Assembly: GCA_029247265.1 (NCBI GenBank) | Contig: JAQWLN010000010.1 | Location: forward strand, 1-64,000 | Direction of reading: 5' to 3' | DNA length: 64,000 bases | Source of the DNA: Fuerstiella sp. | Lineage (GTDB): Bacteria; Planctomycetota; Planctomycetia; Planctomycetales; Planctomycetaceae | Part shown: in pieces, positions 1 through 64,000 of the stretch | Layout: every line of letters begins with the position of its first letter | Position numbering within the stretch: the first letter of the stretch is position 1 | Notes under the pieces: generated by a model | What the model saw: only the letters and a program-made list of their open reading frames with translations | Database searches by the model: none | Told to the model about the DNA's origin: nothing | Program-made: the position numbers and the translations under genes

Positions 1-51
1 GCGACTGCTACATGAGGACACCGGTTTCAAACACTGACATGGGCACAGCGC

Positions 52-1167
52 TTACAGCTGGTTCGCCAATTGGAGTGCCAGCAGTGGATATGCTGTTCCA
101 CTGTACGTCACAAAATGCCATTTTTCGGTATTCAGCGAACGCGTCCACCAGCGTCCGGAAACTCGTTGATTTTCCTTTAACCAGCTGAGCCCCCGTCGTA
201 CCGAATCGGCATCATGATTCATACCGGATTGCTGCAGTACAATGAGAGCCAGTCCGGTCATGTGACCATCGCTTGACGGTGTATCGAAGTCTGTTTCGCC
301 ACGAATCTTCTCGGCACGATTGCCACGTCCCCATTGCTCGGGCGCCGCGAAGTTGCGCAGAGCCCAGCCGCCGTCAGGTTGCTGATACTTAAGAATCATC
401 GAAACAATCGCCTGCTCCTGGTCAGTATCAAGAATTCCGTCGAACCGTTTTGAAGCCCAGAGTTTCAGAACCTGTGCGTATTGGTGCGGCGGCTGTGTAT
501 CGCGAAGATATGTTCTTAGTCGGTCAACACGTTTCAGCAATTCCGGATCGTGGATCGAAAGTAACCATTGAGGGAAAGCGCCGACGGCCATCGCAGCCAT
601 CGTCGCTTCCTGGTAAGCACTCGATTCGAATGGAGGCCAGCAGTCGAGCGACTTCCAGGTACCGTTGTCTTCCTGCAATTCGAACATCAACTTCAACGCC
701 GCGTCGGTTTCCGCGGAGGCCTGGTGAAAGACATGGGCGTCCCATTCGGCAAGTCCGGCTGCGGCGTATATCACCTGAGCCGGACGAGTCCCGGTCTTGA
801 GCCGCTTGTGACTCGTCGCCTGCAGCTCCGCCAGCTCATCCAGGAAAAACTGACGCACTTCCGCGGACGGTCGTCCCAGAGAACTGCTCAGACGAGGCCT
901 GATAAACAGATACGTCCCATTGGTATGGCAGGTGATGCACTTTTTCTGTCGTGACCAGCCGACGGCCCCGTCGTCCAGGTGATCTGCCGCCCGCTCAATA
1001 GAAAGGTCACGTATCGCTTCATCTGCAAATGCCGCTGGCACCGTGATCTGTTCAGTTTCATACTGATTCTGCCGCTCAACCTTTAAAGGTTTCGGCTGTG
1101 CATCATCTTCAGCACGGCAGACAGAAACGACAATCAGAAATAAAAACACCGGAATTGTTTGACGCAT
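52..1167 (-). CDS. Exported c-type haem protein with squalene-cyclase-like toroid repeats
   Basis: A signal peptide (hydrophobic stretch FLFLIVVSVCRA) is followed by one CxxCH haem-binding site (CITCH) about 75 residues from the chosen start. The remainder resembles prenyltransferase/squalene-hopene cyclase alpha-toroid repeats, with segments such as QEDNGTW, QQPDGGW and SGRWWTR. I see no DxDD catalytic motif, so cyclase activity is doubtful; a haem-bearing exported scaffold or an enzyme of unknown substrate is more likely. The start at 1167 was chosen because an AAGGTG ribosome-binding-like stretch lies 6-7 bases upstream; an in-frame ATG at 1188 is the alternative. Similar haem-plus-toroid proteins are common in planctomycetes and mostly uncharacterised. 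The gene shares its strand with the next gene upstream (start 2652). Confidence 0.8.
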   Translation of the reverse strand: MRQTIPVFLFLIVVSVCRAEDDAQPKPLKVERQNQYETEQITVPAAFADEAIRDLSIERAADHLDDGAVGWSRQKKCITCHTNGTYLFIRPRLSSSLGRPSAEVRQFFLDELAELQATSHKRLKTGTRPAQVIYAAAGLAEWDAHVFHQASAETDAALKLMFELQEDNGTWKSLDCWPPFESSAYQEATMAAMAVGAFPQWLLSIHDPELLKRVDRLRTYLRDTQPPHQYAQVLKLWASKRFDGILDTDQEQAIVSMILKYQQPDGGWALRNFAAPEQWGRGNRAEKIRGETDFDTPSSDGHMTGLALIVLQQSGMNHDADSVRRGLSWLKENQRVSGRWWTRSLNTEKWHFVTYSGTAYPLLALQLANQL

Positions 1168-1260
1168 CGGCAGCACCTTTCGCCACATGTTTTGATTCTC
1201 TGTGAAACCGGTGTCACTAAAGCACGTCCAGCGATCTTCAGCAACACACACACGCTCTTC

Positions 1261-2652
1261 CTATTGAACCACAAACTGAAACGCAAAGACATCGGCGTTG
1301 TTCAGCGTCAGCCGAAGCCGAACCTCCTGCCCCGCCAGCTTTCCAGATGTTTGCCCTGAAGTCCAGCGAATCCGGTGGTCAACGTTGTCGCCACCAAGTG
1401 GAGCACATTCGAATCCGGGAATTAGTACTCCGTCTGAATCACACAGCTGCACGATGACGGACCCTGCCGATGCACATCGATAATTCAGTGACAGAACAGC
1501 ACCATCAAACACCAGAGGTCGAGTCAGAACTTCGCCCGTACCATTCAATGCAACGAAGCCGTCTTTTCGGTAAGTGAACCGCCGAACTCGGCTGTCGGGT
1601 CCGGTGTAATAAGCTTCAGTCGCGTAAACCGACAGTTCGTCGGGCTGGCCTGGCAATTCCAGCAGGCCGTTTGTCATGTAATTGCTGCGGTTACCATCTC
1701 GATCCGCAGGGGCGGTCTGTGGAATGATGGCGTCGCTGAAACGTTGAAAGGTGATTCCGTCTCGGCTGGACATGAACACAGGTTCGACCTGCTGCGTTTT
1801 TGGCATGTACCGAGTTGGAAATCCGATTCGAATGTGTGGTGCTGAAGGGTACGGACGAATGGCATTTGTGTACAGATGCTGATGCGGAGTGTCCGGATAC
1901 GTAAGTGCGACCGGTGTTGACCATGTAACGAAGTCGTCGGAGGTGCACATCAGAATCGAACGCACTTTGTTGATGAATGTGCGGTGGTAGTCCACGTACT
2001 GTTTTGTCACGGGATCCCAGAACGCGAGATTCTGAGAATCAAAGTAGCCGTCCGTAATCACCGGTTCGTCCTTGATCAGCGACCAGTGAATAGCATCCGG
2101 AGATTTGAAAACGTAAAGCCCCTTTTCCCCCTGCGGCCGCCCTCTTGAGATCGCCTTGTATCGTGCGTCGGCCGAACATTCCGGATTCGCGTCCCGAAAG
2201 GCCACAAAACAATGAGTCCCGATGCCATTCCAGACGATGTTGTTTTCCTTCGAGCCGCCCCATTCGTAGAGACCAAGCTTCGGCTTCGTCCAGTGAATTC
2301 CGTCTTTGCTTTCGGCGTAACAAGTGACCTCAGGATGCGCCGCCTTCATGTCGATGGCATGAGAACCCCGGTAGTACATCCGGTAAATATCTTCGTCCTG
2401 AAAGATTGAGTAATACGCGCACGTATTCCCTTCCCATGGTTCGCCGGTCACAAGGACGACTTCCTGAGCCTCCGGCTGTTGCACCTGCAGTTGCACACTG
2501 TTCGACATGGAATCGATCAGATAACGATCGACAAACAGTTCACGACGAGAACCAATGTCAATCGCGTCAGCGGCAAAGGCTGCACTGCCGTACACAATCA
2601 GACACAAAGAGGGAATCGTGCGAAACAGGCAGTGGAACATTGGCAAATTCAT
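1261..2652 (-). CDS. Exported GH32-like beta-propeller protein (paralogue of 11280-12743)
   Basis: The chosen start gives a signal peptide ending AAFA-AD, then the motif DIGSRRELFVDRYLID that opens this planctomycetal family. The central part has repeated blades of the type YAESKDGIHWTKPKLGLYEW and WSLIKDEPV, typical of five-bladed glycosidase propellers (GH32/43/68-like). The last ~90 residues form a predicted beta-sandwich (from LSLNYRCASAGSVIVQL to the end), as in GH32 enzymes. I cannot assign the catalytic acids, so the substrate is unknown; a secreted glycosidase or glycan-binding protein is an inference. A longer reading frame extends to 2904 but would place non-signal sequence before the signal peptide. 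The gene is divergent from the ECF sigma factor at 2881, with a 228 bp shared upstream region. Confidence 0.8.
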   Translation of the reverse strand: MNLPMFHCLFRTIPSLCLIVYGSAAFAADAIDIGSRRELFVDRYLIDSMSNSVQLQVQQPEAQEVVLVTGEPWEGNTCAYYSIFQDEDIYRMYYRGSHAIDMKAAHPEVTCYAESKDGIHWTKPKLGLYEWGGSKENNIVWNGIGTHCFVAFRDANPECSADARYKAISRGRPQGEKGLYVFKSPDAIHWSLIKDEPVITDGYFDSQNLAFWDPVTKQYVDYHRTFINKVRSILMCTSDDFVTWSTPVALTYPDTPHQHLYTNAIRPYPSAPHIRIGFPTRYMPKTQQVEPVFMSSRDGITFQRFSDAIIPQTAPADRDGNRSNYMTNGLLELPGQPDELSVYATEAYYTGPDSRVRRFTYRKDGFVALNGTGEVLTRPLVFDGAVLSLNYRCASAGSVIVQLCDSDGVLIPGFECAPLGGDNVDHRIRWTSGQTSGKLAGQEVRLRLTLNNADVFAFQFVVQ

Positions 2653-2880
2653 GAGGCTGACTTTATTAGCGAGACGGAAACCAGCAGAATGCAAACAGCA
2701 TCGCAAATTCACCGGCAAACTGAAAGCATGCGTGAACGAAGTGGACCCGTCTCTCCGAAAAGAGCGTCGTCCGTCAGCACACACCCAAATACCCCGGAAA
2801 TCGTGGCTAGCGACACCGTCTGACTTTGTGCAGAATGCTCCTCCCTCGACCATCGCCCTTTCACACAGGTTCATCTGACG

Positions 2881-3450
2881 TTGGACAGCCTTCCCGACAA
2901 TCAACTGATCCAGCTTTCAGTTGAAGGCAGTCTGGAGGCGTTTGATGCGCTGGTGATCCGATATCAGGATCGGCTTGTTCATAGTCTGACCCAGGCACTG
3001 GGATCTCGCGACGACGCACTGGAAATTTCTCAACAGGCTTTCGTGTCGGCGTGGCGCCGTTTGGATTCCTTTCGCCAGGACGCCGCATTCTATTCATGGC
3101 TGTACCGCATCGCGATGAACGCAGCCATCAGTCGCAAGCGTCAGCAGCGACTGTCGACAACGTCACTGGACAACTACGTCGCCGCGTCCGGTCAGTCTCC
3201 TGTCGATCTGAACGTCGATACGAATCCGGAACGTCAGCTGGTGAGTGAGGAACATGTGCAATTGGTACAAGCCGCGCTGGGAAAGCTGGACGAAGAATTT
3301 CGGCAACCGCTGGTATTGAAGGAGATCGACGGGTTTTCTTACGACGAAATCGCAACGATCCTGGCAATTCCAATCGGAACGGTCCGGAGTCGCATTTTTC
3401 GAGCACGGCGGGAACTCACGGAGCAGCTGAAACGGATTTTTCCGGAGTAA
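2881..3450 (+). CDS. ECF-type RNA polymerase sigma factor
   Basis: The 189-residue protein has sigma region 2 at about residues 18-90 (ALVIRYQDRLVHSLTQAL... ISQQAFVSAWRRLDSF... FYSWLYRIAMNAAIS) and sigma region 4 at about 125-183 (LDEEFRQPLVLKEIDGFSY, DEIATILAIPIGTVRSRIFRARREL). This is the standard two-domain ECF layout. The start is TTG at 2881; no in-frame ATG lies just upstream, and an AGG lies about 12 bases before it. No anti-sigma gene is adjacent: the next gene, the SppA-like peptidase, is convergent with only 10 bases between stop codons. Its stimulus and regulon cannot be read from the sequence. In planctomycetes ECF genes without an adjacent anti-sigma are frequent. Confidence 0.93.
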   Translation: MDSLPDNQLIQLSVEGSLEAFDALVIRYQDRLVHSLTQALGSRDDALEISQQAFVSAWRRLDSFRQDAAFYSWLYRIAMNAAISRKRQQRLSTTSLDNYVAASGQSPVDLNVDTNPERQLVSEEHVQLVQAALGKLDEEFRQPLVLKEIDGFSYDEIATILAIPIGTVRSRIFRARRELTEQLKRIFPE

Positions 3451-3460
3451 CGCCGCCCGA

Positions 3461-4513
3461 TCAATCACCGTAAGCGGGCACCCACGGATTCCATGAACAA
3501 TAGTACATGGCCTTGGGAACGGACGCGCTCAGCAACTCATCCCTGAAGGTGTGCTTTGACTGCACGGCCCCGCTGAGGATGACGTCCAGCAATGTTGGTG
3601 TCGTCGAATACTCAATGACTTCGTATTCCGACAGCCCCAGCGACTTCGCAAGAGCTTCCAGCGCCTCTTCCTCGTAGCCCACTTCATCGACCAGACCGTT
3701 TTCGACTGCCTGGCTGGTCGTGTAGATCTGTCCGGTTGCGAGTTTACGAACCTGTTCATCATCAAGCGTCGCGCGATTCTGCTCGATCACGCCGACGAAT
3801 CGATCAAAGGAGTCCTTCAGGATGGCGTCCCAGACTTCCTGTTCCAATTCAGACAGATCGCGAAACGGATTCAGCGATCCCTTCAGTGGCCCGGTCACGA
3901 GTGGTTCCGCAGTCACTCCAATCTTCGAAGCGAATTCAGCAGCGTTGTAGCGAGGTATGATCACGCCAATCGACCCTGTCCAAGTCGTCGGTTCGGCAAA
4001 GATGCGGCCTTCAGTTCCAATCCCCATCGCCAGGTAATATCCGCCTGACGCAGCCAGACGCTTCATGGCGACGTAAATGGGCTTTTTCTTCGCCAGTTTC
4101 TGCAGTTCGTGGTATAGCTGATGGCTGTCAGCGACCAGCCCCCCCGGGCTATCGATGGCCAGCAGCACTCCCTTAACGGCATCGTCCTTCTGAGCCTCTT
4201 CAATCTGCGTCAACCATCGCCGCGTGAAGGGAGGCATGATGGTGCCAGAAAAATTGATCACGGCCAGCTTTGCCGCAGCCGACTCGTTTCCGGAATGATG
4301 GGACTGCTGTACGTCCTGACTTGTCGACGTCGTTTCGACAGCCGTACTCAGCAGCAGCAGCATGTTCATAAAAACGGACGCCATCAGCACGGCCACCAGA
4401 ATTCTGCGGCCTACAGAACGCATCGTGGATTCGCCGGCTTCCACTCGAATGACCACAGAATTCGCTGACACGGACTTGGTGTCGCCAATGGACATCGTTT
4501 CTTCGGTACTCAT
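3461..4513 (-). CDS. sppA: Signal peptide peptidase SppA-type serine protease (S49 family)
   Basis: A membrane-bound protease that degrades cleaved signal peptides or other membrane fragments. The 350-residue protein has one N-terminal transmembrane segment (about residues 38-57) followed by a single S49 domain, so it is of the short bacterial type rather than the duplicated E. coli form. The expected Ser-Lys dyad is visible: Ser156 in AASGGYY and Lys211 in GPLKGSLNPF, 55 residues apart as in short SppA proteins. TGSIGVI and SPGG motifs are also present. The ATG at 4513 is preceded by AGGA 9 bases upstream. The cytoplasmic N-tail (~35 residues) is longer than usual. It is divergent from the YHS-like gene at 4900. 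Confidence 0.92.
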   Translation of the reverse strand: MSTEETMSIGDTKSVSANSVVIRVEAGESTMRSVGRRILVAVLMASVFMNMLLLLSTAVETTSTSQDVQQSHHSGNESAAAKLAVINFSGTIMPPFTRRWLTQIEEAQKDDAVKGVLLAIDSPGGLVADSHQLYHELQKLAKKKPIYVAMKRLAASGGYYLAMGIGTEGRIFAEPTTWTGSIGVIIPRYNAAEFASKIGVTAEPLVTGPLKGSLNPFRDLSELEQEVWDAILKDSFDRFVGVIEQNRATLDDEQVRKLATGQIYTTSQAVENGLVDEVGYEEEALEALAKSLGLSEYEVIEYSTTPTLLDVILSGAVQSKHTFRDELLSASVPKAMYYCSWNPWVPAYGD

Positions 4514-4899
4514 TTACGTATTTCCTGAACAGCGCCGGTGTGTTGCCGACCCCATACTTTTTATTGGGAAATTCTGAACATTGCCCCCGGTCACGATGCG
4601 ACTCAACCGCGATCTCTGACCGCCCGCATTCTGGTGGAAAGCGAGACAGATGTGAAGACAGGCAGCCTGGCCAGGCTATTCGGGTATGGAGATCTGTTCG
4701 GTTTCTAGGCGTCCTATCCGTCACAACAGCAGTTTTCAGCGACTTCCGTTGGAAACCCATTTTTCCAAACAGTCGATACAGATCACGGAGACCTGCATTT
4801 CTTATGTGAGGTCCGCCTGTCATTGCGGGCTGCTGGCCCGGGTGCGTCCACGAACACCGGCGGAATTGCGATACCAGAATGGAATCGGGAAAATTGACA
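4514..4899. other. Divergent intergenic region with a 14-bp perfect palindrome
   Basis: This region separates the divergent sppA-like and YHS-like genes and should hold both promoters. No convincing gene is seen. A perfect 14-base palindrome, AGCCTGGCCAGGCT, lies at 4664-4677, near the middle. A palindrome of that size is expected a few times by chance in 64 kb, so an operator role is only a possibility. Confidence 0.4.
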
Positions 4900-6645
4900 A
4901 TGAGAACTCGAAAAAGTGTTCGACGGTGTCTGCTGGCGGCAACCCTTGCCGGAACGCCAATATATGCAGGTGCAGCTGACAAACCGTCCACTGACACAGC
5001 CACGTCGCAGCAGAAATCGGCAGCGCTGCGCTCGATCAGCGTGTCGGCACTTAAAGCCGTGCCGCAATCGAAACAACCAACATCCGGAATTCAGCCGACA
5101 CAGTATCAGCCCGGTACAGATCAGAGATCCAACGGAACATCAACGGTAAACGGCGAACTACAGAGACTCTTCCATAAAAACGGTCAGTCGATGCCGTCGA
5201 TGCGGACTCAAGATCTTCCGAACACGAATAGTCCAACAATTCGCATGGTTCGGCACAAGAACGACGGCTCTGAGCCAGCGGAATTATCGCAGGAAGAAGC
5301 GGCGAAGAAGCCCGGACTGCTGAAACGATTCCTTAACACATTCAAGCCGAAAAAGTCAGGCGATGGAGAGGAATCTCTGACCGGACAATCAGCCATCCCT
5401 GCAGTTCCGGCGCCGCCTGCCATCGTGTTTGACGGAACCTCGCACGCTCGTCCGAGTAGTACCGGAAATTCTGTGCCGGCACGCGTGACAGGGTATAAAA
5501 AAGGAAATGGTCAATCGATCTTTGCTTCCGGCCAGGCACGTAATGCCGGGGCATCGGCTCACGACACGGCTCAGCCACTGATTCAACAACCCCAGCTGCC
5601 ACCTGGAAAGACACCGCCGGCAAATCAACCTGCAACCCAAAAGCCGCGGGGAAGTGATTCACGTTACCAGGAACCACCACGCGTTCAGGTTCTTAGCGAC
5701 GATGGTTTCGTGGATCCGTTTGGCGATCCGGAACCGGCCGAGAGCAGTGATGCGGTACTTGACCTGGATTCTCTGATCGATGCACTAGGCGATCAAGACG
5801 ACGATGCTCCGGCACTTTCACCGCCGCAAGACAGCCGTGATTCGATTGCTCAGGAAACGGCAGCTGTGCCACGACAATCACCTGAGTCTGAGACGACAGA
5901 CAACCCGTTCACGACAGACATTCGATATGCAGATGAACCGTTGTCTTCAGAACCAACTGACGATTCGACAGCGGCAGCGCCATCCGGCATAGATGCCACC
6001 GATATGCAGCCAGCCCGAACGCTTCCTGCGAAGACTGAGTCTGAACAAAAAACGGAACAGTCACAAAGTGACTTCGGTGAAACAACGATCCCTGAGACAC
6101 AGGCACAAGCCATTGAAGTTCCGTTGTTAGAACGAGAAGAGGCCCTCACCTCATCAACCACGCCAAAAGAAACATGGACACCGTCTGCAGGGGCAGTGGG
6201 CAGCGGAAGAGCACTTGCTGCACCGATCGAGCTGAAGCCGGACCCGGAACGACTTCGCCAGCTGAGCAACAAGGCGCGACGTGAGCAACAGCTGTACCGG
6301 ATCATGTCACGTACGGGACAGGTCGGGTTCAAGGGATTCTGCCCGGTCGTCCTACGTGATCACCGCGAACTCCACGATGGTCGCCAGGAATATCGTTCAA
6401 AATTCGGTTTGAAGACGTACCAGTTCAGTTCGCCTGATGCAAAAGCCGCGTTCGAAGCCAATCCGGCACGATATGCTCCCGCCGGTGGTGGAAGCGACGT
6501 GGTGCTACTGGTCAATATGAATGAAGAGGTTGCCGGAATCCTTGACTTTTCGTTGTGGTATCGCGACCGATTGTACATGTTCCGTTCACGAGAAACTCAG
6601 GCGATTTTCTCGGGCGACCCGGAGAGATACGCAAGTCAGTACTGA
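4900..6645 (+). CDS. Exported low-complexity protein with tandem C-terminal YHS-like domains
   Basis: After a signal peptide (MRTRKSVRRCLLAATLAG...AGA) the protein has about 430 residues of Pro/Ser/Gln/Asp/Glu-rich, probably disordered sequence. The C-terminal ~110 residues hold two YHS-like units: GFKGFCPVVLRDHRELHDGR with YQFSSPDAKAAFEANPARYAP, then EEVAGILDFSLWYRDRLYMF with FRSRETQAIFSGDPERYAS. The first unit keeps one Cys (GFCPV) that in YHS domains may bind metal; the second lacks it. YHS domains often bind copper or other metals, so periplasmic metal handling is possible but not shown. The ATG at 4900 was preferred over 4879 because it starts directly at the signal peptide and has GGGA 9 bases upstream. 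Confidence 0.8.
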   Translation: MRTRKSVRRCLLAATLAGTPIYAGAADKPSTDTATSQQKSAALRSISVSALKAVPQSKQPTSGIQPTQYQPGTDQRSNGTSTVNGELQRLFHKNGQSMPSMRTQDLPNTNSPTIRMVRHKNDGSEPAELSQEEAAKKPGLLKRFLNTFKPKKSGDGEESLTGQSAIPAVPAPPAIVFDGTSHARPSSTGNSVPARVTGYKKGNGQSIFASGQARNAGASAHDTAQPLIQQPQLPPGKTPPANQPATQKPRGSDSRYQEPPRVQVLSDDGFVDPFGDPEPAESSDAVLDLDSLIDALGDQDDDAPALSPPQDSRDSIAQETAAVPRQSPESETTDNPFTTDIRYADEPLSSEPTDDSTAAAPSGIDATDMQPARTLPAKTESEQKTEQSQSDFGETTIPETQAQAIEVPLLEREEALTSSTTPKETWTPSAGAVGSGRALAAPIELKPDPERLRQLSNKARREQQLYRIMSRTGQVGFKGFCPVVLRDHRELHDGRQEYRSKFGLKTYQFSSPDAKAAFEANPARYAPAGGGSDVVLLVNMNEEVAGILDFSLWYRDRLYMFRSRETQAIFSGDPERYASQY

Positions 6646-7213
6646 TTTCGTGCTGCTGCGTCGGCCATCGGATTTCAACAGAGCAGTAAACGTATTGTCG
6701 TCGACGGTACCGACTCGTGAGTGCAGTAAACGGCAGTAGAAGATCGATATTCGAGCCCACTAACCAGCGTGAAACGCTGTAGAGGGTCACGGAGCTCGGC
6801 CGCTCTGTTTCGCTGCAGTCGCACGACGTTTTCCCGTTCCCTGTCGCCAGGCATCAGGCGTCAGGAACGGTTGCTGCCGAACGAACGCCGCAAGACCAAT
6901 CGATTGATCACGCACAGCGGCTCTGCGTCTCCTTGGTCCACACTCCCGGGTCTGCACTGCGCAGCTTCACGATTGTTACAGCTGTCACTGCAGCTGATTC
7001 GGAGAAAGTGACACCCTGCACGCATCATCTTTCCACGGAAACGTTCTGTCACGGCAGTATTCTGTCCCGCTTTGCCGACGTCTTCGTCTGACGGGATGAT
7101 TTTTCTTCCACGCTGCAGCACGCTACATTCCGTGATGTGATTTGCCCTGACGCAGCAGACCGACGTCCAGCCCGCGTCGAAAAGACCTCCGTTTTGTATT
7201 TTGAGAGCCCGCC
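6646..7213. other. 568-base intergenic region, no gene recognised
   Basis: The region lies between two same-strand genes. Open frames here are short and lack recognisable motifs. A small perfect hairpin (CAGCGT-GAA-ACGCTG) sits at 6765-6779, about 120 bases after the upstream stop codon, without a T tract. The promoter of the GDPD-S15 fusion gene is expected in the 3' part, which ends with GAGAG 8 bases before its ATG. Confidence 0.4.
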
Positions 7214-9847
7214 ATGCTTACCCCTTACTACTTTCGTTTACTGCCCGTGGCCGTCCTTTTGGTGTGCCTCAGCTCAGTCGCAGTGAGTCAGACTGAGCAA
7301 ACCATGCCATACACGATGCCTGTCCGCGGCATCTGCGCTCATCGCGGGGCCAGTGACACTCACCCGGAAAACACACTGGCTGCGTTTCGAGAAGCCATCG
7401 TGCTGGGAACGCAGATGATCGAATTCGATGTAGCGCTAACCAGCGACAAACGACTCGTACTTCTTCACGACGCAACGCTGGACCGCACAACAAACGGCAG
7501 CGGACCTGTGTCAAAGGTCACTTTTGACGACTGCCGAAAGCTCGATGCGGGCTCGTGGAAAGATAAGAAGTTCAAAGACGAACGCATTCCGACTTTGACA
7601 GAAGCATTGACCATGATGCCACAGAACATCTGGCTGAACGTACATCTGAAAGGTGGTGCAGAACTTGCCCGGCAAACCGCCAGGGTTATTTCCGAGACAG
7701 GACGACTTCATCAGTGTTTTCTTGCCTGCCGACGTGACGCCGCGGTTGCTGCCAGGGCGACAGTGCCGAACGTCATGATCTGCAATATGGAGCGTCAGGG
7801 AAATTCACAGACGTATGTCGATGAAACCATCGCCGCGAAGTCAAAGTTCATTCAGCTGTACGGTGGCGATACTGTTGATTCTTCGCATACGAAACAACTC
7901 AGAGAATCAGGTATTCGTATCAACTATTGTTGCGCTAATGAGGCAGAGAAAGTCGCAGCACTGTTTGCAGCGGGCGTGGAGTTCCCGCTTGTCGACAAAC
8001 TCAACGACATGCTGAAAGTCGCTGATATTCAGGGCATTGAGCGACTGACTCCCGTCTATCGCACACGCCGAAAACAGGCGGGCAAAAAGGCGGCACCCGT
8101 GGTCGTTGATGGCGAAGCACAGATCGTTCCGGCGTTTGAGGACCAGAACCGGTGGATTCACCACGACCTGTGGGTGGAAACGGAATTCGATTCTGACAAC
8201 GATGGCCGTCCTGATCGTATGCACGTCAGCGTCACTCGTCAGCGTCAGACAGACACCGAAGGACTAAAGGTGGCTGCCGTCTATGTATCCAGCCCGTACT
8301 TTTCCGGCACTGCATCGGGCACTCGAGACTTCTTCTGGGACCCACGTCAGGAAATCGGCCAGACACCGAAGGAGCACGCAGAGCCACCTTCCATTGCGCA
8401 TCAATCGCGACGAGTCGTCATATCGAAGTCACACTGGAAAGACTGGGTTCCGCGAGGCTTTGCCGTGGTTCATTCCGCTTCGCCCGGTACAGGACTCTCG
8501 CAGGGGTGTCCCACCATCGGTGGCGACAACGAATCCCTCGCGCCGAAAGCTGTCATCGACTGGCTGAACGGTCGCGCATCAGGCTTCACGACACCGAATG
8601 GCAACAACAGGGTCGAAGCATTCTGGTGCACGGGCAAAGTGGGTATGACGGGAACTTCCTACAACGGGACCATTCCTCTGGCCGCCGCCACTACCGGCGT
8701 GGATGGACTGGAAGCAATCATCCCGATTGCACCAAACACGTCGTACTATCACTACTATCGCTCGCACGGACTGGTGCGACACCCCGGTGGATACATCGGC
8801 GAAGACGTCGACGTTCTGTACAACTACATCAACAGCGGCGATCCGGACCTCCGCGAAACATGCAACTGCAACGTCCGTGACAAAGAGATGGCCGATGGAT
8901 TTGATCGCGTCACTGGTGACTACAATTCGTTCTGGGCGGGACGTGACTACCTCAACGATCTTGCCCCTTTGAAGGCCCCGCTGCTGATGGCGCATGCGTT
9001 CAACGACTGGAACGTCATGCCGGAACACAGCGTTCGCATTTACAAAGCCGTGCAGGCGAAGGGTGTACCTGTGCAGTCGTATTTTCACCAGGGAGGACAC
9101 GGAGGGCCGCCGCCGCTGAAAATGATGAATCGCTGGTTTACTCGATATCTTTACGATGTTGAAAATGGCGTCGAAGACGACCCAAAGGCGTGGATCGTGC
9201 GGGAAAACGTGGACCGTCTCAAACCCACATCCTATGCGGACTATCCGAATCCTGAAGCCAGCACTGTCACACTGCATCCCGGTACCGGTGGCAAAGAACG
9301 CGGCTCGCTCGGACCCCAAAGCAGCACAAAACAGGGAACTGAAATACTGAAGGACAACTTTTCCTTTGATGGTGCCACACTTGCTCAGGCCGAATGGACT
9401 GAGCACCGGCTGCTGTACGTTACTGAAACTCTGAAGAAACCTGTCCATCTTTCCGGCATCGCCAGACTGAGAACGCGACTGTCGTGCAACAAGCCCGGTG
9501 CTAACTTTTCCGTCTGGCTGGTTTCGCTGCCGTGGTCCACCAACGACAAAGCAAAGATCTACGAAAATGTGATTACTCGCGGGTGGGCAGATCCCCAAAA
9601 CCGAAACTCGCGGTCGAAAAGCGAACCGCTGATTCCCGGACAATTCTATGACCTGACGTTTTACCTGCAGCCGGACGACCAGATCATTCCAGCCGGCCAG
9701 CAAATCGGCATGATGATCTTCTCAACCGATCGCGAATTCACCCTGTGGCCGGATCCCGGAACAGAATTAACAATCGACCTCGACGCAACAGGTATTGATT
9801 TGCCGATCGTCGGCGGACTGGACTCTATTGCTGAAGCGATTAAGTAA
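7214..9847 (+). CDS. Exported fusion: glycerophosphodiester phosphodiesterase domain + S15 X-Pro dipeptidyl-peptidase-like domain
   Basis: The 877-residue protein starts with a signal peptide (to about residue 25). Residues ~35-280 are a GDPD domain with His43-Arg44 (AHRGA), Glu52 (PENT), Glu70/Asp72 (EFDV) and His85 (LHDATLDRTT). The metal-binding Glu usually found in the [IV]-E-[IL]-K motif appears replaced by His144 (NVHLKG). Residues ~315-877 match the S15/CocE peptidase-acylase family: DSDNDGRPDR, nucleophile Ser482 in GTSYNG, Asp598 in FNDWNV, His629 in HQGGHGG, and a C-terminal jelly-roll typical of the family. The frame is continuous across the junction, so this is a real fusion and not two genes. 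The peptidase part looks active; the GDPD part may be altered. The substrate is unknown. It converges on the aminotransferase gene. Confidence 0.9.
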   Translation: MLTPYYFRLLPVAVLLVCLSSVAVSQTEQTMPYTMPVRGICAHRGASDTHPENTLAAFREAIVLGTQMIEFDVALTSDKRLVLLHDATLDRTTNGSGPVSKVTFDDCRKLDAGSWKDKKFKDERIPTLTEALTMMPQNIWLNVHLKGGAELARQTARVISETGRLHQCFLACRRDAAVAARATVPNVMICNMERQGNSQTYVDETIAAKSKFIQLYGGDTVDSSHTKQLRESGIRINYCCANEAEKVAALFAAGVEFPLVDKLNDMLKVADIQGIERLTPVYRTRRKQAGKKAAPVVVDGEAQIVPAFEDQNRWIHHDLWVETEFDSDNDGRPDRMHVSVTRQRQTDTEGLKVAAVYVSSPYFSGTASGTRDFFWDPRQEIGQTPKEHAEPPSIAHQSRRVVISKSHWKDWVPRGFAVVHSASPGTGLSQGCPTIGGDNESLAPKAVIDWLNGRASGFTTPNGNNRVEAFWCTGKVGMTGTSYNGTIPLAAATTGVDGLEAIIPIAPNTSYYHYYRSHGLVRHPGGYIGEDVDVLYNYINSGDPDLRETCNCNVRDKEMADGFDRVTGDYNSFWAGRDYLNDLAPLKAPLLMAHAFNDWNVMPEHSVRIYKAVQAKGVPVQSYFHQGGHGGPPPLKMMNRWFTRYLYDVENGVEDDPKAWIVRENVDRLKPTSYADYPNPEASTVTLHPGTGGKERGSLGPQSSTKQGTEILKDNFSFDGATLAQAEWTEHRLLYVTETLKKPVHLSGIARLRTRLSCNKPGANFSVWLVSLPWSTNDKAKIYENVITRGWADPQNRNSRSKSEPLIPGQFYDLTFYLQPDDQIIPAGQQIGMMIFSTDREFTLWPDPGTELTIDLDATGIDLPIVGGLDSIAEAIK

Positions 9848-9874
9848 TCAGCTCCAAAGTCTCAACGACGAACG

Positions 9875-9900
9875 CCGGGGCGCTGCACAGAAGGCCCCGG
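9875..9900. terminator. GC-rich hairpin between convergent genes
   Basis: CCGGGGC at 9875-9881 and GCCCCGG at 9894-9900 can form a 7-bp stem with a 12-base loop, centred between the stop codons of the two convergent genes. There is no T tract on either side, so a bidirectional terminator role is only inferred from position. Confidence 0.3.
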
Positions 9901-9922
9901 GCGGAGCTTTCCTGCAGCGAGC

Positions 9923-11047
9923 CTAGCTGGCCGGGCCTTCCTGAACAGCAAGCTTTCGCAGGATTTCTGCTCCTTGCCGCAGCTGATCATCGGCCGCGGC
10001 AAAAGAAAGTCGAAAGTGAGTGTCTTCGGGGCTGAATACGTTGCCTGGAATGACCAGCAGGTTGTTACGAATGGCTTCGGTCACAAATTCAGTCCCAGTT
10101 CCCCACGGCGTCTTCAGAAACAGATAGAACGCCCCCTGGCCTCCCTGAATGTCAAAGTGTTCCTTTAGCTCTGAAACGATTAAATCGCGTTTGCGACCGT
10201 AGTCGGCAAAGTTCTCGGAAAGGTCCATTTCCCACGCCGCCAGCGCCGCCCACTGAACGGGGTGCGGCGCACAGACAAACGTGAACTGCTGCAGTTTCAT
10301 CATCTGCTGAATCACGGCCGCTGGTCCGTGAACATACCCCAGTCGCAGTCCCGTCATGGAATGAGACTTACTGAACCCGTCGATGACAATCGTGCTGTTA
10401 TTCCATTCCGCCGGACTGCTGAATTCACTGTCATAGCAGAATGACTTGTAGATCTCGTCACTGATCAATGCGATATCGTTGTCTTCAGCGATCTGTGCCA
10501 GAGCTTTCACTTCTTCTGCAGAAGCCACGGCTCCCGTGGGATTGCTGGGACTGTTGAACAGAATCACTTTCGTACGGTCAGTAATGGCAGCCTGCACGGC
10601 TTCCGGACGAATTCGAAAATCAGGATACGTTGATACCTGCACAACCTTGCCGCCGGCCAGTGTGACCAGATGTTTGTACATCACAAACCACGGGTCAAAG
10701 ACCAGCACTTCATCGCCGGGATTCACCAAAGTACACAACGCCAGCATCAGCGCACCGCTGGTGCCCGAAGAAATGAAGACTTCGCGGTCACCATGTTGAT
10801 ACGCCGAATCGACATCGTCCTGCAGTCGCTCCCGCAGTGGTGCAATCCCCTGCGTCTGACTGTAAGCGTTCTTGCCCTCCTGGACAGCTTCGCACAGCGC
10901 GTCTTTGACGGGTTGCGGCGTATCAAAATGTGGCTGACCGATGCTCAGGTTGATCGGATTTTCCATTGTGGCCGCAAGGTCAAAAACCTTTCGGATCCCC
11001 GACGCATCGATCTGATGCATACGATCTGCAATCCATTTCTCACTCAT
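9923..11047 (-). CDS. PLP-dependent class I aminotransferase
   Basis: A cytoplasmic fold-type I aminotransferase of the aspartate aminotransferase superfamily. Landmarks from the chosen start: substrate-contacting NLSIGQPHFDTP near residue 32, the SNPTG motif, Asp197 in SDEIY (pairs with the PLP pyridine nitrogen) and the Schiff-base Lys227 in GFSKSHSMTGLRLGY, with the C-terminal Arg in FRLSFA. Length is normal for the family. The amino-donor specificity (Asp, Ala, Glu or aromatic) cannot be told from sequence alone. Start: M at 11047 gives the family-like N-terminus MSEKWIADRMHQI; an ATG at 11065 and a TTG at 11086 are in frame upstream. Confidence 0.92.
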   Translation of the reverse strand: MSEKWIADRMHQIDASGIRKVFDLAATMENPINLSIGQPHFDTPQPVKDALCEAVQEGKNAYSQTQGIAPLRERLQDDVDSAYQHGDREVFISSGTSGALMLALCTLVNPGDEVLVFDPWFVMYKHLVTLAGGKVVQVSTYPDFRIRPEAVQAAITDRTKVILFNSPSNPTGAVASAEEVKALAQIAEDNDIALISDEIYKSFCYDSEFSSPAEWNNSTIVIDGFSKSHSMTGLRLGYVHGPAAVIQQMMKLQQFTFVCAPHPVQWAALAAWEMDLSENFADYGRKRDLIVSELKEHFDIQGGQGAFYLFLKTPWGTGTEFVTEAIRNNLLVIPGNVFSPEDTHFRLSFAAADDQLRQGAEILRKLAVQEGPAS

Positions 11048-11279
11048 TCTTCTATCGACTTTCATTGGACGGAAGTACTTATGCAACAGCGACTTGCGTG
11101 GACTCTAATATCTGTCCACGGCCTCCACAATCGATCGGTATCGACTTTAGCCACAGACCGAACATCGGAATCCCGATCACTCACCCCGCTGAGTGGTTAG
11201 TATTCAGCGGAAATGCCGGACTCTTTCACTCAGACGGCAGCATCCTGACACCGCGACTTTCAAGTGGATCGGCCTGAAC

Positions 11280-12743
11280 ATGGAGAAAACGAGAATCAGA
11301 AACCGCGACTGCAGGACCATCCTCTGCGTCATCTGTTTTGCCGTGGCCAATACGCTGGCATCAGATCAACTGTTCGGCGCCGACGATACACCAACGGCCG
11401 TTCACATCGGTTCGCAGCGTGAATTGTTTGTCGACCGGCACATTGTTGGCAAACTGAATGGAACAGCGTTGAGACTCCACACGCCGCAGCTCATGTCGCC
11501 GGTTTCGCCACCGCGACCTCACGGACACTACGCCACCGTGCTGCGATCCGCCAACGGGTTTCAGTTCTATTACCGCGGTGATACGCAGCCCGGTAATCAC
11601 TGGAAGAAAGGCTGGGAGCAATATCACGAAGGCGAAGTGACGCTGTATGCAGAAAGCAGCAACGGCATCAACTGGACATTACCGAAGCTGGGTATCTACG
11701 AAGACCATCCCACATTTCCCGCCGGCAACGTGGTCCTGATGAACGAGTTCCTGGTCAACCACAACTTCACACCATTCATTGACACCCGCCCTGATGTGCC
11801 CGCCGCTGAGCGATACAAGGGACTCGGCGGATTGGCATATCAACCACATAAAGAACATCTTGAAGTGCGGAAACGTCGCGGCCCTGGCGGCCTGAAAGCG
11901 TACACATCACCAGACGGAATCCACTGGACAAGGCTGCGAGAAGAACCCGTCGTGCCGGAAGAATGGGGCAAGTATTTCGACTCACAGAATTATGCGTTCT
12001 GGTCAGATTCTGAGCAGGCCTATGTCTGCTACTTTCGCCGCTTCATCAGGGGATATCGTGGCATCGCCCGCACCACGTCAAAGGACTTCATCAACTGGAC
12101 TCCCTTTGTCGAAATGAAGGCGAATCTCCCGAACGAGCACCTCTATACACCATGCACGCAACCGTACTATCGCGCGCCGCATATCTACATCGCTCTGCCG
12201 ACACGCTTCATGGCCAAACGGGGATCTGCAACAGACATTCTGATGATGAGCACACGTGGCGGCGATCGCTTCGACCGCGAATTCACTCAATCGTTCATTC
12301 GGCCAGGCATCGGAGCCCAGGGCTGGGCAAACCGCGCCAATTACGCGGCCATCGGCATCCACCAGACAAGTCCCACGCAGATGTCGCTGTTCCTGACCGG
12401 GGGCCGTCGATACGCTCTGCGAATCGACGGCTTTGTCTCGGTGAACGCTCCACTGCCAACAAGCGAATTCACAACACGGCTGCTGAAATTTACCGGCACG
12501 AAACTGGACATCAACTATTCGACAAGCGCTGCGGGACAGTTGCGAGTCGAAATACAGGACGCAGAAGGCGCAGCAATTCCGGGGTTCGCCCTTGATGATT
12601 GTGAACCCATTTACGGCGACCACATCGCACGAACGGTCAGCTGGAAGGGAGGAACCGATGTCAGCACTTTGGCCGGTCAACCGATTCAGCTTCGTTTCGA
12701 GATGTCCGACGCCGATCTGTACTCCCTGAAATTCGATGAGTAA
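11280..12743 (+). CDS. Exported GH32-like beta-propeller protein (paralogue of 1261-2652)
   Basis: Same family and domain order as the gene at 1261-2652: signal peptide, the opening motif HIGSQRELFVDRHIVG, propeller blades (YAESSNGINWTLPKLGIYE, YTSPDGIHWTRLREEPV, YFDSQNYAFWSDSEQAYVCY) and a C-terminal beta-sandwich (LDINYSTSAAGQLRVEIQDA onward). The two paralogues share motif order but differ widely in between, so the duplication is not recent. The family resembles GH32/GH43 propellers; activity is inferred, not shown. The ATG at 11280 directly precedes the signal peptide; an upstream GTG at 11193 would add 29 residues without signal character. It is divergent from the aminotransferase. Confidence 0.8.
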   Translation: MEKTRIRNRDCRTILCVICFAVANTLASDQLFGADDTPTAVHIGSQRELFVDRHIVGKLNGTALRLHTPQLMSPVSPPRPHGHYATVLRSANGFQFYYRGDTQPGNHWKKGWEQYHEGEVTLYAESSNGINWTLPKLGIYEDHPTFPAGNVVLMNEFLVNHNFTPFIDTRPDVPAAERYKGLGGLAYQPHKEHLEVRKRRGPGGLKAYTSPDGIHWTRLREEPVVPEEWGKYFDSQNYAFWSDSEQAYVCYFRRFIRGYRGIARTTSKDFINWTPFVEMKANLPNEHLYTPCTQPYYRAPHIYIALPTRFMAKRGSATDILMMSTRGGDRFDREFTQSFIRPGIGAQGWANRANYAAIGIHQTSPTQMSLFLTGGRRYALRIDGFVSVNAPLPTSEFTTRLLKFTGTKLDINYSTSAAGQLRVEIQDAEGAAIPGFALDDCEPIYGDHIARTVSWKGGTDVSTLAGQPIQLRFEMSDADLYSLKFDE

Positions 12744-12793
12744 GACACGTGCGGACGTGTATGATAAACGGCTGCTGCGGAGTCAGCATTGAC

Positions 12794-14575
12794 CTACTTC
12801 GAGACGGCCGTTCCGATGCCACTGCGACCGTAGCCGTTGCCGCAATAGAACATTCGCAGGTGATCTCCTTCGCGAATCACCGTGGGATATTCGACCATTT
12901 GCTGTTCCCAGCCGCTGCCTGTCGGCGCCAGCTGTAAGTTGTCACCAGATTGTTTGCCTCGGCGCCAATGAATTCCGTCGTCAGATTCCGCGTAGCAAAT
13001 GGAATAATAGCCCCAGCGCGTACCGATTGCTGAATACCACATGCGAAAGGTTCCGTCATCCTGCTGGTGAACCACCGGACCGGCAACACCAATATCTTCG
13101 TAGTCGCGGTCCGGATCACGCAGCATCACGGACCCTCGCTTTTCCCACCGGATGCCATCGCCAGAAACAGCCAAACAGATCGTCTTTTGCTGATTCAATG
13201 CATGTGCCTTTCCTGTCGTGGGACAGCCTGTGTAATAGAATCGCCAGTGTGTCGATCCATCCGGTCGGACGACACGTAGAACCGCCCCCCCGGCGACTCC
13301 AATGGCATCCGGATTTCCATGCTCTCCGCTGCTGGCCAGCACTGGTTCTTCACCAAACCGCGACCAGGTCACCCCGTCATTGCTGGTCGCCAGTCCCATG
13401 CCGGGAAACGCACTCAACCCGGAACCTCGACCGGCATTCCCTGTGTAGTACAGATGCCAATGATCGTCGGCCATCCGGACCACATGAGGCAACACACACC
13501 ACTGAGCATCAAACGTGCCCGGCCCGCCAATGTCGAATAGGGGCCCAATGCGACTCCATTGCGTCGGATTTTCGATGGTCGCCGTGGCGAAACCGATTCT
13601 TTGCTTCTGATCGTCGCCGCCACCGGAATAAAACAGACGATAACTTTCCCCGACTCGTACGACCCAGGGATTCATACAGCGCGTCGAATCGAATTCCCCA
13701 TTGCGCGGAGGCAGTATCGGATTGCGCTCGTCTCGTTGCCATTCCACGGGCTGCTTCAGGCCTGAGTACTCATCGGTGTGTGACAGCCGCATCGACACCA
13801 CCTCACGACTGCTGCGAACGATGCCATACAAAGTGCCGATATCACTGCGATCCCAGGCAATGCCCTGCCCCGCAATCGGAGCAGCTACCGTGGCGACATG
13901 GTTCAACTCACCGGATTTCTTCGGAACGTCCAAAGTATAAAGTTCGGAATGATCATGACCGGTCACGTACAGTCGCCCATTCGGTCCAAAGGCTCCTCCC
14001 GAGTTGCTGTTGGGCAGAAAGCGTTGAATCACCGATTCGGGAAACGTCCAGACACCGGTCCTGTTCCATTCGTCATCGTAACGAACAAGCTGTGATCGTC
14101 GTACGTCCGAATCGCCATAGAGCGCGAAGACGATCCACCACGATCCGCGATGGCGTTCAATCCAGTTGATGGCCCCTTCGGTCTCGGGAAACTCTTTTCT
14201 TTCCAGATGCTCCAGTGTCTCTGCGTCAAATATTTCCACCGAGTTCTTCAGCGGAGCCTGCGGCCAGTTCGAATTGGCACAGTTCAGACGGCCGTCAATC
14301 ACCATGCCGCTGTTGAGATGAAGAATGGGAGACCCGGCCGGAGCCGTCCACTTTGCCAGAGATCTGGACGTTCCTTTTTCGTATCGGGCGATCGTGCGAC
14401 TGGCAATCGCATAGAACGACGATGCATCAACAGCGACAGCCTGATGAGCTTCAGGAACAGCATACCGTTTCAACTCGCGCACCGTGATTTCTGACGCTGT
14501 GCTGTCAGAAATCGTGTTTGCTGCAATGAAGGCCACGCACAGAACTGCAAGTCGTTTCATTTCACGATGTTTCAT
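12794..14575 (-). CDS. Exported two-part beta-propeller protein, glycosidase-like C-terminal propeller
   Basis: After a signal peptide (MKRLAVLCVAFIAANTIS) the first ~270 residues look like a WD40/SMP-30-type propeller (FYAIASRTIARYEKG, GRLYVTGHDHSELYTLDVP, GTLYGIVRSSREVVSM). The second ~310 residues are a five-bladed glycoside-hydrolase-like propeller with repeats such as RLFYSGGGDD, WHLYYTGNAGRGSGLS, WRFYYTGC, FRMWYSAIGTR and LRMFYCGNGYGRSG. The repeated [WR]-x-[FLM]-[YW]-Y-[ST] pattern is seen in GH43/GH130-like proteins. Substrate unknown; it probably acts outside the cytoplasm. ATGs at 14575 and 14560 are both possible starts. Its stop is 50 bp from that of the convergent GH32-like gene. 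Confidence 0.75.
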   Translation of the reverse strand: MKHREMKRLAVLCVAFIAANTISDSTASEITVRELKRYAVPEAHQAVAVDASSFYAIASRTIARYEKGTSRSLAKWTAPAGSPILHLNSGMVIDGRLNCANSNWPQAPLKNSVEIFDAETLEHLERKEFPETEGAINWIERHRGSWWIVFALYGDSDVRRSQLVRYDDEWNRTGVWTFPESVIQRFLPNSNSGGAFGPNGRLYVTGHDHSELYTLDVPKKSGELNHVATVAAPIAGQGIAWDRSDIGTLYGIVRSSREVVSMRLSHTDEYSGLKQPVEWQRDERNPILPPRNGEFDSTRCMNPWVVRVGESYRLFYSGGGDDQKQRIGFATATIENPTQWSRIGPLFDIGGPGTFDAQWCVLPHVVRMADDHWHLYYTGNAGRGSGLSAFPGMGLATSNDGVTWSRFGEEPVLASSGEHGNPDAIGVAGGAVLRVVRPDGSTHWRFYYTGCPTTGKAHALNQQKTICLAVSGDGIRWEKRGSVMLRDPDRDYEDIGVAGPVVHQQDDGTFRMWYSAIGTRWGYYSICYAESDDGIHWRRGKQSGDNLQLAPTGSGWEQQMVEYPTVIREGDHLRMFYCGNGYGRSGIGTAVSK

Positions 14576-14869
14576 GAGAACAAGTGCCAATTGAATGATA
14601 ATAGAACAATCTACGATGCTGAATCAGGACACCTTCGATTGCTCAGTGGTTATAGCCTTCGGAACAACGAAACTGGCGACCACGAACAGAGTACAGTTCT
14701 CACTGCGGTTACACCATCAGACCGCCAACAGCGCCAATCCGTTGAGACGATCGAAGTTTGTTGACGCTCCGCCACGTTTCTGAGACAACCTTTGACACAA
14801 ACGACGCCTGTCGCGTTTGTAAAACCATCGGCCGCCCACCTCACTCAGCTTCCGGAACCCACCGAAGTC

Positions 14870-15937
14870 ATGTTCATCAAATCAATTTCCCGTACCACTT
14901 GTGTGTCCCGTCTCTGCCTGACCGTGTGCGTTGGCGTGATGTCCGGCCCGGCGTTTGCCGACGACGGATATGCAGAAACCCCTGGTACAGAGGGCAACGG
15001 CAACTTCAAAATTGGTCCCGACTACAGGATCGATCCTGACCTGACGGATCAGGGCAATCCCAAAGGAAAATATTTTGAGTTCTCGATGCGTCTGGCAGAC
15101 AGCAAAATATTCCGAGGCGACGATTCCACGCTGGACCCACGGAAAGACGTGCGTGAACAGCGCAAAATCTTTGTCTACATTCCAGCCGCATACAAAGATG
15201 GCACTGAAGCACCGATCCTTGTAACACACGACGGACCGAGCCGGCTGAATCTGGTGCGTAACGCGCTGGACAATCTTACAATTTCAAAGGACCCCAGACG
15301 CAGACTGCCCGCATTCATTGCGATCGCCGTGCAAAATGGCGGCAACGACAGCAAAGGCAGTGAGCGAGGTCTGGAATATGACACCATGTCCGACCGCTTC
15401 GCACGTTTCATCAATGACGAAGTACTGCCGGCTGTGCTGAACAATGCAAAAATCAAAGCGGCTTACCCCAATATTGCCTTCACCGACAATCCATGGGGCA
15501 AAGCTGCGATGGGTTGCAGTTCCGGCGGTGCGGCGGCACTCACCATGGGCTGGTTCCGGCCGGACTTATTTCGTCGTTTGATTACCTATTCCGGAACGTT
15601 TGTGGACCAGCAGGACGACTACGCTGCAGAAGAATCCACTTACCCGCTGGGCGCATGGGAATATCATTCCAGCATGAAGCTGATCGAAACCGAGGACAAA
15701 AAGCCTCTGCGCATTTTCACCCACGTGTCCGAAAACGACAATCGCGCCAAAGATCCGGAAAGCACGTATCACAACTGGGTGATGGCCAATGAGCGAACGG
15801 CGGCGGCTCTGAAAGCCAAAGGCTACGACTACCGTTACGTCTACAGTCGTGCGACTCGCCACTGTGATGGCAGGGTATTCGAACAGACTCTGGCGGACAC
15901 ACTGGTCTGGATGTGGCGTGGCTACCACGCTGAATGA
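14870..15937 (+). CDS. Exported alpha/beta-hydrolase, enterochelin-esterase-like
   Basis: A signal peptide ending PAFA-DD precedes an esterase domain of the Fes/esterase D type. The strand-helix preceding the active site is KIFVYIPAAYKDGTEAPILVTHDG; the nucleophile elbow is G-C-S217-S-G (MGCSSGGAA), followed by a likely acid in VSENDNRAKD and a His in SRATRHCDGR. The C-terminal Trp-rich end (LVWMWRGYHAE) matches such esterases. It would release acyl or aryl groups from esters, plausibly from plant or algal polysaccharides given the neighbours; siderophore hydrolysis is an alternative. The start at 14870 removes a 26-residue non-signal extension. Confidence 0.82.
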   Translation: MFIKSISRTTCVSRLCLTVCVGVMSGPAFADDGYAETPGTEGNGNFKIGPDYRIDPDLTDQGNPKGKYFEFSMRLADSKIFRGDDSTLDPRKDVREQRKIFVYIPAAYKDGTEAPILVTHDGPSRLNLVRNALDNLTISKDPRRRLPAFIAIAVQNGGNDSKGSERGLEYDTMSDRFARFINDEVLPAVLNNAKIKAAYPNIAFTDNPWGKAAMGCSSGGAAALTMGWFRPDLFRRLITYSGTFVDQQDDYAAEESTYPLGAWEYHSSMKLIETEDKKPLRIFTHVSENDNRAKDPESTYHNWVMANERTAAALKAKGYDYRYVYSRATRHCDGRVFEQTLADTLVWMWRGYHAE

Positions 15938-16044
15938 GCAGGCGAGAAAATCGTTTGAAGGCCGACATTACGGGAGTGGGTAGCCGGAGCTGGACTGAGC
16001 TTGCGAAGGAATCCCCGGAACCTATCGTCGCATCGGTTCTCAGA

Positions 16045-16383
16045 TTACGCCGCAGCCTTCTGTGCCAGCCAGCGGTCGTAGACAAATGGCCCGAATGGAA
16101 TAACGGCAGCCACGATGCCAGCGAGTGCCATGCTCCGCGAAATGGGGATCCTTGTAATCGCCATCATCAACATGACGGCCAGCCCGATAAACAGGAATCC
16201 GTGCACCGAGCCTGCAATCCGCACGGCCAGGGGCATATCTGCCATGTACTTTAAAGGCATGGCAACGCCGAACAGAACCAGCGTTGAGATGCCCTCAACA
16301 GTTCCCATGCGTCGCACGTTTTTCAGGAAGGCGTGGTCGACCGCTGTCGCTTCGCCCATTTGATTTTCAGTCGGTTTGTTCAT
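16045..16383 (-). CDS. DUF3817-family small integral membrane protein
   Basis: The 112-residue protein has three hydrophobic segments and the family signature: EGISTLVLFGVAMPLKYM near the N-terminus, VRIAGSVHGFLFIGLAVM in the middle and PFGPFVYDRWL at the C-terminus. DUF3817 proteins are small membrane proteins of unknown function found across bacteria. An ATG at 16383 was chosen over an upstream GTG at 16413. Nothing nearby indicates a role. Confidence 0.85.
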   Translation of the reverse strand: MNKPTENQMGEATAVDHAFLKNVRRMGTVEGISTLVLFGVAMPLKYMADMPLAVRIAGSVHGFLFIGLAVMLMMAITRIPISRSMALAGIVAAVIPFGPFVYDRWLAQKAAA

Positions 16384-16558
16384 GGGCGACAGGGTAATAC
16401 CGCTAGCCCCCACGTCGCAACGACATTACCTGATGTATGTCGAATACAGTTCAGATCGTGGCGATGATTCTGCCGGTTAAAATGGGATTCCCGTATTGGA
16501 ACCATGCGCATCCGGCAAAGTTTGAGTCCAGACGGCAGACGGCACGGATTCGCAGGAG

Positions 16559-17293
16559 TTAGCTGTCGGGCTGATCTGTCGAAATGAATTCGTAGATCGT
16601 GTCGATGATACGTTGATGATGTTTCGAACGGTTTAAGGTATTGCTTTGCATCAGCAGCACTCCGGTCAGGTCTCGTTCAAAATCGATCCACGCAACCGGG
16701 CCGGAATAGCCGGGATGCGACAACCAGCGCGACTTACCGTTGACTTCGCTGTCGTGAATCTGGAAGGCCAGGCCATAGCGCCCATTGGTTCCTGGCTGCG
16801 GTTCATACAGCTGACTTAGCGTTTCTGCACGAATGAGCTGTCGTCCGTTATGGACTCCTTTGTTCAGGTGCAACTGCATCAGCACACCAAGATCATCCAG
16901 TGTGGTATAAACCCCTCCACCAGCTGTGGACAGTCGCTTTTTCTGACGTTCGGCGACCTCCAGACCGAATGAGTCCGGATCAAAAACTCCCGGTTTTCTG
17001 GACTGATAAAGCGGCGCCAGACGTTTCAGGTCATCTGCGGTTGGCTGTATGGTGCTGTCATTCAGGCGCAGCGGCTGAAAGACGCGATCTTCCATCAGCT
17101 TGACAAACGTCTTACCGGTCCGTCTTTCGGCCACACAGGCAAACAGGTCAATCGGACGCCCGTACATCATCTTTTGCCCGGGCTCCACAACGAGTCCTAG
17201 TTTCAGACAGGCATCAACGAAGTCCTGCGGCGTCTTCGGAAAAAAGTAACCCGCATGCGCAGGATCATTTTCTTCAAACCCCTGTTGAGCCAT
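16559..17293 (-). pseudogene. C-terminal half of a serine beta-lactamase-like domain, cut off by an in-frame TAG
   Basis: This frame is the direct continuation of the gene at 17354-19027: both lie in the same reading frame, separated only by the TAG at 17354-17356. The codons between (QSVRLRHALSHTSGVPNNGW) match the LLTHTSG region of class C beta-lactamase/esterase (PF00144) proteins. The fragment holds the second motif as MMYGRP (Tyr present, usual Asn replaced by Arg), LQPLRLNDST-like sequence and the third motif His-Pro-Gly (LSHPGYSG). Alone it lacks the SxxK nucleophile, so it should not be active. Whether it is translated is unknown; the first Met after the stop is at 17293. Confidence 0.75.
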
Positions 17294-17353
17294 CCAGCCG
17301 TTGTTGGGTACACCGGAGGTATGACTGAGTGCATGCCTCAGCCGGACAGATTG

Positions 17354-19027
17354 CTATGGTTTCGATCCGTCGTGAAGGCGGACGTTGGCAAATTCGGGAA
17401 ACGTCTTTGCGATCGGATCGTCAAAGGACACGATGCCCGCATCAACAAGGCTCACCATCAGTGTTGCTGTAAACAGCTTTCCCGTGGAAGCCAGCCAGCA
17501 CAGTTCATCAACCGTAAACGGTTGTTTCGTTTCCAGATTCACCACGCCGTGAGCTTCTCGCATGACCACCTGGTCACGGTGAATCAGCAGAATCGAAATA
17601 CCGGGGTAATGGCCTTCCTCGATTACTGCCTGAATTTCGGAACGAATTGTCGCGCGGGCCGTATCGGACAGACTGTCGGAATCAGACGACTCACCATTTG
17701 CCTTCAGTCGTTTCAGGCGAATTCGACGGTACTCAATCTGACCACGATCCCCCTCCAGGCCAATCGGTCCGGATTCCGGGACAGCCATGTCGTCCGTCAG
17801 TAGTTCTCCGTTGCAGGTTGCATGGGCCATGCCGCCCTTTACGGTGACAGTCAGCTCGTTCCAGCCGCCAGCCCGGTACTTCTTCAGATCGTTGTACGGT
17901 CCGGCCAGTAGGTAATCTCGACACTGCAACTGCGGTTTGCGAATGAAGACGCCGCTGTCAGCATTGGGAGTCGCTCGAAATTCCAGTTTCAGAATGAAGT
18001 CATCACCGAATTCTTCGGTCGTCCAGAGTTGCTGGATACGACGACCTTCCGGTGGGGTCGTCACGACAAGCCGTCCGTTGATGGCGACATATCGCCCGTC
18101 GTCGCTGGCCGTTTTCCCGTCGAACGACACAGCCTCTTTGATCTCCACGAAGACCGGGGCATTGGGACGAGACTTCTTGGGTTTTCTGCGTGGCGGTGTT
18201 TTTCGAAAGCCCCAGCCGGTCAGGTCATGTCCGTTAAACAGACTTACGTAGCCAAGCTCAGGCTTAAAGTCGTCGGGTTCAGTGTCCAGATGTCCCAACG
18301 TCGCAAAGATGGGACGCAAAGCGGCCGCCCAGCGATCGTAACCTGCCGCGTTCAGATGCAGCAGATCGCGAAACCATTTCGGATCGGCGTCTCCCGATTC
18401 CTCCGCGAACAGAGTCCACGTGTCCACGACAGTAATTTGCGAATCACCTTTGACGGTCGCGTCGTACAGCTGGTTAACCTGCTGAATAATTTCTTTCGGG
18501 CGCTGCTTTTCCGCCGAACTGGGAAACATGCGACACAGTACGATCGGCGTCTTCGCATCATGCTGTTTGATCGCCCGAATGATCTTCTCAAAGTTTCGCC
18601 CGATCGCGTCGGCTTCGATACCCACTTCGATATCATTCGTCCCCAGCAGCAGGACGATGGCGCTCGGGTTCAGCGACAGTACGTCCTGCTGAAGTCGAAT
18701 CAGCATTCCGCGAGTCGTATCGCCACCGATGCCGCGATTGGCCAGCTTCATCCCAGGGAACTTTTCCTTGAATTGCGCGCCCCACCCCTGAGTAATCGAG
18801 TCGCCCAGAAAGACGACGGACTTCTGGTCCTGCTGTACTCGGTTCGACCATGCCGCATGGAATCGAGCCCAATTCTTCACGTATCCGTCATAACGACGCA
18901 GCGCGCCTTCGCCGGGCAGACCGACCTCCGACGTTGGCAGCGCAAACTGATCATCAGCCGATGCCACACGGGAAAACACACTGATGATGAGAACGAACGC
19001 AGAGATCAGTCGAACAGGGTTGTTCAT
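17354..19027 (-). CDS. Exported SGNH hydrolase - DUF1080 protein with truncated beta-lactamase-like tail
   Basis: Domain order: signal peptide (to ~residue 24); SGNH/GDSL esterase at ~50-245 with GDS (FLGDSITQGWG), block II Gly (NRGIGGDTT), block III Asn (LLGTND) and the Asp/His block (DLLHLNAAGY); DUF1080 (3-keto-disaccharide hydrolase/concanavalin-like) at ~255-455 with SLFNGHDLTGWGF, the DSGVFIRKP motif and GPIGLEGDRG; then the first ~85 residues of a PF00144 serine hydrolase with the SxxK motif (ASTGKLFTA). It stops at an in-frame TAG after 557 residues, and the rest of the domain follows in frame. The esterase and DUF1080 parts are complete and could still work on acylated glycans. ATG at 19027; AAGGTCC lies ~12 bases upstream. 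Confidence 0.85.
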   Translation of the reverse strand: MNNPVRLISAFVLIISVFSRVASADDQFALPTSEVGLPGEGALRRYDGYVKNWARFHAAWSNRVQQDQKSVVFLGDSITQGWGAQFKEKFPGMKLANRGIGGDTTRGMLIRLQQDVLSLNPSAIVLLLGTNDIEVGIEADAIGRNFEKIIRAIKQHDAKTPIVLCRMFPSSAEKQRPKEIIQQVNQLYDATVKGDSQITVVDTWTLFAEESGDADPKWFRDLLHLNAAGYDRWAAALRPIFATLGHLDTEPDDFKPELGYVSLFNGHDLTGWGFRKTPPRRKPKKSRPNAPVFVEIKEAVSFDGKTASDDGRYVAINGRLVVTTPPEGRRIQQLWTTEEFGDDFILKLEFRATPNADSGVFIRKPQLQCRDYLLAGPYNDLKKYRAGGWNELTVTVKGGMAHATCNGELLTDDMAVPESGPIGLEGDRGQIEYRRIRLKRLKANGESSDSDSLSDTARATIRSEIQAVIEEGHYPGISILLIHRDQVVMREAHGVVNLETKQPFTVDELCWLASTGKLFTATLMVSLVDAGIVSFDDPIAKTFPEFANVRLHDGSKP

Positions 19028-19314
19028 TAGTTTGAGCGGACCTTCGATGTTGTCCCGATACATTATGTAAGGGGACCTTGCCTAGCTGCGGCAGACGACA
19101 CAAACCCGAAAATACCAACGAGGCAGATACGCGCCGATGTCTTCTCGATCACAAGTGCGTTAACCTAACTTAACAGCGTCACTTTTGCACGAACGACGGC
19201 AAACACAGGCTCCGATCCTCAAATTTTCTCTCCACAGCGTGTGCAGAAGAAGACACTGATCATGTGCAAAAGGCTCCCGAAATACAATTTCCTTCCCGAT
19301 CCGGATCGCACCCC

Positions 19315-20724
19315 ATGAAGACCGATACCGACTGGCGATTTTTCCCGGCAGCATTCATTGTCGTTTTCCACAGCTGTCTGGCTCAGGCCGCACCACCGAA
19401 CATCATCCTGATTCTGACGGATGATCAGGGCTGGAGTCAGATGTCGGCGTCCATGGATCCGGGCATCCCGGAAGCTCAGTCGGCATATCTGGAAACGCCC
19501 AACATGGTCAGACTGATGCAGCGGGGCATGCGGTTCACCAACGGCTATTCACCGGCTCCGCTATGCACTCCCACTCGCCGAAGCATTCTGTGCGGGACAT
19601 CGGCAGCTCGCAGCGGACCGGAATTCAAAAGCGACTGGGTGCCCAAGAATCACATGACAATCCCCAGGGCGTTGAAGGCCACCAACCCAAATTACCGTTG
19701 TGCTCACTTCGGCAAGTGGGGCGAACAAATGATCTCAACGCCGGAAGAATGTGGATACGATGTCAGCGACGGCATGACGGGAAACAACACGGGCGGCATG
19801 CCAAGGTCACTCGGAATAGAAAGTGGCAGCCACAGCGAAGGCCCCCCGCATTTCATCAACAACATCGACCCAAAACTGACGAAGTCGATCACCACCAAAG
19901 CGATCGATTTCATGCAGGAACAGCACGAAGACGAAAAACCATTTTATGTGCAGGTCAGCTATTATGCTCAACACCTTTCCGTCGTGACTCGCGAAAAGAC
20001 CCTGGCAAAATATAAGGCCAGGGGAATTCCGGATCGAGGCTATACCGAGGCCTGGGCCGCAATGATGGAGGAACTGGACACCGGAATTGGTCGACTGATC
20101 GATGCCGTCGACAAATCAAATGTCACAGACAACACGTGGATCTTTTTCACCGCCGACAACGGTGGACGAGGCACGGTGCCCGGCGGAAACACATCACGAC
20201 CTGCCACAAACATCCCTCTGACCGGCGCCAAACACAGTTTGTATGAAGGCGGCGTGCGAGTTCCTTTTGTGGTGAGTGGTCCCGGAGTCGAATCTGGTTC
20301 CGTCTGCCGCGTTCCAGTCGTCGGCTACGATTTCCTGCCCACGTTTCATGATCTGGCCGGCGGTCAGTCACCCAATACGTATGACGAAGTCGACGGTTTC
20401 AGTCTGAAGCCATTGCTGATGGATCCCGAGGCAGATTTGCCACAGCGAAAGGCGGGGGCCGTCATCTTTCATCGTCCTAATCGTTTGTTTTCCGCTGCCC
20501 GAAGTCAGACACATAAGCTGATGGTGCACTGGAAGCGTGATGGATCGATCAATCGACGCGAGTTATTCAATCTGACGAACACTCCCACCGAAGAAGGTCA
20601 CAACATCGCCGCGAAACAAGCCGCGACAGCCGACCAACTGCAGCAACAGCTGTTGCAGTTTCTGCAAAGCGTAAATGCCGACAAACCACCAGCGAAGGCC
20701 AGACGACAGCGAAGGAAAAAATAA
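19315..20724 (+). CDS. Exported formylglycine sulfatase
   Basis: A type I sulfatase (alkaline-phosphatase fold). It has a signal peptide (to about residue 26, SCLAQA), the metal-binding opening ILILTDDQGW, and Cys84 in CTPTRRSILCG, the site converted to formylglycine. Further landmarks are HFGKWGEQ and FFTADNGGRGTVPGG (late metal ligands). It ends in a Lys/Arg-rich tail (KARRQRRKK). It would cleave sulfate esters, probably from polysaccharides, in the periplasm or outside the cell; the exact substrate is not readable. The ATG at 19315 starts the signal peptide. It is divergent from the SGNH-DUF1080 gene across a 287 bp region. An anaerobic- or FGE-type maturase is not in this window. Confidence 0.92.
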   Translation: MKTDTDWRFFPAAFIVVFHSCLAQAAPPNIILILTDDQGWSQMSASMDPGIPEAQSAYLETPNMVRLMQRGMRFTNGYSPAPLCTPTRRSILCGTSAARSGPEFKSDWVPKNHMTIPRALKATNPNYRCAHFGKWGEQMISTPEECGYDVSDGMTGNNTGGMPRSLGIESGSHSEGPPHFINNIDPKLTKSITTKAIDFMQEQHEDEKPFYVQVSYYAQHLSVVTREKTLAKYKARGIPDRGYTEAWAAMMEELDTGIGRLIDAVDKSNVTDNTWIFFTADNGGRGTVPGGNTSRPATNIPLTGAKHSLYEGGVRVPFVVSGPGVESGSVCRVPVVGYDFLPTFHDLAGGQSPNTYDEVDGFSLKPLLMDPEADLPQRKAGAVIFHRPNRLFSAARSQTHKLMVHWKRDGSINRRELFNLTNTPTEEGHNIAAKQAATADQLQQQLLQFLQSVNADKPPAKARRQRRKK

Positions 20725-20784
20725 AAAGCAGGCCGAATCCAGGAGCTTCAGCGACGCAGATCCGGCATTACAATGGTCTGCCCC

Positions 20785-20863
20785 AAGGGGGTCGGGAGTC
20801 TTTTTCCGACGAGGTCCTGTCTGTTGTCATCATCGTAAAACCAAAAAAGACTCCCGCCCCTTT
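20785..20863. repeat. Long inverted repeat, REP/BIME-like candidate
   Basis: The left arm at 20785-20805 (AAGGGGGTCGGGAGTCTTTTT) and right arm at 20843-20863 are inverted copies: 13 bases around CGGGAGTCTTTTT pair perfectly, followed by four or five more G-C pairs after a one-base bulge. The loop is about 37 bases. It lies 60 bases after the sulfatase stop and 120 bases before the next gene. It could be a transcription terminator (T runs lie inside the arms) or a member of a dispersed palindromic repeat family. No second copy was noticed in the window. Confidence 0.6.
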
Positions 20864-20983
20864 CGTTAACGCGGCAATGGGACAAATGACTATACTGCGA
20901 TGTACCGGAACAGCGTTCCGCTCGGTCGCGAGGTGCTCCGGGTTTAGCTGTTCGTTCTCACCGCTGTCAAAAGTATCTATTTC

Positions 20984-21958
20984 GTGTTCGATGCGGCCAA
21001 CATAACTGCGTCGCCAGTCTGGCTGAGACACGGCCTGCGTCTGGCAACAACGGCAGCTCTTCTGTTCGCAGCAATTGTCAGGCTTGATGCTAAGGACGAC
21101 AGCCTCCTGGCCGACTGCCGACTCTATCTAACTGCTGAGGAAGACGCGCAGAAATCTGTGACAGTACGCATCGCCGGATTCAGTGGAGAAATTGATCCGG
21201 TGATCAGAGCTCTGACGCAGCCAGCAACGACGGTGCGGCAGGATGAGACAGGATTGCTGGCAAATCAGACGTTTACGAAACCACAGCTGCAGCCATCACG
21301 AGCGGATGACCTGCTGCACTATTTCGTTCCATCGGCCTACGCGCCTTCAAAGCCGTTCGGCTTGCTGATCTTTATGCACGGTGGCGGAAGAACAACGCCG
21401 CGAGATCATCCACGACACGTCGTCTCACACCCCGACGATGATGGGGAAAGCTATGGACTGCAGCCATATTTTACGGATTCCAAATTTATTATCGCCGCAC
21501 CTTCGGCACCGTGGAAGGAAAAGACGGGGGCTCGGTGGAACGTACCATCCGCAGATAACTATATCCGTGACGTAATTCAGGAATGCAGTTACCGATTCAA
21601 CATTAGTGCTGATCAGATTTTCCTGGGTGGCTACTCGATGGGAGGCTTCGGTGCGTTCCACTTGGGCCAGAGACTGAATGACCGGCTGGCAGGCGCCGTC
21701 GTGTTTTCCGGAGCATGGAAAACGACGCACTGGAAAGCATGGACGGGGCTGCCGGTGTTCATGCGACACGGAAAGAACGACGCGACCGCTCCGGGAACGG
21801 AAGGCCTGCGATCTCGCCCGCGATTCACCGATGTGTTTTACTCCAGATCCGCCCACCAGCGACTGACCGAGCTGTCGATCGACCATCTGTATGTGGAAGA
21901 CGATGGCGGACACTCACTTCGAGGTGCCGCAGACGCCATGTCACAACTTCCGCGCTGA
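20984..21958 (+). CDS. Exported alpha/beta-hydrolase (esterase), truncated by in-frame TGA
   Basis: An N-terminal hydrophobic segment (LRLATTAALLFAAIVRLDA) suggests export. The hydrolase core has FGLLIFMHGGGR (oxyanion region), nucleophile GYSMG (LGGYSMGGFGAFH), a likely Asp in RHGKNDATAP and His in EDDGGHSLRG, so the catalytic triad is complete before the stop. The TGA at 21956-21958 is followed immediately and in frame by ATG and ~160 residues that look like this family's usual C-terminal domain. The start is GTG at 20984; no strong ribosome-binding site is seen. The truncated form might fold and act on ester or polysaccharide substrates, but the intact protein was probably ~486 residues. 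Confidence 0.78.
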   Translation: MFDAANITASPVWLRHGLRLATTAALLFAAIVRLDAKDDSLLADCRLYLTAEEDAQKSVTVRIAGFSGEIDPVIRALTQPATTVRQDETGLLANQTFTKPQLQPSRADDLLHYFVPSAYAPSKPFGLLIFMHGGGRTTPRDHPRHVVSHPDDDGESYGLQPYFTDSKFIIAAPSAPWKEKTGARWNVPSADNYIRDVIQECSYRFNISADQIFLGGYSMGGFGAFHLGQRLNDRLAGAVVFSGAWKTTHWKAWTGLPVFMRHGKNDATAPGTEGLRSRPRFTDVFYSRSAHQRLTELSIDHLYVEDDGGHSLRGAADAMSQLPR

Positions 21959-22447
21959 ATGGAACAGTACACACGAGATCCCTTCGCGCCACATGTCGTC
22001 GCCGTCTCACGGCGCGGCTGGAAATCTTCCAGCGACACACCGACTCCGCACAGCCGCTGGGTCACCATCTCTGAAACCGGGGCTGATGAGATGACATATG
22101 ACGCTGTCGAACTGAAAGGTCCATCGCCTTCGTTCAAAGAAACAGCAGAAGCCTTTGCTGCTCAGACCATACAGCTGGGCACAAGAAGCGTGGCAGCCGG
22201 ACTGGTCGACGCAAGAATTGAAGGCGATAACCGCGTCGCCGTGCAGACAGAGAACGTCCGGCGATTTTCGCTATGGCTGCATCCATCGATGGTCGACTTT
22301 TTCAGGCCCGTTCGCGTTCTAGTCAACGGGCAAGAGAGTGAGCATAAAGTCACCGCAAGTCTTCTGGATGCACTTCGCAGCTATCAGCGGCGACATGATT
22401 GGCGACTGATCTATCACGCCGAGATTAAATTGACGGTGGATCAATGA
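21959..22447 (+). pseudogene. C-terminal domain of the preceding esterase, separated by TGA
   Basis: The frame is the same as the upstream esterase and begins at the codon after its TGA, reading LPR-stop-MEQYTRDPFAPHVVAV. The sequence (RDPFAPHVVAVSRRGW, TPHSRWVTISETGADEMTYDAVEL, VRRFSLWLHPSMVDFFRPVRVLVNG) is a beta-rich accessory domain typical of planctomycetal exported esterases, and it has no signal peptide of its own. It therefore looks like a detached piece and not an independent gene. A single change from TGG (Trp) to TGA would explain it. Reinitiation at the adjacent ATG is possible but would leave the product in the cytoplasm. Confidence 0.7.
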
Positions 22448-22754
22448 CCGGTGTGTGAACAAAACGCGGGACGGCCGTACACTGGACGCTGCGTTTCGGC
22501 AGATTGCAACCGTGTCGTTGTCAGCATGCTGTCACGACCGACCGTCATGGATTATGCTGTCCATCAATCCTAGGTGTGACGCTGCTGGCACGCAACAATC
22601 CAATCAATTCGGTCTCGCGAATTCACATCTGCTAAAGATGGTTTCAGAACTGAACAATACAAGCACGACGCACCAGCGAGTGAATCATACTCACGAAACA
22701 TCCCAGGCAGCGACGCACTTGCTGGCGCTGCGTGCTGGTATTGAAACCGATTCT
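22448..22754 (+). other. 307-base gap upstream of a sulfatase, no gene
   Basis: The sulfatase reading frame stays open upstream to 22455, but the predicted residues lack signal or domain character, so I treat this as leader or promoter sequence. No other signal was recognised. Confidence 0.35.
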
Positions 22755-24089
22755 ATGAGAATAGCGTTTTTCACGACTCTGGTGTTGGTTTTTGGACTGA
22801 ACAGTTTGCTTCCGGCGTTGGAACAACAGCCGCCTAACATCGTTTTCATCCTAGCCGATGATCTTGGCTATGGAGACATTGGCTGTTATGGATCTGCTGT
22901 CAATCGGACTCCGCACCTGGATCGACTGGCTGCGGGTGGAATGCGGTTCACTGATTTTCACAGCAACGGACCGATGTGTTCTCCGACGCGAGCCGCTTTT
23001 CTGACGGGGTTATACCAGAGCCGTTTCGGTCGCCGCTTTGAATCAGCATTAAGCGGTTCTCGCCGTGATCCCGGTCTGCCGCTTAGCGCTGTCACCATCG
23101 CAGAAGTTCTGCAACAGGCAGGTTATTTCACAGGAATGTTTGGTAAGTGGCATCTTGGTTATGAAGCTCCCTGGCTGCCAACAAATCAGGGATTCGCAGA
23201 GTTCCGCGGACTGGTTTCCGGAGACGGCGATCATCACACGCAAATCGATCGTTCCGGTAACCAGGACTGGTGGAACGGGGAATCCGTCGCTATGCAAAAG
23301 GGCTACACGGCCGAACTCATCACTCAGCACAGCATCGACTTTATAGAACGTCACAAAGACGAACGTTTTTTTCTTTACGTCCCCCATCTGGCGATTCACT
23401 TTCCGTGGCAGGGACCAAACGATCCTCCGCATCGGAAACGTGGCATCAGTTATCACAAGGACAAATGGGGGGTGATTCCTGATCGCAGCAACGTACTCCC
23501 TCACGTCACCGCGATGATCGAGAGTCTGGACAGGAGTGTCGGCAGCATCGTGGCGACACTCGACAGGCTGGGTCTGAGCAAAAACACGCTGGTCGTATTC
23601 ACGTCAGACAACGGCGGCTATCTGGATTACGCAGGTGGGTTTGAGAACATCTCCGATATGGGACAGCTACGCGGTGAGAAAGGTACGATCTATGAAGGCG
23701 GACACCGCGTTCCGGCGATTTTCTCGTGGCCCGAAACGATCAAACCGTCCGTCTGTCACCAAACAGCGATGACGTTCGATCTGTTTCCCACGTTAGCCGC
23801 ACTGGCTGGAACAAATGCTAATGCTGCCATGCTGGATGGAAGTGATCTGAGCGAGACATTGTTCGACGGTGCAAACCTACCGGAACGGTCGTTATTCTGG
23901 CGAATGGGCTCCAGCAAAGCCGTACGCAAAGGCTCGTGGAAGCTATGCGTACAGGCAAAACGACCACCTGAGCTCTACAACCTCGCTACCGATGTGGGCG
24001 AACGAAAAAATCTCGCCGACAGGCGCCCCGAAGTTCTGAGTAATCTGAAGACTGCACTCGCTGAGTGGGAACTTGACGTCGAACACTGA
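22755..24089 (+). CDS. Exported formylglycine sulfatase (arylsulfatase A-like)
   Basis: The signal peptide is MRIAFFTTLVLVFGLNSLLPA. The sulfatase core begins IVFILADDLGYGDIGCYG and carries Cys75 in CSPTRAAFLTG, the formylglycine site. GKWHLGYEAPWLPTNQGF, HLAIHFPWQGP and FTSDNGGYLDYAG are typical of S1 arylsulfatases, including N-acetylgalactosamine-6-sulfatase-like members. It ends with the usual ELYNLATDVGERKNLADRRP block. It is followed after 12 bases by the next sulfatase, so the two are very likely co-transcribed. The in-frame extension to 22455 is not counted because it precedes the signal peptide. Confidence 0.93.
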   Translation: MRIAFFTTLVLVFGLNSLLPALEQQPPNIVFILADDLGYGDIGCYGSAVNRTPHLDRLAAGGMRFTDFHSNGPMCSPTRAAFLTGLYQSRFGRRFESALSGSRRDPGLPLSAVTIAEVLQQAGYFTGMFGKWHLGYEAPWLPTNQGFAEFRGLVSGDGDHHTQIDRSGNQDWWNGESVAMQKGYTAELITQHSIDFIERHKDERFFLYVPHLAIHFPWQGPNDPPHRKRGISYHKDKWGVIPDRSNVLPHVTAMIESLDRSVGSIVATLDRLGLSKNTLVVFTSDNGGYLDYAGGFENISDMGQLRGEKGTIYEGGHRVPAIFSWPETIKPSVCHQTAMTFDLFPTLAALAGTNANAAMLDGSDLSETLFDGANLPERSLFWRMGSSKAVRKGSWKLCVQAKRPPELYNLATDVGERKNLADRRPEVLSNLKTALAEWELDVEH

Positions 24090-24101
24090 TCAGGACAACT
24101 T

Positions 24102-25607
24102 ATGAAATACGTTTTCCCATTTCTGTGCTGGCTTGGCTGCGTTCTGTTGAACACCAGTCAGGCTGAAGCTGATCGCCCCAACGTGCTGTTCATCGCCGTT
24201 GACGACCTGCGGGTCGAACTGGGTTGTTACGGTAGTGCCCATGTGAAGTCGCCGAACATCGATCGGCTGGCGTCGCAGGGTACAGTGTTTGAACGAGCCT
24301 ACTGCCAGCAGACAGTCTGCAATCCTTCGCGAGCATCACTGCTGACCGGAATGCGACCGGACACACTGCGAGTGTGGGATTTGCCCACTCATTTTCGTCA
24401 GAACAAACCGGATGCCGTCACGCTGCTACAACTTTTCAAACACAGTGGTTACCACGCTCAGTGTGTCGGTAAGATATTCCATAACTGGCGACAGGACGAC
24501 TGGAAGGGCGATCCGGCGTCATGGAGTGTGCCGTCCGTGCTGCACTACAACAGTCACAGCAATGACAAGCCACTGGTCGACGGCGCAGTGCCGCCGAATC
24601 TGGCGTCGGGCGCAGGTGGCATTGAATGTCGAAATGTACCGGACAACGCCTACTTTGACGGACGCGTCGCTGAGACGGCCATTACGGCACTTCGCAAAGC
24701 CGGACAACGCGACCAATCGTTCTTCCTGGCCGTTGGTTTCTGGAAACCTCACACACCGTTCAACGCGCCGAAGAAGTACTGGGACCTCTACGAGCGGAAG
24801 GACGTTCCCGTTCCTGCACACATCACTCCACCAATCGATGTCCCCGACATTGCATTGACAAGTGCCCGTTATCGCGGTGGAGCCGATTCGGAAGTACTGC
24901 GCGAGATGCACCACGGCCATCTGGCAGCCATTAGTTATCTGGACGCGCAAATCGGACGAGTACTGGACGAACTGGACACACTCGGCCTGCGTAAGAATAC
25001 GATCGTCGTGTTCTGGTCTGACCACGGCCTGCATCTGGGCGAACACGGCCTCACCCGCAAGACGACAGCCTTCGAACTCGACGCTCATGTCCCACTGATC
25101 ATCGCGACACCTGACCATAAGCCTGGCCAGAGAACGGATGCTTTGGTTGAATTGCTCGACATCTACCCAACTCTGGCAGACCTCTGCGACTTGAGCGCAC
25201 CTCGCGAAACCGAAGGCGTTCCGCTGACGCCTTTACTGCACGCCCCCACCGGAAACGTCAAACCCGTCGCCCTGACACAGACTCCGCGTCCGAACTACTT
25301 ACGTGGCAAGCAGCCCACGTTCATGGGGTATTCAATCCGAACGCGCCGCTTCCGCTACACCGAATGGCGAGACTTCAGGACTGACAAGACGCAGGCTACG
25401 GAACTCTACGATCACGAAACTGATCCTCTGGAAACGGTGAATATCGCAGGGCACTCTTACCATGGTAAAACTATCGTTAGATTAGCGAAGCGACTTGAAC
25501 AGACGCTCTCGGGCGGTGAACCGTCGGCAGCCACCCTGGAAACAGACGACCGACGGGCCGACTCTTTGTCCCGTCTGAACCTGTCTGACGCAAACGCAAT
25601 TCAGTGA
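24102..25607 (+). CDS. Exported sulfatase, iduronate-2-sulfatase-like
   Basis: The signal peptide ends around SQAEA. The core starts [18 protein letters not shown], where DDLR instead of DDLG and the later motif [14 protein letters not shown] mark the iduronate-2-sulfatase-like (S1_7) subfamily. Cys73 in [11 protein letters not shown] is the formylglycine site. [18 protein letters not shown] and [17 protein letters not shown] are also typical. The substrate is probably a 2-O- or similar sulfate on a uronic-acid-type or galactan polymer, inferred from the subfamily. It lies 12 bases after the preceding sulfatase and 111 bases before the next, consistent with one operon. Confidence 0.93.
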
Positions 25608-25718
25608 CTGCTGAGCATAAAAGACAACTGCTAATCGTGCTTTCAAGCGTTAAGGTGCAGACGAAAGTGTTCCGTGTACAACTCGGCGACATCGACGCGC
25701 TGCTGGAAGACTGAGCCT

Positions 25719-27125
25719 ATGCTCGCCGCCACCATGCAAAAAACATTTTCGCTTGCCGTGCTCACGGTGACTTTCATCGCGGTACACGGATCATTGGGTT
25801 TTGCAGCCGAACAGCCCAACATCGTGTGCATTATGGCCGATGATTTAGGCTACGGCGATCTCGGGTGCTATGGTCAGAAACTGATCGCGACGCCGCAAAT
25901 CGACCGGCTTGCGTCCGAGGGCATGCGGTTTACGCAGGCCTATGCCGGCGGCCCCGTCTGCACGTCATCACGCAGCGTTCTGATGACGGGGCTGCACACC
26001 GGACACACGCCAGCTCGCGATAACGTCCCGCATTACGATTCGTATCTCGCTGAAGACGACGTGACCGTTGCCGAGATTCTGAGCGACGCCGGGTATCGAT
26101 GCGGAGGAGTCGGCAAGTGGTCTCTGGGCGACGCAGGGACGGTTGGCCGAGCCACCAATCAAGGGTTCCACAACTGGTTTGGCTACCTGAACCAGGATCA
26201 TGCTCACTACTACTTCCCCGAGTATCTAGATGACGACGACGGCCGTCTCGAACTACCTGGCAACACGACTTCAAGAACACATTACAGCCACGACCTGCTG
26301 ACCGAACGGGCGTTGAAATTCATTCGGGAATCGCGTGACGCGCCGTTCTTTTTCTATGCCGCATTCGCGCTGCCTCATTTTTCCGCCAGAGAAGAAGACT
26401 CTGACGGACTGGCTGTGCCGTCAACTCAGCCGTATTCAGACCGCGACTGGGATGAAAAATCAAAGAAGTATGCGGCGATGGTTCACATGCTGGATCGAGA
26501 CGTCGGCCGCATTATCGATCTGATTGAAGAGCTGGAACTCACTGAGAACACTCTCGTCATATTCACCAGTGACAACGGAGGACATGCAACTGTTTCCGCA
26601 AGGTTTCAGACCAGCGGACCACTGCGAGGTTTCAAGCGAGCACTCACAGAAGGTGGCATTCGAGTCCCTTTCATCGCACGCTGGCCGGGAATCGTTCCGA
26701 CCGGCACCTCCAGCCCTGACGTCATCGCCTTTCAGGACATGCTGCCAACGTTTGCAGAGCTTGCAGGCGCCGACATCCCGAACAACCTGAAAATTGACGG
26801 CATATCGGTTGCTGCCACATTGAAGGGTGAGCAGTTGAACGCGACACGAAACCACCTGTACTGGGATTACGGACATTGCCGAGGGAAGCAGTACATCCAG
26901 GCCGTACGTGTAGGCGATTGGAAAGGCATCCGCAGCGCGAAGACAGGACGAATTCAGCTGTACGATCTCAGCCGAGACACCGCAGAAGCCAATGATGTCG
27001 CTCTGACCCGGCCGCGGATCGTCGACCAAATCCGGAAAATCATGGATGATGCCGTAAAATCGAATCCACGTTACAAGATTGGCACGGTCTATCGCGGCGG
27101 TCCGATCTGGAAGACAACGCCGTGA
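25719..27125 (+). CDS. Exported sulfatase with CTSSR activation motif
   Basis: A signal peptide (hydrophobic FSLAVLTVTFIAVHG, ending GFA-AE) precedes IVCIMADDLGYGDLGCYG. The activation motif is Cys81-T-S-S-R (CTSSRSVLMTG), with Ser where the consensus CxPxR/CxAxR has Pro or Ala; the MTGLHTGHTPARDN continuation is common in one clade of exported bacterial arylsulfatases, so this is probably a natural variant and not a loss. FTSDNGGHATV holds late metal ligands. The C-terminal LYDLSRDTAEANDVALTRP block is normal. ATG at 25719 has GGAAG about 9 bases upstream; ATG at 25734 is the alternative. Confidence 0.9.
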   Translation: MLAATMQKTFSLAVLTVTFIAVHGSLGFAAEQPNIVCIMADDLGYGDLGCYGQKLIATPQIDRLASEGMRFTQAYAGGPVCTSSRSVLMTGLHTGHTPARDNVPHYDSYLAEDDVTVAEILSDAGYRCGGVGKWSLGDAGTVGRATNQGFHNWFGYLNQDHAHYYFPEYLDDDDGRLELPGNTTSRTHYSHDLLTERALKFIRESRDAPFFFYAAFALPHFSAREEDSDGLAVPSTQPYSDRDWDEKSKKYAAMVHMLDRDVGRIIDLIEELELTENTLVIFTSDNGGHATVSARFQTSGPLRGFKRALTEGGIRVPFIARWPGIVPTGTSSPDVIAFQDMLPTFAELAGADIPNNLKIDGISVAATLKGEQLNATRNHLYWDYGHCRGKQYIQAVRVGDWKGIRSAKTGRIQLYDLSRDTAEANDVALTRPRIVDQIRKIMDDAVKSNPRYKIGTVYRGGPIWKTTP

Positions 27126-27346
27126 ACACCACCCGTTGCACTGTCTGCCCAAATCGCACGCGTCCTGCGGAAACTGCATAAGAAATGCGGTTTCGAGCAG
27201 GCTGCAGCACCAGTAGAATGCGCCACGTCAGCACATTCATAGTTTGCGGCTGCCAATCTTCACAGTCTGCGCACCTCGTGGCCACGGATCGCAAATCCGT
27301 CGCTGCTCTTTAGACATTTCTTCTGATAATCTGCCTGGCCCTGCAC

Positions 27347-27766
27347 ATGCACTCCACAACCAACACGTCGCGCTGCTTTAAACGAACTGAGTGGCGGGCA
27401 GGAACACTTTCGAGTGTGCTTTCAGATCTTGTCAACGTCCTGAACGCCAAAAACGTCAGCGTCACCCTCAAGGATGGAAGGAGTGCCGCGACTGGCGACG
27501 GCCCTGAAACAGCAGCTGATGTGACCAGCCTCCCGGTCGGTCAGAGCGTTCTCACGGTTCAATATGTTCGCAACCCCGGTGACTCGGCCGACGTCAGTAA
27601 CGTCGATATTCTGACCGTGGACATGTTGGGGGCTGATGTTGTTTCGGTTGTGATCAACGCTACTGAAACGCAATATCAGTTCGACATTCGCACAGGAAAA
27701 CACAGTCTGGCAGAGGCAGCATTTGCGCTGCTGACTGAACGTTTGCAGCTGCAGGCAATCACATAG
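27347..27766 (+). CDS. Hypothetical protein, weak support
   Basis: A 139-codon frame with no recognised family. Its middle and C-terminal parts (VTSLPVGQSVLTVQYV, VDILTVDMLGADVVSVVINA, SLAEAAFALLTERLQL) look like alternating beta strands and a final helix, which favours a real protein, while the first ~25 residues look poor. No signal peptide or transmembrane segment is seen and no good ribosome-binding site precedes the ATG. It lies between a sulfatase and a convergent epoxide-hydrolase-like gene. A shorter start inside the frame, or no gene at all, remains possible. Confidence 0.4.
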   Translation: MHSTTNTSRCFKRTEWRAGTLSSVLSDLVNVLNAKNVSVTLKDGRSAATGDGPETAADVTSLPVGQSVLTVQYVRNPGDSADVSNVDILTVDMLGADVVSVVINATETQYQFDIRTGKHSLAEAAFALLTERLQLQAIT

Positions 27767-27814
27767 CCATTGGCATTGGACGCCGCCAGCAGCCAGATCG
27801 CGACAAGACGATTT

Positions 27815-28732
27815 CTATTCCGCAGATTTCGGGACAGTCAGCCAGTTCGAAATTGTCCGGGTCACAGTCTGTGCAGCGTCCTGCTGAACGAAATGGCCAG
27901 CATCAGGCAGCGTGACCAGCGTCAGGTCCTGTTCCAGCCACTGCCACGTGTCATTCAGAGCGCCTGGCAGCAGCGCCGTGTCTTTTAACCCGTGTATCAT
28001 CAGCACAGGGCATTTGATCTTTCGCGGAGCATCCGTGGGTGCCTGATAGGGCTCTCGCGGATAATTGGCTTTGTAGTAGTTTAACATTCCTTCGAACGAC
28101 GATCGTTGGAATGCTGCGACATACTTAGCTCTGGTGTCTTCGTCTTTAACCCAGAATGTCAGCCCTTCGGAGGTCAAACGTGATGCCGCGCCTGGCTGTT
28201 GAAAGCGGCGAGCATAGGCGGAAGCTTTCTGCTGATCCGGATTGTTAGCCAGTTCTCTTTGCAGACCATGCAGATGAGGCAGATTAAGAATGACAAGCCT
28301 GTCAGTCATTTCCGGCACGGCCATGGCGAACGACCACGCCACTGCTCCACCCCAGTCGTGCCCGACGATGACGGCTTTGTCGCGATTGAAGTGTCGGATC
28401 ACGGCCTGCACGTCGCCAACCAGTTTGGGCATCGCATAACTTTCTACCCCTTCCGGCTGGTCGCTTTTGTTGTAACCGCGCTGATCTATGGCCACCACCT
28501 GGAAGTGCTTTGCCAGAGTCGGCATTTGTTTCCGCCACGTGTACCAATAGTCCGGGAAGCCATGAATCATCACCAGCAGCGGCCCGTCGCCCGCAGTGAC
28601 ATAGTGAATCTTCACATCGCCGGATTTCGCAAACCCGTGTTCGCCGATTTCGTCCGCCAGTGTGGGAACGGTCAACACCGCTGCATAAGCAAGGACAGCA
28701 AACATGCTGCGGCAACCGACAACTCTATTCAT
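27815..28732 (-). CDS. Exported epoxide hydrolase/dehalogenase-like alpha/beta-hydrolase
   Basis: A signal peptide (to ~residue 26, TVPTLA) precedes an alpha/beta-hydrolase with oxyanion motif [11 protein letters not shown] and an Asp nucleophile, Asp126 in [11 protein letters not shown]. Asp rather than Ser as nucleophile marks the epoxide hydrolase / haloalkane or fluoroacetate dehalogenase group. The acid is probably in [11 protein letters not shown] and the base His in [12 protein letters not shown]. Cap-domain Tyr residues that would separate epoxide hydrolases from dehalogenases cannot be placed with confidence. Periplasmic location is unusual for the family but common among planctomycetal versions. 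Intact, 305 residues. Confidence 0.87.
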
Positions 28733-28787
28733 CTCATTTTTCCAGTAAGTAAGGCCGAGGCTTCATTTGAGACCGGGCTGAAGAGTC

Positions 28788-30158
28788 TCAGTTTGATTCT
28801 TCGCTGACACCGGCACCATCCTGGATGCAGTAGATGCGAGCGGAGGTTCGAATTAACAGTCTGTTGCCGACGACCGCCGGTGTAGCCATGGCCATGTCGT
28901 CGTCAGCGAGTGTGTTCTTATGCAGAATATCCAGTTCGTCACCTGACTTCATGACGTAGGTGACGCCGTCTTCGTTCAGGCAGAAGACTTTTCCGTCGTA
29001 GCCCCATGGCGAGGTTGTAAACGCCCTTCCCTGAGGAACGCGTTGTTTCTCGAACACTGGTTCGCCGCTTGTGGGATTGAAACAGGCGATGAACCCGAAG
29101 TCATAAAGCACATAAAGACGATCTTCGTAAATCAAAGTGGAAGGATTATACGGTCCCGCCATTTTCCGGCACCACGCGATGGAATCATTGGACGTCTCAT
29201 CTTCCGCCAGTGAGATGTCGCCCGTCGCCCCGGGTTTGATGGCGTAGATCGGTCGACTTTTTCGGTCACCAACGTAGCCGGAACTAACGTACAGAAGTCC
29301 GTTGTGTTCAAACGGCATGGCAATCGTAATGCTGGACATACCTTTAAAATGCCAGAGCAACTCGCCGGCAAGACTGTATGAACGCACCTGTCCGGTACCC
29401 GGCGTCACGATTTCAACCTGGTGAGCATTCTTCCAGATGAACGGAGTCGCCCAATTGCTCTTTTCATCGCGCTGCATCCGCCAGACTTCATCGCCCGTCC
29501 CGCTGTCCAGAGCCAGCAGGAACGAGTCTTCGTCGTTGTCGTTGACAAGGTACAAACGATCCTCGTGCAGTACAGGAGACGCCGCCGTGCCCCAGCCGTT
29601 GCGAGTCTTGTGAGGTTCCAGACGTTTTTCCCAAAGTCGTTCACCTTCGAAATCGAAGCAGAAGACTCCAATATCTCCGAAGTAGGCGTAAACGCGTTCG
29701 CCGTCCGTGATCGGCGTTTCTGACGCATAACTGCTCTTCAGGTGAATCGCAGTCTGCGGCTTGCCCTCGTGAACCTGTTTCTGCCAGAGTATTTTTCCCG
29801 ACTTCAGCTCCAGGCAGTACACGATCCATTGATGAACACTATCCGGCAGTTCAGGTCGGTCGCCGCCGAAGTAGAGTCCCTTTTTCGGTTCTTCTGTCGT
29901 CCCCGCATTAACCACGGACGTAACGAAAACTCGATCGCCCCAGACGATTGGTGAGGACCAGCCACGTCCGGGAAGATCGGTCTTCCATGCCACATTTTCT
30001 GTCGCCGACCATTTAACGGGCAGGCCTTCATTGTCTGAGACGCCTCGGGAATCCGCACCTCGAAATTGGGGCCAGTTGTTTTCCGCCGCCTGGGAGGCGT
30101 TGTCGAAAACTGCTCCCAATATGCAAAGTGCCAGCGCGATCCGAGTTCTGTGTCGCAT
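28788..30158 (-). CDS. Exported PQQ-like beta-propeller repeat protein
   Basis: A signal peptide (MRHRTRIALALCILGAVFDNASQA) is followed by the opening WPQFRGADSRGVSDNEGLPVKW, a hallmark of planctomycetal PQQ-like proteins. Multiple quinoprotein-type blades follow (VYCLELKSGKILWQKQV, VYAYFGDIGVFCFDFEGERLW, LLALDSGTGDEVWRM, LYVLYDFGFIACFNPTSGEP). The Trp-docking pattern AxDxxTGxxxW is partly kept, but residues for binding PQQ itself are not evident, so this may be a binding scaffold like BamB rather than a dehydrogenase. GGAG 8 bases before the ATG supports the start. It lies 38 bases downstream of the DUF1501 gene and probably belongs to the same transcript. Confidence 0.88.
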   Translation of the reverse strand: MRHRTRIALALCILGAVFDNASQAAENNWPQFRGADSRGVSDNEGLPVKWSATENVAWKTDLPGRGWSSPIVWGDRVFVTSVVNAGTTEEPKKGLYFGGDRPELPDSVHQWIVYCLELKSGKILWQKQVHEGKPQTAIHLKSSYASETPITDGERVYAYFGDIGVFCFDFEGERLWEKRLEPHKTRNGWGTAASPVLHEDRLYLVNDNDEDSFLLALDSGTGDEVWRMQRDEKSNWATPFIWKNAHQVEIVTPGTGQVRSYSLAGELLWHFKGMSSITIAMPFEHNGLLYVSSGYVGDRKSRPIYAIKPGATGDISLAEDETSNDSIAWCRKMAGPYNPSTLIYEDRLYVLYDFGFIACFNPTSGEPVFEKQRVPQGRAFTTSPWGYDGKVFCLNEDGVTYVMKSGDELDILHKNTLADDDMAMATPAVVGNRLLIRTSARIYCIQDGAGVSEESN

Positions 30159-30196
30159 CCTGAATTCTCCGGGGAATGAAAGTACTGCCAAATTTA

Positions 30197-31624
30197 TCAG
30201 GCAATAATGTCCGTCACCACGTTACCGTAAACGTCCGTCAGACGGAAATCACGGCCGCCGTAATTAAACGTCAGTTTCGTGTGATCAAGGCCCAGCAGGT
30301 GCAGCATCGTGGCGTGCCAGTCGTGGATATGGACGGGGTTTTCGACAGCCTGATAGCCGAGTTCGTCGGTGGCTCCGTAGCTCAGACCGCTCTTAACTCC
30401 TCCACCCGCCATCCAGATGGTGTAACCCTTGTTATTGTGATCGCGGCCGGTACCGCTTTGAGCATATGGCGTGCGCCCGAATTCTCCTGCCCACACGACA
30501 AGCGTATCCTTAAGCATGTCACGTGCTTTCAAATCTGCAAGCAGAGCCGCAACAGGCTGATCGGTCGCTTCGCAGGATTCCGGCAAGGCTGTCTGCAATT
30601 GAAAGTGATGGTCCCAGCCGATTGGTGCCGTCAATTCAATGAATCGCACGGCTGCTTCGGCCATGCGGCGAGCCAACAGGCATTGACGTCCAAATCGATC
30701 CGTCGGCTGACCGGTGCCGACTCCGTATTGATTCAGCGTTGCCTCGGTTTCGGACGACAGATCGAGCAACTGCGGCACTTCGTCCTGCATGCGGAACGCT
30801 AACTCGAACGATTCGATAGCACCTTCGATCTCCCGGTGATAGATATCCCGCTTCAGCTTGTGAGCATTCAGATCGCGAATCAGGTCCAACTTTAGTCTCT
30901 GCTGCTCCGGACTCAGCAGAGCGTTCTCCATGTTTCGAAGTTGGGCCCCGGGCTCCTTATCGACACCCAGAAGCTTCGCATAGAATTCCGGGATCTGATT
31001 GGTGCCGATCTTAGTCGCCTGATAGACGGCAGGCAGAAACGCACTTCCATAGTTGCGAGCTCCACCGTTTTCCGATGGCGGATTCAGCGTGATAAAGCGA
31101 GGCAGGTTACTGTTTTCAGTACCCAGCCCATACAGCGACCATGCTCCCAGTGACGGTCGAGTAAACTGGAAGCTGCCGGTGTGCATCTGAATGAACGCCT
31201 GCGAATGATTCGGCAAATCCGTGTGCATGCTGTGGATAAAACACAGATCGTCAGCGTGCTTCGCCAGGTGCGGGCAGAGTGCCGAGAACCATAAACCGGA
31301 ATCCCCGTGCTGTGCAAAATCAAAGGGTGATTCCATCAATCCTTTGTTTCCAGCCAGAACACTTTCTGCAGTCTTTCGTCCTTCGTAATCGGCGAGTGCT
31401 GGTTTGTGGTCAAACAGATCGACGTGTGACGGCCCGCCGTTCATAGAAAGAAAGATGACTCGCTTGGCGGTTGCGGGAAAATGAGTCGATTTCGGTGCGA
31501 GATTACTTCCCGACGACACGGCATCCCGTGCGGCGGCCTGCTGAGCAAGTCCGGCGAAGGCCAGATAGCCGAACCCGGAGGAAAGCGACTTCAGTGCGTC
31601 GCGTCGTGAAAATGAATTTTGCAT
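30197..31624 (-). CDS. DUF1501 protein (Tat-exported, alkaline-phosphatase-superfamily-like)
   Basis: The N-terminus SFSRRDALKSLSSGFGYLAFAGLAQ is a twin-arginine signal. The core VIFLSMNGGPSHVDLFDHKPALADYEG is typical of DUF1501, a family distantly related to sulfatases/phosphatases, with the C-terminal signature VVWAGEFGRTPYAQSGTGRDHNNKG. The final block LGYQAVENPVHIHDWHATMLHLLGLDH is diagnostic. It normally partners with PSCyt1/DUF1549/DUF1553 proteins, as here: the (broken) partner lies 81 bases upstream. The biochemical function of the pair is not established. Confidence 0.92.
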   Translation of the reverse strand: MQNSFSRRDALKSLSSGFGYLAFAGLAQQAAARDAVSSGSNLAPKSTHFPATAKRVIFLSMNGGPSHVDLFDHKPALADYEGRKTAESVLAGNKGLMESPFDFAQHGDSGLWFSALCPHLAKHADDLCFIHSMHTDLPNHSQAFIQMHTGSFQFTRPSLGAWSLYGLGTENSNLPRFITLNPPSENGGARNYGSAFLPAVYQATKIGTNQIPEFYAKLLGVDKEPGAQLRNMENALLSPEQQRLKLDLIRDLNAHKLKRDIYHREIEGAIESFELAFRMQDEVPQLLDLSSETEATLNQYGVGTGQPTDRFGRQCLLARRMAEAAVRFIELTAPIGWDHHFQLQTALPESCEATDQPVAALLADLKARDMLKDTLVVWAGEFGRTPYAQSGTGRDHNNKGYTIWMAGGGVKSGLSYGATDELGYQAVENPVHIHDWHATMLHLLGLDHTKLTFNYGGRDFRLTDVYGNVVTDIIA

Positions 31625-31705
31625 GATAATTCGGCCTGAACGCGTATTCGATATGACTCACCGTGCAACGATCCGGGATCGTCATCACGAAGAAACACAC
31701 TCTTC

Positions 31706-33157
31706 TTAATCCAGGTTTCTAAATTCGGCGGTGCACAACATCGCCTGGCAAAAGCTCAGCATCGTCAGGTCACGGTCAGCCTTGTCTGCTGGAATCGCTG
31801 AACCGTCCTGACTGAAAAACGCAAGTGAACCAGCTAATTCGTCAGCATCGGGTTCGCGGCCGAAACACAATTGAAATGTTCGCTGCACCAGTTCGTCGTC
31901 GTTCGACGATTCCCGTTCCAGTCGAACAGCCAGATTTCTCGCTCGGTCCTGCACAAAGGAACTGTTCATCAGATAAAATGCCTGTACGGGCACGTTGGTT
32001 GTTTCTCGATCGCCGGTGACGAAGCTGGGCTCAGCAAAATCGAACAGATTCAGCACGTCGGGCAGTCGATCACGAATCACCGGCAAATACACAGAGCGAA
32101 AGACGGAACCATCCAGATCCTTTGGCAGTTTTTTGTCGAGCCCGATCAGAGAAATGGGCCGATCGCCGATCATGGTCGCAACAAGAGACCCAACAGGTCG
32201 CGATTCGTCCAGTTCGTCAGACACAAACAGCATCGCGTCACGAATAGCCTCCGCCTCCAGGCAACGTTTCGGCATTCGCCATAGTAAACGATTTTCAGGA
32301 TCCTGCTGAAAGACGTCCGCGTTGTACGTTGATGCCTGGCGGAAAGTTCGCGAAAGGACGAGTGAACGAACGAGCCGCTTCAGCGACCAGCCATCGTTAA
32401 CAAAATCAATCGCCAGAGTATCCAGCAACTCCGGATGACTGGGAACGTCTCCCGTCGTGCCAAAGTTGTCGACAGTTGCGACCAGCCCGCTTCCGAACAG
32501 ATGCATCCACACACGATTCACAAAGACCCTGGCAGTCAGTGGGTGTTTTTCAGTGGGCAGCCAGGCAGCCAGTTCCAACCGCCCGCTGTGTTGCACTGGA
32601 ATTGATGGTACATCAGCAAGTGGAAGCACCTGCGGGAATGCTCGAGGAACCACTTCTCCTTCGCGGCCCAGCTCACCGCGAGCCAGCAGAGGCACGTCAA
32701 CAACTTCTTCAGCATCAAGCACTCCCATGGCCAGCGGCAGTGCCTGGCCTTCTTCATCAAGAGTCTCCAGCTTGCCCTCGACCGGCCCTCGGCGCCATAA
32801 GTTGGCCAGAATTTCTTGCAAAGTGAATCGTTTCTTTGGCTCTTTGCCGGCGAACGCAGCTTTCTGTGATTCTTCAATTTCCAGGCGTTCCGCTTCCAAC
32901 ACAGCAAACTTCGCCTTCAGTTCTTCATATTTCTTCGGGGACAACGACGTGTGCAGAATCTTCTGGCCGGAAACACGCGGCAGCACCAGAGGATCGCCGC
33001 TTCTGTTGTTGGCAGGCGAAGTAAACGTGCCGAAAAAAGTTTCGGTACTGGCAAACACACCAGCCAGCCCGTAATAGTCCTCCATCGTGAAGGGATCGAA
33101 TTTGTGATGATGACACCGAGCACAGGCAACGGAACTGGCCATGACCGCCCGCGTCAT
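31706..33157 (-). pseudogene. DUF1553-containing C-terminal part of a broken PSCyt1/DUF1549/DUF1553 gene
   Basis: This is the third piece of one gene that runs from 34202 to 31706. It begins in the last part of DUF1549, with a haem-type CxxCH motif (VACARCHHHKFDPFTMEDYYGLAG), and continues into a full DUF1553 domain (VFVNRVWMHLFGSGLV, FGTTGDVPSHPELLDTLA, SLKRLVRSLVLSRTFRQAS, FYLMNSSFVQDRARNLA, TFQLCFGREPDADEL). It has no signal peptide. The join to the previous piece requires one extra base in the T7 run at 33194-33200 (A7 on the coding strand), after which the frame reads EKKFRADIVDEQIDSMTRAVM as expected. Either a deletion, a sequencing error or -1 frameshifting would account for it. Confidence 0.8.
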
Positions 33158-33783
33158 CGAATCGATCTGTTCGTCAACGATATCCGCCCTGAATTTTTTT
33201 CATTGTTCTCACCAAGGTTCTTTGTCCCGACGGCCAGAAATCCCGTCGCGGTCAGCAGTCGAGCTCGTTCTGCGTCGTCGTCGAACGGTAACAGGTCACC
33301 TGCAATCTGTTCGGTCAGAAATCGGTCGAAAGGAATGTCCGCATCGATTACGTAGTCGCGGTATCGCCAGGCATAGGGGAAGGAAATATTCGACTCGCCA
33401 CCACTGGATTCGCCAAAACGTGCAACATCCAGCCAATGACGCCCCCATCGTTCACCGAACAGTGTTGATTGAAGCAGCCTGTCCACCTCCTTCTCCAGAG
33501 CCGCATCCATTCCGTGCTTCTGCTGCAGTGCAAGAAACCGATTAATGGCCGCAGGTGACGGTGGCAGTCCGACCAGGTCAAAGTGGAGCCGCCGCAGCAG
33601 TGTGCGAGGCGGCGCATCAGGTGATGGCTGTATACCCTTCTCGTTCAGCATCGCCAGGACAAACCGGTCGACATTGCGGCGGGGCCAGTCGACAGCGTCA
33701 ACAACGGGAGGTTTCGAAACGGTCGGTGGTTGATACGCCCAGTGCTCTTTGGCACTGTCGAGCCCGGACATCGAATTGCTCAC
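33154..33783 (-). pseudogene. DUF1549 (PSCyt2) middle part of the broken cytochrome-DUF gene
   Basis: The middle piece carries most of DUF1549: WAYQPPTVSKPPVVDAVDWP, VDRFVLAMLNEKGIQPSPDA, LLRRLHFDLVGLPPSP, ERWGRHWLDVARFGESSG and YRDYVIDADIPFDRFLTEQIAGDLLP. Going upstream, the same frame still reads the end of PSCyt1 (AKLSDSGIADFRKWIETGAADPR) until a TGA at 33871-33873, and beyond that ADPDLKMPPK, before changing to the first piece's frame at about 33905. It ends out of frame after GENNEKN at the A7 run. So this piece is bounded by two single-base deletions and also contains a nonsense codon upstream of its first start codon. Confidence 0.8.
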
Positions 33784-34202
33784 ACCCGCATCAACATCAC
33801 CGCGTGGATCGGCAGCCCCGGTTTCAATCCACTTTCTGAAGTCCGCGATACCGGAATCGGAAAGTTTCGCTCACTTTGGCGGCATCTTAAGATCCGGGTC
33901 AGCGTGCGAATTGCCGTCAACAACACACTGGCTTCCGGACGTTCGGGCACAATCGCAGCACCACGATCTCCTCCTTGACGAATCAAAGTTCGAAAATCCA
34001 CCCGCAGTCCGCCCTCTGCTTTCGCCACCGAATGGCACTCGTAGCAGTGCTTAACCAGCGCCGGCCGGATCTTCGTTTCAAAGAAATCGCTTCCGGCGGG
34101 TTGTTGCGGATCAGAATCCGTACGCTCATCAGCCGTGGCAGACAGCACCATGCACGGCAGCAGGCAGAGACTAAATAATCGACTGATCATCGGAGCGGAC
34201 AT
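33780..34202 (-). pseudogene. N-terminal PSCyt1 part of the broken cytochrome-DUF gene
   Basis: A signal peptide (MISRLFSLCLLPCMVLSATA) leads into a PSCyt1 c-type cytochrome domain: FFETKIRPALVKHCYECHS with one CxxCH haem site, then EGGLRVDFRTLIRQGGDRGAAIVPE. Normal family sequence stops at LTAIR; the next codons (TLTRILRCRQSERN) are out of frame, whereas another frame reads ADPDLKMPPK, the expected continuation. A single missing base near 33905 explains the shift. Starts at 34202 and 34190 are both possible. Alone, the fragment would be an exported mini-cytochrome with a nonsense tail. Confidence 0.78.
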
Positions 34203-34481
34203 CGCGTTAGAAAAGGAATTGGCAAAGTTGCACATCAATAATATCAATTCATAGCGGAAACATCAGAAGGATTCTCACGTTTCCCTGACCACATGCTTCA
34301 GGTCGTCTGTTTTACCTGGTATTAATGGTTTCCGTTCCACGATAGTATATCCTTCGGAAACGCGGCCTTCTAACCGTCAGCGTTCGACGAATTCGTTCAC
34401 GCTGACAAAAAGTGACTGGTAGTGAGACAGAATGGGTCGCTGCAACAAATGTTCAGTTTGGTTCGTGAAAGAATTTTCCAC

Positions 34482-36386
34482 ATGAAACCAGTCGAGCAGT
34501 TCGCTGGCCCACCACGCCGACAACTGCCGCGGAAGTATTCGGCGCCCTGGGCTGCGGCGTTGACTGTCATCGTGGCCTGTCTTGCAGTCAACAGACCGGC
34601 TGTCGCATCCGACACCCCGATTTTCCGGGAGCAACTACGACCGTTCCTTCAAAAGTACTGCATGGACTGCCACAAAGGCGCTGAAGCAGACGGCGGACTG
34701 GATCTTGCTGGTCTCAGTACGAATCTGACGGATGCGGAAGCCATGCGTCGCTGGGTGCTCATCCATGACCGTATATCGAACGGAGAGATGCCTCCGAAGG
34801 ACGAGAGTCGGCCGGCCATTGCAGAATCGTCTGCAGCACTCGCGACGCTCGCGTCTGCGTTAACAAAAGCAGATCGAGCGCGCAACGACGTGGTTTTGCG
34901 ACGACTTAACCGAAACGAATACGAAAACACCGTGCGTGATCTGTTCGACGTGCATGTTGATGTAAAGGCAAACCTGCCACAGGATGCGCCAATGTCCGGT
35001 TTCGACAATGTCGGCGAAGGACTGGCCGTTTCTGCGGAAGCGGCTCAGGCATATCTGGTCGCCGCGGACGTCACACTGGACGCAGTCTTCGGTCCGGCAA
35101 AGCCGCCGAAGCAAATCGACCATGAGACCAACCTGCTTGACCAGACGAATCACGATGGCACACCTCGCCTGACCAATCAGATCGGAAAAATGTTTCGTCA
35201 GACCGACGACGGCCTAGCCATTTTTCAGTCCAATTATTGTCCCACCAACCTGGTGAATCTGGCAAGACTGCGTCCACCGGCAGGCACCTATCGAGGCACG
35301 ATTCGTGCACGAGCCATCCAAAGTGAAAATCCGGTAACGCTCCGAATTTATGGAGGCGATACGATCGTCGGCAGAAGCGAAAAGCACCTGGTGGGCTACT
35401 ACGACATCCCGCCCGATGAATGGACAACGATCGAATTCACAGATCGGCTGGTCGAAGGTGGCGGAACTTATCAGCCAAAGTGCTACGGCACGCGCGATAC
35501 TCGTAAAGACGCCGATACCTATCCGGAACCAGGCATCGAAATCGGCGACATCACCATCGAAGGCCCGCTGGAGCAGTGGCCTCCACGCAGCCGCGGCTTG
35601 TTGCTGCGGGACATCGATATAGAAACGGGCACGCTGGACGACGCAGAAGCGATCCTGCGTCGAATTCTGCCGAAGGCATTCCGGCGTCCAGCAGATGAAG
35701 CGGAAGTCCAGCCCTTTGTGACTCTCGCAGCGTCAGCGCTGCAGGATGGCCGACCGTTTGAGGACGCCCTGCGGCTGGGGTTGAAGGGAATACTGTGTTC
35801 TCCGGAATTTCTGTTTATGGACGAACCAGGCCGTGATTCCATCAGCCAGTATGCACTTGCATCGCGGTTATCGTACTTCCTGTGGTCGTCGCTGCCGGAC
35901 CACGAACTGGTAACGCACGCGGACGATGGCACACTTGATAAACCGGACGTCCTGCGGGAACAGGTTGAACGACTGCTGAATGATCCAAAGGCAAACGCAT
36001 TCACGACAAACTTCGTGGGGCAGTGGCTGGATCTGCGAGACATTGACTTCACTGAACCCGATATGAATCTTTATCCGGACTTCGATGAGTTGCTCAGGCT
36101 CTCAATGATCGAAGAAACGAACCAGTACTTCGGGGAGATCCTCAATCACGATCTCAGTCTGCTTAACTTCATCGATTCAGATTTCACGATTCTGAACGAA
36201 CGTCTGGCAAGGCATTATGAAATCCCCGATGTTCAGGGCCAGAAGTTTCGTAAAATCACTTTGCCGGCCGACAGCGTCCGCGGTGGAGTGCTGACACAGG
36301 CCAGCGTGCTGAAAGTCACCGCCAACGGCACCAACACCTCACCTGTTCTGCGAGGAGTCTGGGTCATGGAAAATATTCTGGGATAA
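34482..36386 (+). CDS. PSCyt1-DUF1587-DUF1595-DUF1592 exported cytochrome protein, truncated by in-frame TAA
   Basis: Signal peptide (about residues 1-44), then a PSCyt1 haem domain (FREQLRPFLQKYCMDCHKGAEADGG), DUF1587 (VLRRLNRNEYENTVRDLFDV), a beta-rich domain of ~150 residues (YRGTIRARAIQSENPVTLRI), DUF1595 (AEAILRRILPKAFRRPADE) and DUF1592 (ILCSPEFLFMDEPG, ALASRLSYFLWSSLPDHEL, FTTNFVGQWLDLRDID). It stops at TAA 36384-36386 after RGVWVMENILG, exactly where the family continues with a Pro-rich linker and DUF1588. The missing part follows in frame (36387-36914). These proteins pair with DUF1552 proteins, present directly downstream; function unknown. Confidence 0.85.
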   Translation: MKPVEQFAGPPRRQLPRKYSAPWAAALTVIVACLAVNRPAVASDTPIFREQLRPFLQKYCMDCHKGAEADGGLDLAGLSTNLTDAEAMRRWVLIHDRISNGEMPPKDESRPAIAESSAALATLASALTKADRARNDVVLRRLNRNEYENTVRDLFDVHVDVKANLPQDAPMSGFDNVGEGLAVSAEAAQAYLVAADVTLDAVFGPAKPPKQIDHETNLLDQTNHDGTPRLTNQIGKMFRQTDDGLAIFQSNYCPTNLVNLARLRPPAGTYRGTIRARAIQSENPVTLRIYGGDTIVGRSEKHLVGYYDIPPDEWTTIEFTDRLVEGGGTYQPKCYGTRDTRKDADTYPEPGIEIGDITIEGPLEQWPPRSRGLLLRDIDIETGTLDDAEAILRRILPKAFRRPADEAEVQPFVTLAASALQDGRPFEDALRLGLKGILCSPEFLFMDEPGRDSISQYALASRLSYFLWSSLPDHELVTHADDGTLDKPDVLREQVERLLNDPKANAFTTNFVGQWLDLRDIDFTEPDMNLYPDFDELLRLSMIEETNQYFGEILNHDLSLLNFIDSDFTILNERLARHYEIPDVQGQKFRKITLPADSVRGGVLTQASVLKVTANGTNTSPVLRGVWVMENILG

Positions 36387-36914
36387 ACGACTCCCCCGCC
36401 GCCTTCCAACGTCCCCGCCGTCGAACCCGATATTCGCGGGGCGACTACGCTGCGGGAACAGCTGGCCAGACACAGCAACGAAGAATCGTGCGCGGTATGT
36501 CATGACAGGATCGACCCCGCTGGATTCGCACTGGAAAACTTTGATGTGATCGGCGGATGGCGTGACAGGTATCGAACACTTGGCGAAGGTGAACACCCGG
36601 GATTCTCTCAACACCCCATCACTTTCGCATGGATCCGCTATCGCATGGGCCTTCCCGTGGATGCCACCGGAACAACGTCCGCAGGTCAATCGTTCGGTGA
36701 CGTTAGAGAATTCAAACGACTGTTACTTGAACAGAAAAGCGGGGTCGCAACGGGACTAACAGAGAAACTGGTCACCTACGCACTCGGTCGCCGACTCGGG
36801 TTTTCGGACCGACTCGACATTCAAACAATCGTGAACAGCACAGCTCGCGATGACTACGGCTTCCGCACGTTGATTCACAAAATCGTGCAAAGCGAGATGT
36901 TTCGGAGACCTTAG
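36387..36914 (+). pseudogene. DUF1588-DUF1585 C-terminal part of the preceding cytochrome gene
   Basis: In the same frame as the upstream gene and starting at the codon after its TAA, the sequence reads TTPPPPSNVPAVEPDIRGA, the usual linker, then DUF1588 with a second haem motif (CAVCHDRIDPAGFALENFDVIGG) and DUF1585 (EFKRLLLEQKSGVATGLTEK, LVTYALGRRLGFSDRLDI, DYGFRTLIHKIVQSEMF). It has no start codon or signal peptide of its own near the beginning; the first in-frame ATG is at 36546. The tail ends one base before the DUF1552 ATG, as in intact operons of this kind. Confidence 0.78.
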
Positions 36915-36915
36915 A

Positions 36916-38175
36916 ATGATCACACCTTCACGACGAACATTCCTTCGCGCCTCCGGCGTTGCGGTTGGTCTTCCGTTTCTGGATGCCCTGCAGCCGCGAG
37001 CATTCGCTGCGGATAGTGCTCCGCGCAGACGCATGGTTGCCGTCAACGTTGGGCTCGGCCTGCACGCGCAGAATATCATTCCCGCCACGGCCGGACGAGA
37101 ATATGAACTACCGCCCTACCTGAAGACGGTCGAGGAATTTCGCAATCAGTTCACGTTCATCTCCGGCACGTCTCATCCGGACGTGGGCGGTGGACATCAG
37201 TCGGGAAAGTCGTTCCTGACAGCAGCCAAACATCCCAACAGCGCTGGGTTCAAGAATTCCATCTCGCTGGACCAATATGCGGCGGAACAACTGGGAACGG
37301 CAACACGGTTCAGCTCACTTGCCTTGACAATCTCCGGACCGGGGCTGTCGTGGTCGCGTTCGGGTGTGGAGATTCCCGCCGAAGTGCGACCCTCAAGAGT
37401 CTTTCAACAACTATTCCTTGAAGGAAAGCCCAGTGAAAAGGCGAAACAGGTTCAGCGACTGGAAGACGGACAAAGTGTCCTGGATGTTGTTCTGAGCAAA
37501 GCCGGCCGGATGAAGAAACGTTTGGGTGGCCGTGATCGTGACAAGATTGACCAGTACTTCAACGCGGTTCGCGAAGCAGAAAAGCGTCTGGTCAAAGCGC
37601 AGGCATGGGAAAAGCGTCCCCGGCCGAACGTTGACGTTGATCCACCGCGCGACGAACCGGATCGCAAAAAGATGATTGAACGCATTGGTCTGATGTACGA
37701 CATGATGCATCTGGCCATCGAAACGGACTCCACACGATTCATTACGTTCTACGACACCGGCATGAACGCCGTGCCGGTCATTCAGGGCGTCGACACCGAT
37801 TACCACATGCTTTCGCATCACGCAAAGGATCCGACAAAGATTGCTCAACTGACGATCGTCGAAACAGAAGTCATGAACGCTCTGGCGCGATTTCTGAGAA
37901 AGCTTGCCACTTCGCAGGAAGCAGGGTCGTCATTGCTGGACAATACGATGGTCCTGTTCGGTTCAAATCTCGGTAATGCCAGCAGTCACGACACTAAGAA
38001 TATGCCCGTCATGCTGGCCGGAGGCGGGTTCCGACATGGCCAGCATCTGGCCTTCGACCAAACCAACAACTATCCGCTGCCCAGGCTGTATGTCTCAATG
38101 CTCCAGCGGCTCGGTCTGGAAACCGAATCGTTCGCATCGTCCACGGGAACTATGGACGGACTGGAATTTGTTTGA
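36916..38175 (+). CDS. DUF1552 exported protein
   Basis: The N-terminus TPSRRTFLRASGVAVGLPFLDAL is a twin-arginine signal of the form usual for DUF1552 proteins. Diagnostic blocks follow: RMVAVNVGLGLHAQNIIPA, YLKTVEEFRNQFTFISGTSHP, SISLDQYAAEQLG, SVLDVVLSKAGRMKKRLGGRD, KIDQYFNAVREAEKRLVKA and DNTMVLFGSNLGNASSHDTKNMP. The family is an uncharacterised relative of DUF1501 and alkaline phosphatases, nearly always encoded beside DUF1587/1592/1588/1585 cytochrome genes. It starts one base after the upstream stop, so the genes should be co-transcribed. Intact at 419 residues. Confidence 0.93.
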   Translation: MITPSRRTFLRASGVAVGLPFLDALQPRAFAADSAPRRRMVAVNVGLGLHAQNIIPATAGREYELPPYLKTVEEFRNQFTFISGTSHPDVGGGHQSGKSFLTAAKHPNSAGFKNSISLDQYAAEQLGTATRFSSLALTISGPGLSWSRSGVEIPAEVRPSRVFQQLFLEGKPSEKAKQVQRLEDGQSVLDVVLSKAGRMKKRLGGRDRDKIDQYFNAVREAEKRLVKAQAWEKRPRPNVDVDPPRDEPDRKKMIERIGLMYDMMHLAIETDSTRFITFYDTGMNAVPVIQGVDTDYHMLSHHAKDPTKIAQLTIVETEVMNALARFLRKLATSQEAGSSLLDNTMVLFGSNLGNASSHDTKNMPVMLAGGGFRHGQHLAFDQTNNYPLPRLYVSMLQRLGLETESFASSTGTMDGLEFV

Positions 38176-38218
38176 CAACGATCAATTGCGGTTTCAAATC
38201 AACAAGGCAATTTCCTGA

Positions 38219-38983
38219 ATGAGCAAGAGCCCCGAAAATATTCACGTTGCTGCGATCCACGCCCATCCGGATGACATCGAGATCCAGTGCGCCGGGACCT
38301 TACTGCGGCTGAAGAAACTTGGCTGTCGCATTTCCGTCGCTACGATGACACCCGGTGATTGTGGCAGTGCGGAACTGTCGCAAGACGAAATTGCGGCAGT
38401 CCGACGCTCTGAAGCTGCGGCAGCGGCGGTCGTGATGGAAGCTGAATACACGTGCCTTGAATTTCGGGACCTGTCCATCTGTTTCGACAACGACAGCCGA
38501 CGTCGCATGACGGAATACCTGCGTCGTACGGCGCCGGACATAATCCTGACGGCACCTCCGGTCGACTACATGCATGACCACGAGATGACCAGCATGCTGG
38601 TGCGCGATGCCTGCTTTAACGCATCCGTCCCCAACTATAAGACTCGGCAGTGGGATCCGGCCGGCCCCATGCAGAAGATTCCCTACCTGTACTATGTTGA
38701 CGCGATTGAAGGTTCCGATCATTTCGGCAACCGTCACCCCGTCGACTTTATCGTCGACGTGTCGGAACACTTTGAAACCAAGATTGAATCTCTCGCCTGT
38801 CATGCCAGTCAGCGTGAATGGCTGCGTCGACAACACGGCATGGATGAATATCTGGACGCCTGTCGACGCTGGAGCGAAAAGCGAGGAAAGGAGCGGGGGG
38901 TCGCGCACGGAGAGGGGTTCAGGCAATACAAAGGCCACCCTCACCCGACCGACAACCTGCTGCTGGAATTGCTCAAGACGTGA
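38219..38983 (+). CDS. PIG-L/LmbE family deacetylase
   Basis: The zinc motif AHPDD lies at residues 15-19 ([21 protein letters not shown]), with [11 protein letters not shown] and a second metal-ligand region [18 protein letters not shown]. These mark the PIG-L fold, N-deacetylases acting on GlcNAc-containing substrates such as GlcNAc-inositol or mycothiol precursors. No signal peptide, so probably cytoplasmic. Substrate cannot be given. It lies 43 bases downstream of the DUF1552 gene and upstream of a small membrane protein and a Gfo/Idh/MocA oxidoreductase, an arrangement that fits sugar catabolism. Confidence 0.92.
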
Positions 38984-39149
38984 ATTTCGCCGGAAATCAC
39001 GACGAAAAACACTTCCGGACTTTGAAAAAGTGTCCGGAACGACCATCCTCAATTCGACGTGCCCGCCAGCAAAAGCTATGCTTAACGCTCGCGACCGCCT
39101 GAGTTCGCTCCGTTTGCCTGAACACCATCTTCAACTATTCGTTTGAGCC

Positions 39150-39374
39150 ATGACAGAATCAGCCACTCCAGAGGACAAACCTCTGTTCACTCCTGTTGAA
39201 GTCCAGCAATTCGAAGCGGACGATGTCGTCGCAGGTTCTGCCATTGGCAAAATGCTGTCGCTGCTGTTCCTGTACACCGTTCTGGCAATGTCGTTTGTCG
39301 CGTGGTGGACATTCACCTCCGTGAGTGAAAATCACGGTTTGCCATCAGGTGGAGCAGTCCACACCGGGCACTAG
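39150..39374 (+). CDS. Small single-span membrane protein
   Basis: The 74-residue product has an acidic cytoplasmic-like N-terminus (TPEDKPLFTPVEVQQFEADD), one transmembrane segment at about residues 32-54 (GKMLSLLFLYTVLAMSFVAWW) and a short polar tail. No family recognised. The length, clean hydrophobic profile and position between the deacetylase and the oxidoreductase on the same strand support a real gene. No strong ribosome-binding site is seen before the ATG. Confidence 0.65.
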   Translation: MTESATPEDKPLFTPVEVQQFEADDVVAGSAIGKMLSLLFLYTVLAMSFVAWWTFTSVSENHGLPSGGAVHTGH

Positions 39375-39464
39375 CCGCAAAGACGGCAATCTCGACGCTG
39401 CGGCTCCATGCACAGAGTCCGACATTCCGTCACTGTGCGCCGAAAGAACACGACTCGGTGTATC

Positions 39465-40742
39465 ATGGGTCAGAAGACACTCAAAGTTGCGATCAGCGGG
39501 ACAGGCTTTGCGGGCGACTACACCGCCCGCACCTATTCCATGATGCCGCACAAGAACGGCGTTCAGGTTGAACTGGCCGGCGTTGTCTCGGGACGACTGG
39601 AAAACGCTGAACGTTTTGCTGAAGAACACAACATTCAGCACGCATACACCACGCACCAGGAAATGCTGGGTAACGCACAGCCCGACATCGACAACATCTG
39701 CTGTGCCAACTTCGCTCATGGCCCATACAGCATGGAAGCCGCCAGCGCTGGCGTTCCGGTGATCGTGCTGGAGAAACCACCCGTCATCTGGCCCGGATAT
39801 CCGGAAGGTCGAACGGCGGACGCCGGTACACGAAAACGTGAGACCATGGCATACCTCACGGAAGTTCTTGACGCGGTACGAACAGGTGGTTCGAAACTTC
39901 TGTACGCGGAAGACTTCGTCTACTTCGACGGCATCAAGGGAATCGTAGAGTTATTGATCGAAGCTCGCAGCAACGGCAAGGGCAAAGTCCTGTACCAGAG
40001 AGGCGTCTGTGCTCATCAGGGTTCACATGCACCAGCTTACGACACTCCGTCCAAATCGGGCGGTGGGGCGCTGTTTAACAAAGCCTGTCATCCACTGGGC
40101 CCCACGTTGTATCTGAAACAGGTGGAAGGCATCCTGCGGGGCACCGGCCCAATTCGCCCGGTGCGAGTATCCGCTGCGGCGATGCAGATACTGAAGCATC
40201 AACCCGAAAGCAGCGGTGAGCACTTTCGAGTCATGCAGAACGTCGATGACTTCGGCAGAATCACAGTCGTGTTCGAGGACGAAACGATCGCAGAAGTCAT
40301 CGGACACGACCTGAGCATCAGCGGCATTCGCAACGAGTTCTCGGTCATCACGGACTTTGCGCAGTATGATCTGCGAGTTAACCCGAACAACGAAAACGAG
40401 CTATTCCTGCCCGATGCCGCACACGCCGGCAAAATTCTTGTGCGTGAAAAACTGCCGACGTCGCAGGGAACCAGTTTCCCGCGGCCGAATCAGTTCTACT
40501 CACACGGCTACGTCAGCGAAATGAGCGACGCCGTCGACTGCGTGCTGCAATCGGATCGTTATCCACAGTCAGGGGCAATGATGGCGTGGGACACCATGGC
40601 CGTGCTGATGGCGTCGTACGAAAGCTCAGATGCAGGCAGCACATTCGTGGATATCGCGGAATATACGGTTGACGGCCGTAATTTCGCCTCAGCCGAAATT
40701 CCTGACCCTCGCAGGTTCGGCAGCGTCTTTCAACGGGTATGA
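39465..40742 (+). CDS. Gfo/Idh/MocA family NAD(P)-dependent oxidoreductase
   Basis: A Rossmann-fold N-terminus (LKVAISGTGFAGDYTARTYSMM) carries the dinucleotide-binding GxGFAG motif. The catalytic Lys region is VIVLEKPPVIWPG, corresponding to the EKP motif of the family, followed by LLYAEDFVYFDGIKGI and a C-terminal beta-sheet domain. The insertion between EKPP and the next helix (WPGYPEGRTADAGTRKRE) is longer than average. No signal peptide, so cytoplasmic. Likely oxidises or isomerises a sugar or inositol derivative; which one is not readable. The ATG at 39465 was chosen because the Rossmann strand begins five residues later. Confidence 0.9.
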   Translation: MGQKTLKVAISGTGFAGDYTARTYSMMPHKNGVQVELAGVVSGRLENAERFAEEHNIQHAYTTHQEMLGNAQPDIDNICCANFAHGPYSMEAASAGVPVIVLEKPPVIWPGYPEGRTADAGTRKRETMAYLTEVLDAVRTGGSKLLYAEDFVYFDGIKGIVELLIEARSNGKGKVLYQRGVCAHQGSHAPAYDTPSKSGGGALFNKACHPLGPTLYLKQVEGILRGTGPIRPVRVSAAAMQILKHQPESSGEHFRVMQNVDDFGRITVVFEDETIAEVIGHDLSISGIRNEFSVITDFAQYDLRVNPNNENELFLPDAAHAGKILVREKLPTSQGTSFPRPNQFYSHGYVSEMSDAVDCVLQSDRYPQSGAMMAWDTMAVLMASYESSDAGSTFVDIAEYTVDGRNFASAEIPDPRRFGSVFQRV

Positions 40743-41130
40743 AACTGACAGCCGCCCCAACCCGGTCGTGAAGTAGTCAACGTTGCCAGCGCGCCGCGAT
40801 TTCTGGCAGCGTGCACGATTGAGAATTCGCCGCATTTTTCCGTTGCCAGGCAAGGCAAGGCTGCAATCGGCAGATTCTGCCGATGCTCCACGTGCAGTCA
40901 GCATCCGGCCCCGGACTTCATATTGAGGCGTTTGCCGGAATCGGTTATTGCTACGGTACTCGGGACTCTTCTGTCGAAGCGTCTCCCCTCTCTCATAAAG
41001 CAATTTCATTGCTCATCACTACTCTCTCCCTGTCATAATTCCTGCTCACTCTCTGCAGTCGATTGGCTCAATCACTCAGACTCCTCCAATCGCCACTCAC
41101 CCCAAAAGAGGCGGTTCCAGGTATAGCTCC
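40743..41130. other. 388-base intergenic region upstream of bamA with a perfect inverted repeat
   Basis: No gene is recognised. A perfect inverted repeat ATCGGCAG-ATT-CTGCCGAT lies at 40866-40884, roughly 120 bases after the oxidoreductase stop. It has no T tract. The 3' part is a pyrimidine-rich, CTC-containing stretch (about 41010-41105) leading to AAGAGGCGG about 18 bases before the bamA ATG, where a promoter and leader are expected. Confidence 0.4.
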
Positions 41131-43989
41131 ATGAGAAGCAATCTTTATTCGTCGCCACATCGACCGCAGTCCGACGGAAGAGCCTTTGCGCTTCTGCGCG
41201 CAGTGGCTGTACTGCTGACAACGATCGTTGGCGTCGCTATTCCGCTATGCGCGCAAGAACTTCCGGAAGCTGTGGTCGCGATTCGAATCGAAGGAAACGA
41301 AACAATTCCGCAGGACGCCATCCGGGCAAATATCACCACGCAACCGGGGCGGAACATCACGAATCGGCAGGTTCGTGAAGACAAGAGAAACCTGATGAGT
41401 ACGCGTTGGTTTTACAACGTCAACGAGCGTTTCGAACCAACGGATGACGGTGTCGTCCTGATCTTTACGGTGCACGAACGTCCCATCGTTCGGCGTGTCG
41501 AATATCGGGGCATCAACAAACTGAAACTCAAAGAACTCGCATCGTGGACGAATCTGAAAAAGGGCAGTCCCTTCGACCATATGGCAAACCGCGACGCCGT
41601 CCATCGCATCGAACAGGAATACAGGGAACGCGGCTTCAATCATATAAAGGTAACACTCGAAACGGGCGGCGATCCGTCGGACCGGGACGTCATCTTTCGA
41701 ATTAACGAAGGTCCCAAGGTCCGTGTGCAGCATCGGGAATTTCAGTTTAAAGGTCCGCAACAATCCGGCGATATAACGTCGCTCTTTTCGGGACGCAAGT
41801 CGCAGGATGGTACTGTCGGGCTTTCGCCTTCTGCCGGTCGCCTGAGAACAAAGCTGGAAACCAAAGAAGCCCTGTTCGGTTTGTTTGGAGGGTTGTTCAA
41901 ACCAGAAACCATGCAGCAGGACATCGCCAGCCTAAAGCAGTACTACCGCAGCCTGGGATTCTTTGACGTTGAAGTCGAAGCCAAACCGCTGTTTTCATCC
42001 GATCGTTCCAGCGTAAAGATTCTGTACACGATCAACGAGGGCATTCCATTCAAGATCCGAAACATCACAGTGAACGGCAATAATGTTATTCCCGGCAAAC
42101 AGCTGCGACAGAATGCGCAGTTGCGACCAGGCCAATATTTTAATTCGCTGCCATTGTCGAAAGACGTTCAGCAAATGCTGGATCAGTACGGTGACCGCGG
42201 TCATTACTTCGCGTCGGTGGTTCCAGTGCCGCAGTTTACTGAAAAAGCAGGTGAGCTGGATCTGGTCTTCGAAATCGATGAAGACCGCCCCCGATATGTC
42301 AGAAACATCAACCCAACTCTGCAGGGCGACCATCCGCATACCATGGAAGTCGTCCCACTGAATCAATTTCAGATGGAGCCTGGCGATCTGGCTAATCCGA
42401 AGCTGATCCGTCGAGGTCGCAGCCGCATCAACGGAAGCGGGCTGTTTGAAGGCGTTCAGGTCGAGGTTATCCCCGTTGATCCGAACCAGACAATGCCGGC
42501 GTCCATGTCTCGCACCATTCGCGGGCAGTCAGGAGCAGGATATACGCCGGCCTGGACACAACTGTTTGATGTCTCAAAACCGATCACCCGATCAACGAAA
42601 GCGCCTGGGGGACATACATTCCCGTCACCCGCCAAGGCACCTGAGCAGTCGCGGACGTCCGTGAAGGCCGTAAACCAGCAGGTGTCCCTGCTGCACGATC
42701 CAGACATGCCATCGGTGGTCAAGTATCGAACCACTCAGCCAACGGAAATGTTTTACCGGCCGCAGTCGTCGTTACTGGTATCTTCCTTCGCGTCAACAAC
42801 GCACGACGATATCGTCGTGCGAGGGCAAAGCCCGCAGGGCGACTTCTACCCGGATCCAGGTCGGGGCAATGCGATGCTGGAAGGCAGTCCTTACAACAAT
42901 CAGTTCGAAGCACTGCCACCTGGCTGGGTCGACATCAACATTGATGCCGCTGAGGGCCGTACCGGACGTCTGATGTTCGGTGCGGGCGTAAACAGCGATG
43001 CCGGGATCGTTGGCTCGTTTGTCTGGGACGAACGCAACTTCAACCTGTTTGCACCTCCCAGAACATTCGCCGATATCATCGAAGGGCGCGCGTGGCGAGG
43101 TGGTGGACAGAGATTTCGCGCTGAGGCAGCACCGGGGGATCAGGTCAGCCGCTATGCCCTGAGCTGGACGGATCCCTACTTCCTATACACCGACTACAGC
43201 CTGAGCCTCAGCGGGTTCTACTTTAACCGTTTCTATCCGGACTGGGACGAAACCCGCCTTGGCGGTCGCGTCGCCCTCGGCAAGCAGCTCACCCCTGAAT
43301 GGTCTATCAACGGCGCGCTTCGTCTGGAAGACGTGGAAATCACCCGCGTCACCATTCCGACGCCTCCCGCACTGGCCAGTGTGGTGGGAAACAACTTCCT
43401 GTCCACCTTCCGAACCTCTGTGTCTCACGATACACGTGACTCAACATTGATGCCTGGAGAAGGACATTTCGTCGATCTGGCCTATGAACAGGCCTTCGGA
43501 GATTTCAACTATCCGCGTTTTGACACGGAAATGCGGCAATACATCACCATGCACAGCCGGCCGGACGGCAGTGGACGACAGGTGATGACTTTTGCCGGAA
43601 ACCTGGGCTGGAGCGGAGACAGTACGCCGGTCTTCGAACGCTACTTCGCCGGCGGCTTTCAGTCGTTCCGCGGATTTGCCTTTCGTGGTGTCACTCCACG
43701 AGTCGGCGGCGTCGCCGTTGGTGGCACGTGGCAGATGCTTGGTACAGTGGAATATCGTGTTCCCGTCACGGCCGACGACATGATCAACGTCGTCGCGTTC
43801 AGCGATGTCGGTACAGTCGAGCCTGACGTGTCCATTGACAACTTTCGAGTCACCGTCGGTGTCGGCCTGAGAGTGGTCGTACCTGCGATGGGCCCCGTCC
43901 CGCTGGCCTTCGACTTTGGCTTCCCGATCAAAAGCAGCCCCTTCGACGACGAACGAATCTTCAGCTTCTACGTTGGTATCAACCGGTAA
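41131..43989 (+). CDS. bamA: Outer-membrane protein assembly factor BamA (Omp85)
   Basis: The central subunit of the machine that inserts beta-barrel proteins in the outer membrane. It has a signal peptide (to ~residue 41, PLCAQ), then several POTRA domains: IRIEGNETIPQDAIRANITT, RRVEYRGINKLKLKELASW, a third around VRVQHREFQFKG, and IRNITVNGNNVIPGKQLRQNA. The C-terminal barrel carries the conserved L6 motif RGF (FQSFRGFAFRGVTPRVGG) and ends in a strand with the signature FSFYVGINR. A ~160-residue linker rich in Pro/Ser/Thr (about residues 440-610) between POTRAs and barrel is an insertion relative to proteobacterial BamA. The presence of this gene supports a diderm cell plan. Length 952 residues. 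Confidence 0.95.
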   Translation: MRSNLYSSPHRPQSDGRAFALLRAVAVLLTTIVGVAIPLCAQELPEAVVAIRIEGNETIPQDAIRANITTQPGRNITNRQVREDKRNLMSTRWFYNVNERFEPTDDGVVLIFTVHERPIVRRVEYRGINKLKLKELASWTNLKKGSPFDHMANRDAVHRIEQEYRERGFNHIKVTLETGGDPSDRDVIFRINEGPKVRVQHREFQFKGPQQSGDITSLFSGRKSQDGTVGLSPSAGRLRTKLETKEALFGLFGGLFKPETMQQDIASLKQYYRSLGFFDVEVEAKPLFSSDRSSVKILYTINEGIPFKIRNITVNGNNVIPGKQLRQNAQLRPGQYFNSLPLSKDVQQMLDQYGDRGHYFASVVPVPQFTEKAGELDLVFEIDEDRPRYVRNINPTLQGDHPHTMEVVPLNQFQMEPGDLANPKLIRRGRSRINGSGLFEGVQVEVIPVDPNQTMPASMSRTIRGQSGAGYTPAWTQLFDVSKPITRSTKAPGGHTFPSPAKAPEQSRTSVKAVNQQVSLLHDPDMPSVVKYRTTQPTEMFYRPQSSLLVSSFASTTHDDIVVRGQSPQGDFYPDPGRGNAMLEGSPYNNQFEALPPGWVDINIDAAEGRTGRLMFGAGVNSDAGIVGSFVWDERNFNLFAPPRTFADIIEGRAWRGGGQRFRAEAAPGDQVSRYALSWTDPYFLYTDYSLSLSGFYFNRFYPDWDETRLGGRVALGKQLTPEWSINGALRLEDVEITRVTIPTPPALASVVGNNFLSTFRTSVSHDTRDSTLMPGEGHFVDLAYEQAFGDFNYPRFDTEMRQYITMHSRPDGSGRQVMTFAGNLGWSGDSTPVFERYFAGGFQSFRGFAFRGVTPRVGGVAVGGTWQMLGTVEYRVPVTADDMINVVAFSDVGTVEPDVSIDNFRVTVGVGLRVVVPAMGPVPLAFDFGFPIKSSPFDDERIFSFYVGINR

Positions 43990-44124
43990 CAACGTATATC
44001 GAAGGCCTGCCACTGTAAGATTCTCAGACCAGACCGTTGATTCATTGTCTTTTTCTTCCAGGCACAGTTTCACGGAACTACGTCACTTCAGCCTGGTGTT
44101 CCGTGCGCTGCGAAGGAAGGGTCT

Positions 44125-45180
44125 TTGAATACTCGGTTGCATCAAAAAGACGAAGTCACCGAAACGCTGAAACAGAACGCAGCTGAATTGGGGTTTCAGC
44201 ATCTTGGCATCGCTCCAGCCATTTCCCCGCCCGGATACCATCCCCTGCTGGAATGGATCGCCAGCGGACACGCGGCAGATATGAACTGGATCGCACGGCG
44301 AAAAGACGCCTACCGACACCCGGACGGAGTTCTTCCCAACACACGCAGCGTCATTGTCGCTGCGATGAACTACCACAACCACAGCCCTCAGCCGCAATCC
44401 GCTCGTATCTCGCGCTATGCATGGGGTTCTGAAGACTATCACACCCTTCTGCGTCGGCGGCTGAAGAAACTGGCGGTGCTGCTTCGCACGACGTGGCCGA
44501 CCGAACGCACTCGAGTTGTCGTCGACACAGCGCCGCTGATGGAACGCGATTTCGCCAGACTGGCAGGGGTCGGCTGGGTCGGCAAAAACACTATGCTGAT
44601 CAGTCGCAACATCGGCAGCTGGTTTTTTCTTGGTGCCATTCTGACAACTGCCGAACTGGTCTACGACCAGCCTTTTGATAGTGACTACTGCGGAACATGC
44701 ACAAAGTGCCTGCAGGCCTGTCCCACCGACGCATTCCCGGAACCGCACGTGCTGGATTCCAATCGGTGCATCAGCTACCTGACGATCGAACGACGAGACA
44801 AATCGATTGACGAAAATCTCAGGACTGGAATCGGCGACTGGCTGTTTGGCTGTGACATCTGTCAGGAAGTATGTCCCTGGAATCGATTCGCTCCAAACAA
44901 CAGCGACACGGCATTCGAGCCGCGTGAAGACCTGATCGCCCCGGACCTGGTGCAGCTGCTTTCGATGGACAACGATATATTCAAGCAGCAGTTTTCCGGC
45001 ACGCCGCTGGAACGAACGGGCCGCGACGTCATCGTTCGGAACGCCGCGATCGTCGCCGGCAACCAGCGCTGTGCCAACGCGATTCCTCAGCTCACCCGAC
45101 TTCTGGACGACGGGTCGGACCTCGTTCGTGAAGCTGCAGGCTGGGCAATCGAACAGATCAGCACGAATTCTGTACAGTGA
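44125..45180 (+). CDS. queG: Epoxyqueuosine reductase QueG
   Basis: Catalyses the last step of queuosine tRNA modification, reducing epoxyqueuosine with a cobalamin cofactor and two [4Fe-4S] clusters. Visible are the QueG core VVVDTAPLMERDFARLAGVGWVGKN, the two clusters in CGTCTKCLQACPTDAF and CDICQEVCPWNRF, and a C-terminal HEAT-like segment (VRNAAIVAGNQRCANAIPQL). The start is TTG at 44125, preceded by a strong AAGGAAGG ribosome-binding site 5 bases upstream. The gene follows bamA by 135 bases on the same strand. Length 351 is normal. Confidence 0.96.
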   Translation: MNTRLHQKDEVTETLKQNAAELGFQHLGIAPAISPPGYHPLLEWIASGHAADMNWIARRKDAYRHPDGVLPNTRSVIVAAMNYHNHSPQPQSARISRYAWGSEDYHTLLRRRLKKLAVLLRTTWPTERTRVVVDTAPLMERDFARLAGVGWVGKNTMLISRNIGSWFFLGAILTTAELVYDQPFDSDYCGTCTKCLQACPTDAFPEPHVLDSNRCISYLTIERRDKSIDENLRTGIGDWLFGCDICQEVCPWNRFAPNNSDTAFEPREDLIAPDLVQLLSMDNDIFKQQFSGTPLERTGRDVIVRNAAIVAGNQRCANAIPQLTRLLDDGSDLVREAAGWAIEQISTNSVQ

Positions 45181-45295
45181 ACAAATATTGCCACGTTCTG
45201 GAGCCCTGGGGAAATATGTTTGCCCCAGCAACGAACAGCTGGCTGCATAGGCCTACGGTGACGGACGGGACTACTGAAACAGAAGAATTGACGTG

Positions 45296-47122
45296 ATGGC
45301 AGAAGACGAAGACAGACACCTTGACAATCACAGGCACGAACAGTTGCCAAAGTCCTCAGTCTTCCGGTGCCTGCTGGCGTTCGCATGCAGTCATGTTGCA
45401 GCACCGTACGCGGCGGCACGAGTCACGATTCAGTGTCTACTGACAGGTACGATCCATCTCGCATTTGCGTTGTTTGCCGGCATCGTGATCATTGTCGGCG
45501 CTGTGCTGGCATATCGTCAGTTGGTCGATCAGCCGCTACGACGTAAAAGGCTGTTCGGCCTGACCGGCATTGTGCTTTGGGTCGTGATGGCATTCGTGCA
45601 GCTGGCGATCGTCGCAGATTCGACTGTCCCTGTAATCATTCTCGGAAGTCTGTGGGCAGTCGGAACGGTGTGGGTTGCGTGGTCTGTCTGGGCGTTCAGT
45701 TTCTTTCGCGCAGGCGGCGTGGCCGTTGGTTCCGGCATCGTCGGACTGGGGCTCGTTTTACTGTGGAGTTTGATTGATGTCACGGGACTTACGGGTGATG
45801 CCAAGGTTGAATTCGCGTGGCGCAGAGACAGAGATTCGCTCACGGAGTCACCAGCAACCGTGTCGGGAACGGTATCGACAATCGGATCAGTGGTCTGGCC
45901 GGGATATCTCGGCAGCAAACGCGACGGCCAGGTTTCCGACGTTGATGTGAACGACGACTGGGCCTCGCATCCGCCCCGGGAATTATGGAGAAAGAGCTGC
46001 GGGCACGGCTGGGGTTCTTTTGCGGCAACGGAAACCACGCTGTTCGGGCAGGAACAATTAGACGACACCGATTGTGTGACCGCCCGTGACTTGAACACCG
46101 GTGACGTAATCTGGACAGCATCCGATTATCGCCCTGGATTTAAGAGTGGCATGGGAGGGCATGGCCCACGCGCGACGCCGACCCTGCACGTGACCACCGA
46201 CGGGGACACAACAAACGTTGCTTTGTTTTCGATCGGCCCCACGGGACTGCTGAGCTGTCTGGATGCCAACGATGGCCGGGGCATCTGGCAAACAGACGTG
46301 ACGGCCCTTTTTCCCGGTGACAATCTTTCTCACGGCGTTTGCGGTTCGCCACTTGTCGTCGACAACACGGTCGTGGTCTGTCCACCCGCACCACAGGGGC
46401 CGTGCCTCGCGGCATTCGACATGGCGGACGGAAAGCTTGTATGGCAATGTAAGTCTGACTGGAGAGCAAGCTACGCGTCGCCCTGTCTGCTGACTATCTG
46501 CGATCACCCTCAGATCGTACTGCATGCTGGCCCGGGAGTACTGGCAGTGGATCCAGCAGACGGTCGAGTGCTGTGGAAATTCGCATGGACAAACGAGTGG
46601 GACAACAATGCAACGCAACCACAGCGACTGTCGGAACACCCTGACGACTTGCTAATTGCGACCGGTTATCGCGGCGGAGCCGTTCGTCTGTCGTTTAGTG
46701 TGGACGGTGAGGGACACGTGCGGCCACAGGAAATCTGGAAGACATCGTCGACTATGAGGACGAAGTTCTGCAACTTCGCCCAATTCGGCAACGTACTGGT
46801 CGGACTGGACAATGGTATTCTGTGTGGTGTCGACGCAGAGACCGGCACGCGACTCTGGAAAAACGGACGTTACGGTCACGGGCAGATGCTGACGGTCGGT
46901 GAGCATTTGATGGTGATGGAAGAACGAGGTCGCTTGCACCTGTTAAGACCAGATGCCACGGGACATCACCCACTCGGCAATGTGGCCGCGCTCGACAGAA
47001 AGACGTGGAACCACCCTGTTCTTGTCGACAGTCGCCTGATCCTGCGGAACGATCAGGAAATCGTCTGTCTGCAACTGTCATCGAGTGATTCGGATGCGCC
47101 GACGACTGCACCGCATCAATAA
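45296..47122 (+). CDS. Membrane-anchored PQQ-like beta-propeller protein
   Basis: The N-terminal ~165 residues contain about four transmembrane segments (AFALFAGIVIIVGAVLAY, FGLTGIVLWVVMAFVQLAIV, VIILGSLWAVGTVWVAWSV, VGSGIVGLGLVLLWSLI). From about residue 215 onwards there is an outer-membrane-BamB/PQQ-type propeller (VTARDLNTGDVIWTAS, LSCLDANDGRGIWQTDV, AAFDMADGKLVWQCK, VLAVDPADGRVLWKFAW, GVDAETGTRLWKN). Exported PQQ-like proteins are common, but four N-terminal membrane spans are less so and recall membrane glucose-dehydrogenase architecture. Enzyme activity is not shown. ATG at 45296 directly follows a GTG in frame. Confidence 0.85.
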   Translation: MAEDEDRHLDNHRHEQLPKSSVFRCLLAFACSHVAAPYAAARVTIQCLLTGTIHLAFALFAGIVIIVGAVLAYRQLVDQPLRRKRLFGLTGIVLWVVMAFVQLAIVADSTVPVIILGSLWAVGTVWVAWSVWAFSFFRAGGVAVGSGIVGLGLVLLWSLIDVTGLTGDAKVEFAWRRDRDSLTESPATVSGTVSTIGSVVWPGYLGSKRDGQVSDVDVNDDWASHPPRELWRKSCGHGWGSFAATETTLFGQEQLDDTDCVTARDLNTGDVIWTASDYRPGFKSGMGGHGPRATPTLHVTTDGDTTNVALFSIGPTGLLSCLDANDGRGIWQTDVTALFPGDNLSHGVCGSPLVVDNTVVVCPPAPQGPCLAAFDMADGKLVWQCKSDWRASYASPCLLTICDHPQIVLHAGPGVLAVDPADGRVLWKFAWTNEWDNNATQPQRLSEHPDDLLIATGYRGGAVRLSFSVDGEGHVRPQEIWKTSSTMRTKFCNFAQFGNVLVGLDNGILCGVDAETGTRLWKNGRYGHGQMLTVGEHLMVMEERGRLHLLRPDATGHHPLGNVAALDRKTWNHPVLVDSRLILRNDQEIVCLQLSSSDSDAPTTAPHQ

Positions 47123-47171
47123 CGACCTGACACAATCATCCGGGCCTCTATTTGTCCAGGTCTCGAATCGT

Positions 47172-47873
47172 TCAACGCGATATCTGTTCGTCATTGAATC
47201 GACGGATGAGTGGCTCAAGTTTTGAGCCCAGGCTCTGCCGCACCCAGCGTTCAGTCAATTCGCCATGTTCCGTATCGGTAAGCTGCCAGTCAATGTCCGA
47301 CGCATGCAGCAATGTGGCGAGGTGCTGCAGAATGACGGCGGCAGAAACTGAGACATTGAAACTCTCAGTAAATCCAAACATCGGGATGTGGATCAAGTCG
47401 TCGGATTCTGAGATCGCCTCATCGCTGACACCAATCTGCTCTGCACCAAACACAATCGCCGTTTTTTGATCAAACGGCACCTGCGATAACGGGAGACTGT
47501 CCTGCCGCGGCGACGTGGACAGGACGCGAAACCCATTTTCCTTCAGGTGACGGATGCAGTCCACTGAGATATTCGACGGTGGCCGATCCGATGAATCCGG
47601 CTCCGATCGGTAGTTGTGAACCGTCAACCACTTGCTGGCCCCCAGTGCGACTTCGGGATTCGGAGCAAAACTGTTCAGCGACTCAATGACATGCACATCC
47701 TGGATGCCCAGGCAGTCGCAGGTCCGCAGGACGGCGCTGGCGTTGTGTTCGTGATAGACATTTTCCAGCACGACCGTCAGATGACGCGTGCGGAACTTCA
47801 CAACATCGTTAAAGCGCTGGAGACGGTCGTCTGTCAGACATTGCTTTAGATATTCAGAAAGAGCCTGAGACAT
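47172..47873 (-). CDS. trmH: TrmH-like SpoU-family RNA 2'-O-methyltransferase
   Basis: A SPOUT methyltransferase, probably for Gm18 of tRNA. Motif 1 is HNASAVLRTCDCLGIQDVHVIE, motif 2 IVFGAEQIGVSDEA and motif 3 IPMFGFTESFNVSVSAAVIL, forming the trefoil knot and SAM site. The flanking N-terminal helix (RLQRFNDVVKFRTRHLTVVLE) and C-terminal helix resemble TrmH. The rRNA methyltransferase RlmB is the main alternative, but the pattern ALGASKWLTVHNY matches TrmH better. It begins 10 bases after the mscS-like gene and is likely co-transcribed with it. Confidence 0.9.
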   Translation of the reverse strand: MSQALSEYLKQCLTDDRLQRFNDVVKFRTRHLTVVLENVYHEHNASAVLRTCDCLGIQDVHVIESLNSFAPNPEVALGASKWLTVHNYRSEPDSSDRPPSNISVDCIRHLKENGFRVLSTSPRQDSLPLSQVPFDQKTAIVFGAEQIGVSDEAISESDDLIHIPMFGFTESFNVSVSAAVILQHLATLLHASDIDWQLTDTEHGELTERWVRQSLGSKLEPLIRRFNDEQISR

Positions 47874-47883
47874 CGCTCCGCGG

Positions 47884-48825
47884 TCATGCAGCCTTCAGAA
47901 TGGTTGCCGATTGATCAGCCGCGTCAGGGCGATGAACGAACAGGTCCTGCGATGGAAACGGTATCGTAAAGCCACATTCGTCAAATGTCAGCTTTATCCG
48001 CTCAGTCAGATCAAAACGAACAGCCCAGTATTCGTGACTGGAAACCCACGGACGCACCACAAAGTTGACACTGCTGTCGCCAAGTTCAGAGACAGCGACA
48101 ATGGGTTCGGGATCAGTCAGCACCCGAGCGTCTTCTGTCAATAGATCCTGCAACACCTTTTTCACAGCTTTCAGGTCGTCGTTATAACCGCACCCCACGA
48201 CCAGATCGATTCGTCGCTGTGGTTCTGCGGAATAGTTCTTGATGGTACCGTCCGTCATCTTCGAATTCGGCACAATGATCCTGACGTTGTCGAGAGTCAG
48301 CAGGATTGTGTTGCAAATCTGAATTTCGACAACTGTACCGGTAAGGGATTCGATTTCCACAACATCACCAACTCGAAACGGTTTGAAGAAAACCAGCATG
48401 ACTCCGGCCGCCAGATTGCCCAGCGATCGCTGCAAGGCAAAACCAATCGCGAACCCGGTGGCCGCAAGAACTGCTGTAAGCCCTGTCGTGTCGACGCCCA
48501 GAGCCTGCACTGCAGCGACGCAGACCAGAGTGAACAACAGCATGTAGATCAGGTTGTTCAGGAACCCCAACAGTGTTTCATCAACCTTCGCCTTTCTGGC
48601 ACCTCGTATGAGCGCACCGGTCACCGCCCTCGCCAGCCACTTGCCGATCATAAAAACGGCGATCGCATACAGCAGTTTGGGTGCGTACTGGATTATCTGA
48701 ACGATCAGCCAACTGAACGTCAGGTGAGAGTGCAGCCAATTCAATGACGCGTCGATCAGACTTTGCTTCTGTCCTGCCTCTGGAGCAAGCGTCTGAGCCA
48801 GCATAATTACATGAAGTGCGTTCAT
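47884..48825 (-). CDS. mscS: Small-conductance mechanosensitive channel (MscS family)
   Basis: A membrane channel that opens on hypo-osmotic stress. Three transmembrane segments are visible, ending in the pore-lining TM3 with the Gly/Ala-rich pattern VLAATGFAIGFALQRSLGNLAAGVMLVFFKPF, then the MscS beta domain (VGDVVEIESLTGTVVEIQ, TILLTLDNVRIIVPNSKMTDGTI) and the C-terminal vestibule domain. Length (313) is close to E. coli MscS with an N-terminal extension of about 25 residues that may be a signal peptide. GGAA lies 9 bases before the ATG. Confidence 0.94.
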   Translation of the reverse strand: MNALHVIMLAQTLAPEAGQKQSLIDASLNWLHSHLTFSWLIVQIIQYAPKLLYAIAVFMIGKWLARAVTGALIRGARKAKVDETLLGFLNNLIYMLLFTLVCVAAVQALGVDTTGLTAVLAATGFAIGFALQRSLGNLAAGVMLVFFKPFRVGDVVEIESLTGTVVEIQICNTILLTLDNVRIIVPNSKMTDGTIKNYSAEPQRRIDLVVGCGYNDDLKAVKKVLQDLLTEDARVLTDPEPIVAVSELGDSSVNFVVRPWVSSHEYWAVRFDLTERIKLTFDECGFTIPFPSQDLFVHRPDAADQSATILKAA

Positions 48826-48939
48826 CGCAGTAGATTCCGTTCATCGTGCGTCACGTCTGGAAGAATGCGAAATTTACGCCATCTCGACGATCCGGTAAAC
48901 AGGTGTTGCGACACGGGTCAGAGGCAAAAACGCTTATAT

Positions 48940-49626
48940 TCAGGACTTCAGACCTTCGTCGTACAGCCTGGCAACCATGTCCCGAATTTCAGCCGCACTG
49001 GATGTAACGTCGTTGTCCAGTAATCGCTGATGCTGTTCAGCAGTCAGCGCCTTGCCATAAACGACGGTCACCTTGACCGGACGAATAAACCACGCATTTC
49101 TTGGCATCGCTCTGTCTGCGCCGATAACTGCGACAGGATAGACAGGCACGTCGACTCGCCGAATGAGCGATAGGAAACCTGGACGAAACTCCTTGGGAGC
49201 ACCAGAAGACCGGGTTCCTTCCGGATAGATGCCAACAAGGAACCCCTGTTTAAGCCGGTCGATCGCCGTACGAATACTACTGCCCCGGAAAGCCGTCCGG
49301 CTGATCGGAATGACGTGCGTTTTGCGACAGATCCAACCGATGAACGGCAGTTTGAACAGGGAATCTCGTGCCAGGTAGGCCAGCGGGCGAGTCAATCGCA
49401 CGCCGACGAATAACGGGTCAAGAAAACTCTGATGATTTACGACGAAGATACCGCCCTTTGTGTTGTCGATATTTTCTCGCCCAATCACAACGGTACGACA
49501 CCACAGTCGAAACGGCAGGTAGAGAAGAGCATGAATCAGCAACCAAAGGACTGTGCGGCGCGGTATCGCCTGCGGTGGCAAATCAGCTTCGTTTGCCGTA
49601 CCGGGCTGTTCGGATTCGGAAGTCAT
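48940..49626 (-). CDS. plsC: 1-acyl-sn-glycerol-3-phosphate acyltransferase (PlsC-like)
   Basis: Transfers an acyl group to lysophosphatidate in membrane-lipid synthesis. The HX4D motif is NHQSFLD, followed by block II (ISRTAFRGSS-type), block III YPEGTRSS and block IV PVYPVAVIG, the standard order of the PlsC family. One N-terminal hydrophobic stretch (TVLWLLIHALLYLPFRLW) would anchor it at the membrane. The start at 49626 was chosen because the longer frame overlaps the HAD gene upstream. It lies 43 bases after that gene on the same strand. Confidence 0.9.
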   Translation of the reverse strand: MTSESEQPGTANEADLPPQAIPRRTVLWLLIHALLYLPFRLWCRTVVIGRENIDNTKGGIFVVNHQSFLDPLFVGVRLTRPLAYLARDSLFKLPFIGWICRKTHVIPISRTAFRGSSIRTAIDRLKQGFLVGIYPEGTRSSGAPKEFRPGFLSLIRRVDVPVYPVAVIGADRAMPRNAWFIRPVKVTVVYGKALTAEQHQRLLDNDVTSSAAEIRDMVARLYDEGLKS

Positions 49627-49669
49627 GTTAATTGAAGGATGTTTGTTTAGATCGCCGGCACTGACGGTA

Positions 49670-50359
49670 CTACAACGCTGCCAGAATACGTTCCACAACC
49701 TGATCCGTGTCGGCAAAGTCCTCGAACAGGTGATCGGGATTGTGGGACTCGAGTTCACGTGAGGAATAAACGCCCGTCGCTACGGCGATGCATTTCGCTC
49801 CAATCGCCTGCGCACACTGAATGTCGGCTGGCGTGTCACCGATGACCATCGTATCGCTGCCGTCCACGACACGGTCGAATTCCGTGGACGCGACATTAAT
49901 CGCTGCCTGCGCAACATCGTTCCGATCAGCATCGTGGTCACCAAAGCCACCGAATTGAAAGAAGTGGTCGAGTTCATAATGACGCAACTTGATCCACGCT
50001 CCCTCAGCGTAGTTTCCGGTGAGCAATGACAACGTCACATGACTGTGCAGCGCCAGTTGCTCCAACAGTTCGCGGATTCTTGGTAGTAGCAGTCCCGGCG
50101 AATCCTTCAGACTCATGGGTAGCTGGGCAAGATACGCCTCTCGAAAACGAGCGCGGTTTTCGGAGGTATTGTCAAAGTTGTAGCGCTGAAGGATTTCGTC
50201 TGTGATCCCGCGATCGGTACGCCCGGCCGTCAGAACTCCTTCGAATGGAAACTCAATCTGAAACTCTGCGGTGAGCGCCCTTTCCATGGCTCGCTGCCCT
50301 GCCCCGCCGGTGTTCAGCAGTGTCCCGTCAATGTCGAAGAAAATTATTTTTTCGGTCAT
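49670..50359 (-). CDS. HAD-superfamily phosphatase, phosphoglycolate-phosphatase-like
   Basis: Catalytic motif I is FFDIDGTLLNTGG with Asp9 and Asp11; motif II is LSLLTGNYAEGA; motif IV is VIGDTPADIQCAQAIG. The cap inserted after motif I is alpha-helical, as in Gph-type subfamily I HADs. Phosphoglycolate is a plausible substrate, but other small phosphomonoesters fit equally. It starts the two-gene unit with the PlsC-like gene. Length (229) is normal. Confidence 0.9.
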   Translation of the reverse strand: MTEKIIFFDIDGTLLNTGGAGQRAMERALTAEFQIEFPFEGVLTAGRTDRGITDEILQRYNFDNTSENRARFREAYLAQLPMSLKDSPGLLLPRIRELLEQLALHSHVTLSLLTGNYAEGAWIKLRHYELDHFFQFGGFGDHDADRNDVAQAAINVASTEFDRVVDGSDTMVIGDTPADIQCAQAIGAKCIAVATGVYSSRELESHNPDHLFEDFADTDQVVERILAAL

Positions 50360-50592
50360 TAGTCGTTAGTAAGGGGGAATTAATGCAGCCAGGTCGCCAA
50401 CTTGCAGCCATTACCGGTAAAACTGCCTGAGAATCGTGAAAACTCCTGAGGTTCAGGCTGTTCTCCCGCTATTTTCACCGATATTGTACCGAACCCTCGA
50501 TTAAGCGCATATTCAACGATTTGCTGGAAACGCGGGATCGCACCCGGCGGTTGACCGGGACCAGCATTCAGATACGACGTTTCACATGAAAT

Positions 50593-50621
50593 TTGCCCCG
50601 AATTCCCGGGCATCCTATTTT
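50593..50621 (+). promoter_or_regulatory. Possible sigma-70-type promoter for the 34-codon gene
   Basis: TTGCCC at 50593-50598 and TATTTT at 50616-50621, with a 17-base spacer, each match four of six consensus positions. Transcription would begin about 12 bases before the ATG at 50641, leaving a very short leader without a ribosome-binding site. Confidence 0.35.
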
Positions 50622-50640
50622 ACTTCAGAAACACAGAACA

Positions 50641-50745
50641 ATGGCCAAGACGCAAAGAAAATTGACAAAAGCTAATCACGGACGTCGGCCCGCCAGTTCC
50701 AAGGCCCGCAAATTGAAGCGACGACACGTGAAGCTGTCGCGCTGA
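50641..50745 (+). CDS. 34-residue, Lys/Arg-rich basic protein
   Basis: A short gene encoding MAKTQRKLTKANHGRRPASS followed by KARKLKRRHVKLSR. Sixteen of 34 residues are Lys, Arg or His and there are no acidic residues. The composition resembles tiny ribosome-associated proteins, or a nucleic-acid-binding peptide, but I cannot assign a family. A canonical hairpin terminator 50 bases downstream and a possible promoter just upstream give it its own short transcription unit, which argues for a real gene. It is flanked by unrelated genes (HAD phosphatase divergent, glucan phosphorylase downstream). Confidence 0.7.
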   Translation: MAKTQRKLTKANHGRRPASSKARKLKRRHVKLSR

Positions 50746-51051
50746 TCGTTTCGGCCAATCGCGGCTGAGAATGTCGGTTCCAGGCTAGTGCATCCCAATG
50801 CCCGTTTCGTTCGAAACGGGCATTTTCGTTGGAAGACAGAATCGTACTCCGCTCGACCGTCTGTGTAGGGTCGCCATACTTCGGCCGCGCTGCTATTGAG
50901 CTTCGCTGAATGGCAGCAGCAATTGCCGTCAACGTTGATTTGAAGGCATTGAAGGGTCGCACACGCCGCGTTTGTGTTGCGTCCCCGATTCGTCTTCGGC
51001 GCCAAGTCCCGACTTCAGCGCCAAACCCAAAAACGACCAGAGGTTGCGCAC
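50746..51051. other. 306-base gap with one terminator, no gene seen
   Basis: Apart from the terminator at 50797-50827 nothing is recognised. The glucan phosphorylase promoter is expected between 50830 and 51040. Confidence 0.4.
50797..50827 (+). terminator. Rho-independent terminator after the small basic-protein gene
   Basis: AATGCCCGTTTC at 50797-50808 pairs with GAAACGGGCATT at 50813-50824 around a GTTC loop, giving a 12-bp uninterrupted stem, followed by TTCGTT. It is the clearest intrinsic terminator in the window and lies 51 bases after the stop codon. Confidence 0.8.
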
Positions 51052-53205
51052 ATGATTGGCAAGGTTGGCGAACTGACGATCCACGACAAACTCTCGCGGA
51101 TTGCGGCAAATCTCTGGTGGAGCTGGGATCCGGAGCTGGTCGAGGTCTTTCGACTGATCGACACGGATCGATTTGCGCAGTTGCACAACAATCCGGTGCA
51201 GTTGCTGGCAGAATACACTCCCGAATTACTTGAACAACGAGCTCGCGAAGCCGTTCTTCACTCACGGATTCACTGGGCATATCGTCGTTTCGTCGAATAC
51301 ACCACCTGTGAATCTACGTGGGGTTCGACGCACTGCGGAATTCTGGGGCAGGCACCCGTAGCCTATTTTTCTGCGGAATTCGGTCTGCATGAATCACTGC
51401 CCATATATTCCGGCGGACTTGGTGTGCTTGCAGGCGATCATTTGAAGAGCGCGTCAGACCTGGGCATTCCGCTGGTCGGTATCGGATTGTTCTATCACGA
51501 AGGCTATTTCGCACAAGCCATCGATAAAGAAGGCTGGCAGAAGGAAAAGTATCCCCGTCTGCCTCTGGAATCGCTTCCGCTGACTCAAGTAAAAAATGAC
51601 AGCGGTCCAATCATCGTTTCCGTTGAAACGCGACAAGGGACCATTTTTGCAAGGGTGATGCACCTGGCAGTGGGCCGCATCAATCTGTATCTGATGGACA
51701 CGGACATCGAACAGAATTCGGAGGAGGATCGAAAGCTGACGGCTCGTCTATATGGCGGCGACCAGCGAACTCGCATCCGCCAGGAACTGCTGCTGGGAGT
51801 TGGCGGCCTGCGAGCGTTGAAAGCCATAGGCATCGTGCCGAACGTAATTCATATGAACGAGGGCCATTCCGCGTTCGCACCTCTGGAAGCGATTCGCGAA
51901 CGAATGCACGATGACGCGCTTTCCTTCACTGAGGCATTGACGCAAACATCCAGCCGGTGTGTGTTTACAACACATACGCCGGTGGCTGCCGGACACGACC
52001 GATTCGATTCCGGTCTGGCCGAAGAACACATCGGGCCACTGGCGGATTCCATCGGACTGGATCATCACGGGCTGATGGCCCTGGGACGTGTCGACCCGCA
52101 AAACGATTCGGAATCGTTTTGTATGACTGTCCTGGCGATGAAAATGTGTCGCATAGCAAATGGCGTGTCCAGCCTGCACGGAGTCGTCAGTCGCCAGATG
52201 TGGGCCGGCCTGTGGCCGTGGCGAAGCGCTGAAGAAATTCCGATTGGACACATCACAAACGGAGTACACGTTCCGACGTGGCTGGCAGCGCAGATGCGGG
52301 CGTTATACGACCGCGTTCTTCCCGAAGACTGGTTCCTGCGATCAGGTGAACCGGAAGTCTGGAGCGGCTTTGAAAGCGTGACGCCCGGTGAAGTGTGGGA
52401 AACTCACCAGTCGCTGAAAAATCGCATGATCACGTACGCCCGGCGAGAAGCCGTCGAACAGGCGACTCGTCGGGGGGACGACAGATCCGTAATTGAGGAC
52501 ATGAAAAGTGTGCTTGACCCGGAAGCACTGACAATCGGGTTCGCTCGCCGATTTGCCCCGTACAAGCGAGCCGACCTGATTCTCAAAGATCTCGAACTGC
52601 TGGAACGGCTCATCACGGACGTTGATCGCCCCGTTCAGTTTATTTTTGCAGGAAAGTCTCATCCGGCTGACGAAAATGGCAAACGGCTGTTGCAGCGCAT
52701 CTTTAAGCTGACACACGAAGCTCCGTTCCGCGGACGAATTCTGGTGCTCGAAAATTACAGCATTGCGATGGGCCGACAACTTGTCCAGGGTGTCGACGTG
52801 TGGCTGAACAACCCGCGTCGACCGCTGGAGGCGTCCGGAACCAGCGGGCAGAAGGTCGTTCTGAACGGTGGCCTGAACTGCTCAGTGCTTGATGGCTGGT
52901 GGGCTGAAGCCTACGACGGCAAAAACGGTTTCGCCATCGGCAACGGTCGAACTCATTCTGATCAGACCGTCCAGGACGAACGCGACGGTGAAGACTTGTA
53001 TCGCGTCCTGACTGAAGAAGTCATTCCGCTGTACTTCCAGCGCGACGCGGATGATCTGCCGCAGGGGTGGATTGCCCAGATGAAACGAGCGATCAGAACA
53101 CTTGGCTGGCGATTTAACGCAGACCGCATGGTGATGGACTATGCATCAAACACATATATTCCAGCCGCTGGCGGACTAAGCTGTTCAATCGTGTCCATGC
53201 CGTAA
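51052..53205 (+). CDS. glgP: Alpha-glucan phosphorylase
   Basis: Releases glucose-1-phosphate from glycogen or maltodextrin; cytoplasmic, PLP-dependent. It is of the shorter alpha-1,4-glucan phosphorylase type (717 residues), with N-terminal DUF3417-like sequence ([17 protein letters not shown]), [38 protein letters not shown], and the PLP-Lys motif [25 protein letters not shown]. In that motif Met is replaced by Gln (SGQK for the usual SGMK). [15 protein letters not shown] and [10 protein letters not shown] are further phosphorylase signatures. ATG at 51052 has GAGG 8 bases upstream. The downstream gene (pyrE) is convergent. Confidence 0.94.
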
Positions 53206-53274
53206 ATCACGTCACGTGTATTGCTGAAGCAATCACTGGATACGGACACGTAATTCGTGAGTGTCAGCTCAAAT

Positions 53275-53292
53275 GGGCGGGCGGTCCCGCCC
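53275..53292. terminator. GC hairpin between convergent glgP and pyrE
   Basis: GGGCGGG-CGGT-CCCGCCC at 53275-53292 forms a 7-bp stem that touches the pyrE stop codon. No T tract is present. It may terminate one or both convergent genes or be a small dispersed repeat. Confidence 0.4.
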
Positions 53293-53963
53293 TACGCTGT
53301 TCCGCCGTATTGCTGACGATAATCCTGAATCTTCTCAAACAGTTCATCCGTCACGACGACGTTGCCATCTACCTTTCTTCCATGCAGGAAGTCGGCAACT
53401 TCACAAATCGTGACGATCGCGAAGGTCGGCATCGAAAACTCGTCACGCAGTTCGGTTAACGCGTTCCTTTCGCCCTGCCCTCGTTCCATTCGATCAACGG
53501 ACACGACCAGACCGGCCAGCTGAACTTCAGCCGCAGCCTGCAGCACTGGCACGGTTTCACGAATCGATGTGCCAGCGGTCGTCACGTCTTCCACAATGAG
53601 GACCCGTTCTCCAGCTGTCGGCTGATGCCCGACCAGAGTACCGCCTTCACCGTGCGTCTTTGCTTCCTTGCGATTGAAACAGAACGGGACGTCGGTGCCA
53701 CGACTGCTGAGTTCCATGGCAATGGCGACTGCCAGCGGAATACCCTTATACGCAGGCCCAAACAGGAAGTCGAAAGAGACATCCTGAGCCTGGATGGCGT
53801 CGGCGTAAAAGCCCGCCAGCCGGTTCATCTGCTCACCCGTCCGGTAGCGACCTGTGTTAATAAAGAACGGAGTCTTACGGCCACTTTTGGTGGTAAAGTC
53901 GCCAAAGGTCAGCACGTTGGCCCGCACCATGAATTCAACAAAATTCTGTTTATAAGTTTCCAA
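53292..53963 (-). CDS. pyrE: Orotate phosphoribosyltransferase
   Basis: Joins orotate with PRPP to form OMP in pyrimidine synthesis. The PRPP-binding motif is VLIVEDVTTAGTSIRE, the flexible loop FNRKEAKTHGEGG, and the N-terminal region FTTKSGRKTPFFINTGRY matches PyrE. FLFGPAYKGIPLAVAIAMELS is also typical. Length 223 is normal. No other pyr gene is nearby. The N-terminus METYKQNFVEFMVRANVL fits the family. Confidence 0.95.
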   Translation of the reverse strand: METYKQNFVEFMVRANVLTFGDFTTKSGRKTPFFINTGRYRTGEQMNRLAGFYADAIQAQDVSFDFLFGPAYKGIPLAVAIAMELSSRGTDVPFCFNRKEAKTHGEGGTLVGHQPTAGERVLIVEDVTTAGTSIRETVPVLQAAAEVQLAGLVVSVDRMERGQGERNALTELRDEFSMPTFAIVTICEVADFLHGRKVDGNVVVTDELFEKIQDYRQQYGGTA

Positions 53964-54329
53964 TGCAATTGTCCGTCAATGTTTGGCCAGGGCGGTAATT
54001 GTTTAGGTCAATTCGAGAGAAACAGGGATTCCAGCGATAACAGCGGCCCGAAAAGAAGGCCGACTGACCTTCCCTGGGTTTCTCGTCTCTGAGTGTTCGA
54101 TTCCGAGTATTGCACTGGAAAGAAAGTTTCCCATTCTTCATGGAAGGCACTCCCCCCCAAAAGGAACGTGTTTTATGGCGAACCGGCCCCGACTTCAATT
54201 ACCCCAGACCAACGTTCCCGACGATCGCTAAAGACAACCCAATCGTTTCGTCGATGAGGGACCTCGGTGAGCGGTCCGGCTACACAGAACGAATCGGCAG
54301 ATTCTGCAGTTGGCGCTCCATTTTGTGTT

Positions 54330-54351
54330 ACTCGACTCTCCAGAGTCGAGT
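54330..54351. repeat. Perfect palindrome 1 in leader of the helicase operon
   Basis: ACTCGACTCT-CC-AGAGTCGAGT is a perfect inverted repeat with 10-base arms. CTCGACTCT recurs at 54399-54407. It could be a protein-binding operator or fold as a hairpin; no T tract follows directly. Confidence 0.6.
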
Positions 54352-54364
54352 CTGTGCCATTTCG

Positions 54365-54388
54365 ATGACCTCGCGAACCTGAGGTCAT
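54365..54388. repeat. Inverted repeat 2 in leader of the helicase operon
   Basis: ATGACCTC (54365-54372) and GAGGTCAT (54381-54388) are inverted copies around an 8-base loop, a possible stem-loop in the leader RNA. Confidence 0.5.
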
Positions 54389-54398
54389 GACAATCACG

Positions 54399-54418
54399 CT
54401 CGACTCTGGAGGGTCGGC
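54399..54418. repeat. Imperfect palindrome 3, partial copy of palindrome 1
   Basis: CTCGACTCTGGAGGGTCGGC repeats the CTCGACTCT arm of palindrome 1 and is near-palindromic (CGAC-CT..AG-GTCG). It ends 23 bases before the ATG at 54442. Confidence 0.45.
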
Positions 54419-54441
54419 TGCAGTTTTTGAAGACGGGGCGG

Positions 54442-54978
54442 ATGTCAAAAAGCGGACATTCAGATCAATTACGACTGGGATTCATGGCGGCTGTAGAAGT
54501 CGAGGGCCGAGGGTGCGTCGGTGGCCTGCTGGTGACAAATCACAACGGTCGCCCGCTGGAGTTCCAGTGCACGACGCCCGTCAAACCTGACAGAACTCAG
54601 GAGATTCTATACGGCAGAATGCTGAGACCCTGGTTGCTGGGTGAACTCATTGGCAAAACGCTGCTTGACCGCGTTTCGATCAAACCTGAATTGATTGTGA
54701 CCAGCGATCCCGATCTGCTGGAACTGCGAAACCACACTCAAACGCCCGTCGCCTGCACGGCCGATCAACCGTCGAGGGTCGACGCTGCACGACATGGTAC
54801 GGACAATACGGCTGAACTCGGCGGACGCCACCTGCAATTTCATGACAGCCATCTTGATGACAGCAGCTTCGTCATAAAACAGCTGCATCTGATTCCCGGG
54901 CAGGCAGATCTGGAGGAACCGCTGGAGCGGGTTCAGGAAGCGTTGAACGAGACGATCAAAACGGTGCTGACACGATGA
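54442..54978 (+). CDS. Hypothetical protein translationally coupled to an SNF2 helicase
   Basis: No family recognised. The 178-residue product starts [21 protein letters not shown]; the first ~90 residues look like a mixed alpha/beta fold ([60 protein letters not shown]), then a polar, possibly flexible stretch, and a C-terminal helix ([20 protein letters not shown]). No signal peptide or membrane span. Its last four bases overlap the helicase start (ATGA), a sign of coupled translation and probably a physical or functional partnership. Alternative starts are TTG at 54427 and ATG at 54484. Confidence 0.75.
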
Positions 54979-56915
54979 GCCATAGCCGATCGTCCTCAGC
55001 GATTTCGGAGCAAAGCAAACGAGTGCCCCTCGAGCACAAATCGTCTGAGCCGGAAACGCCAGTGGACCGCAGCAAGACGGACAAAACCTCAGAGCTGCGC
55101 AGCACTGACCATTCCACGCCGCCTGACGTGCACAACGTTGACCTGTGCAAATCAGTTGATGTCGCCAGTGCCGGATTCAACCCGGCATTGAAGCGAGAAC
55201 CGCACATCGATACTGTTTCGATTCCCGTCGAACAGCGCCTGGATTTCGTTCCTTCGTGGAAGCCGCGTCGCATTCGCGTGAAGTGCATCGGCCTGACGCT
55301 GCCGGAAGGTGCCGCGTTTCAACCGCCGGAAGAAAAGAATGAGACAACATCCGACGGCACCGAACTCAAGGTAATCGGCCCCAAAAAAACAGCGGCTGGC
55401 GATGGCGGTGGCAGCGAAAAACCACAGCGGACTCGAATCAAGCCGCCCCCAAATGCACTGTCACTGCAGGACCGCCTATTCTACCTGCTGCAACCGCCAC
55501 TCGAATCGTGGCTGGCGGGGCAGGAACTGATTATGCCGTTCGAACCCTTTCCCTACCAATACGAAGGTATTGCGTGGATGTTCGCTCGGCACTCTGCATT
55601 ACTGGCCGACGAGATGGGACTAGGCAAAACGATGCAGACAATCACCGGCATCCGATTGCTGCTCCGCAGCGGCCAGGTCAATCGCATCCTGCTGATCTGT
55701 CCGAAGCCTCTTATTCCCAACTGGCAGCGAGAATTCCAGACATGGGCAGAAGAATTACCTATCGTGACAATTGAAGGCAGCGGGGCTCGCCGCCGCATGC
55801 TGTGGACGATGCCGGGTGTACCGATTCTGATCACAAACTATGAATCAATGACCCGGGACCTGCCCGAGTTTCCGGAAGACGAACAACCAAATTTTGATTT
55901 GCTTGTACTGGACGAAGCCCAACGCATCAAGAACCGAGACTCCCGTACAGCCCAGGCGGCTCGAAGTATCAATCGTCGGCGCAGCTGGGCGCTGACTGGT
56001 ACGCCTATCGAAAATCGTCCGGAAGAACTGGCTTCGCTGTTCGAGTTCATGGAAGTGATTCCTGCACGAGCCTCACCGGACCTCAGGCAGCTGGCAGCAT
56101 TGGCGAATGAACACATCCTGCGTCGGACCAAAGATCTGGTCATGAAGGATATGCCGCCACGCATCGACCGCGATGCCGAACTCGAACTCACACAGGCACA
56201 ACAGTACGCATACACGACCGCAGAGAAAGAGGGAATCATTCAGCTGAATGAACTCGGCGATTCCATCAGCGTTCAGCACGTCTTCGAATTGGTTCTGCGA
56301 CTAAAACAAATCACAAACTACGACCCGCTCACAAACGAAAGCGCGAAGCTGGAACGGCTGGTCGCGGACATGGAAGAAATTGCCGCCAGTGGCAGCAAGG
56401 CTATTCTGTTCAGTCAGTGGACGAAGACAATCGACTGGCTGGCCGAACGACTACAGCAGTTCAACCCGCTGGTATACCACGGTGGCGTTCCTACAAAAAA
56501 ACGCGAACCGATTCTGGCTAAGTTCAAGGAAGATCCGGACGCACACATCATCCTGATGAGTTACGGTACCGGAGCCGTCGGATTGAACCTTCAGTTTGCC
56601 CACTACGTTTTTCTATACGATCGCTGGTGGAATCCGGCGATTGAAGACCAGGCGATTAATCGAGCTCATCGGATTGGCGTTTCTGCGCCGGTAATCGTCA
56701 CGCGTTTTATCTGCAAAGACACCATCGAAGAACGCATTGACCGAGTGCTGCGTGAGAAACGAGAACTGGCAGAAGCGATTCTTGGCGATGGCGACAATGA
56801 AAACGTCTCACTGGGGCTTGATGCTTCAGAGATCTTCGGGCTGTTCGATTTAAAAAAACGCACTGACAAAGGCCAGGCCAGGTCGATCGGCCCTGCCCGA
56901 CCGGACGCAGCGTAG
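54975..56915 (+). CDS. SNF2-family DEAD/DEAH-box ATPase
   Basis: A 646-residue Swi2/Snf2-type double-stranded nucleic-acid translocase. The first ~190 residues are unique and partly disordered. The motor domain follows: Q-motif-like [15 protein letters not shown], Walker [12 protein letters not shown] (Lys218), motif Ia [16 protein letters not shown], Walker [12 protein letters not shown], motif [18 protein letters not shown], then the second lobe with [52 protein letters not shown]. No nuclease or methylase domain is attached. Bacterial relatives include RapA (RNA polymerase recycling) and helicases of defence systems; neither role can be assigned. It forms an operon with the upstream 178-residue protein. 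Confidence 0.93.
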
Positions 56916-57202
56916 GGAAGTCTACCGACGTCCATGCAAAACAGGACGAAGGGACCGCGGACCGAGCCCCCGCGGATATCCCGCTCTTCGTCAATCTGCA
57001 TCGGCCAAAGCGGCGATGCGCTGAGCAATCCTGTCACCAGAAACGAGACACGCTCTGTGCTAGGGCGAATCAGCTGTGATTTCGGTGAGTTAACAGGGTC
57101 CGCACTTTGCGACTCGACGCACAGACAACTAGAATTCTTCGCTTCTGAACCCGTCACGTTTTACCACGCGGCCTGTGCCGCCGCATGAACTGCAATTGAC
57201 CA

Positions 57203-60200
57203 ATGTTTCAACCTGTTTCCGACAGCAATTTTGTTCCCGGCGAACACCTCGTCCTCAACTTCTGGACTCAGCACAACACATTCCGCCGACTGCGTGAAAA
57301 AAACCGCGGTCACAAGCGGTGGAGTTTTCTGGACGGGCCCATCACCGCCAATAATCCGATGGGCGTGCATCACGCGTGGGGCCGAACCTACAAAGACACG
57401 TACCAGCGGTTCTTTGCGATGACCGGCCACGACCAGCGTTACCAGAACGGCTTCGACTGTCAGGGATTGTGGGTTGAAGTCGAGGTCGAGAAGCAGTTGG
57501 GACTCGGCACGAAAACCGCTGTCAACGACTACGGCATCGACAATTTCGTGAACGAATGCAAACGGCGAGTCCTGCGATTTGCGGCGCGACAGACGGAACA
57601 GTCGCAACGACTTGGCTACTGGATGGACTGGGACGACCCCGATCAGCTGCGTACATTGGCCGAACATCTGGGCACAGATACCGAAGTCTCCTTCACCGCG
57701 CCCAGTGGGAAAACGGAAACTGCCAGCTCGCATCAACTGGTGGAAAAACTCGGCAACCCGGAATGGGGTGGCAGCTACTTCACATTCAGCACAGAGAACA
57801 ACGAAACCATCTGGGACTTCCTGAAGAAGTGTTTCGATCGAGGAAAAATCTACCAGGGTCACGACGTGATGCCGTGGTCGGGTCGAGGCGGTAGTGCATA
57901 CTCACAGATGGAAATCGCCGAAGGCCGCAAACTGACGACGCATAAGTCGGTGTTCGTTCGCTTTCCGCTGAAAGACCGCGACAACGAATTCCTGCTGATC
58001 TGGACAACGACTCCCTGGACGCTGACCAGTAACGTCGGCGCCGCCATCAACACAGATCTGGATTACGTCAGAATCAAGGCGAATAAGGACGACGCCGTAT
58101 ACTATTTCGCCAAAGACAATCTAAATTTTCAGCGACTGGCAACAGAATTCAAAGACGGCTTCGGGCGACCGGAATGGAAGTGGCCGGATGGCGTCGGCAA
58201 GCTGAAAACAATCGCTCAGATATTCAAGGAACAGGGCGGCTTCGAAGAACTCGGAACTGTCAAGGGAGCCGATCTGGTCGGTTGGGAGTACGAAGGTCCA
58301 TTCGACGACCTGCCCGCTCAGCAGATGGATGGCGGTTTTCCCGTCGACGAAAATAATCTCAGCGTCAATGGTGCTGGCTGGCATCAGGTCATCGACGGCG
58401 GTCGCGATTCACGCGGCGCAGCGCACGTGGTGGCCGGCGAAGGGACAGGCATCGTTCACATGGCTCCAGGCTGTGGTGACGTGGACCACAAAATCGGTGC
58501 GTCAATCGGCATGCCCATCATCGCACCGCTGAAGGAAGACGGCACCTACGGCGAAGTGTTCGGCGAATTCTCCGGCAAGGAAGCCATTGCACCGGAAACA
58601 GCAGAACTGGTGTTCGCAAAGCTGAAGGAAAAAGGCCTGCTGGTCGCTGTCGAAACTTATCCACACGTATACCCGCACTGCTGGCGAACGGGCGACGAAC
58701 TGGTCTTTCGACTTGTCGACGAGTGGTTCATCAACATGGACTGGCGGGACGAGATCAAAGACGTGACTCGCCAGATTCGCTGGCTGCCGGACAGTATCGA
58801 CGGACAAAACCGCGAAGTCGAGTGGCTGTCCAACATGAGCGACTGGATGATTTCCAAGAAACGCTTCTGGGGACTTGCTCTGCCGGTATGGGTCGACGAA
58901 GAAACCGGCGACTTTGAAGTGATGGGTTCACTGGCGGAACTGAAGGAACGCGCAGTTGAAGGCTGGGACGAATTTGAAGGTCACACTCCTCACCGGCCGT
59001 GGATCGATAAGGTTAAGATCCAAAATCCAAAGACCGGCAATGTGATGACTCGCATCGAAGACGTGGGCAATCCCTGGCTGGATGCGGGGATCGTGCCGTT
59101 CAGCACGATGAACTTCAATAAACGCTACAGCACCGACAAACTGAATTGGGCCGACTGGTATCCAGTTGACCTGGTCACCGAATGCTTCCCGGGTCAGTTC
59201 CGCAACTGGTTCTATTCGTTGCTGTCGCTGTCCACGATGATGCGATTCGACCCGACAGGAAAACGCGCGGCTGAAGAAAAACAGCCCTTCCGAACGCTGC
59301 TGGGACATCGTCTTGTTCAGAACGAACAGGGTAAGCCAATGCACAAATCAGACGGCTCAGCCATCTGGTTTGAAGAAGCGGCTGAACAACTGGGCGTGGA
59401 TACAATGCGGTGGATGTATCTGGCTCAGAATCCCGCAACGGACCTGAGGTTCGGCACTCGGCATGCTGATCAGCCAGTCACACTGAATACGCCGGAAGGC
59501 CCGATCAGCGAAACGAAAGAAGGCGTTCCCACGGCGACAATAACCAGCGGCCCGGCCGATGAAATGCGTCGTCAGATTCTGATCCCACTGTGGAACTGCT
59601 ACAAGTTCTTCGTTGACTACGCCATTGCGGATGGATTTGAGCCTTCTGATGCCCTGCGTCAGCGAGTTGCCCACAGCAACCATCAACCAGAAAGCGACGG
59701 CTACACAGCCATCGCAGAGCGTCCGGAAATCGATCGTTGGGTACTGTCCAACCTGCAGTCGCTGGTGGAGACCGCTCACCGGGATTTTTCAGACTACAAC
59801 GTCGCCGGTTTCTGTGAGGCGGCTGCTCAGTTTATTGATGACCTGAGTAACTGGTACATCCGCCGCAATCGTCGACGTTTCTGGCGCAGCAAGGACGCCA
59901 GCGACACCGATAAAACCGCCGCCTACGAGACACTCTACGAAGTATTGGTAACGCTGTGTCAGCTACTGGCGCCGTGTATCCCGTTTCTGACGGAACGAAT
60001 GTATCAGAACCTTGTCTCTGGCGCTGACATGTCCACCTCAGGCGCCCTGCCGGATTCGACGGACCTGCCGGGCAGCGTCCACCTGTGTGACTACCCAACG
60101 GCCGACGAAACGCTGCTGGATGAAGCGCTGAACAAACGTATGGCCGCCGCGCAGCTGGTGGTCAAACTGGGGCATAAACTGAGAGAGGAAAACACGCTGC

Positions 60201-60874
60201 GAGTACGTCAGCCGCTGGCCGAACTGCAATTCGCCGCCGCCGACACGGACACCGCCGCTGCCATTGCTCAGCTGACGGACGTCATCAGTGAAGAATTGAA
60301 TATCGAGCAGGTGACTCAGAGAGATAACCTCGACGCCCTTGTCGGATACAGCTACAAGCCAAACCTGAAGACACTGGGCCCAAAGTACGGCAAGTTGCTG
60401 GGTGTGCTGCGAACAAAATTGCCGGAACTCGGTGACGCCGTACTGGGCCCACTGCGTCGCGGCGAAGACGTATCGATCAACATCGACGGCAACCAGATCC
60501 ACCTGACAACTACAGACGTGCTCATCAGCACGGAACAGGCAGATGACTGGGTATGCAGAGACGATTCCGGAATTCAGATCGCCATCAGCACAGTGCTGAC
60601 CGATACATTGGTCCGCAAAGGCATGTCTCGGGACTTTGTCCGCCACGTCCAGCAGCTTCGAAAAGATGCCGACTTAAACATCCAGGACCGTATTCGCATC
60701 GAATACCACTCCGAAGATAACGTTGTCCAGGCGATGGTCGCCGAATGGGGCAAATACATTTGTGGAGAAACTCTGGCGGATGCAATTGTCTTCACCCCGG
60801 CATCGCAGGCAGACGCGAAGGATGTCCGCGTCGGCGACGTGTCGACGACAATCTGGATCACCACCGGCCTTTGA
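57203..60874 (+). CDS. ileS: Isoleucyl-tRNA synthetase
   Basis: Charges tRNA-Ile. At 1223 residues it is of the long type. The HIGH signature is replaced by His56-His57-Ala-Trp ([14 protein letters not shown]), and the KMSKS loop reads MHKSDGS (residues 713-719, [22 protein letters not shown]). Both forms are found together in certain bacterial IleRS lineages, so the enzyme is presumably active. The editing domain region has [13 protein letters not shown] and the anticodon-binding domain [14 protein letters not shown]. IleRS of this eukaryote-like class is often less sensitive to mupirocin, but this is an inference from class alone. ATG at 57203. Confidence 0.95.
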
Positions 60875-61011
60875 CGGGTGAACCTTCGTTCCTAAGGGAA
60901 GCAACAGGGGCACCATAGCAGCAAGTCGACTGCTGGCGCAACGGTTGCATCGAAGTGTGTTCATGCTCAAACTGGCGAACAAGGCAACTAAATTCTTCGC
61001 CGGAGCACAAC

Positions 61012-62271
61012 ATGGCGCTGTTTTCGTCGACTCAGATATCGTGGAACGAACCGTGGTTTTTCTTAGTCCGCATTCGCACGGCGCGCAGTTGGATGCCACG
61101 CATGGCAACGGCTTTTGTTGTCATGGCCGTTATGTTTCTGGCCACGTATTTCTTCGACAACGGACGGTTCGCACTTGTCGAAGCGGCTTTGCTAAGCCTC
61201 GTCTGCGGACTGGTAGTCCTGCTGCTTCTTGACAAGGGCAATGTTCAACGGGAGGTGAGCGTCCAGAAGGACTGCATTGTCGTCAACAGCGCCATGGGCA
61301 GGACATGGCACTCCGTCTTCAAGCTCGAGGACATCGAAGCCGTTGAGTTGATGCGAGCCGATGAATGGAGCTATTCCGTCAATGGCATGGTGATTGATCA
61401 TGGCGATGAAGGATTCCTGGTAGCCGTGCCGCCAAAAGTGTCTCTGGAGACTTTGGCAAATATTCTGTACCGCCTGGACCTTGCCGTCAGTCTGTCTGAC
61501 TGGGAACCCCCGGAAGGCGATCCTCGCACCAAGGTAAAGGATGATCTTCAGCTGGATGCAGAACGAGCGGTCGGAGTCATCGATACGAAAGCTCTTGAAG
61601 GAGAAGAGAAGAAGCTCGTATCCCCGGTGCAGATTGGAATACAGCTCGTCATCGGATTGGGTCCATTGTTGCTTGGGCTGATCGGGGCTGTGGTGGCCGG
61701 TATTTATCTGTACCGGCACTTGAACGAATTGGACATTGTGAACAGATCACTGATTGGTGGCGGCGCTTTTGCCGGTCTGGTCGCCGGTTTTCTGTACCTG
61801 ATCAAGATCGGTCTGTTTGTGAGTTCTGCGTATGCAATCAAGGTGGGCAGAGCATCGATGCAGAGCCGAGTGGATCCACTGTTCAGTGGACTGGAAGATG
61901 ATCTGGTCGCCCTCGATTTGTACGGTCCGGAAAAGTGGACCAAACCAGGCATGGAAGATGATTTCGGCTTTCTGCAGATCGATCGAGATCTACGCCTGCT
62001 ATGGTTCGAAGGAAACACGAACCGGTGGACCCTGCCCTTCAGCGCTCTCACGTCATGTCGGATCGAAGAAGCGATTATGGGGAGCGAAGGCAATGAAAAT
62101 GCGGAAAGACGTTATTTCGTGGTACTGTCAGCGCGTCAGGAAGGTGAAGAAGAAGACTGGGAAAACGGCCTGATCTATGTTCGAACCGAAATCGGGAATG
62201 ACAGCCACGAACGTCGATACGACCGATCGCGATTGCTGTTCACTCAACTGTCTGATGCCATCGGCGGTTGA
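61012..62271 (+). CDS. Membrane protein with two apparent TM-plus-PH-like repeats, unknown function
   Basis: No family recognised. From the chosen start (ATG at 61012) two N-terminal transmembrane segments (ATAFVVMAVMFLATYFF, LVEAALLSLVCGLVVLLLL) are followed by a beta-rich soluble segment (VSVQKDCIVVNSAMGRTW, FKLEDIEAVELMRADEW, EGFLVAVPP). Two more membrane segments (IGIQLVIGLGPLLLGLIGAV, LIGGGAFAGLVAGFLYLIKI) precede a second beta-rich segment (FGFLQIDRDLRLLWFEGNTN, RWTLPFSALTSCRIEEA, RYFVVLSARQE). This looks like duplicated membrane plus pleckstrin-homology-like architecture, an inference from pattern alone. It lies 137 bases downstream of ileS on the same strand. Confidence 0.75.
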   Translation: MALFSSTQISWNEPWFFLVRIRTARSWMPRMATAFVVMAVMFLATYFFDNGRFALVEAALLSLVCGLVVLLLLDKGNVQREVSVQKDCIVVNSAMGRTWHSVFKLEDIEAVELMRADEWSYSVNGMVIDHGDEGFLVAVPPKVSLETLANILYRLDLAVSLSDWEPPEGDPRTKVKDDLQLDAERAVGVIDTKALEGEEKKLVSPVQIGIQLVIGLGPLLLGLIGAVVAGIYLYRHLNELDIVNRSLIGGGAFAGLVAGFLYLIKIGLFVSSAYAIKVGRASMQSRVDPLFSGLEDDLVALDLYGPEKWTKPGMEDDFGFLQIDRDLRLLWFEGNTNRWTLPFSALTSCRIEEAIMGSEGNENAERRYFVVLSARQEGEEEDWENGLIYVRTEIGNDSHERRYDRSRLLFTQLSDAIGG

Positions 62272-62370
62272 GGCCGAAGTGATACTGACGACAGCGGGGC
62301 ACGCTGTGAGTCTGTCAGTAGGAACCGGTGTTCTCACGCAGGGGAGATGGCGGCTGTCATCAAAAGCTGA

Positions 62371-63144
62371 TCAGTTCGGCGTTCTTCGCATGATTGTTTC
62401 GGCAACGTGATATTTCTGCCACGCAGCTTTCCAGAACGGCCTGAATCCTTGTTTCGCTTGGCGAAAGACAGGGCCATGTTTCATCCAGACGACAAGGCAC
62501 GTTCCCAAAAACAGAAATCGCTGTGCAGCACAGGTCATGTAGCATCTCACCGGCGATCGTCGTGACCTCAAGATCGCCAGCCGTTCGCACTGGAACTGCA
62601 CGTGCGGCGTTTCGTCCTGAATGATCTGATCGCAGAGACGTTTCAGCACAATAGAGTTCGTGGCTGCCTGAAGTGCAGGATAGTACACCTCTGCAATAAT
62701 TTCGGCCGTCACCAGGACGGCAATCGAAAGTTCCAGTCCCGCGCCTCGTCGAAGAAACCGAAACACGCTGTCCGGCCATGCGGCCTTCAATGTGGAAATT
62801 CCGTTCAGGTCGAGGAATCGTGCGAGATCGCGAGCATGCCTTTGTTCCTCTCTGATAAACAGTTTAATGGCATCGAAATATTCGGGATCGCAGGTCTCTT
62901 CCGAGTGCAACTTTGCACAATGAATCAGGTGCTTTCCTTCAGAACTTTCACCAAGCTGAAACCCCTGAACCGACGCTGATATCGCCTTAACTTCCTGGTC
63001 TGATAACTCGCTGCCGAGTTGCCAGGGAACATCCAGCAACTGCTGCGTGTTGCGAGTGAAATAGTCCAGCCATTCACGTGACCTCAATTCGGGAATCAGC
63101 GGTTGCGAGTCCGCCGAGACCTCAGCGCGCTCAGTCAATTCCAT
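62371..63144 (-). CDS. Ferritin-like di-iron protein
   Basis: The middle of the protein has two ExxH motifs in long helices: Glu100-Gln-Arg-His103 (REEQRHARDLARFL) and Glu178-Thr-Pro-His181 (QDETPHVQFQCERL), with further Glu residues at 148 and 152 (TAEIIAEVYY) in the intervening helix. This spacing is typical of ferritin-like four-helix di-iron proteins. The reaction (oxidation, peroxide detoxification or iron handling) is not readable. The C-terminal ~60 residues have a hydrophobic stretch (QRFLFLGTCLVVWM) that may contact membranes. The gene is divergent from the DUF1501 gene at 63427 and convergent to the membrane protein. Confidence 0.82.
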   Translation of the reverse strand: MELTERAEVSADSQPLIPELRSREWLDYFTRNTQQLLDVPWQLGSELSDQEVKAISASVQGFQLGESSEGKHLIHCAKLHSEETCDPEYFDAIKLFIREEQRHARDLARFLDLNGISTLKAAWPDSVFRFLRRGAGLELSIAVLVTAEIIAEVYYPALQAATNSIVLKRLCDQIIQDETPHVQFQCERLAILRSRRSPVRCYMTCAAQRFLFLGTCLVVWMKHGPVFRQAKQGFRPFWKAAWQKYHVAETIMRRTPN

Positions 63145-63426
63145 CGTCGGCTCCTTAAACTTCCGAATGACTTCGGGACACTGAAGTTTTACAAAGCAAC
63201 TGAACTGGCCGTTGGATCAAATGACATCATTGCCGACACAACGCACTCAACACGCCCCACAAGTCTGGACGATTACGTGCGAATGCCGCATAAAACTACG
63301 ATTTCCTGATCAGGATTACCGATCAATCGAAGCGTGTGATAGACTTCACAGGTTGATTAGTGGTCACCCTCCGGCGGATCTTCGCCACGAAACGTTCCCC
63401 GCCTTCAGTCCTTTGGAATTCTCGCC

Positions 63427-64000
63427 ATGCTTTCGATCTCTGGACATCACGCATCCGGGTGCGCCAGCAAACTCTGCGACGGTGTATCTCGCCGCGACAT
63501 ACTTCGAGCCGGCACGCTGGCCGTTGGCGGACTGACACTGCCAAAGTTGTTGCAGGCCGAGCAGGCAGCCGGAATTCGGGATTCAAAAAAAGCCGTCATC
63601 ATGATCTACATGTGTGGTGCTCCCGGGCATCAGGACATGTATGACCTGAAGATGGACGCTCCGGCAGAAATCCGTGGATCGTTCAGGCCGATTTCCACCA
63701 ACGTGCCGGGAATCGAAATCTGCGAACACATGCCTCGTCTGGCTGGCATCATGGATAAGTGCGTGCCGCTGCGAAGTATGTACGGCTCGCCCAGTGGTGC
63801 TCACGATTCGTTCATCTGCTACACCGGTCGAAAAGTGCCCAATCAACCGGCTGGCGGCTGGCCATCAGTCGGCAGCGTCGCATCAAAAGTGCTGGGTGCT
63901 CGAAACGATGCTGTGCCGCCGTTTGTCGGTCTGTCGCCAAATGCGGGGCATCCGCCGTACGGTTCTCCTGGTCATCCTGGATTTCTGGGCGTTGCTCATT
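63427..64000 (+). CDS. DUF1501 protein, truncated by the window edge
   Basis: The frame is open from ATG 63427 to the window end (191 codons) with no stop. VSRRDILRAGTLAVGGLTLPKLLQAE is a twin-arginine signal, followed by KAVIMIYMCGAPGHQDMYDLK and EICEHMPRLAGIMDKCVPL, RSMYGSPSGAHDSFICYTG. These match DUF1501 proteins. It differs from the DUF1501 at 30197-31624 in the opening (MIYMCGAPGHQD in place of FLSMNGGPSHVD), so it belongs to a different subgroup. A partner PSCyt1/DUF1549 gene may lie beyond the window. Confidence 0.85.
   Translation, partial: MLSISGHHASGCASKLCDGVSRRDILRAGTLAVGGLTLPKLLQAEQAAGIRDSKKAVIMIYMCGAPGHQDMYDLKMDAPAEIRGSFRPISTNVPGIEICEHMPRLAGIMDKCVPLRSMYGSPSGAHDSFICYTGRKVPNQPAGGWPSVGSVASKVLGARNDAVPPFVGLSPNAGHPPYGSPGHPGFLGVAH

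Follow-up and report, generated by a model that had tools for sequence, protein, structure and literature searches.

The stretch of DNA that we analysed, from the marine planctomycete Fuerstiella sp. (64,000 nucleotides, the window), encodes a predicted exported protein in which a glycerophosphodiester phosphodiesterase (GDPD) domain is joined to an S15 peptidase. On sequence comparison, the histidine that occupies a metal-ligand position of this GDPD domain, His144, is the mark of one widespread GDPD branch and is not particular to the S15 fusion. This goes beyond an earlier note on the same DNA, in that the unusual histidine belongs to a widespread GDPD subfamily for which S15 is just one partner among many, and we regard this His-type clade as the more interesting result and the fusion as secondary. 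Neither the His-type clade nor the GDPD-S15 fusion was found described in the open-access literature searched. As a whole, the explanation we prefer, and hold to be rather probable, is that of a two-enzyme exported scavenging protein, which would combine a His-type GDPD with an X-Pro dipeptidyl-peptidase-type half.

The fusion gene (7214-9847, + strand) is a single ORF with an ATG start and no internal stop, coding for 877 amino acids that comprise a signal peptide, a His-type GDPD domain, a linker, an S15 catalytic domain and a PepX_C domain. The putative signal peptide (residues 1-26; 7214-7291, +) was read by eye, and the N-terminus of the relatives is hydrophobic too. Pfam matched GDPD (PF03009) at residues 43-146 (E 7.8e-33; 115 bits against a cut-off of 23.6), Peptidase_S15 (PF02129) at residues 330-630 (8201-9103, +; E 3.3e-57; 194.6 bits against 23), and the non-catalytic PepX_C domain (PF08530) at residues 651-859 (9164-9790, +; E 4.6e-38; 131.7 bits against 22.5). 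The linker (residues 276-305; 8039-8128, +) has the lowest conservation in the protein in the alignment of relatives. Residues 280-875 also matched NCBIfam NF003780, the Xaa-Pro dipeptidyl-peptidase subfamily, with 721.9 bits against a cut-off of 642, and TIGR00976 (CocE_NonD) was narrowly over its cut-off (73.5 against 66.3). The complete peptidase triad proposed in the earlier note has its positions correct, with Ser482 (8657-8659, +; motif GTSYNG), Asp598 (9005-9007, +; FNDWNV) and His629 (9098-9100, +; GGHGG) aligning with the triads of 1lns and 6nff. By family match, the C-terminal half is thus predicted to be an X-Pro dipeptidyl-peptidase-type serine hydrolase; it has the catalytic domain, triad and PepX_C in common with the Xaa-Pro dipeptidyl-peptidases of family S15 (1lns, 6nff; NF003780), but in the fusion a GDPD domain stands where their own N-terminus would be.

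That the two domains share one polypeptide, as first claimed from the letters of the window, is borne out by the single ORF, by the Pfam domains and by the genomes of the genus. The full-length fusion was present in 8/170 genomes of the family, all of one genus (G000, G014-G020), which corresponds to 8/8 Fuerstiella-type genomes and 0/162 other genomes of the family. The seven relatives are 66-85% identical to the fusion protein, and one of the fusion-bearing genomes is a single 8.9-Mb contig. In the three unsaturated pairs dN/dS was 0.080-0.109 for the GDPD half and 0.035-0.046 for the S15 half, which indicates that both halves are under purifying selection and maintained. Together with the occurrence in 8/8 genomes, one of them on a single contig, this selection argues that the fusion is not an assembly or frameshift artefact. 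The S15 relatives retrieved from the other genera (L013-L034, L044) lack an in-frame GDPD domain. Of the 415 plasmid records with a match, none covered 80% or more of the query at a single site. The S15 fusion is therefore real, fixed in the genus and narrow, and by itself a modest, genus-level novelty. No characterised protein of the same architecture was found. The pattern within this one genus would fit a single joining in the genus ancestor, in which a His-type GDPD, bringing along its signal peptide, took the place of the N-terminus in an independent S15 protein.

The GDPD domain (residues 36-275; 7319-8038, +) is considerably longer than its Pfam match, and NF006989 covers residues 34-265. 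An AlphaFold2 model of the domain (249 residues, 68 alignment rows) gave a complete barrel with a mean pLDDT of 96.9, which matched solved GDPDs over almost the whole modelled domain with Z 22-31, including Z 31.3 over 236 residues to 2pz0 and Z 28 to GlpQ. The short Pfam match, to the first half of the barrel, thus conceals a whole but divergent GDPD domain. A model of the full-length fusion had a mean pLDDT of 55, with a shallow alignment for the S15 part, and was too poor to draw on. The family motif HRG...PEN/H-T is present (His43, Arg44 and His85), and we took catalytic and metal-ligand roles from Bacillus subtilis GlpQ, as described in PMC7086022. By this comparison His43-Arg44 (7340-7345, +) would be a catalytic histidine and the phosphate contact, His85 (7466-7468, +) the second catalytic histidine, and Glu70 and Asp72 (7421-7429, +) metal ligands. 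Of the GlpQ-type metal set (Glu, Asp, Glu), Glu70 and Asp72 are there but the third ligand, Glu-152 of GlpQ, is replaced by His144 (7643-7645, +).

His144 sits in the motif NVHLK and stands opposite Glu in the five solved GDPDs that were aligned, as the earlier note had suspected from the sequence; GlpQ also has Glu at this column when aligned to the Glu-type paralogue of L108. We then found His at the 144 column in 80/80 loci of a wider scan, which used one genome per species and 17 starting domains and from which 80 of 171 relatives were kept. The scan relied on the patterns LG[AT][QH]MIEF and MPxNIWLN, the second of which stops just short of the His and does not include it. Likewise, 55/55 further domain matches, some of them re-fetched loci, had His at identities down to 40%, even where the Lys two residues downstream is lost. 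In a tree built without the 144 column, a branch (support 99) separated the His-type rows from the others, which have Glu or Asp; this was a quick method with no bootstrap, the Glu group's own branch had a support of 53, and the program warned that the Asp-type rows may attach to the His clade via long branches. The 41 alignment rows outside the His-type set (set A2) have E in 32, D in 7, H in one (a duplicate L108 row) and K in one (L004). The last two were left out of the tree and of the signature count, in which the 40 comparison rows have Glu in 33 and Asp in 7.

The His-type clade is patchy in distribution. Its holders include Planctomycetota, Verrucomicrobiota, Lentisphaerota, Kiritimatiellae, Bacteroidota, KSB1 and Calditrichota, and matches were found in 2/392 sampled genomes of the phylum (E 1e-60), in 31/296 genomes of the order to which the L063 genome belongs (E 1e-80), and in 13/291 genomes of that of L112 (E 1e-80). 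A Bacteroidetes contig (L108, 5111-6741) has a Glu-type GDPD gene directly upstream of a His-type one, in tandem. In planctomycetes, His-type genes also occur in tandem (L195, L196), and some proteins (L204, L205, L206, L208, L209) contain two consecutive His-type domains. Another planctomycete GDPD group (L045-L051), in which this ligand is Asp (LLDLKE), likewise includes fusions to other domains, for example one that is BNR/sialidase-like (L047) and one that is esterase-like (L048).

Comparison of 67 aligned His-type rows with the 40 others separated an unchanged core from an altered pocket. His43, Arg44, Glu52, Glu70, Asp72 and His85 were invariant in 67/67 His-type and 40/40 other rows, and Asp86 was nearly invariant across both. 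In contrast, Trp140, Asn142, His144, Gln167, Ala171, Cys190, Asn191, Tyr201, Phe212, Gln214, Asn237 and Phe257 are typical of the His clade alone, among about thirty clade-specific positions in total. Several of these lie on successive pocket strands, on or beside residues 140-145, 168-172, 188-191, 212-216 and 235-239 (numbering shifted from that of the model). No new conserved acidic residue was detected in the 67 rows, the fully conserved acidic residues being Glu52, Glu70, Asp72 and Asp86, all common to ordinary GDPDs, which suggests that no conserved second Glu stands in for the lost ligand. Clade-specific residues on successive strands around an unchanged core are what one would expect of an intact catalytic core whose pocket has been rebuilt. 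This combination, with no new acidic residue, does not resemble decay and speaks against a purely binding role.

A non-catalytic His-type GDPD that binds phosphorylated or anionic glycans or lipids, and so targets hydrolases as carbohydrate-binding modules do, would account for the many unlike partners (S15, PhoD, S9-like, esterases, LamG, propellers and beta-helix), and loss of the Glu could reduce catalysis. We nevertheless judge it unlikely, since His43, Arg44, Glu70, Asp72 and His85 are unchanged in 67/67 rows and since 53/80 members stand alone, where a pure targeting module would carry nothing. The earlier suggestion of a GDPD turned to a new substrate or to binding therefore divides: the fixation of His144 and of pocket residues in a distinct clade speaks for the new substrate, while the unchanged catalytic residues speak against binding, and altered substrate is favoured by these alignments over binding only. 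We give a similarly low probability to an ordinary GDPD, with His for Glu and no change of substrate, that is merely co-secreted with a second, unrelated scavenging enzyme and has no joint function with it. A change of this ligand is tolerated elsewhere, with Asp in 7/40 other rows, and we know of no connection between GDPD and S15 substrates; set against this reading are the thirty or so clade-specific positions and their placing on the pocket strands. On the altered-substrate reading, the GDPD half is most likely a secreted phosphodiesterase that is still active, has a metal site of Glu, Asp and His, and is attached to the X-Pro dipeptidyl-peptidase half to serve in scavenging.

We also examined the partners and surroundings of the 80 His-type loci, of which 53 are stand-alone proteins, several of them showing, by eye, a lipoprotein-like Cys close to their N-terminus, and 27 are fusions, defined as at least 140 extra residues on one side of the GDPD domain. 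S15 is the partner in 6/27 fusions. A further six have a C-terminal domain that we call propeller-like from a reading of the sequence by eye, four have the same domain with a beta-helix (two of these extend past the contig end), and two have a propeller-like domain at the N-terminus. Single fusions have PhoD (L084), S9-like plus PhoD (L063), calcineurin-like (L092), type I phosphodiesterase (L126), BD-FAE, LamG, and methyltransferase plus PQQ partners. The extensions of L089 and L062 have no family match, L062 being outside the Pfam scan; the N-terminal extension of L062 gave no match to the propeller model. By frame length, fusions to type I phosphodiesterase recur in 6/13 match-bearing genomes of one order, with L126/L171, L176 and L179 confirmed by Pfam and the other three identified by length only. 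While most partners are of other kinds, 4/27 fusions have a phosphoesterase (L063, L084, L092, L126), and these joinings to four phosphoesterase architectures favour a phosphate-containing substrate.

The 93 same-strand neighbours within 500 bases (79/80 loci had a target ORF) gave Pfam matches to Sulfatase (4), Phosphodiest (4), Metallophos (4), GH92 (3) and UxuA (3). Among 110 ORFs sampled from 326 farther ones, skipping ORFs of more than 1500 amino acids, Sulfatase, Phosphodiest and Metallophos were absent from the 25 families listed, which have counts of 2 or 1. By motif, calcineurin-like ORFs numbered 2/141 adjacent and 2/347 far. We grade this phosphoesterase enrichment as weak, because some loci are near-copies and Sulfatase and Phosphodiest may match the same protein. 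In other respects the neighbourhoods have a glycan-degrading character, as in the window.

These glycan-type neighbours (sulfatase 4, GH92 3 and UxuA 3 of 93), together with the LamG and beta-helix fusions, would also suit a His-type GDPD that cleaves something other than a phosphodiester, such as a linkage within a glycan, sulfated or neutral, with the same metal and two histidines. In addition, 7ww4 and 7wwc, named as a multidomain beta-1,3(4)-glucanase, match the barrel over their residues 5-240 (Z 26), so that a GDPD-like barrel does occur within a larger carbohydrate-related protein, which differs from the fusion by its partner domain; the glucanase site may be in the other half, and we found no paper on this protein in the open-access literature. 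Such a cleavage is in our view very unlikely, given that Arg44 and both catalytic histidines are kept and that phosphoesterases recur among partners and neighbours. A third metal ligand other than Glu is found in the sphingomyelinase D / phospholipase D enzymes, where it is Asp and not His. These spider and bacterial enzymes (3rlh, 9yd8) have a related barrel with a much weaker match (Z 15-17), and their substrates are lipids. As in GDPDs they use one metal and two histidines, according to PMC13079978. The closer likeness is to GDPDs themselves (PF03009; B. subtilis GlpQ, 5t9b/5t9c; T. tengcongensis, 2pz0), with which the fusion shares the barrel, the sequence family, the two catalytic histidines, the Arg and two of the three metal ligands, but from which it differs by His144 for Glu, the branch-typical Ala171, Asn191, Gln214 and Asn237, and the S15 partner.

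Starting from the architecture, distribution, clade, conservation and selection, which can be read from the sequences themselves, the two-enzyme scavenging protein would work as follows. The active-site metal would be held by Glu70, Asp72 and His144, in place of two Glu and one Asp, with His43 and His85 as an acid/base pair acting on a phosphodiester, and the remaining pocket would be remodelled to accept a different substrate from a plain glycerophosphodiester. Both domains would still be functional and co-secreted to break down organic matter. We advance more tentatively the idea of an undescribed subfamily whose site of two carboxylates and one histidine probably holds a transition metal rather than Ca2+/Mg2+, which may cleave a phosphodiester of an environmental glycoconjugate or polymer that ordinary GDPDs refuse, and which may have been joined repeatedly to a hydrolase for the same molecule or its product, S15 being one such pairing. 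If true, a widespread exported enzyme is annotated as 'glycerophosphodiester phosphodiesterase' despite a different metal site and pocket, and the phosphoesterase partners and surroundings would suggest a part in organic phosphorus or glycoconjugate turnover, to a good extent in marine bacteria. The abundant stand-alone members make this function cheap to examine.

Within the window we considered a propeller-like neighbour as a functional link to the fusion and rejected it on its genome distribution. The N-terminal part of the ORF at 12794-14590 (-) is ~35% identical (E 2e-47 to 4e-47) to the propeller-like domain fused to His-type GDPDs in L038 and L183, and it is also homologous to free ORFs beside His-type GDPDs in L092 and L094. 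The domain is present in 62/170 family genomes, most of which lack a His-type GDPD, so that a functional link in the window does not hold. Within the genus, it is near the fusion in G000 and G016, ~1 Mb off in G014, and on another contig in G015 and G018, with no match in G017, G019 and G020.

The window also contains sulfatases and glycosidase-like ORFs. At 16559-19063 (-) there is a GDSL lipase / 3-keto-disaccharide hydrolase / beta-lactamase triple fusion that is apparently split, where the ORF at 17354-19063 stops within the beta-lactamase domain (profile 3-88) and that at 16559-17293 holds the remainder (122-318); this could be a genuine break or a sequencing error. Four sulfatase genes lie at 19264-27125 (+), the first two of them separated by a carboxylesterase-like ORF. 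The fusion is flanked by paralogous ORFs at 1261-2904 (-) and 11193-12743 (+), which are weakly GH32-like or familyless, and relatives of these paralogues occur in the His-type loci L063 and L084.

Follow-up and report, generated by a model that had tools for sequence, protein, structure and literature searches.

SNF2 motors are common in bacteria, and few of them have known partners or substrates. The locus described here raises the question whether such a motor works together with a small protein encoded directly in front of it, and what this protein could contribute. In the window (the whole stretch of 64,000 nucleotides that was analysed, from a genome of the Planctomycetaceae whose nearest named relatives are Fuerstiella) two genes lie one behind the other on the forward strand. 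The first, here called P1 (54442..54978; ATG at 54442, TGA ending at 54978), encodes a protein of 178 amino acids; the second, P2 (54975..56915; ATG at 54975, stop ending at 56915), encodes an SNF2-family ATPase of 646 amino acids. The two share an ATGA overlap at 54975..54978 (+), and both genes lie where the initial annotation had placed them. P1 is present in one copy in the source genome, and its ATG start is kept within the genus. Our main reading, to which we assign a probability of roughly 45%, is that P2 is a class-wide SNF2 translocase and that P1, a protein of predicted Endonuclease V (EndoV)/UvrC fold, is the recognition or targeting subunit that would direct the motor, the two forming a chromosomal nucleic-acid machine.

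P1 represents a real protein family. GTDB contigs encode 456 relatives. The 80 that were listed come from Planctomycetota or look as if they did, with a few carrying the label Kuenenia or simply 'bacterium'. P1 matched none of the models in Pfam, NCBIfam or PADLOC, and a comparison of 39 diverse members with Pfam gave stray single matches only. The family signature starts with G[FY]L (residues 13-61), followed further on by L.GELIG.TL, P.L.L......L.LR....PV and, at the C-terminus, DL.EPF.RVREAL.E. The start of the C-terminal helix (residues 159-170; 54916..54951, +) carries the invariant pattern EP.xR...A..E: according to the column counts E159, R163 and A167 are invariant and E170 is kept in 97-100%.

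What P1 might be is suggested by its predicted structure. The AF2 model (built from 67 sequences; mean pLDDT 86.6, pTM 0.84) has, according to DSSP, a beta1-beta2-beta3-alphaA-beta4-alphaB-beta5 core at residues 12-107 (54475..54762, +), which holds the invariant columns of the signature at 13-61, and then a beta hairpin and two helices: the layout of an RNase H-like fold. When the model is compared to the PDB with Foldseek, the top 33 chains (E < 0.001) are all EndoV or the C-terminal half of UvrC, with best E-values of 1.3e-5 for EndoV and 6.5e-5 for UvrC (the latter at ranks 13, 15 and others); RNase H, Argonaute and Prp8 follow only after these 33. EndoV again comes first among viral models. 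Within the RNase H-like superfamily, EndoV and UvrC together make up a single clade (PMC3985635). Taking together the translation, the relatives, the AF2 model and the Foldseek matches, P1 is predicted to fall in this EndoV/UvrC subclass of the RNase H-like fold, and its family appears to be new to the superfamily.

Given that the TM-scores of these matches are modest (0.34-0.52) and that profile matches are borderline or lacking, the matches point to a predicted membership of the fold and not to close kinship. Against the EndoV profile, hhalign gives P-values of 0.014-0.015, which are borderline as equally high scores came from 2 of 60 block shuffles, and none of the 39 members matches PF04493 (EndoV) at E-values up to 1. 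For the C-terminal RNase H-like domain of UvrC (PF08459) the hhalign probability is 0.4% and there is no Pfam match; sequence homology of P1 to UvrC was consequently rejected. The proposed homology to EndoV and UvrC therefore rests on the predicted fold. A role of P1 as replacement of either enzyme was likewise rejected: true UvrC is found nearly everywhere (28 of 29 genomes have it as a gene of its own), while EndoV is patchy (it occurs separately in 17 of 39 relatives), and both coexist with P1.

The alternative that survives best would make P1 an active non-canonical nuclease, with P2 as the translocase that delivers or clears its substrate: a motor-nuclease repair pair. Next to the predicted fold, several acidic positions agree with this. 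Helix A has E68, a position that is acidic in 97-100% of members and lies 14 residues before the beta4 Pro, close to the spacing in EndoV (catalytic Glu 15 before), and position 88, where beta4 ends, carries D or E in most members (58-74%), although these residue equivalences derive from a weak profile match plus spacing and not from superposition. In addition, little or no variation is seen at E40 and, in the C-terminal helix, at E159 and E170. However, the first metal-binding Asp of EndoV and UvrC lies in beta1 (AGxDVSY and EGVDIAH), whereas beta1 of P1 reads LGFLT and no conserved acid is present at residues 12-17 across the family (E19 is acidic in 62-96%). Position 88 is Ser in the genus of the window, and both the EndoV 'HPR' and the UvrC 'DGGKGQ' motif are absent from P1. 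Judged by these residues the catalytic tetrad of P1 is incomplete, as it fails the full EndoV set (beta1 Asp, helix-A Glu, beta4 Asp, C-helix Asp). Such a loss often means inactivity (PMC3985635), yet DUF99/Endo_dU (PF01949), which has an EndoV-like fold and, as P1, an incomplete DEDD tetrad without conserved first Asp, still cleaves deoxyuridine DNA (PMC11585767); the sequence of P1 is compatible with either state. No match to PF01949 was obtained for any of the 39 P1 members. We know of no SNF2 partner of DUF99/Endo_dU. Overall, an active nuclease seems unlikely to us.

P2 is, by its Pfam matches and motifs, a standard intact SNF2 motor. The first lobe (PF00176, SNF2-rel_dom; E 1.2e-49, 169.5 bits against a cut-off of 24.9) spans residues 194-449 (55554..56321, +), with motif I DEMGLGKT at 55608-55631 and motif II DEAQ; the helicase C-terminal lobe (PF00271, Helicase_C; E 5.5e-19, 68.9 bits against a cut-off of 23.5) spans residues 469-568 (56379..56678, +). 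Walker A (GLGKT), Walker B (DEAQ/H) and the motif VI arginines are intact, and invariant or nearly so in 35 orthologues. The closest structure in the PDB is the SNF2/Rad54 double-stranded-DNA translocase SSO1653 of Sulfolobus (1z63, E 3.5e-55), which has the two RecA-like lobes and all SNF2 motifs in common with P2; P2 differs in being co-encoded with P1 and in the residues added before the core. The claim that SNF2 ATPases in bacteria usually need a partner was overstated, as there is no general rule of this kind.

Within bacteria a precedent for a different role is RapA (HepA), a proteobacterial motor of the same SNF2 family that remodels and recycles RNA polymerase. By analogy, the pair might act on RNA polymerase with P1 as an RNase H-fold adaptor resembling a transcription factor, comparable to the YqgF-like domain of Spt6/Tex, and an Spt6-containing elongation complex is indeed found among the weak fold matches of P1 (Foldseek rank 48). 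Nonetheless, P2 reaches 53.3 bits where the NCBIfam RapA model has a cut-off of 576, and no recurrent linkage to RNA polymerase genes was seen in the flanks examined. RapA is not, to our knowledge, dependent on a co-encoded partner with an RNase H fold. A RapA-like function is thus considered quite unlikely.

Returning to the preferred reading, in which P1 would direct the P2 motor, a possible site of contact lies ahead of the ATPase core. The N-terminus of about 190 residues, which the initial annotation called unique, is confirmed in length by the start of SNF2-rel_dom. Its first part (residues 1-150; 54975..55424, +) is probably disordered, as indicated by AF2 (pLDDT < 50). By the alignment and the N-termini of other families, it contains short conserved motifs: G.N.AL.R near 67-74 and GLTLPEG.AF near 105-114. 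Visual inspection shows a hydrophobic-P-E/A-G motif that recurs ahead of the core in different families. The AF2 model of the whole of P2 was rejected for reading the N-terminus, its pLDDT of 62 being too poor. The second part (residues 151-190; 55425..55544, +) is, by the alignment, a conserved pre-core segment with T153, D166-F169, Y170, L172, Q173 and L176 invariant, and it can be recognized in those P2 N-termini of other families that were read. One genome of the class (G295) has a P2 orthologue without P1; this is the most diverged orthologue (448 bits), and here the 151-190 segment is missing. Because the segment is absent in the single genome that has P2 and lacks P1 (one data point), residues 151-190 are suggested to touch P1 and constitute a candidate partner-binding segment.

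Evidence that the two genes belong together comes from their distribution. We drew 120 genomes of Planctomycetia, each at least 95% complete, and counted P2 orthologues at E-values up to 1e-100. P1 is present in 93 and P2 in 94 of these genomes, with both in 93 and neither in 26; these are not independent trials, and the two-by-two count overstates independence since one family-level group (f2) lacks both genes, which may reflect a single evolutionary event. P1 lies directly upstream of P2, in the same order and on the same strand, in 84 of the 93 genomes with both. Among 80 named loci, 76 have enough downstream DNA to be tested, and in all 76 a P2 orthologue adjoins P1 on the same strand. Neither gene was found outside the class (294 genomes drawn phylum-wide; about 240 Planctomycetota genomes outside the class). 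The pair is thus real and ancient, and the proposal that it forms an undescribed two-gene unit is borne out by this class-wide co-occurrence and linkage: far from being missing or located elsewhere in the majority of genomes that have the helicase, the upstream gene accompanies it in 93 of 94 and adjoins it in 84.

Could the two genes merely be co-transcribed, or neighbours by history, without any joint work of their products? The overlap itself argues little against this: only 24 of 76 related pairs could use it, and even pairs from the genus differ, some of them being separated by 37-105 nt. Translational coupling is therefore not a constant feature, and to take the overlap as proof of joint synthesis, as had been done, goes too far; what has been kept is the association of P1 and P2. 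Linkage is also lost in places, with some genomes of two family-level groups (f3 and f1) being unlinked. In total 9 of the 93 genomes keep the genes at separate places: in G133 they are 220 kb apart on one contig, and in G035 and seven f3 genomes they are on different contigs. In G038, from a further family (f4), both genes are present and unlinked as well. However, P1 and P2 are kept as a pair across many family-level groups, and every other neighbour is exchanged: conservation does not extend to the flanks, where the commonest other gene is seen in 25 loci, compared with about 75 for P1 and P2. Moreover, both genes are kept after separation and are absent together. Linkage across many family-level groups and retention after separation are the stronger evidence for the pair, and they make the absence of a joint function quite unlikely.

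Two exceptional cases deserve mention. An apparent fusion of P1 and P2 into one long frame (G389) was rejected, given that a TAG separates the two, which are adjacent genes. In one f3 genome a second, diverged P1 homologue is found away from the P1-P2 locus (L158, G380:C5:306855-307337, E 3.4e-29); this is a rare paralogue.

The surroundings in the window are of a housekeeping nature: a HAD phosphatase, a glycogen phosphorylase, a phosphoribosyltransferase (pyrE-like) and ileS. None of the viral contigs, plasmids or phages in the collections searched contained a relative of P1, and an origin from mobile elements was rejected on this ground. As the pair is single-copy and near-universal in most families, these observations argue for a housekeeping role and not for defence, and the association with defence islands raised by the initial annotation is not supported. 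An anti-phage system related to the SNF2-bearing DISARM, Zorya or Dpd is accordingly hardly credible: the P2 core does match their DrmD, ZorD and DpdE models, as any SNF2 motor would, but stays far below the NCBIfam equivalog cut-offs (93.8 bits against 610, 140.6 against 1500 and 66 against 500, respectively).

Two further candidates for membership of the unit were rejected. A conserved coiled-coil protein of 150 amino acids, encoded divergently from P1, is also present in f2 (which has neither P1 nor P2), unlinked in f3 and absent from f1. It nevertheless is an undescribed coiled-coil-like family in its own right, lying divergently to P1 in the majority of families other than f1 and f3 (L172:6045-6509, L173:6012-6458, L031:2302-2727 and others); it is unlinked in f2 as well, and still present as neighbour in G295 (locus L157). 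Many f1 loci have a PaaK-like ligase upstream; this is confined to part of one family and represents ordinary synteny.

Some additional features were observed near the pair. The divergent intergenic region between P1 and the phosphoribosyltransferase gene contains a palindrome, CTCGACTCTCCAGAGTCGAG, at 54331-54350, and some 70 bp further on a second copy that has diverged (54399-54418). The two closest relatives (L002, L003) retain both copies, and the draft genome has the core palindrome a single time; from its sequence the arrangement resembles an operator pair. A further, short near-palindrome, GCAGATTCTGC, is found at about 54290-54310 of the window. It or a variant of it precedes P1 in all, or at least most, of eight genomes of the Fuerstiella group (L001-L008) and may be a regulatory site. 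Behind ileS, a protein of 438 amino acids (60955-62271, +) has no Pfam match at 1e-5.

In the reading that we prefer, P1 and P2 would be two subunits, or obligate partners, of a chromosomal machine of the Planctomycetia. P2 would be an ATP-driven translocase of the SNF2 type moving on double-stranded DNA, and P1 would bind a nucleic-acid structure, a lesion or a nucleoprotein and thereby recruit or gate the motor, perhaps through residues 151-190 of P2 and the motifs preceding them. P2 might then displace or remodel whatever is bound at the site marked by P1, in a setting of DNA maintenance or at the interface of repair and transcription. Direct contact between the two, recognition by P1 without catalysis and a housekeeping role on DNA are what we infer here. 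A more specific version, which we put forward tentatively and at somewhat less than even odds, is a lesion- or structure-directed remodeller: an SNF2 translocase with a repurposed, possibly still catalytic EndoV/UvrC-fold specificity subunit, serving core DNA maintenance in one class only.

In the open-access literature searched, the pair is nowhere described, and the main text of a paper on essential genes of P. limnophila does not name it (PMC10632474). The type of motor and the fold are each known; the combination of P1 with P2 and the P1 family appear to be new. If the predicted fold is right, P1 would add an undescribed family to the RNase H-like superfamily. Planctomycetia have an unusual chromosome and cell biology, and genetic tools exist for them (Planctopirus limnophila). 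The nearly invariant class-wide pairing with P1 of predicted EndoV/UvrC fold provides a concrete and testable partner for an SNF2 motor. Given that P1 and P2 are kept as a pair across the whole class, our results suggest a so far unstudied DNA machine with a housekeeping role, as opposed to an antivirus system, and point to a core nucleic-acid process that is peculiar to the Planctomycetia.
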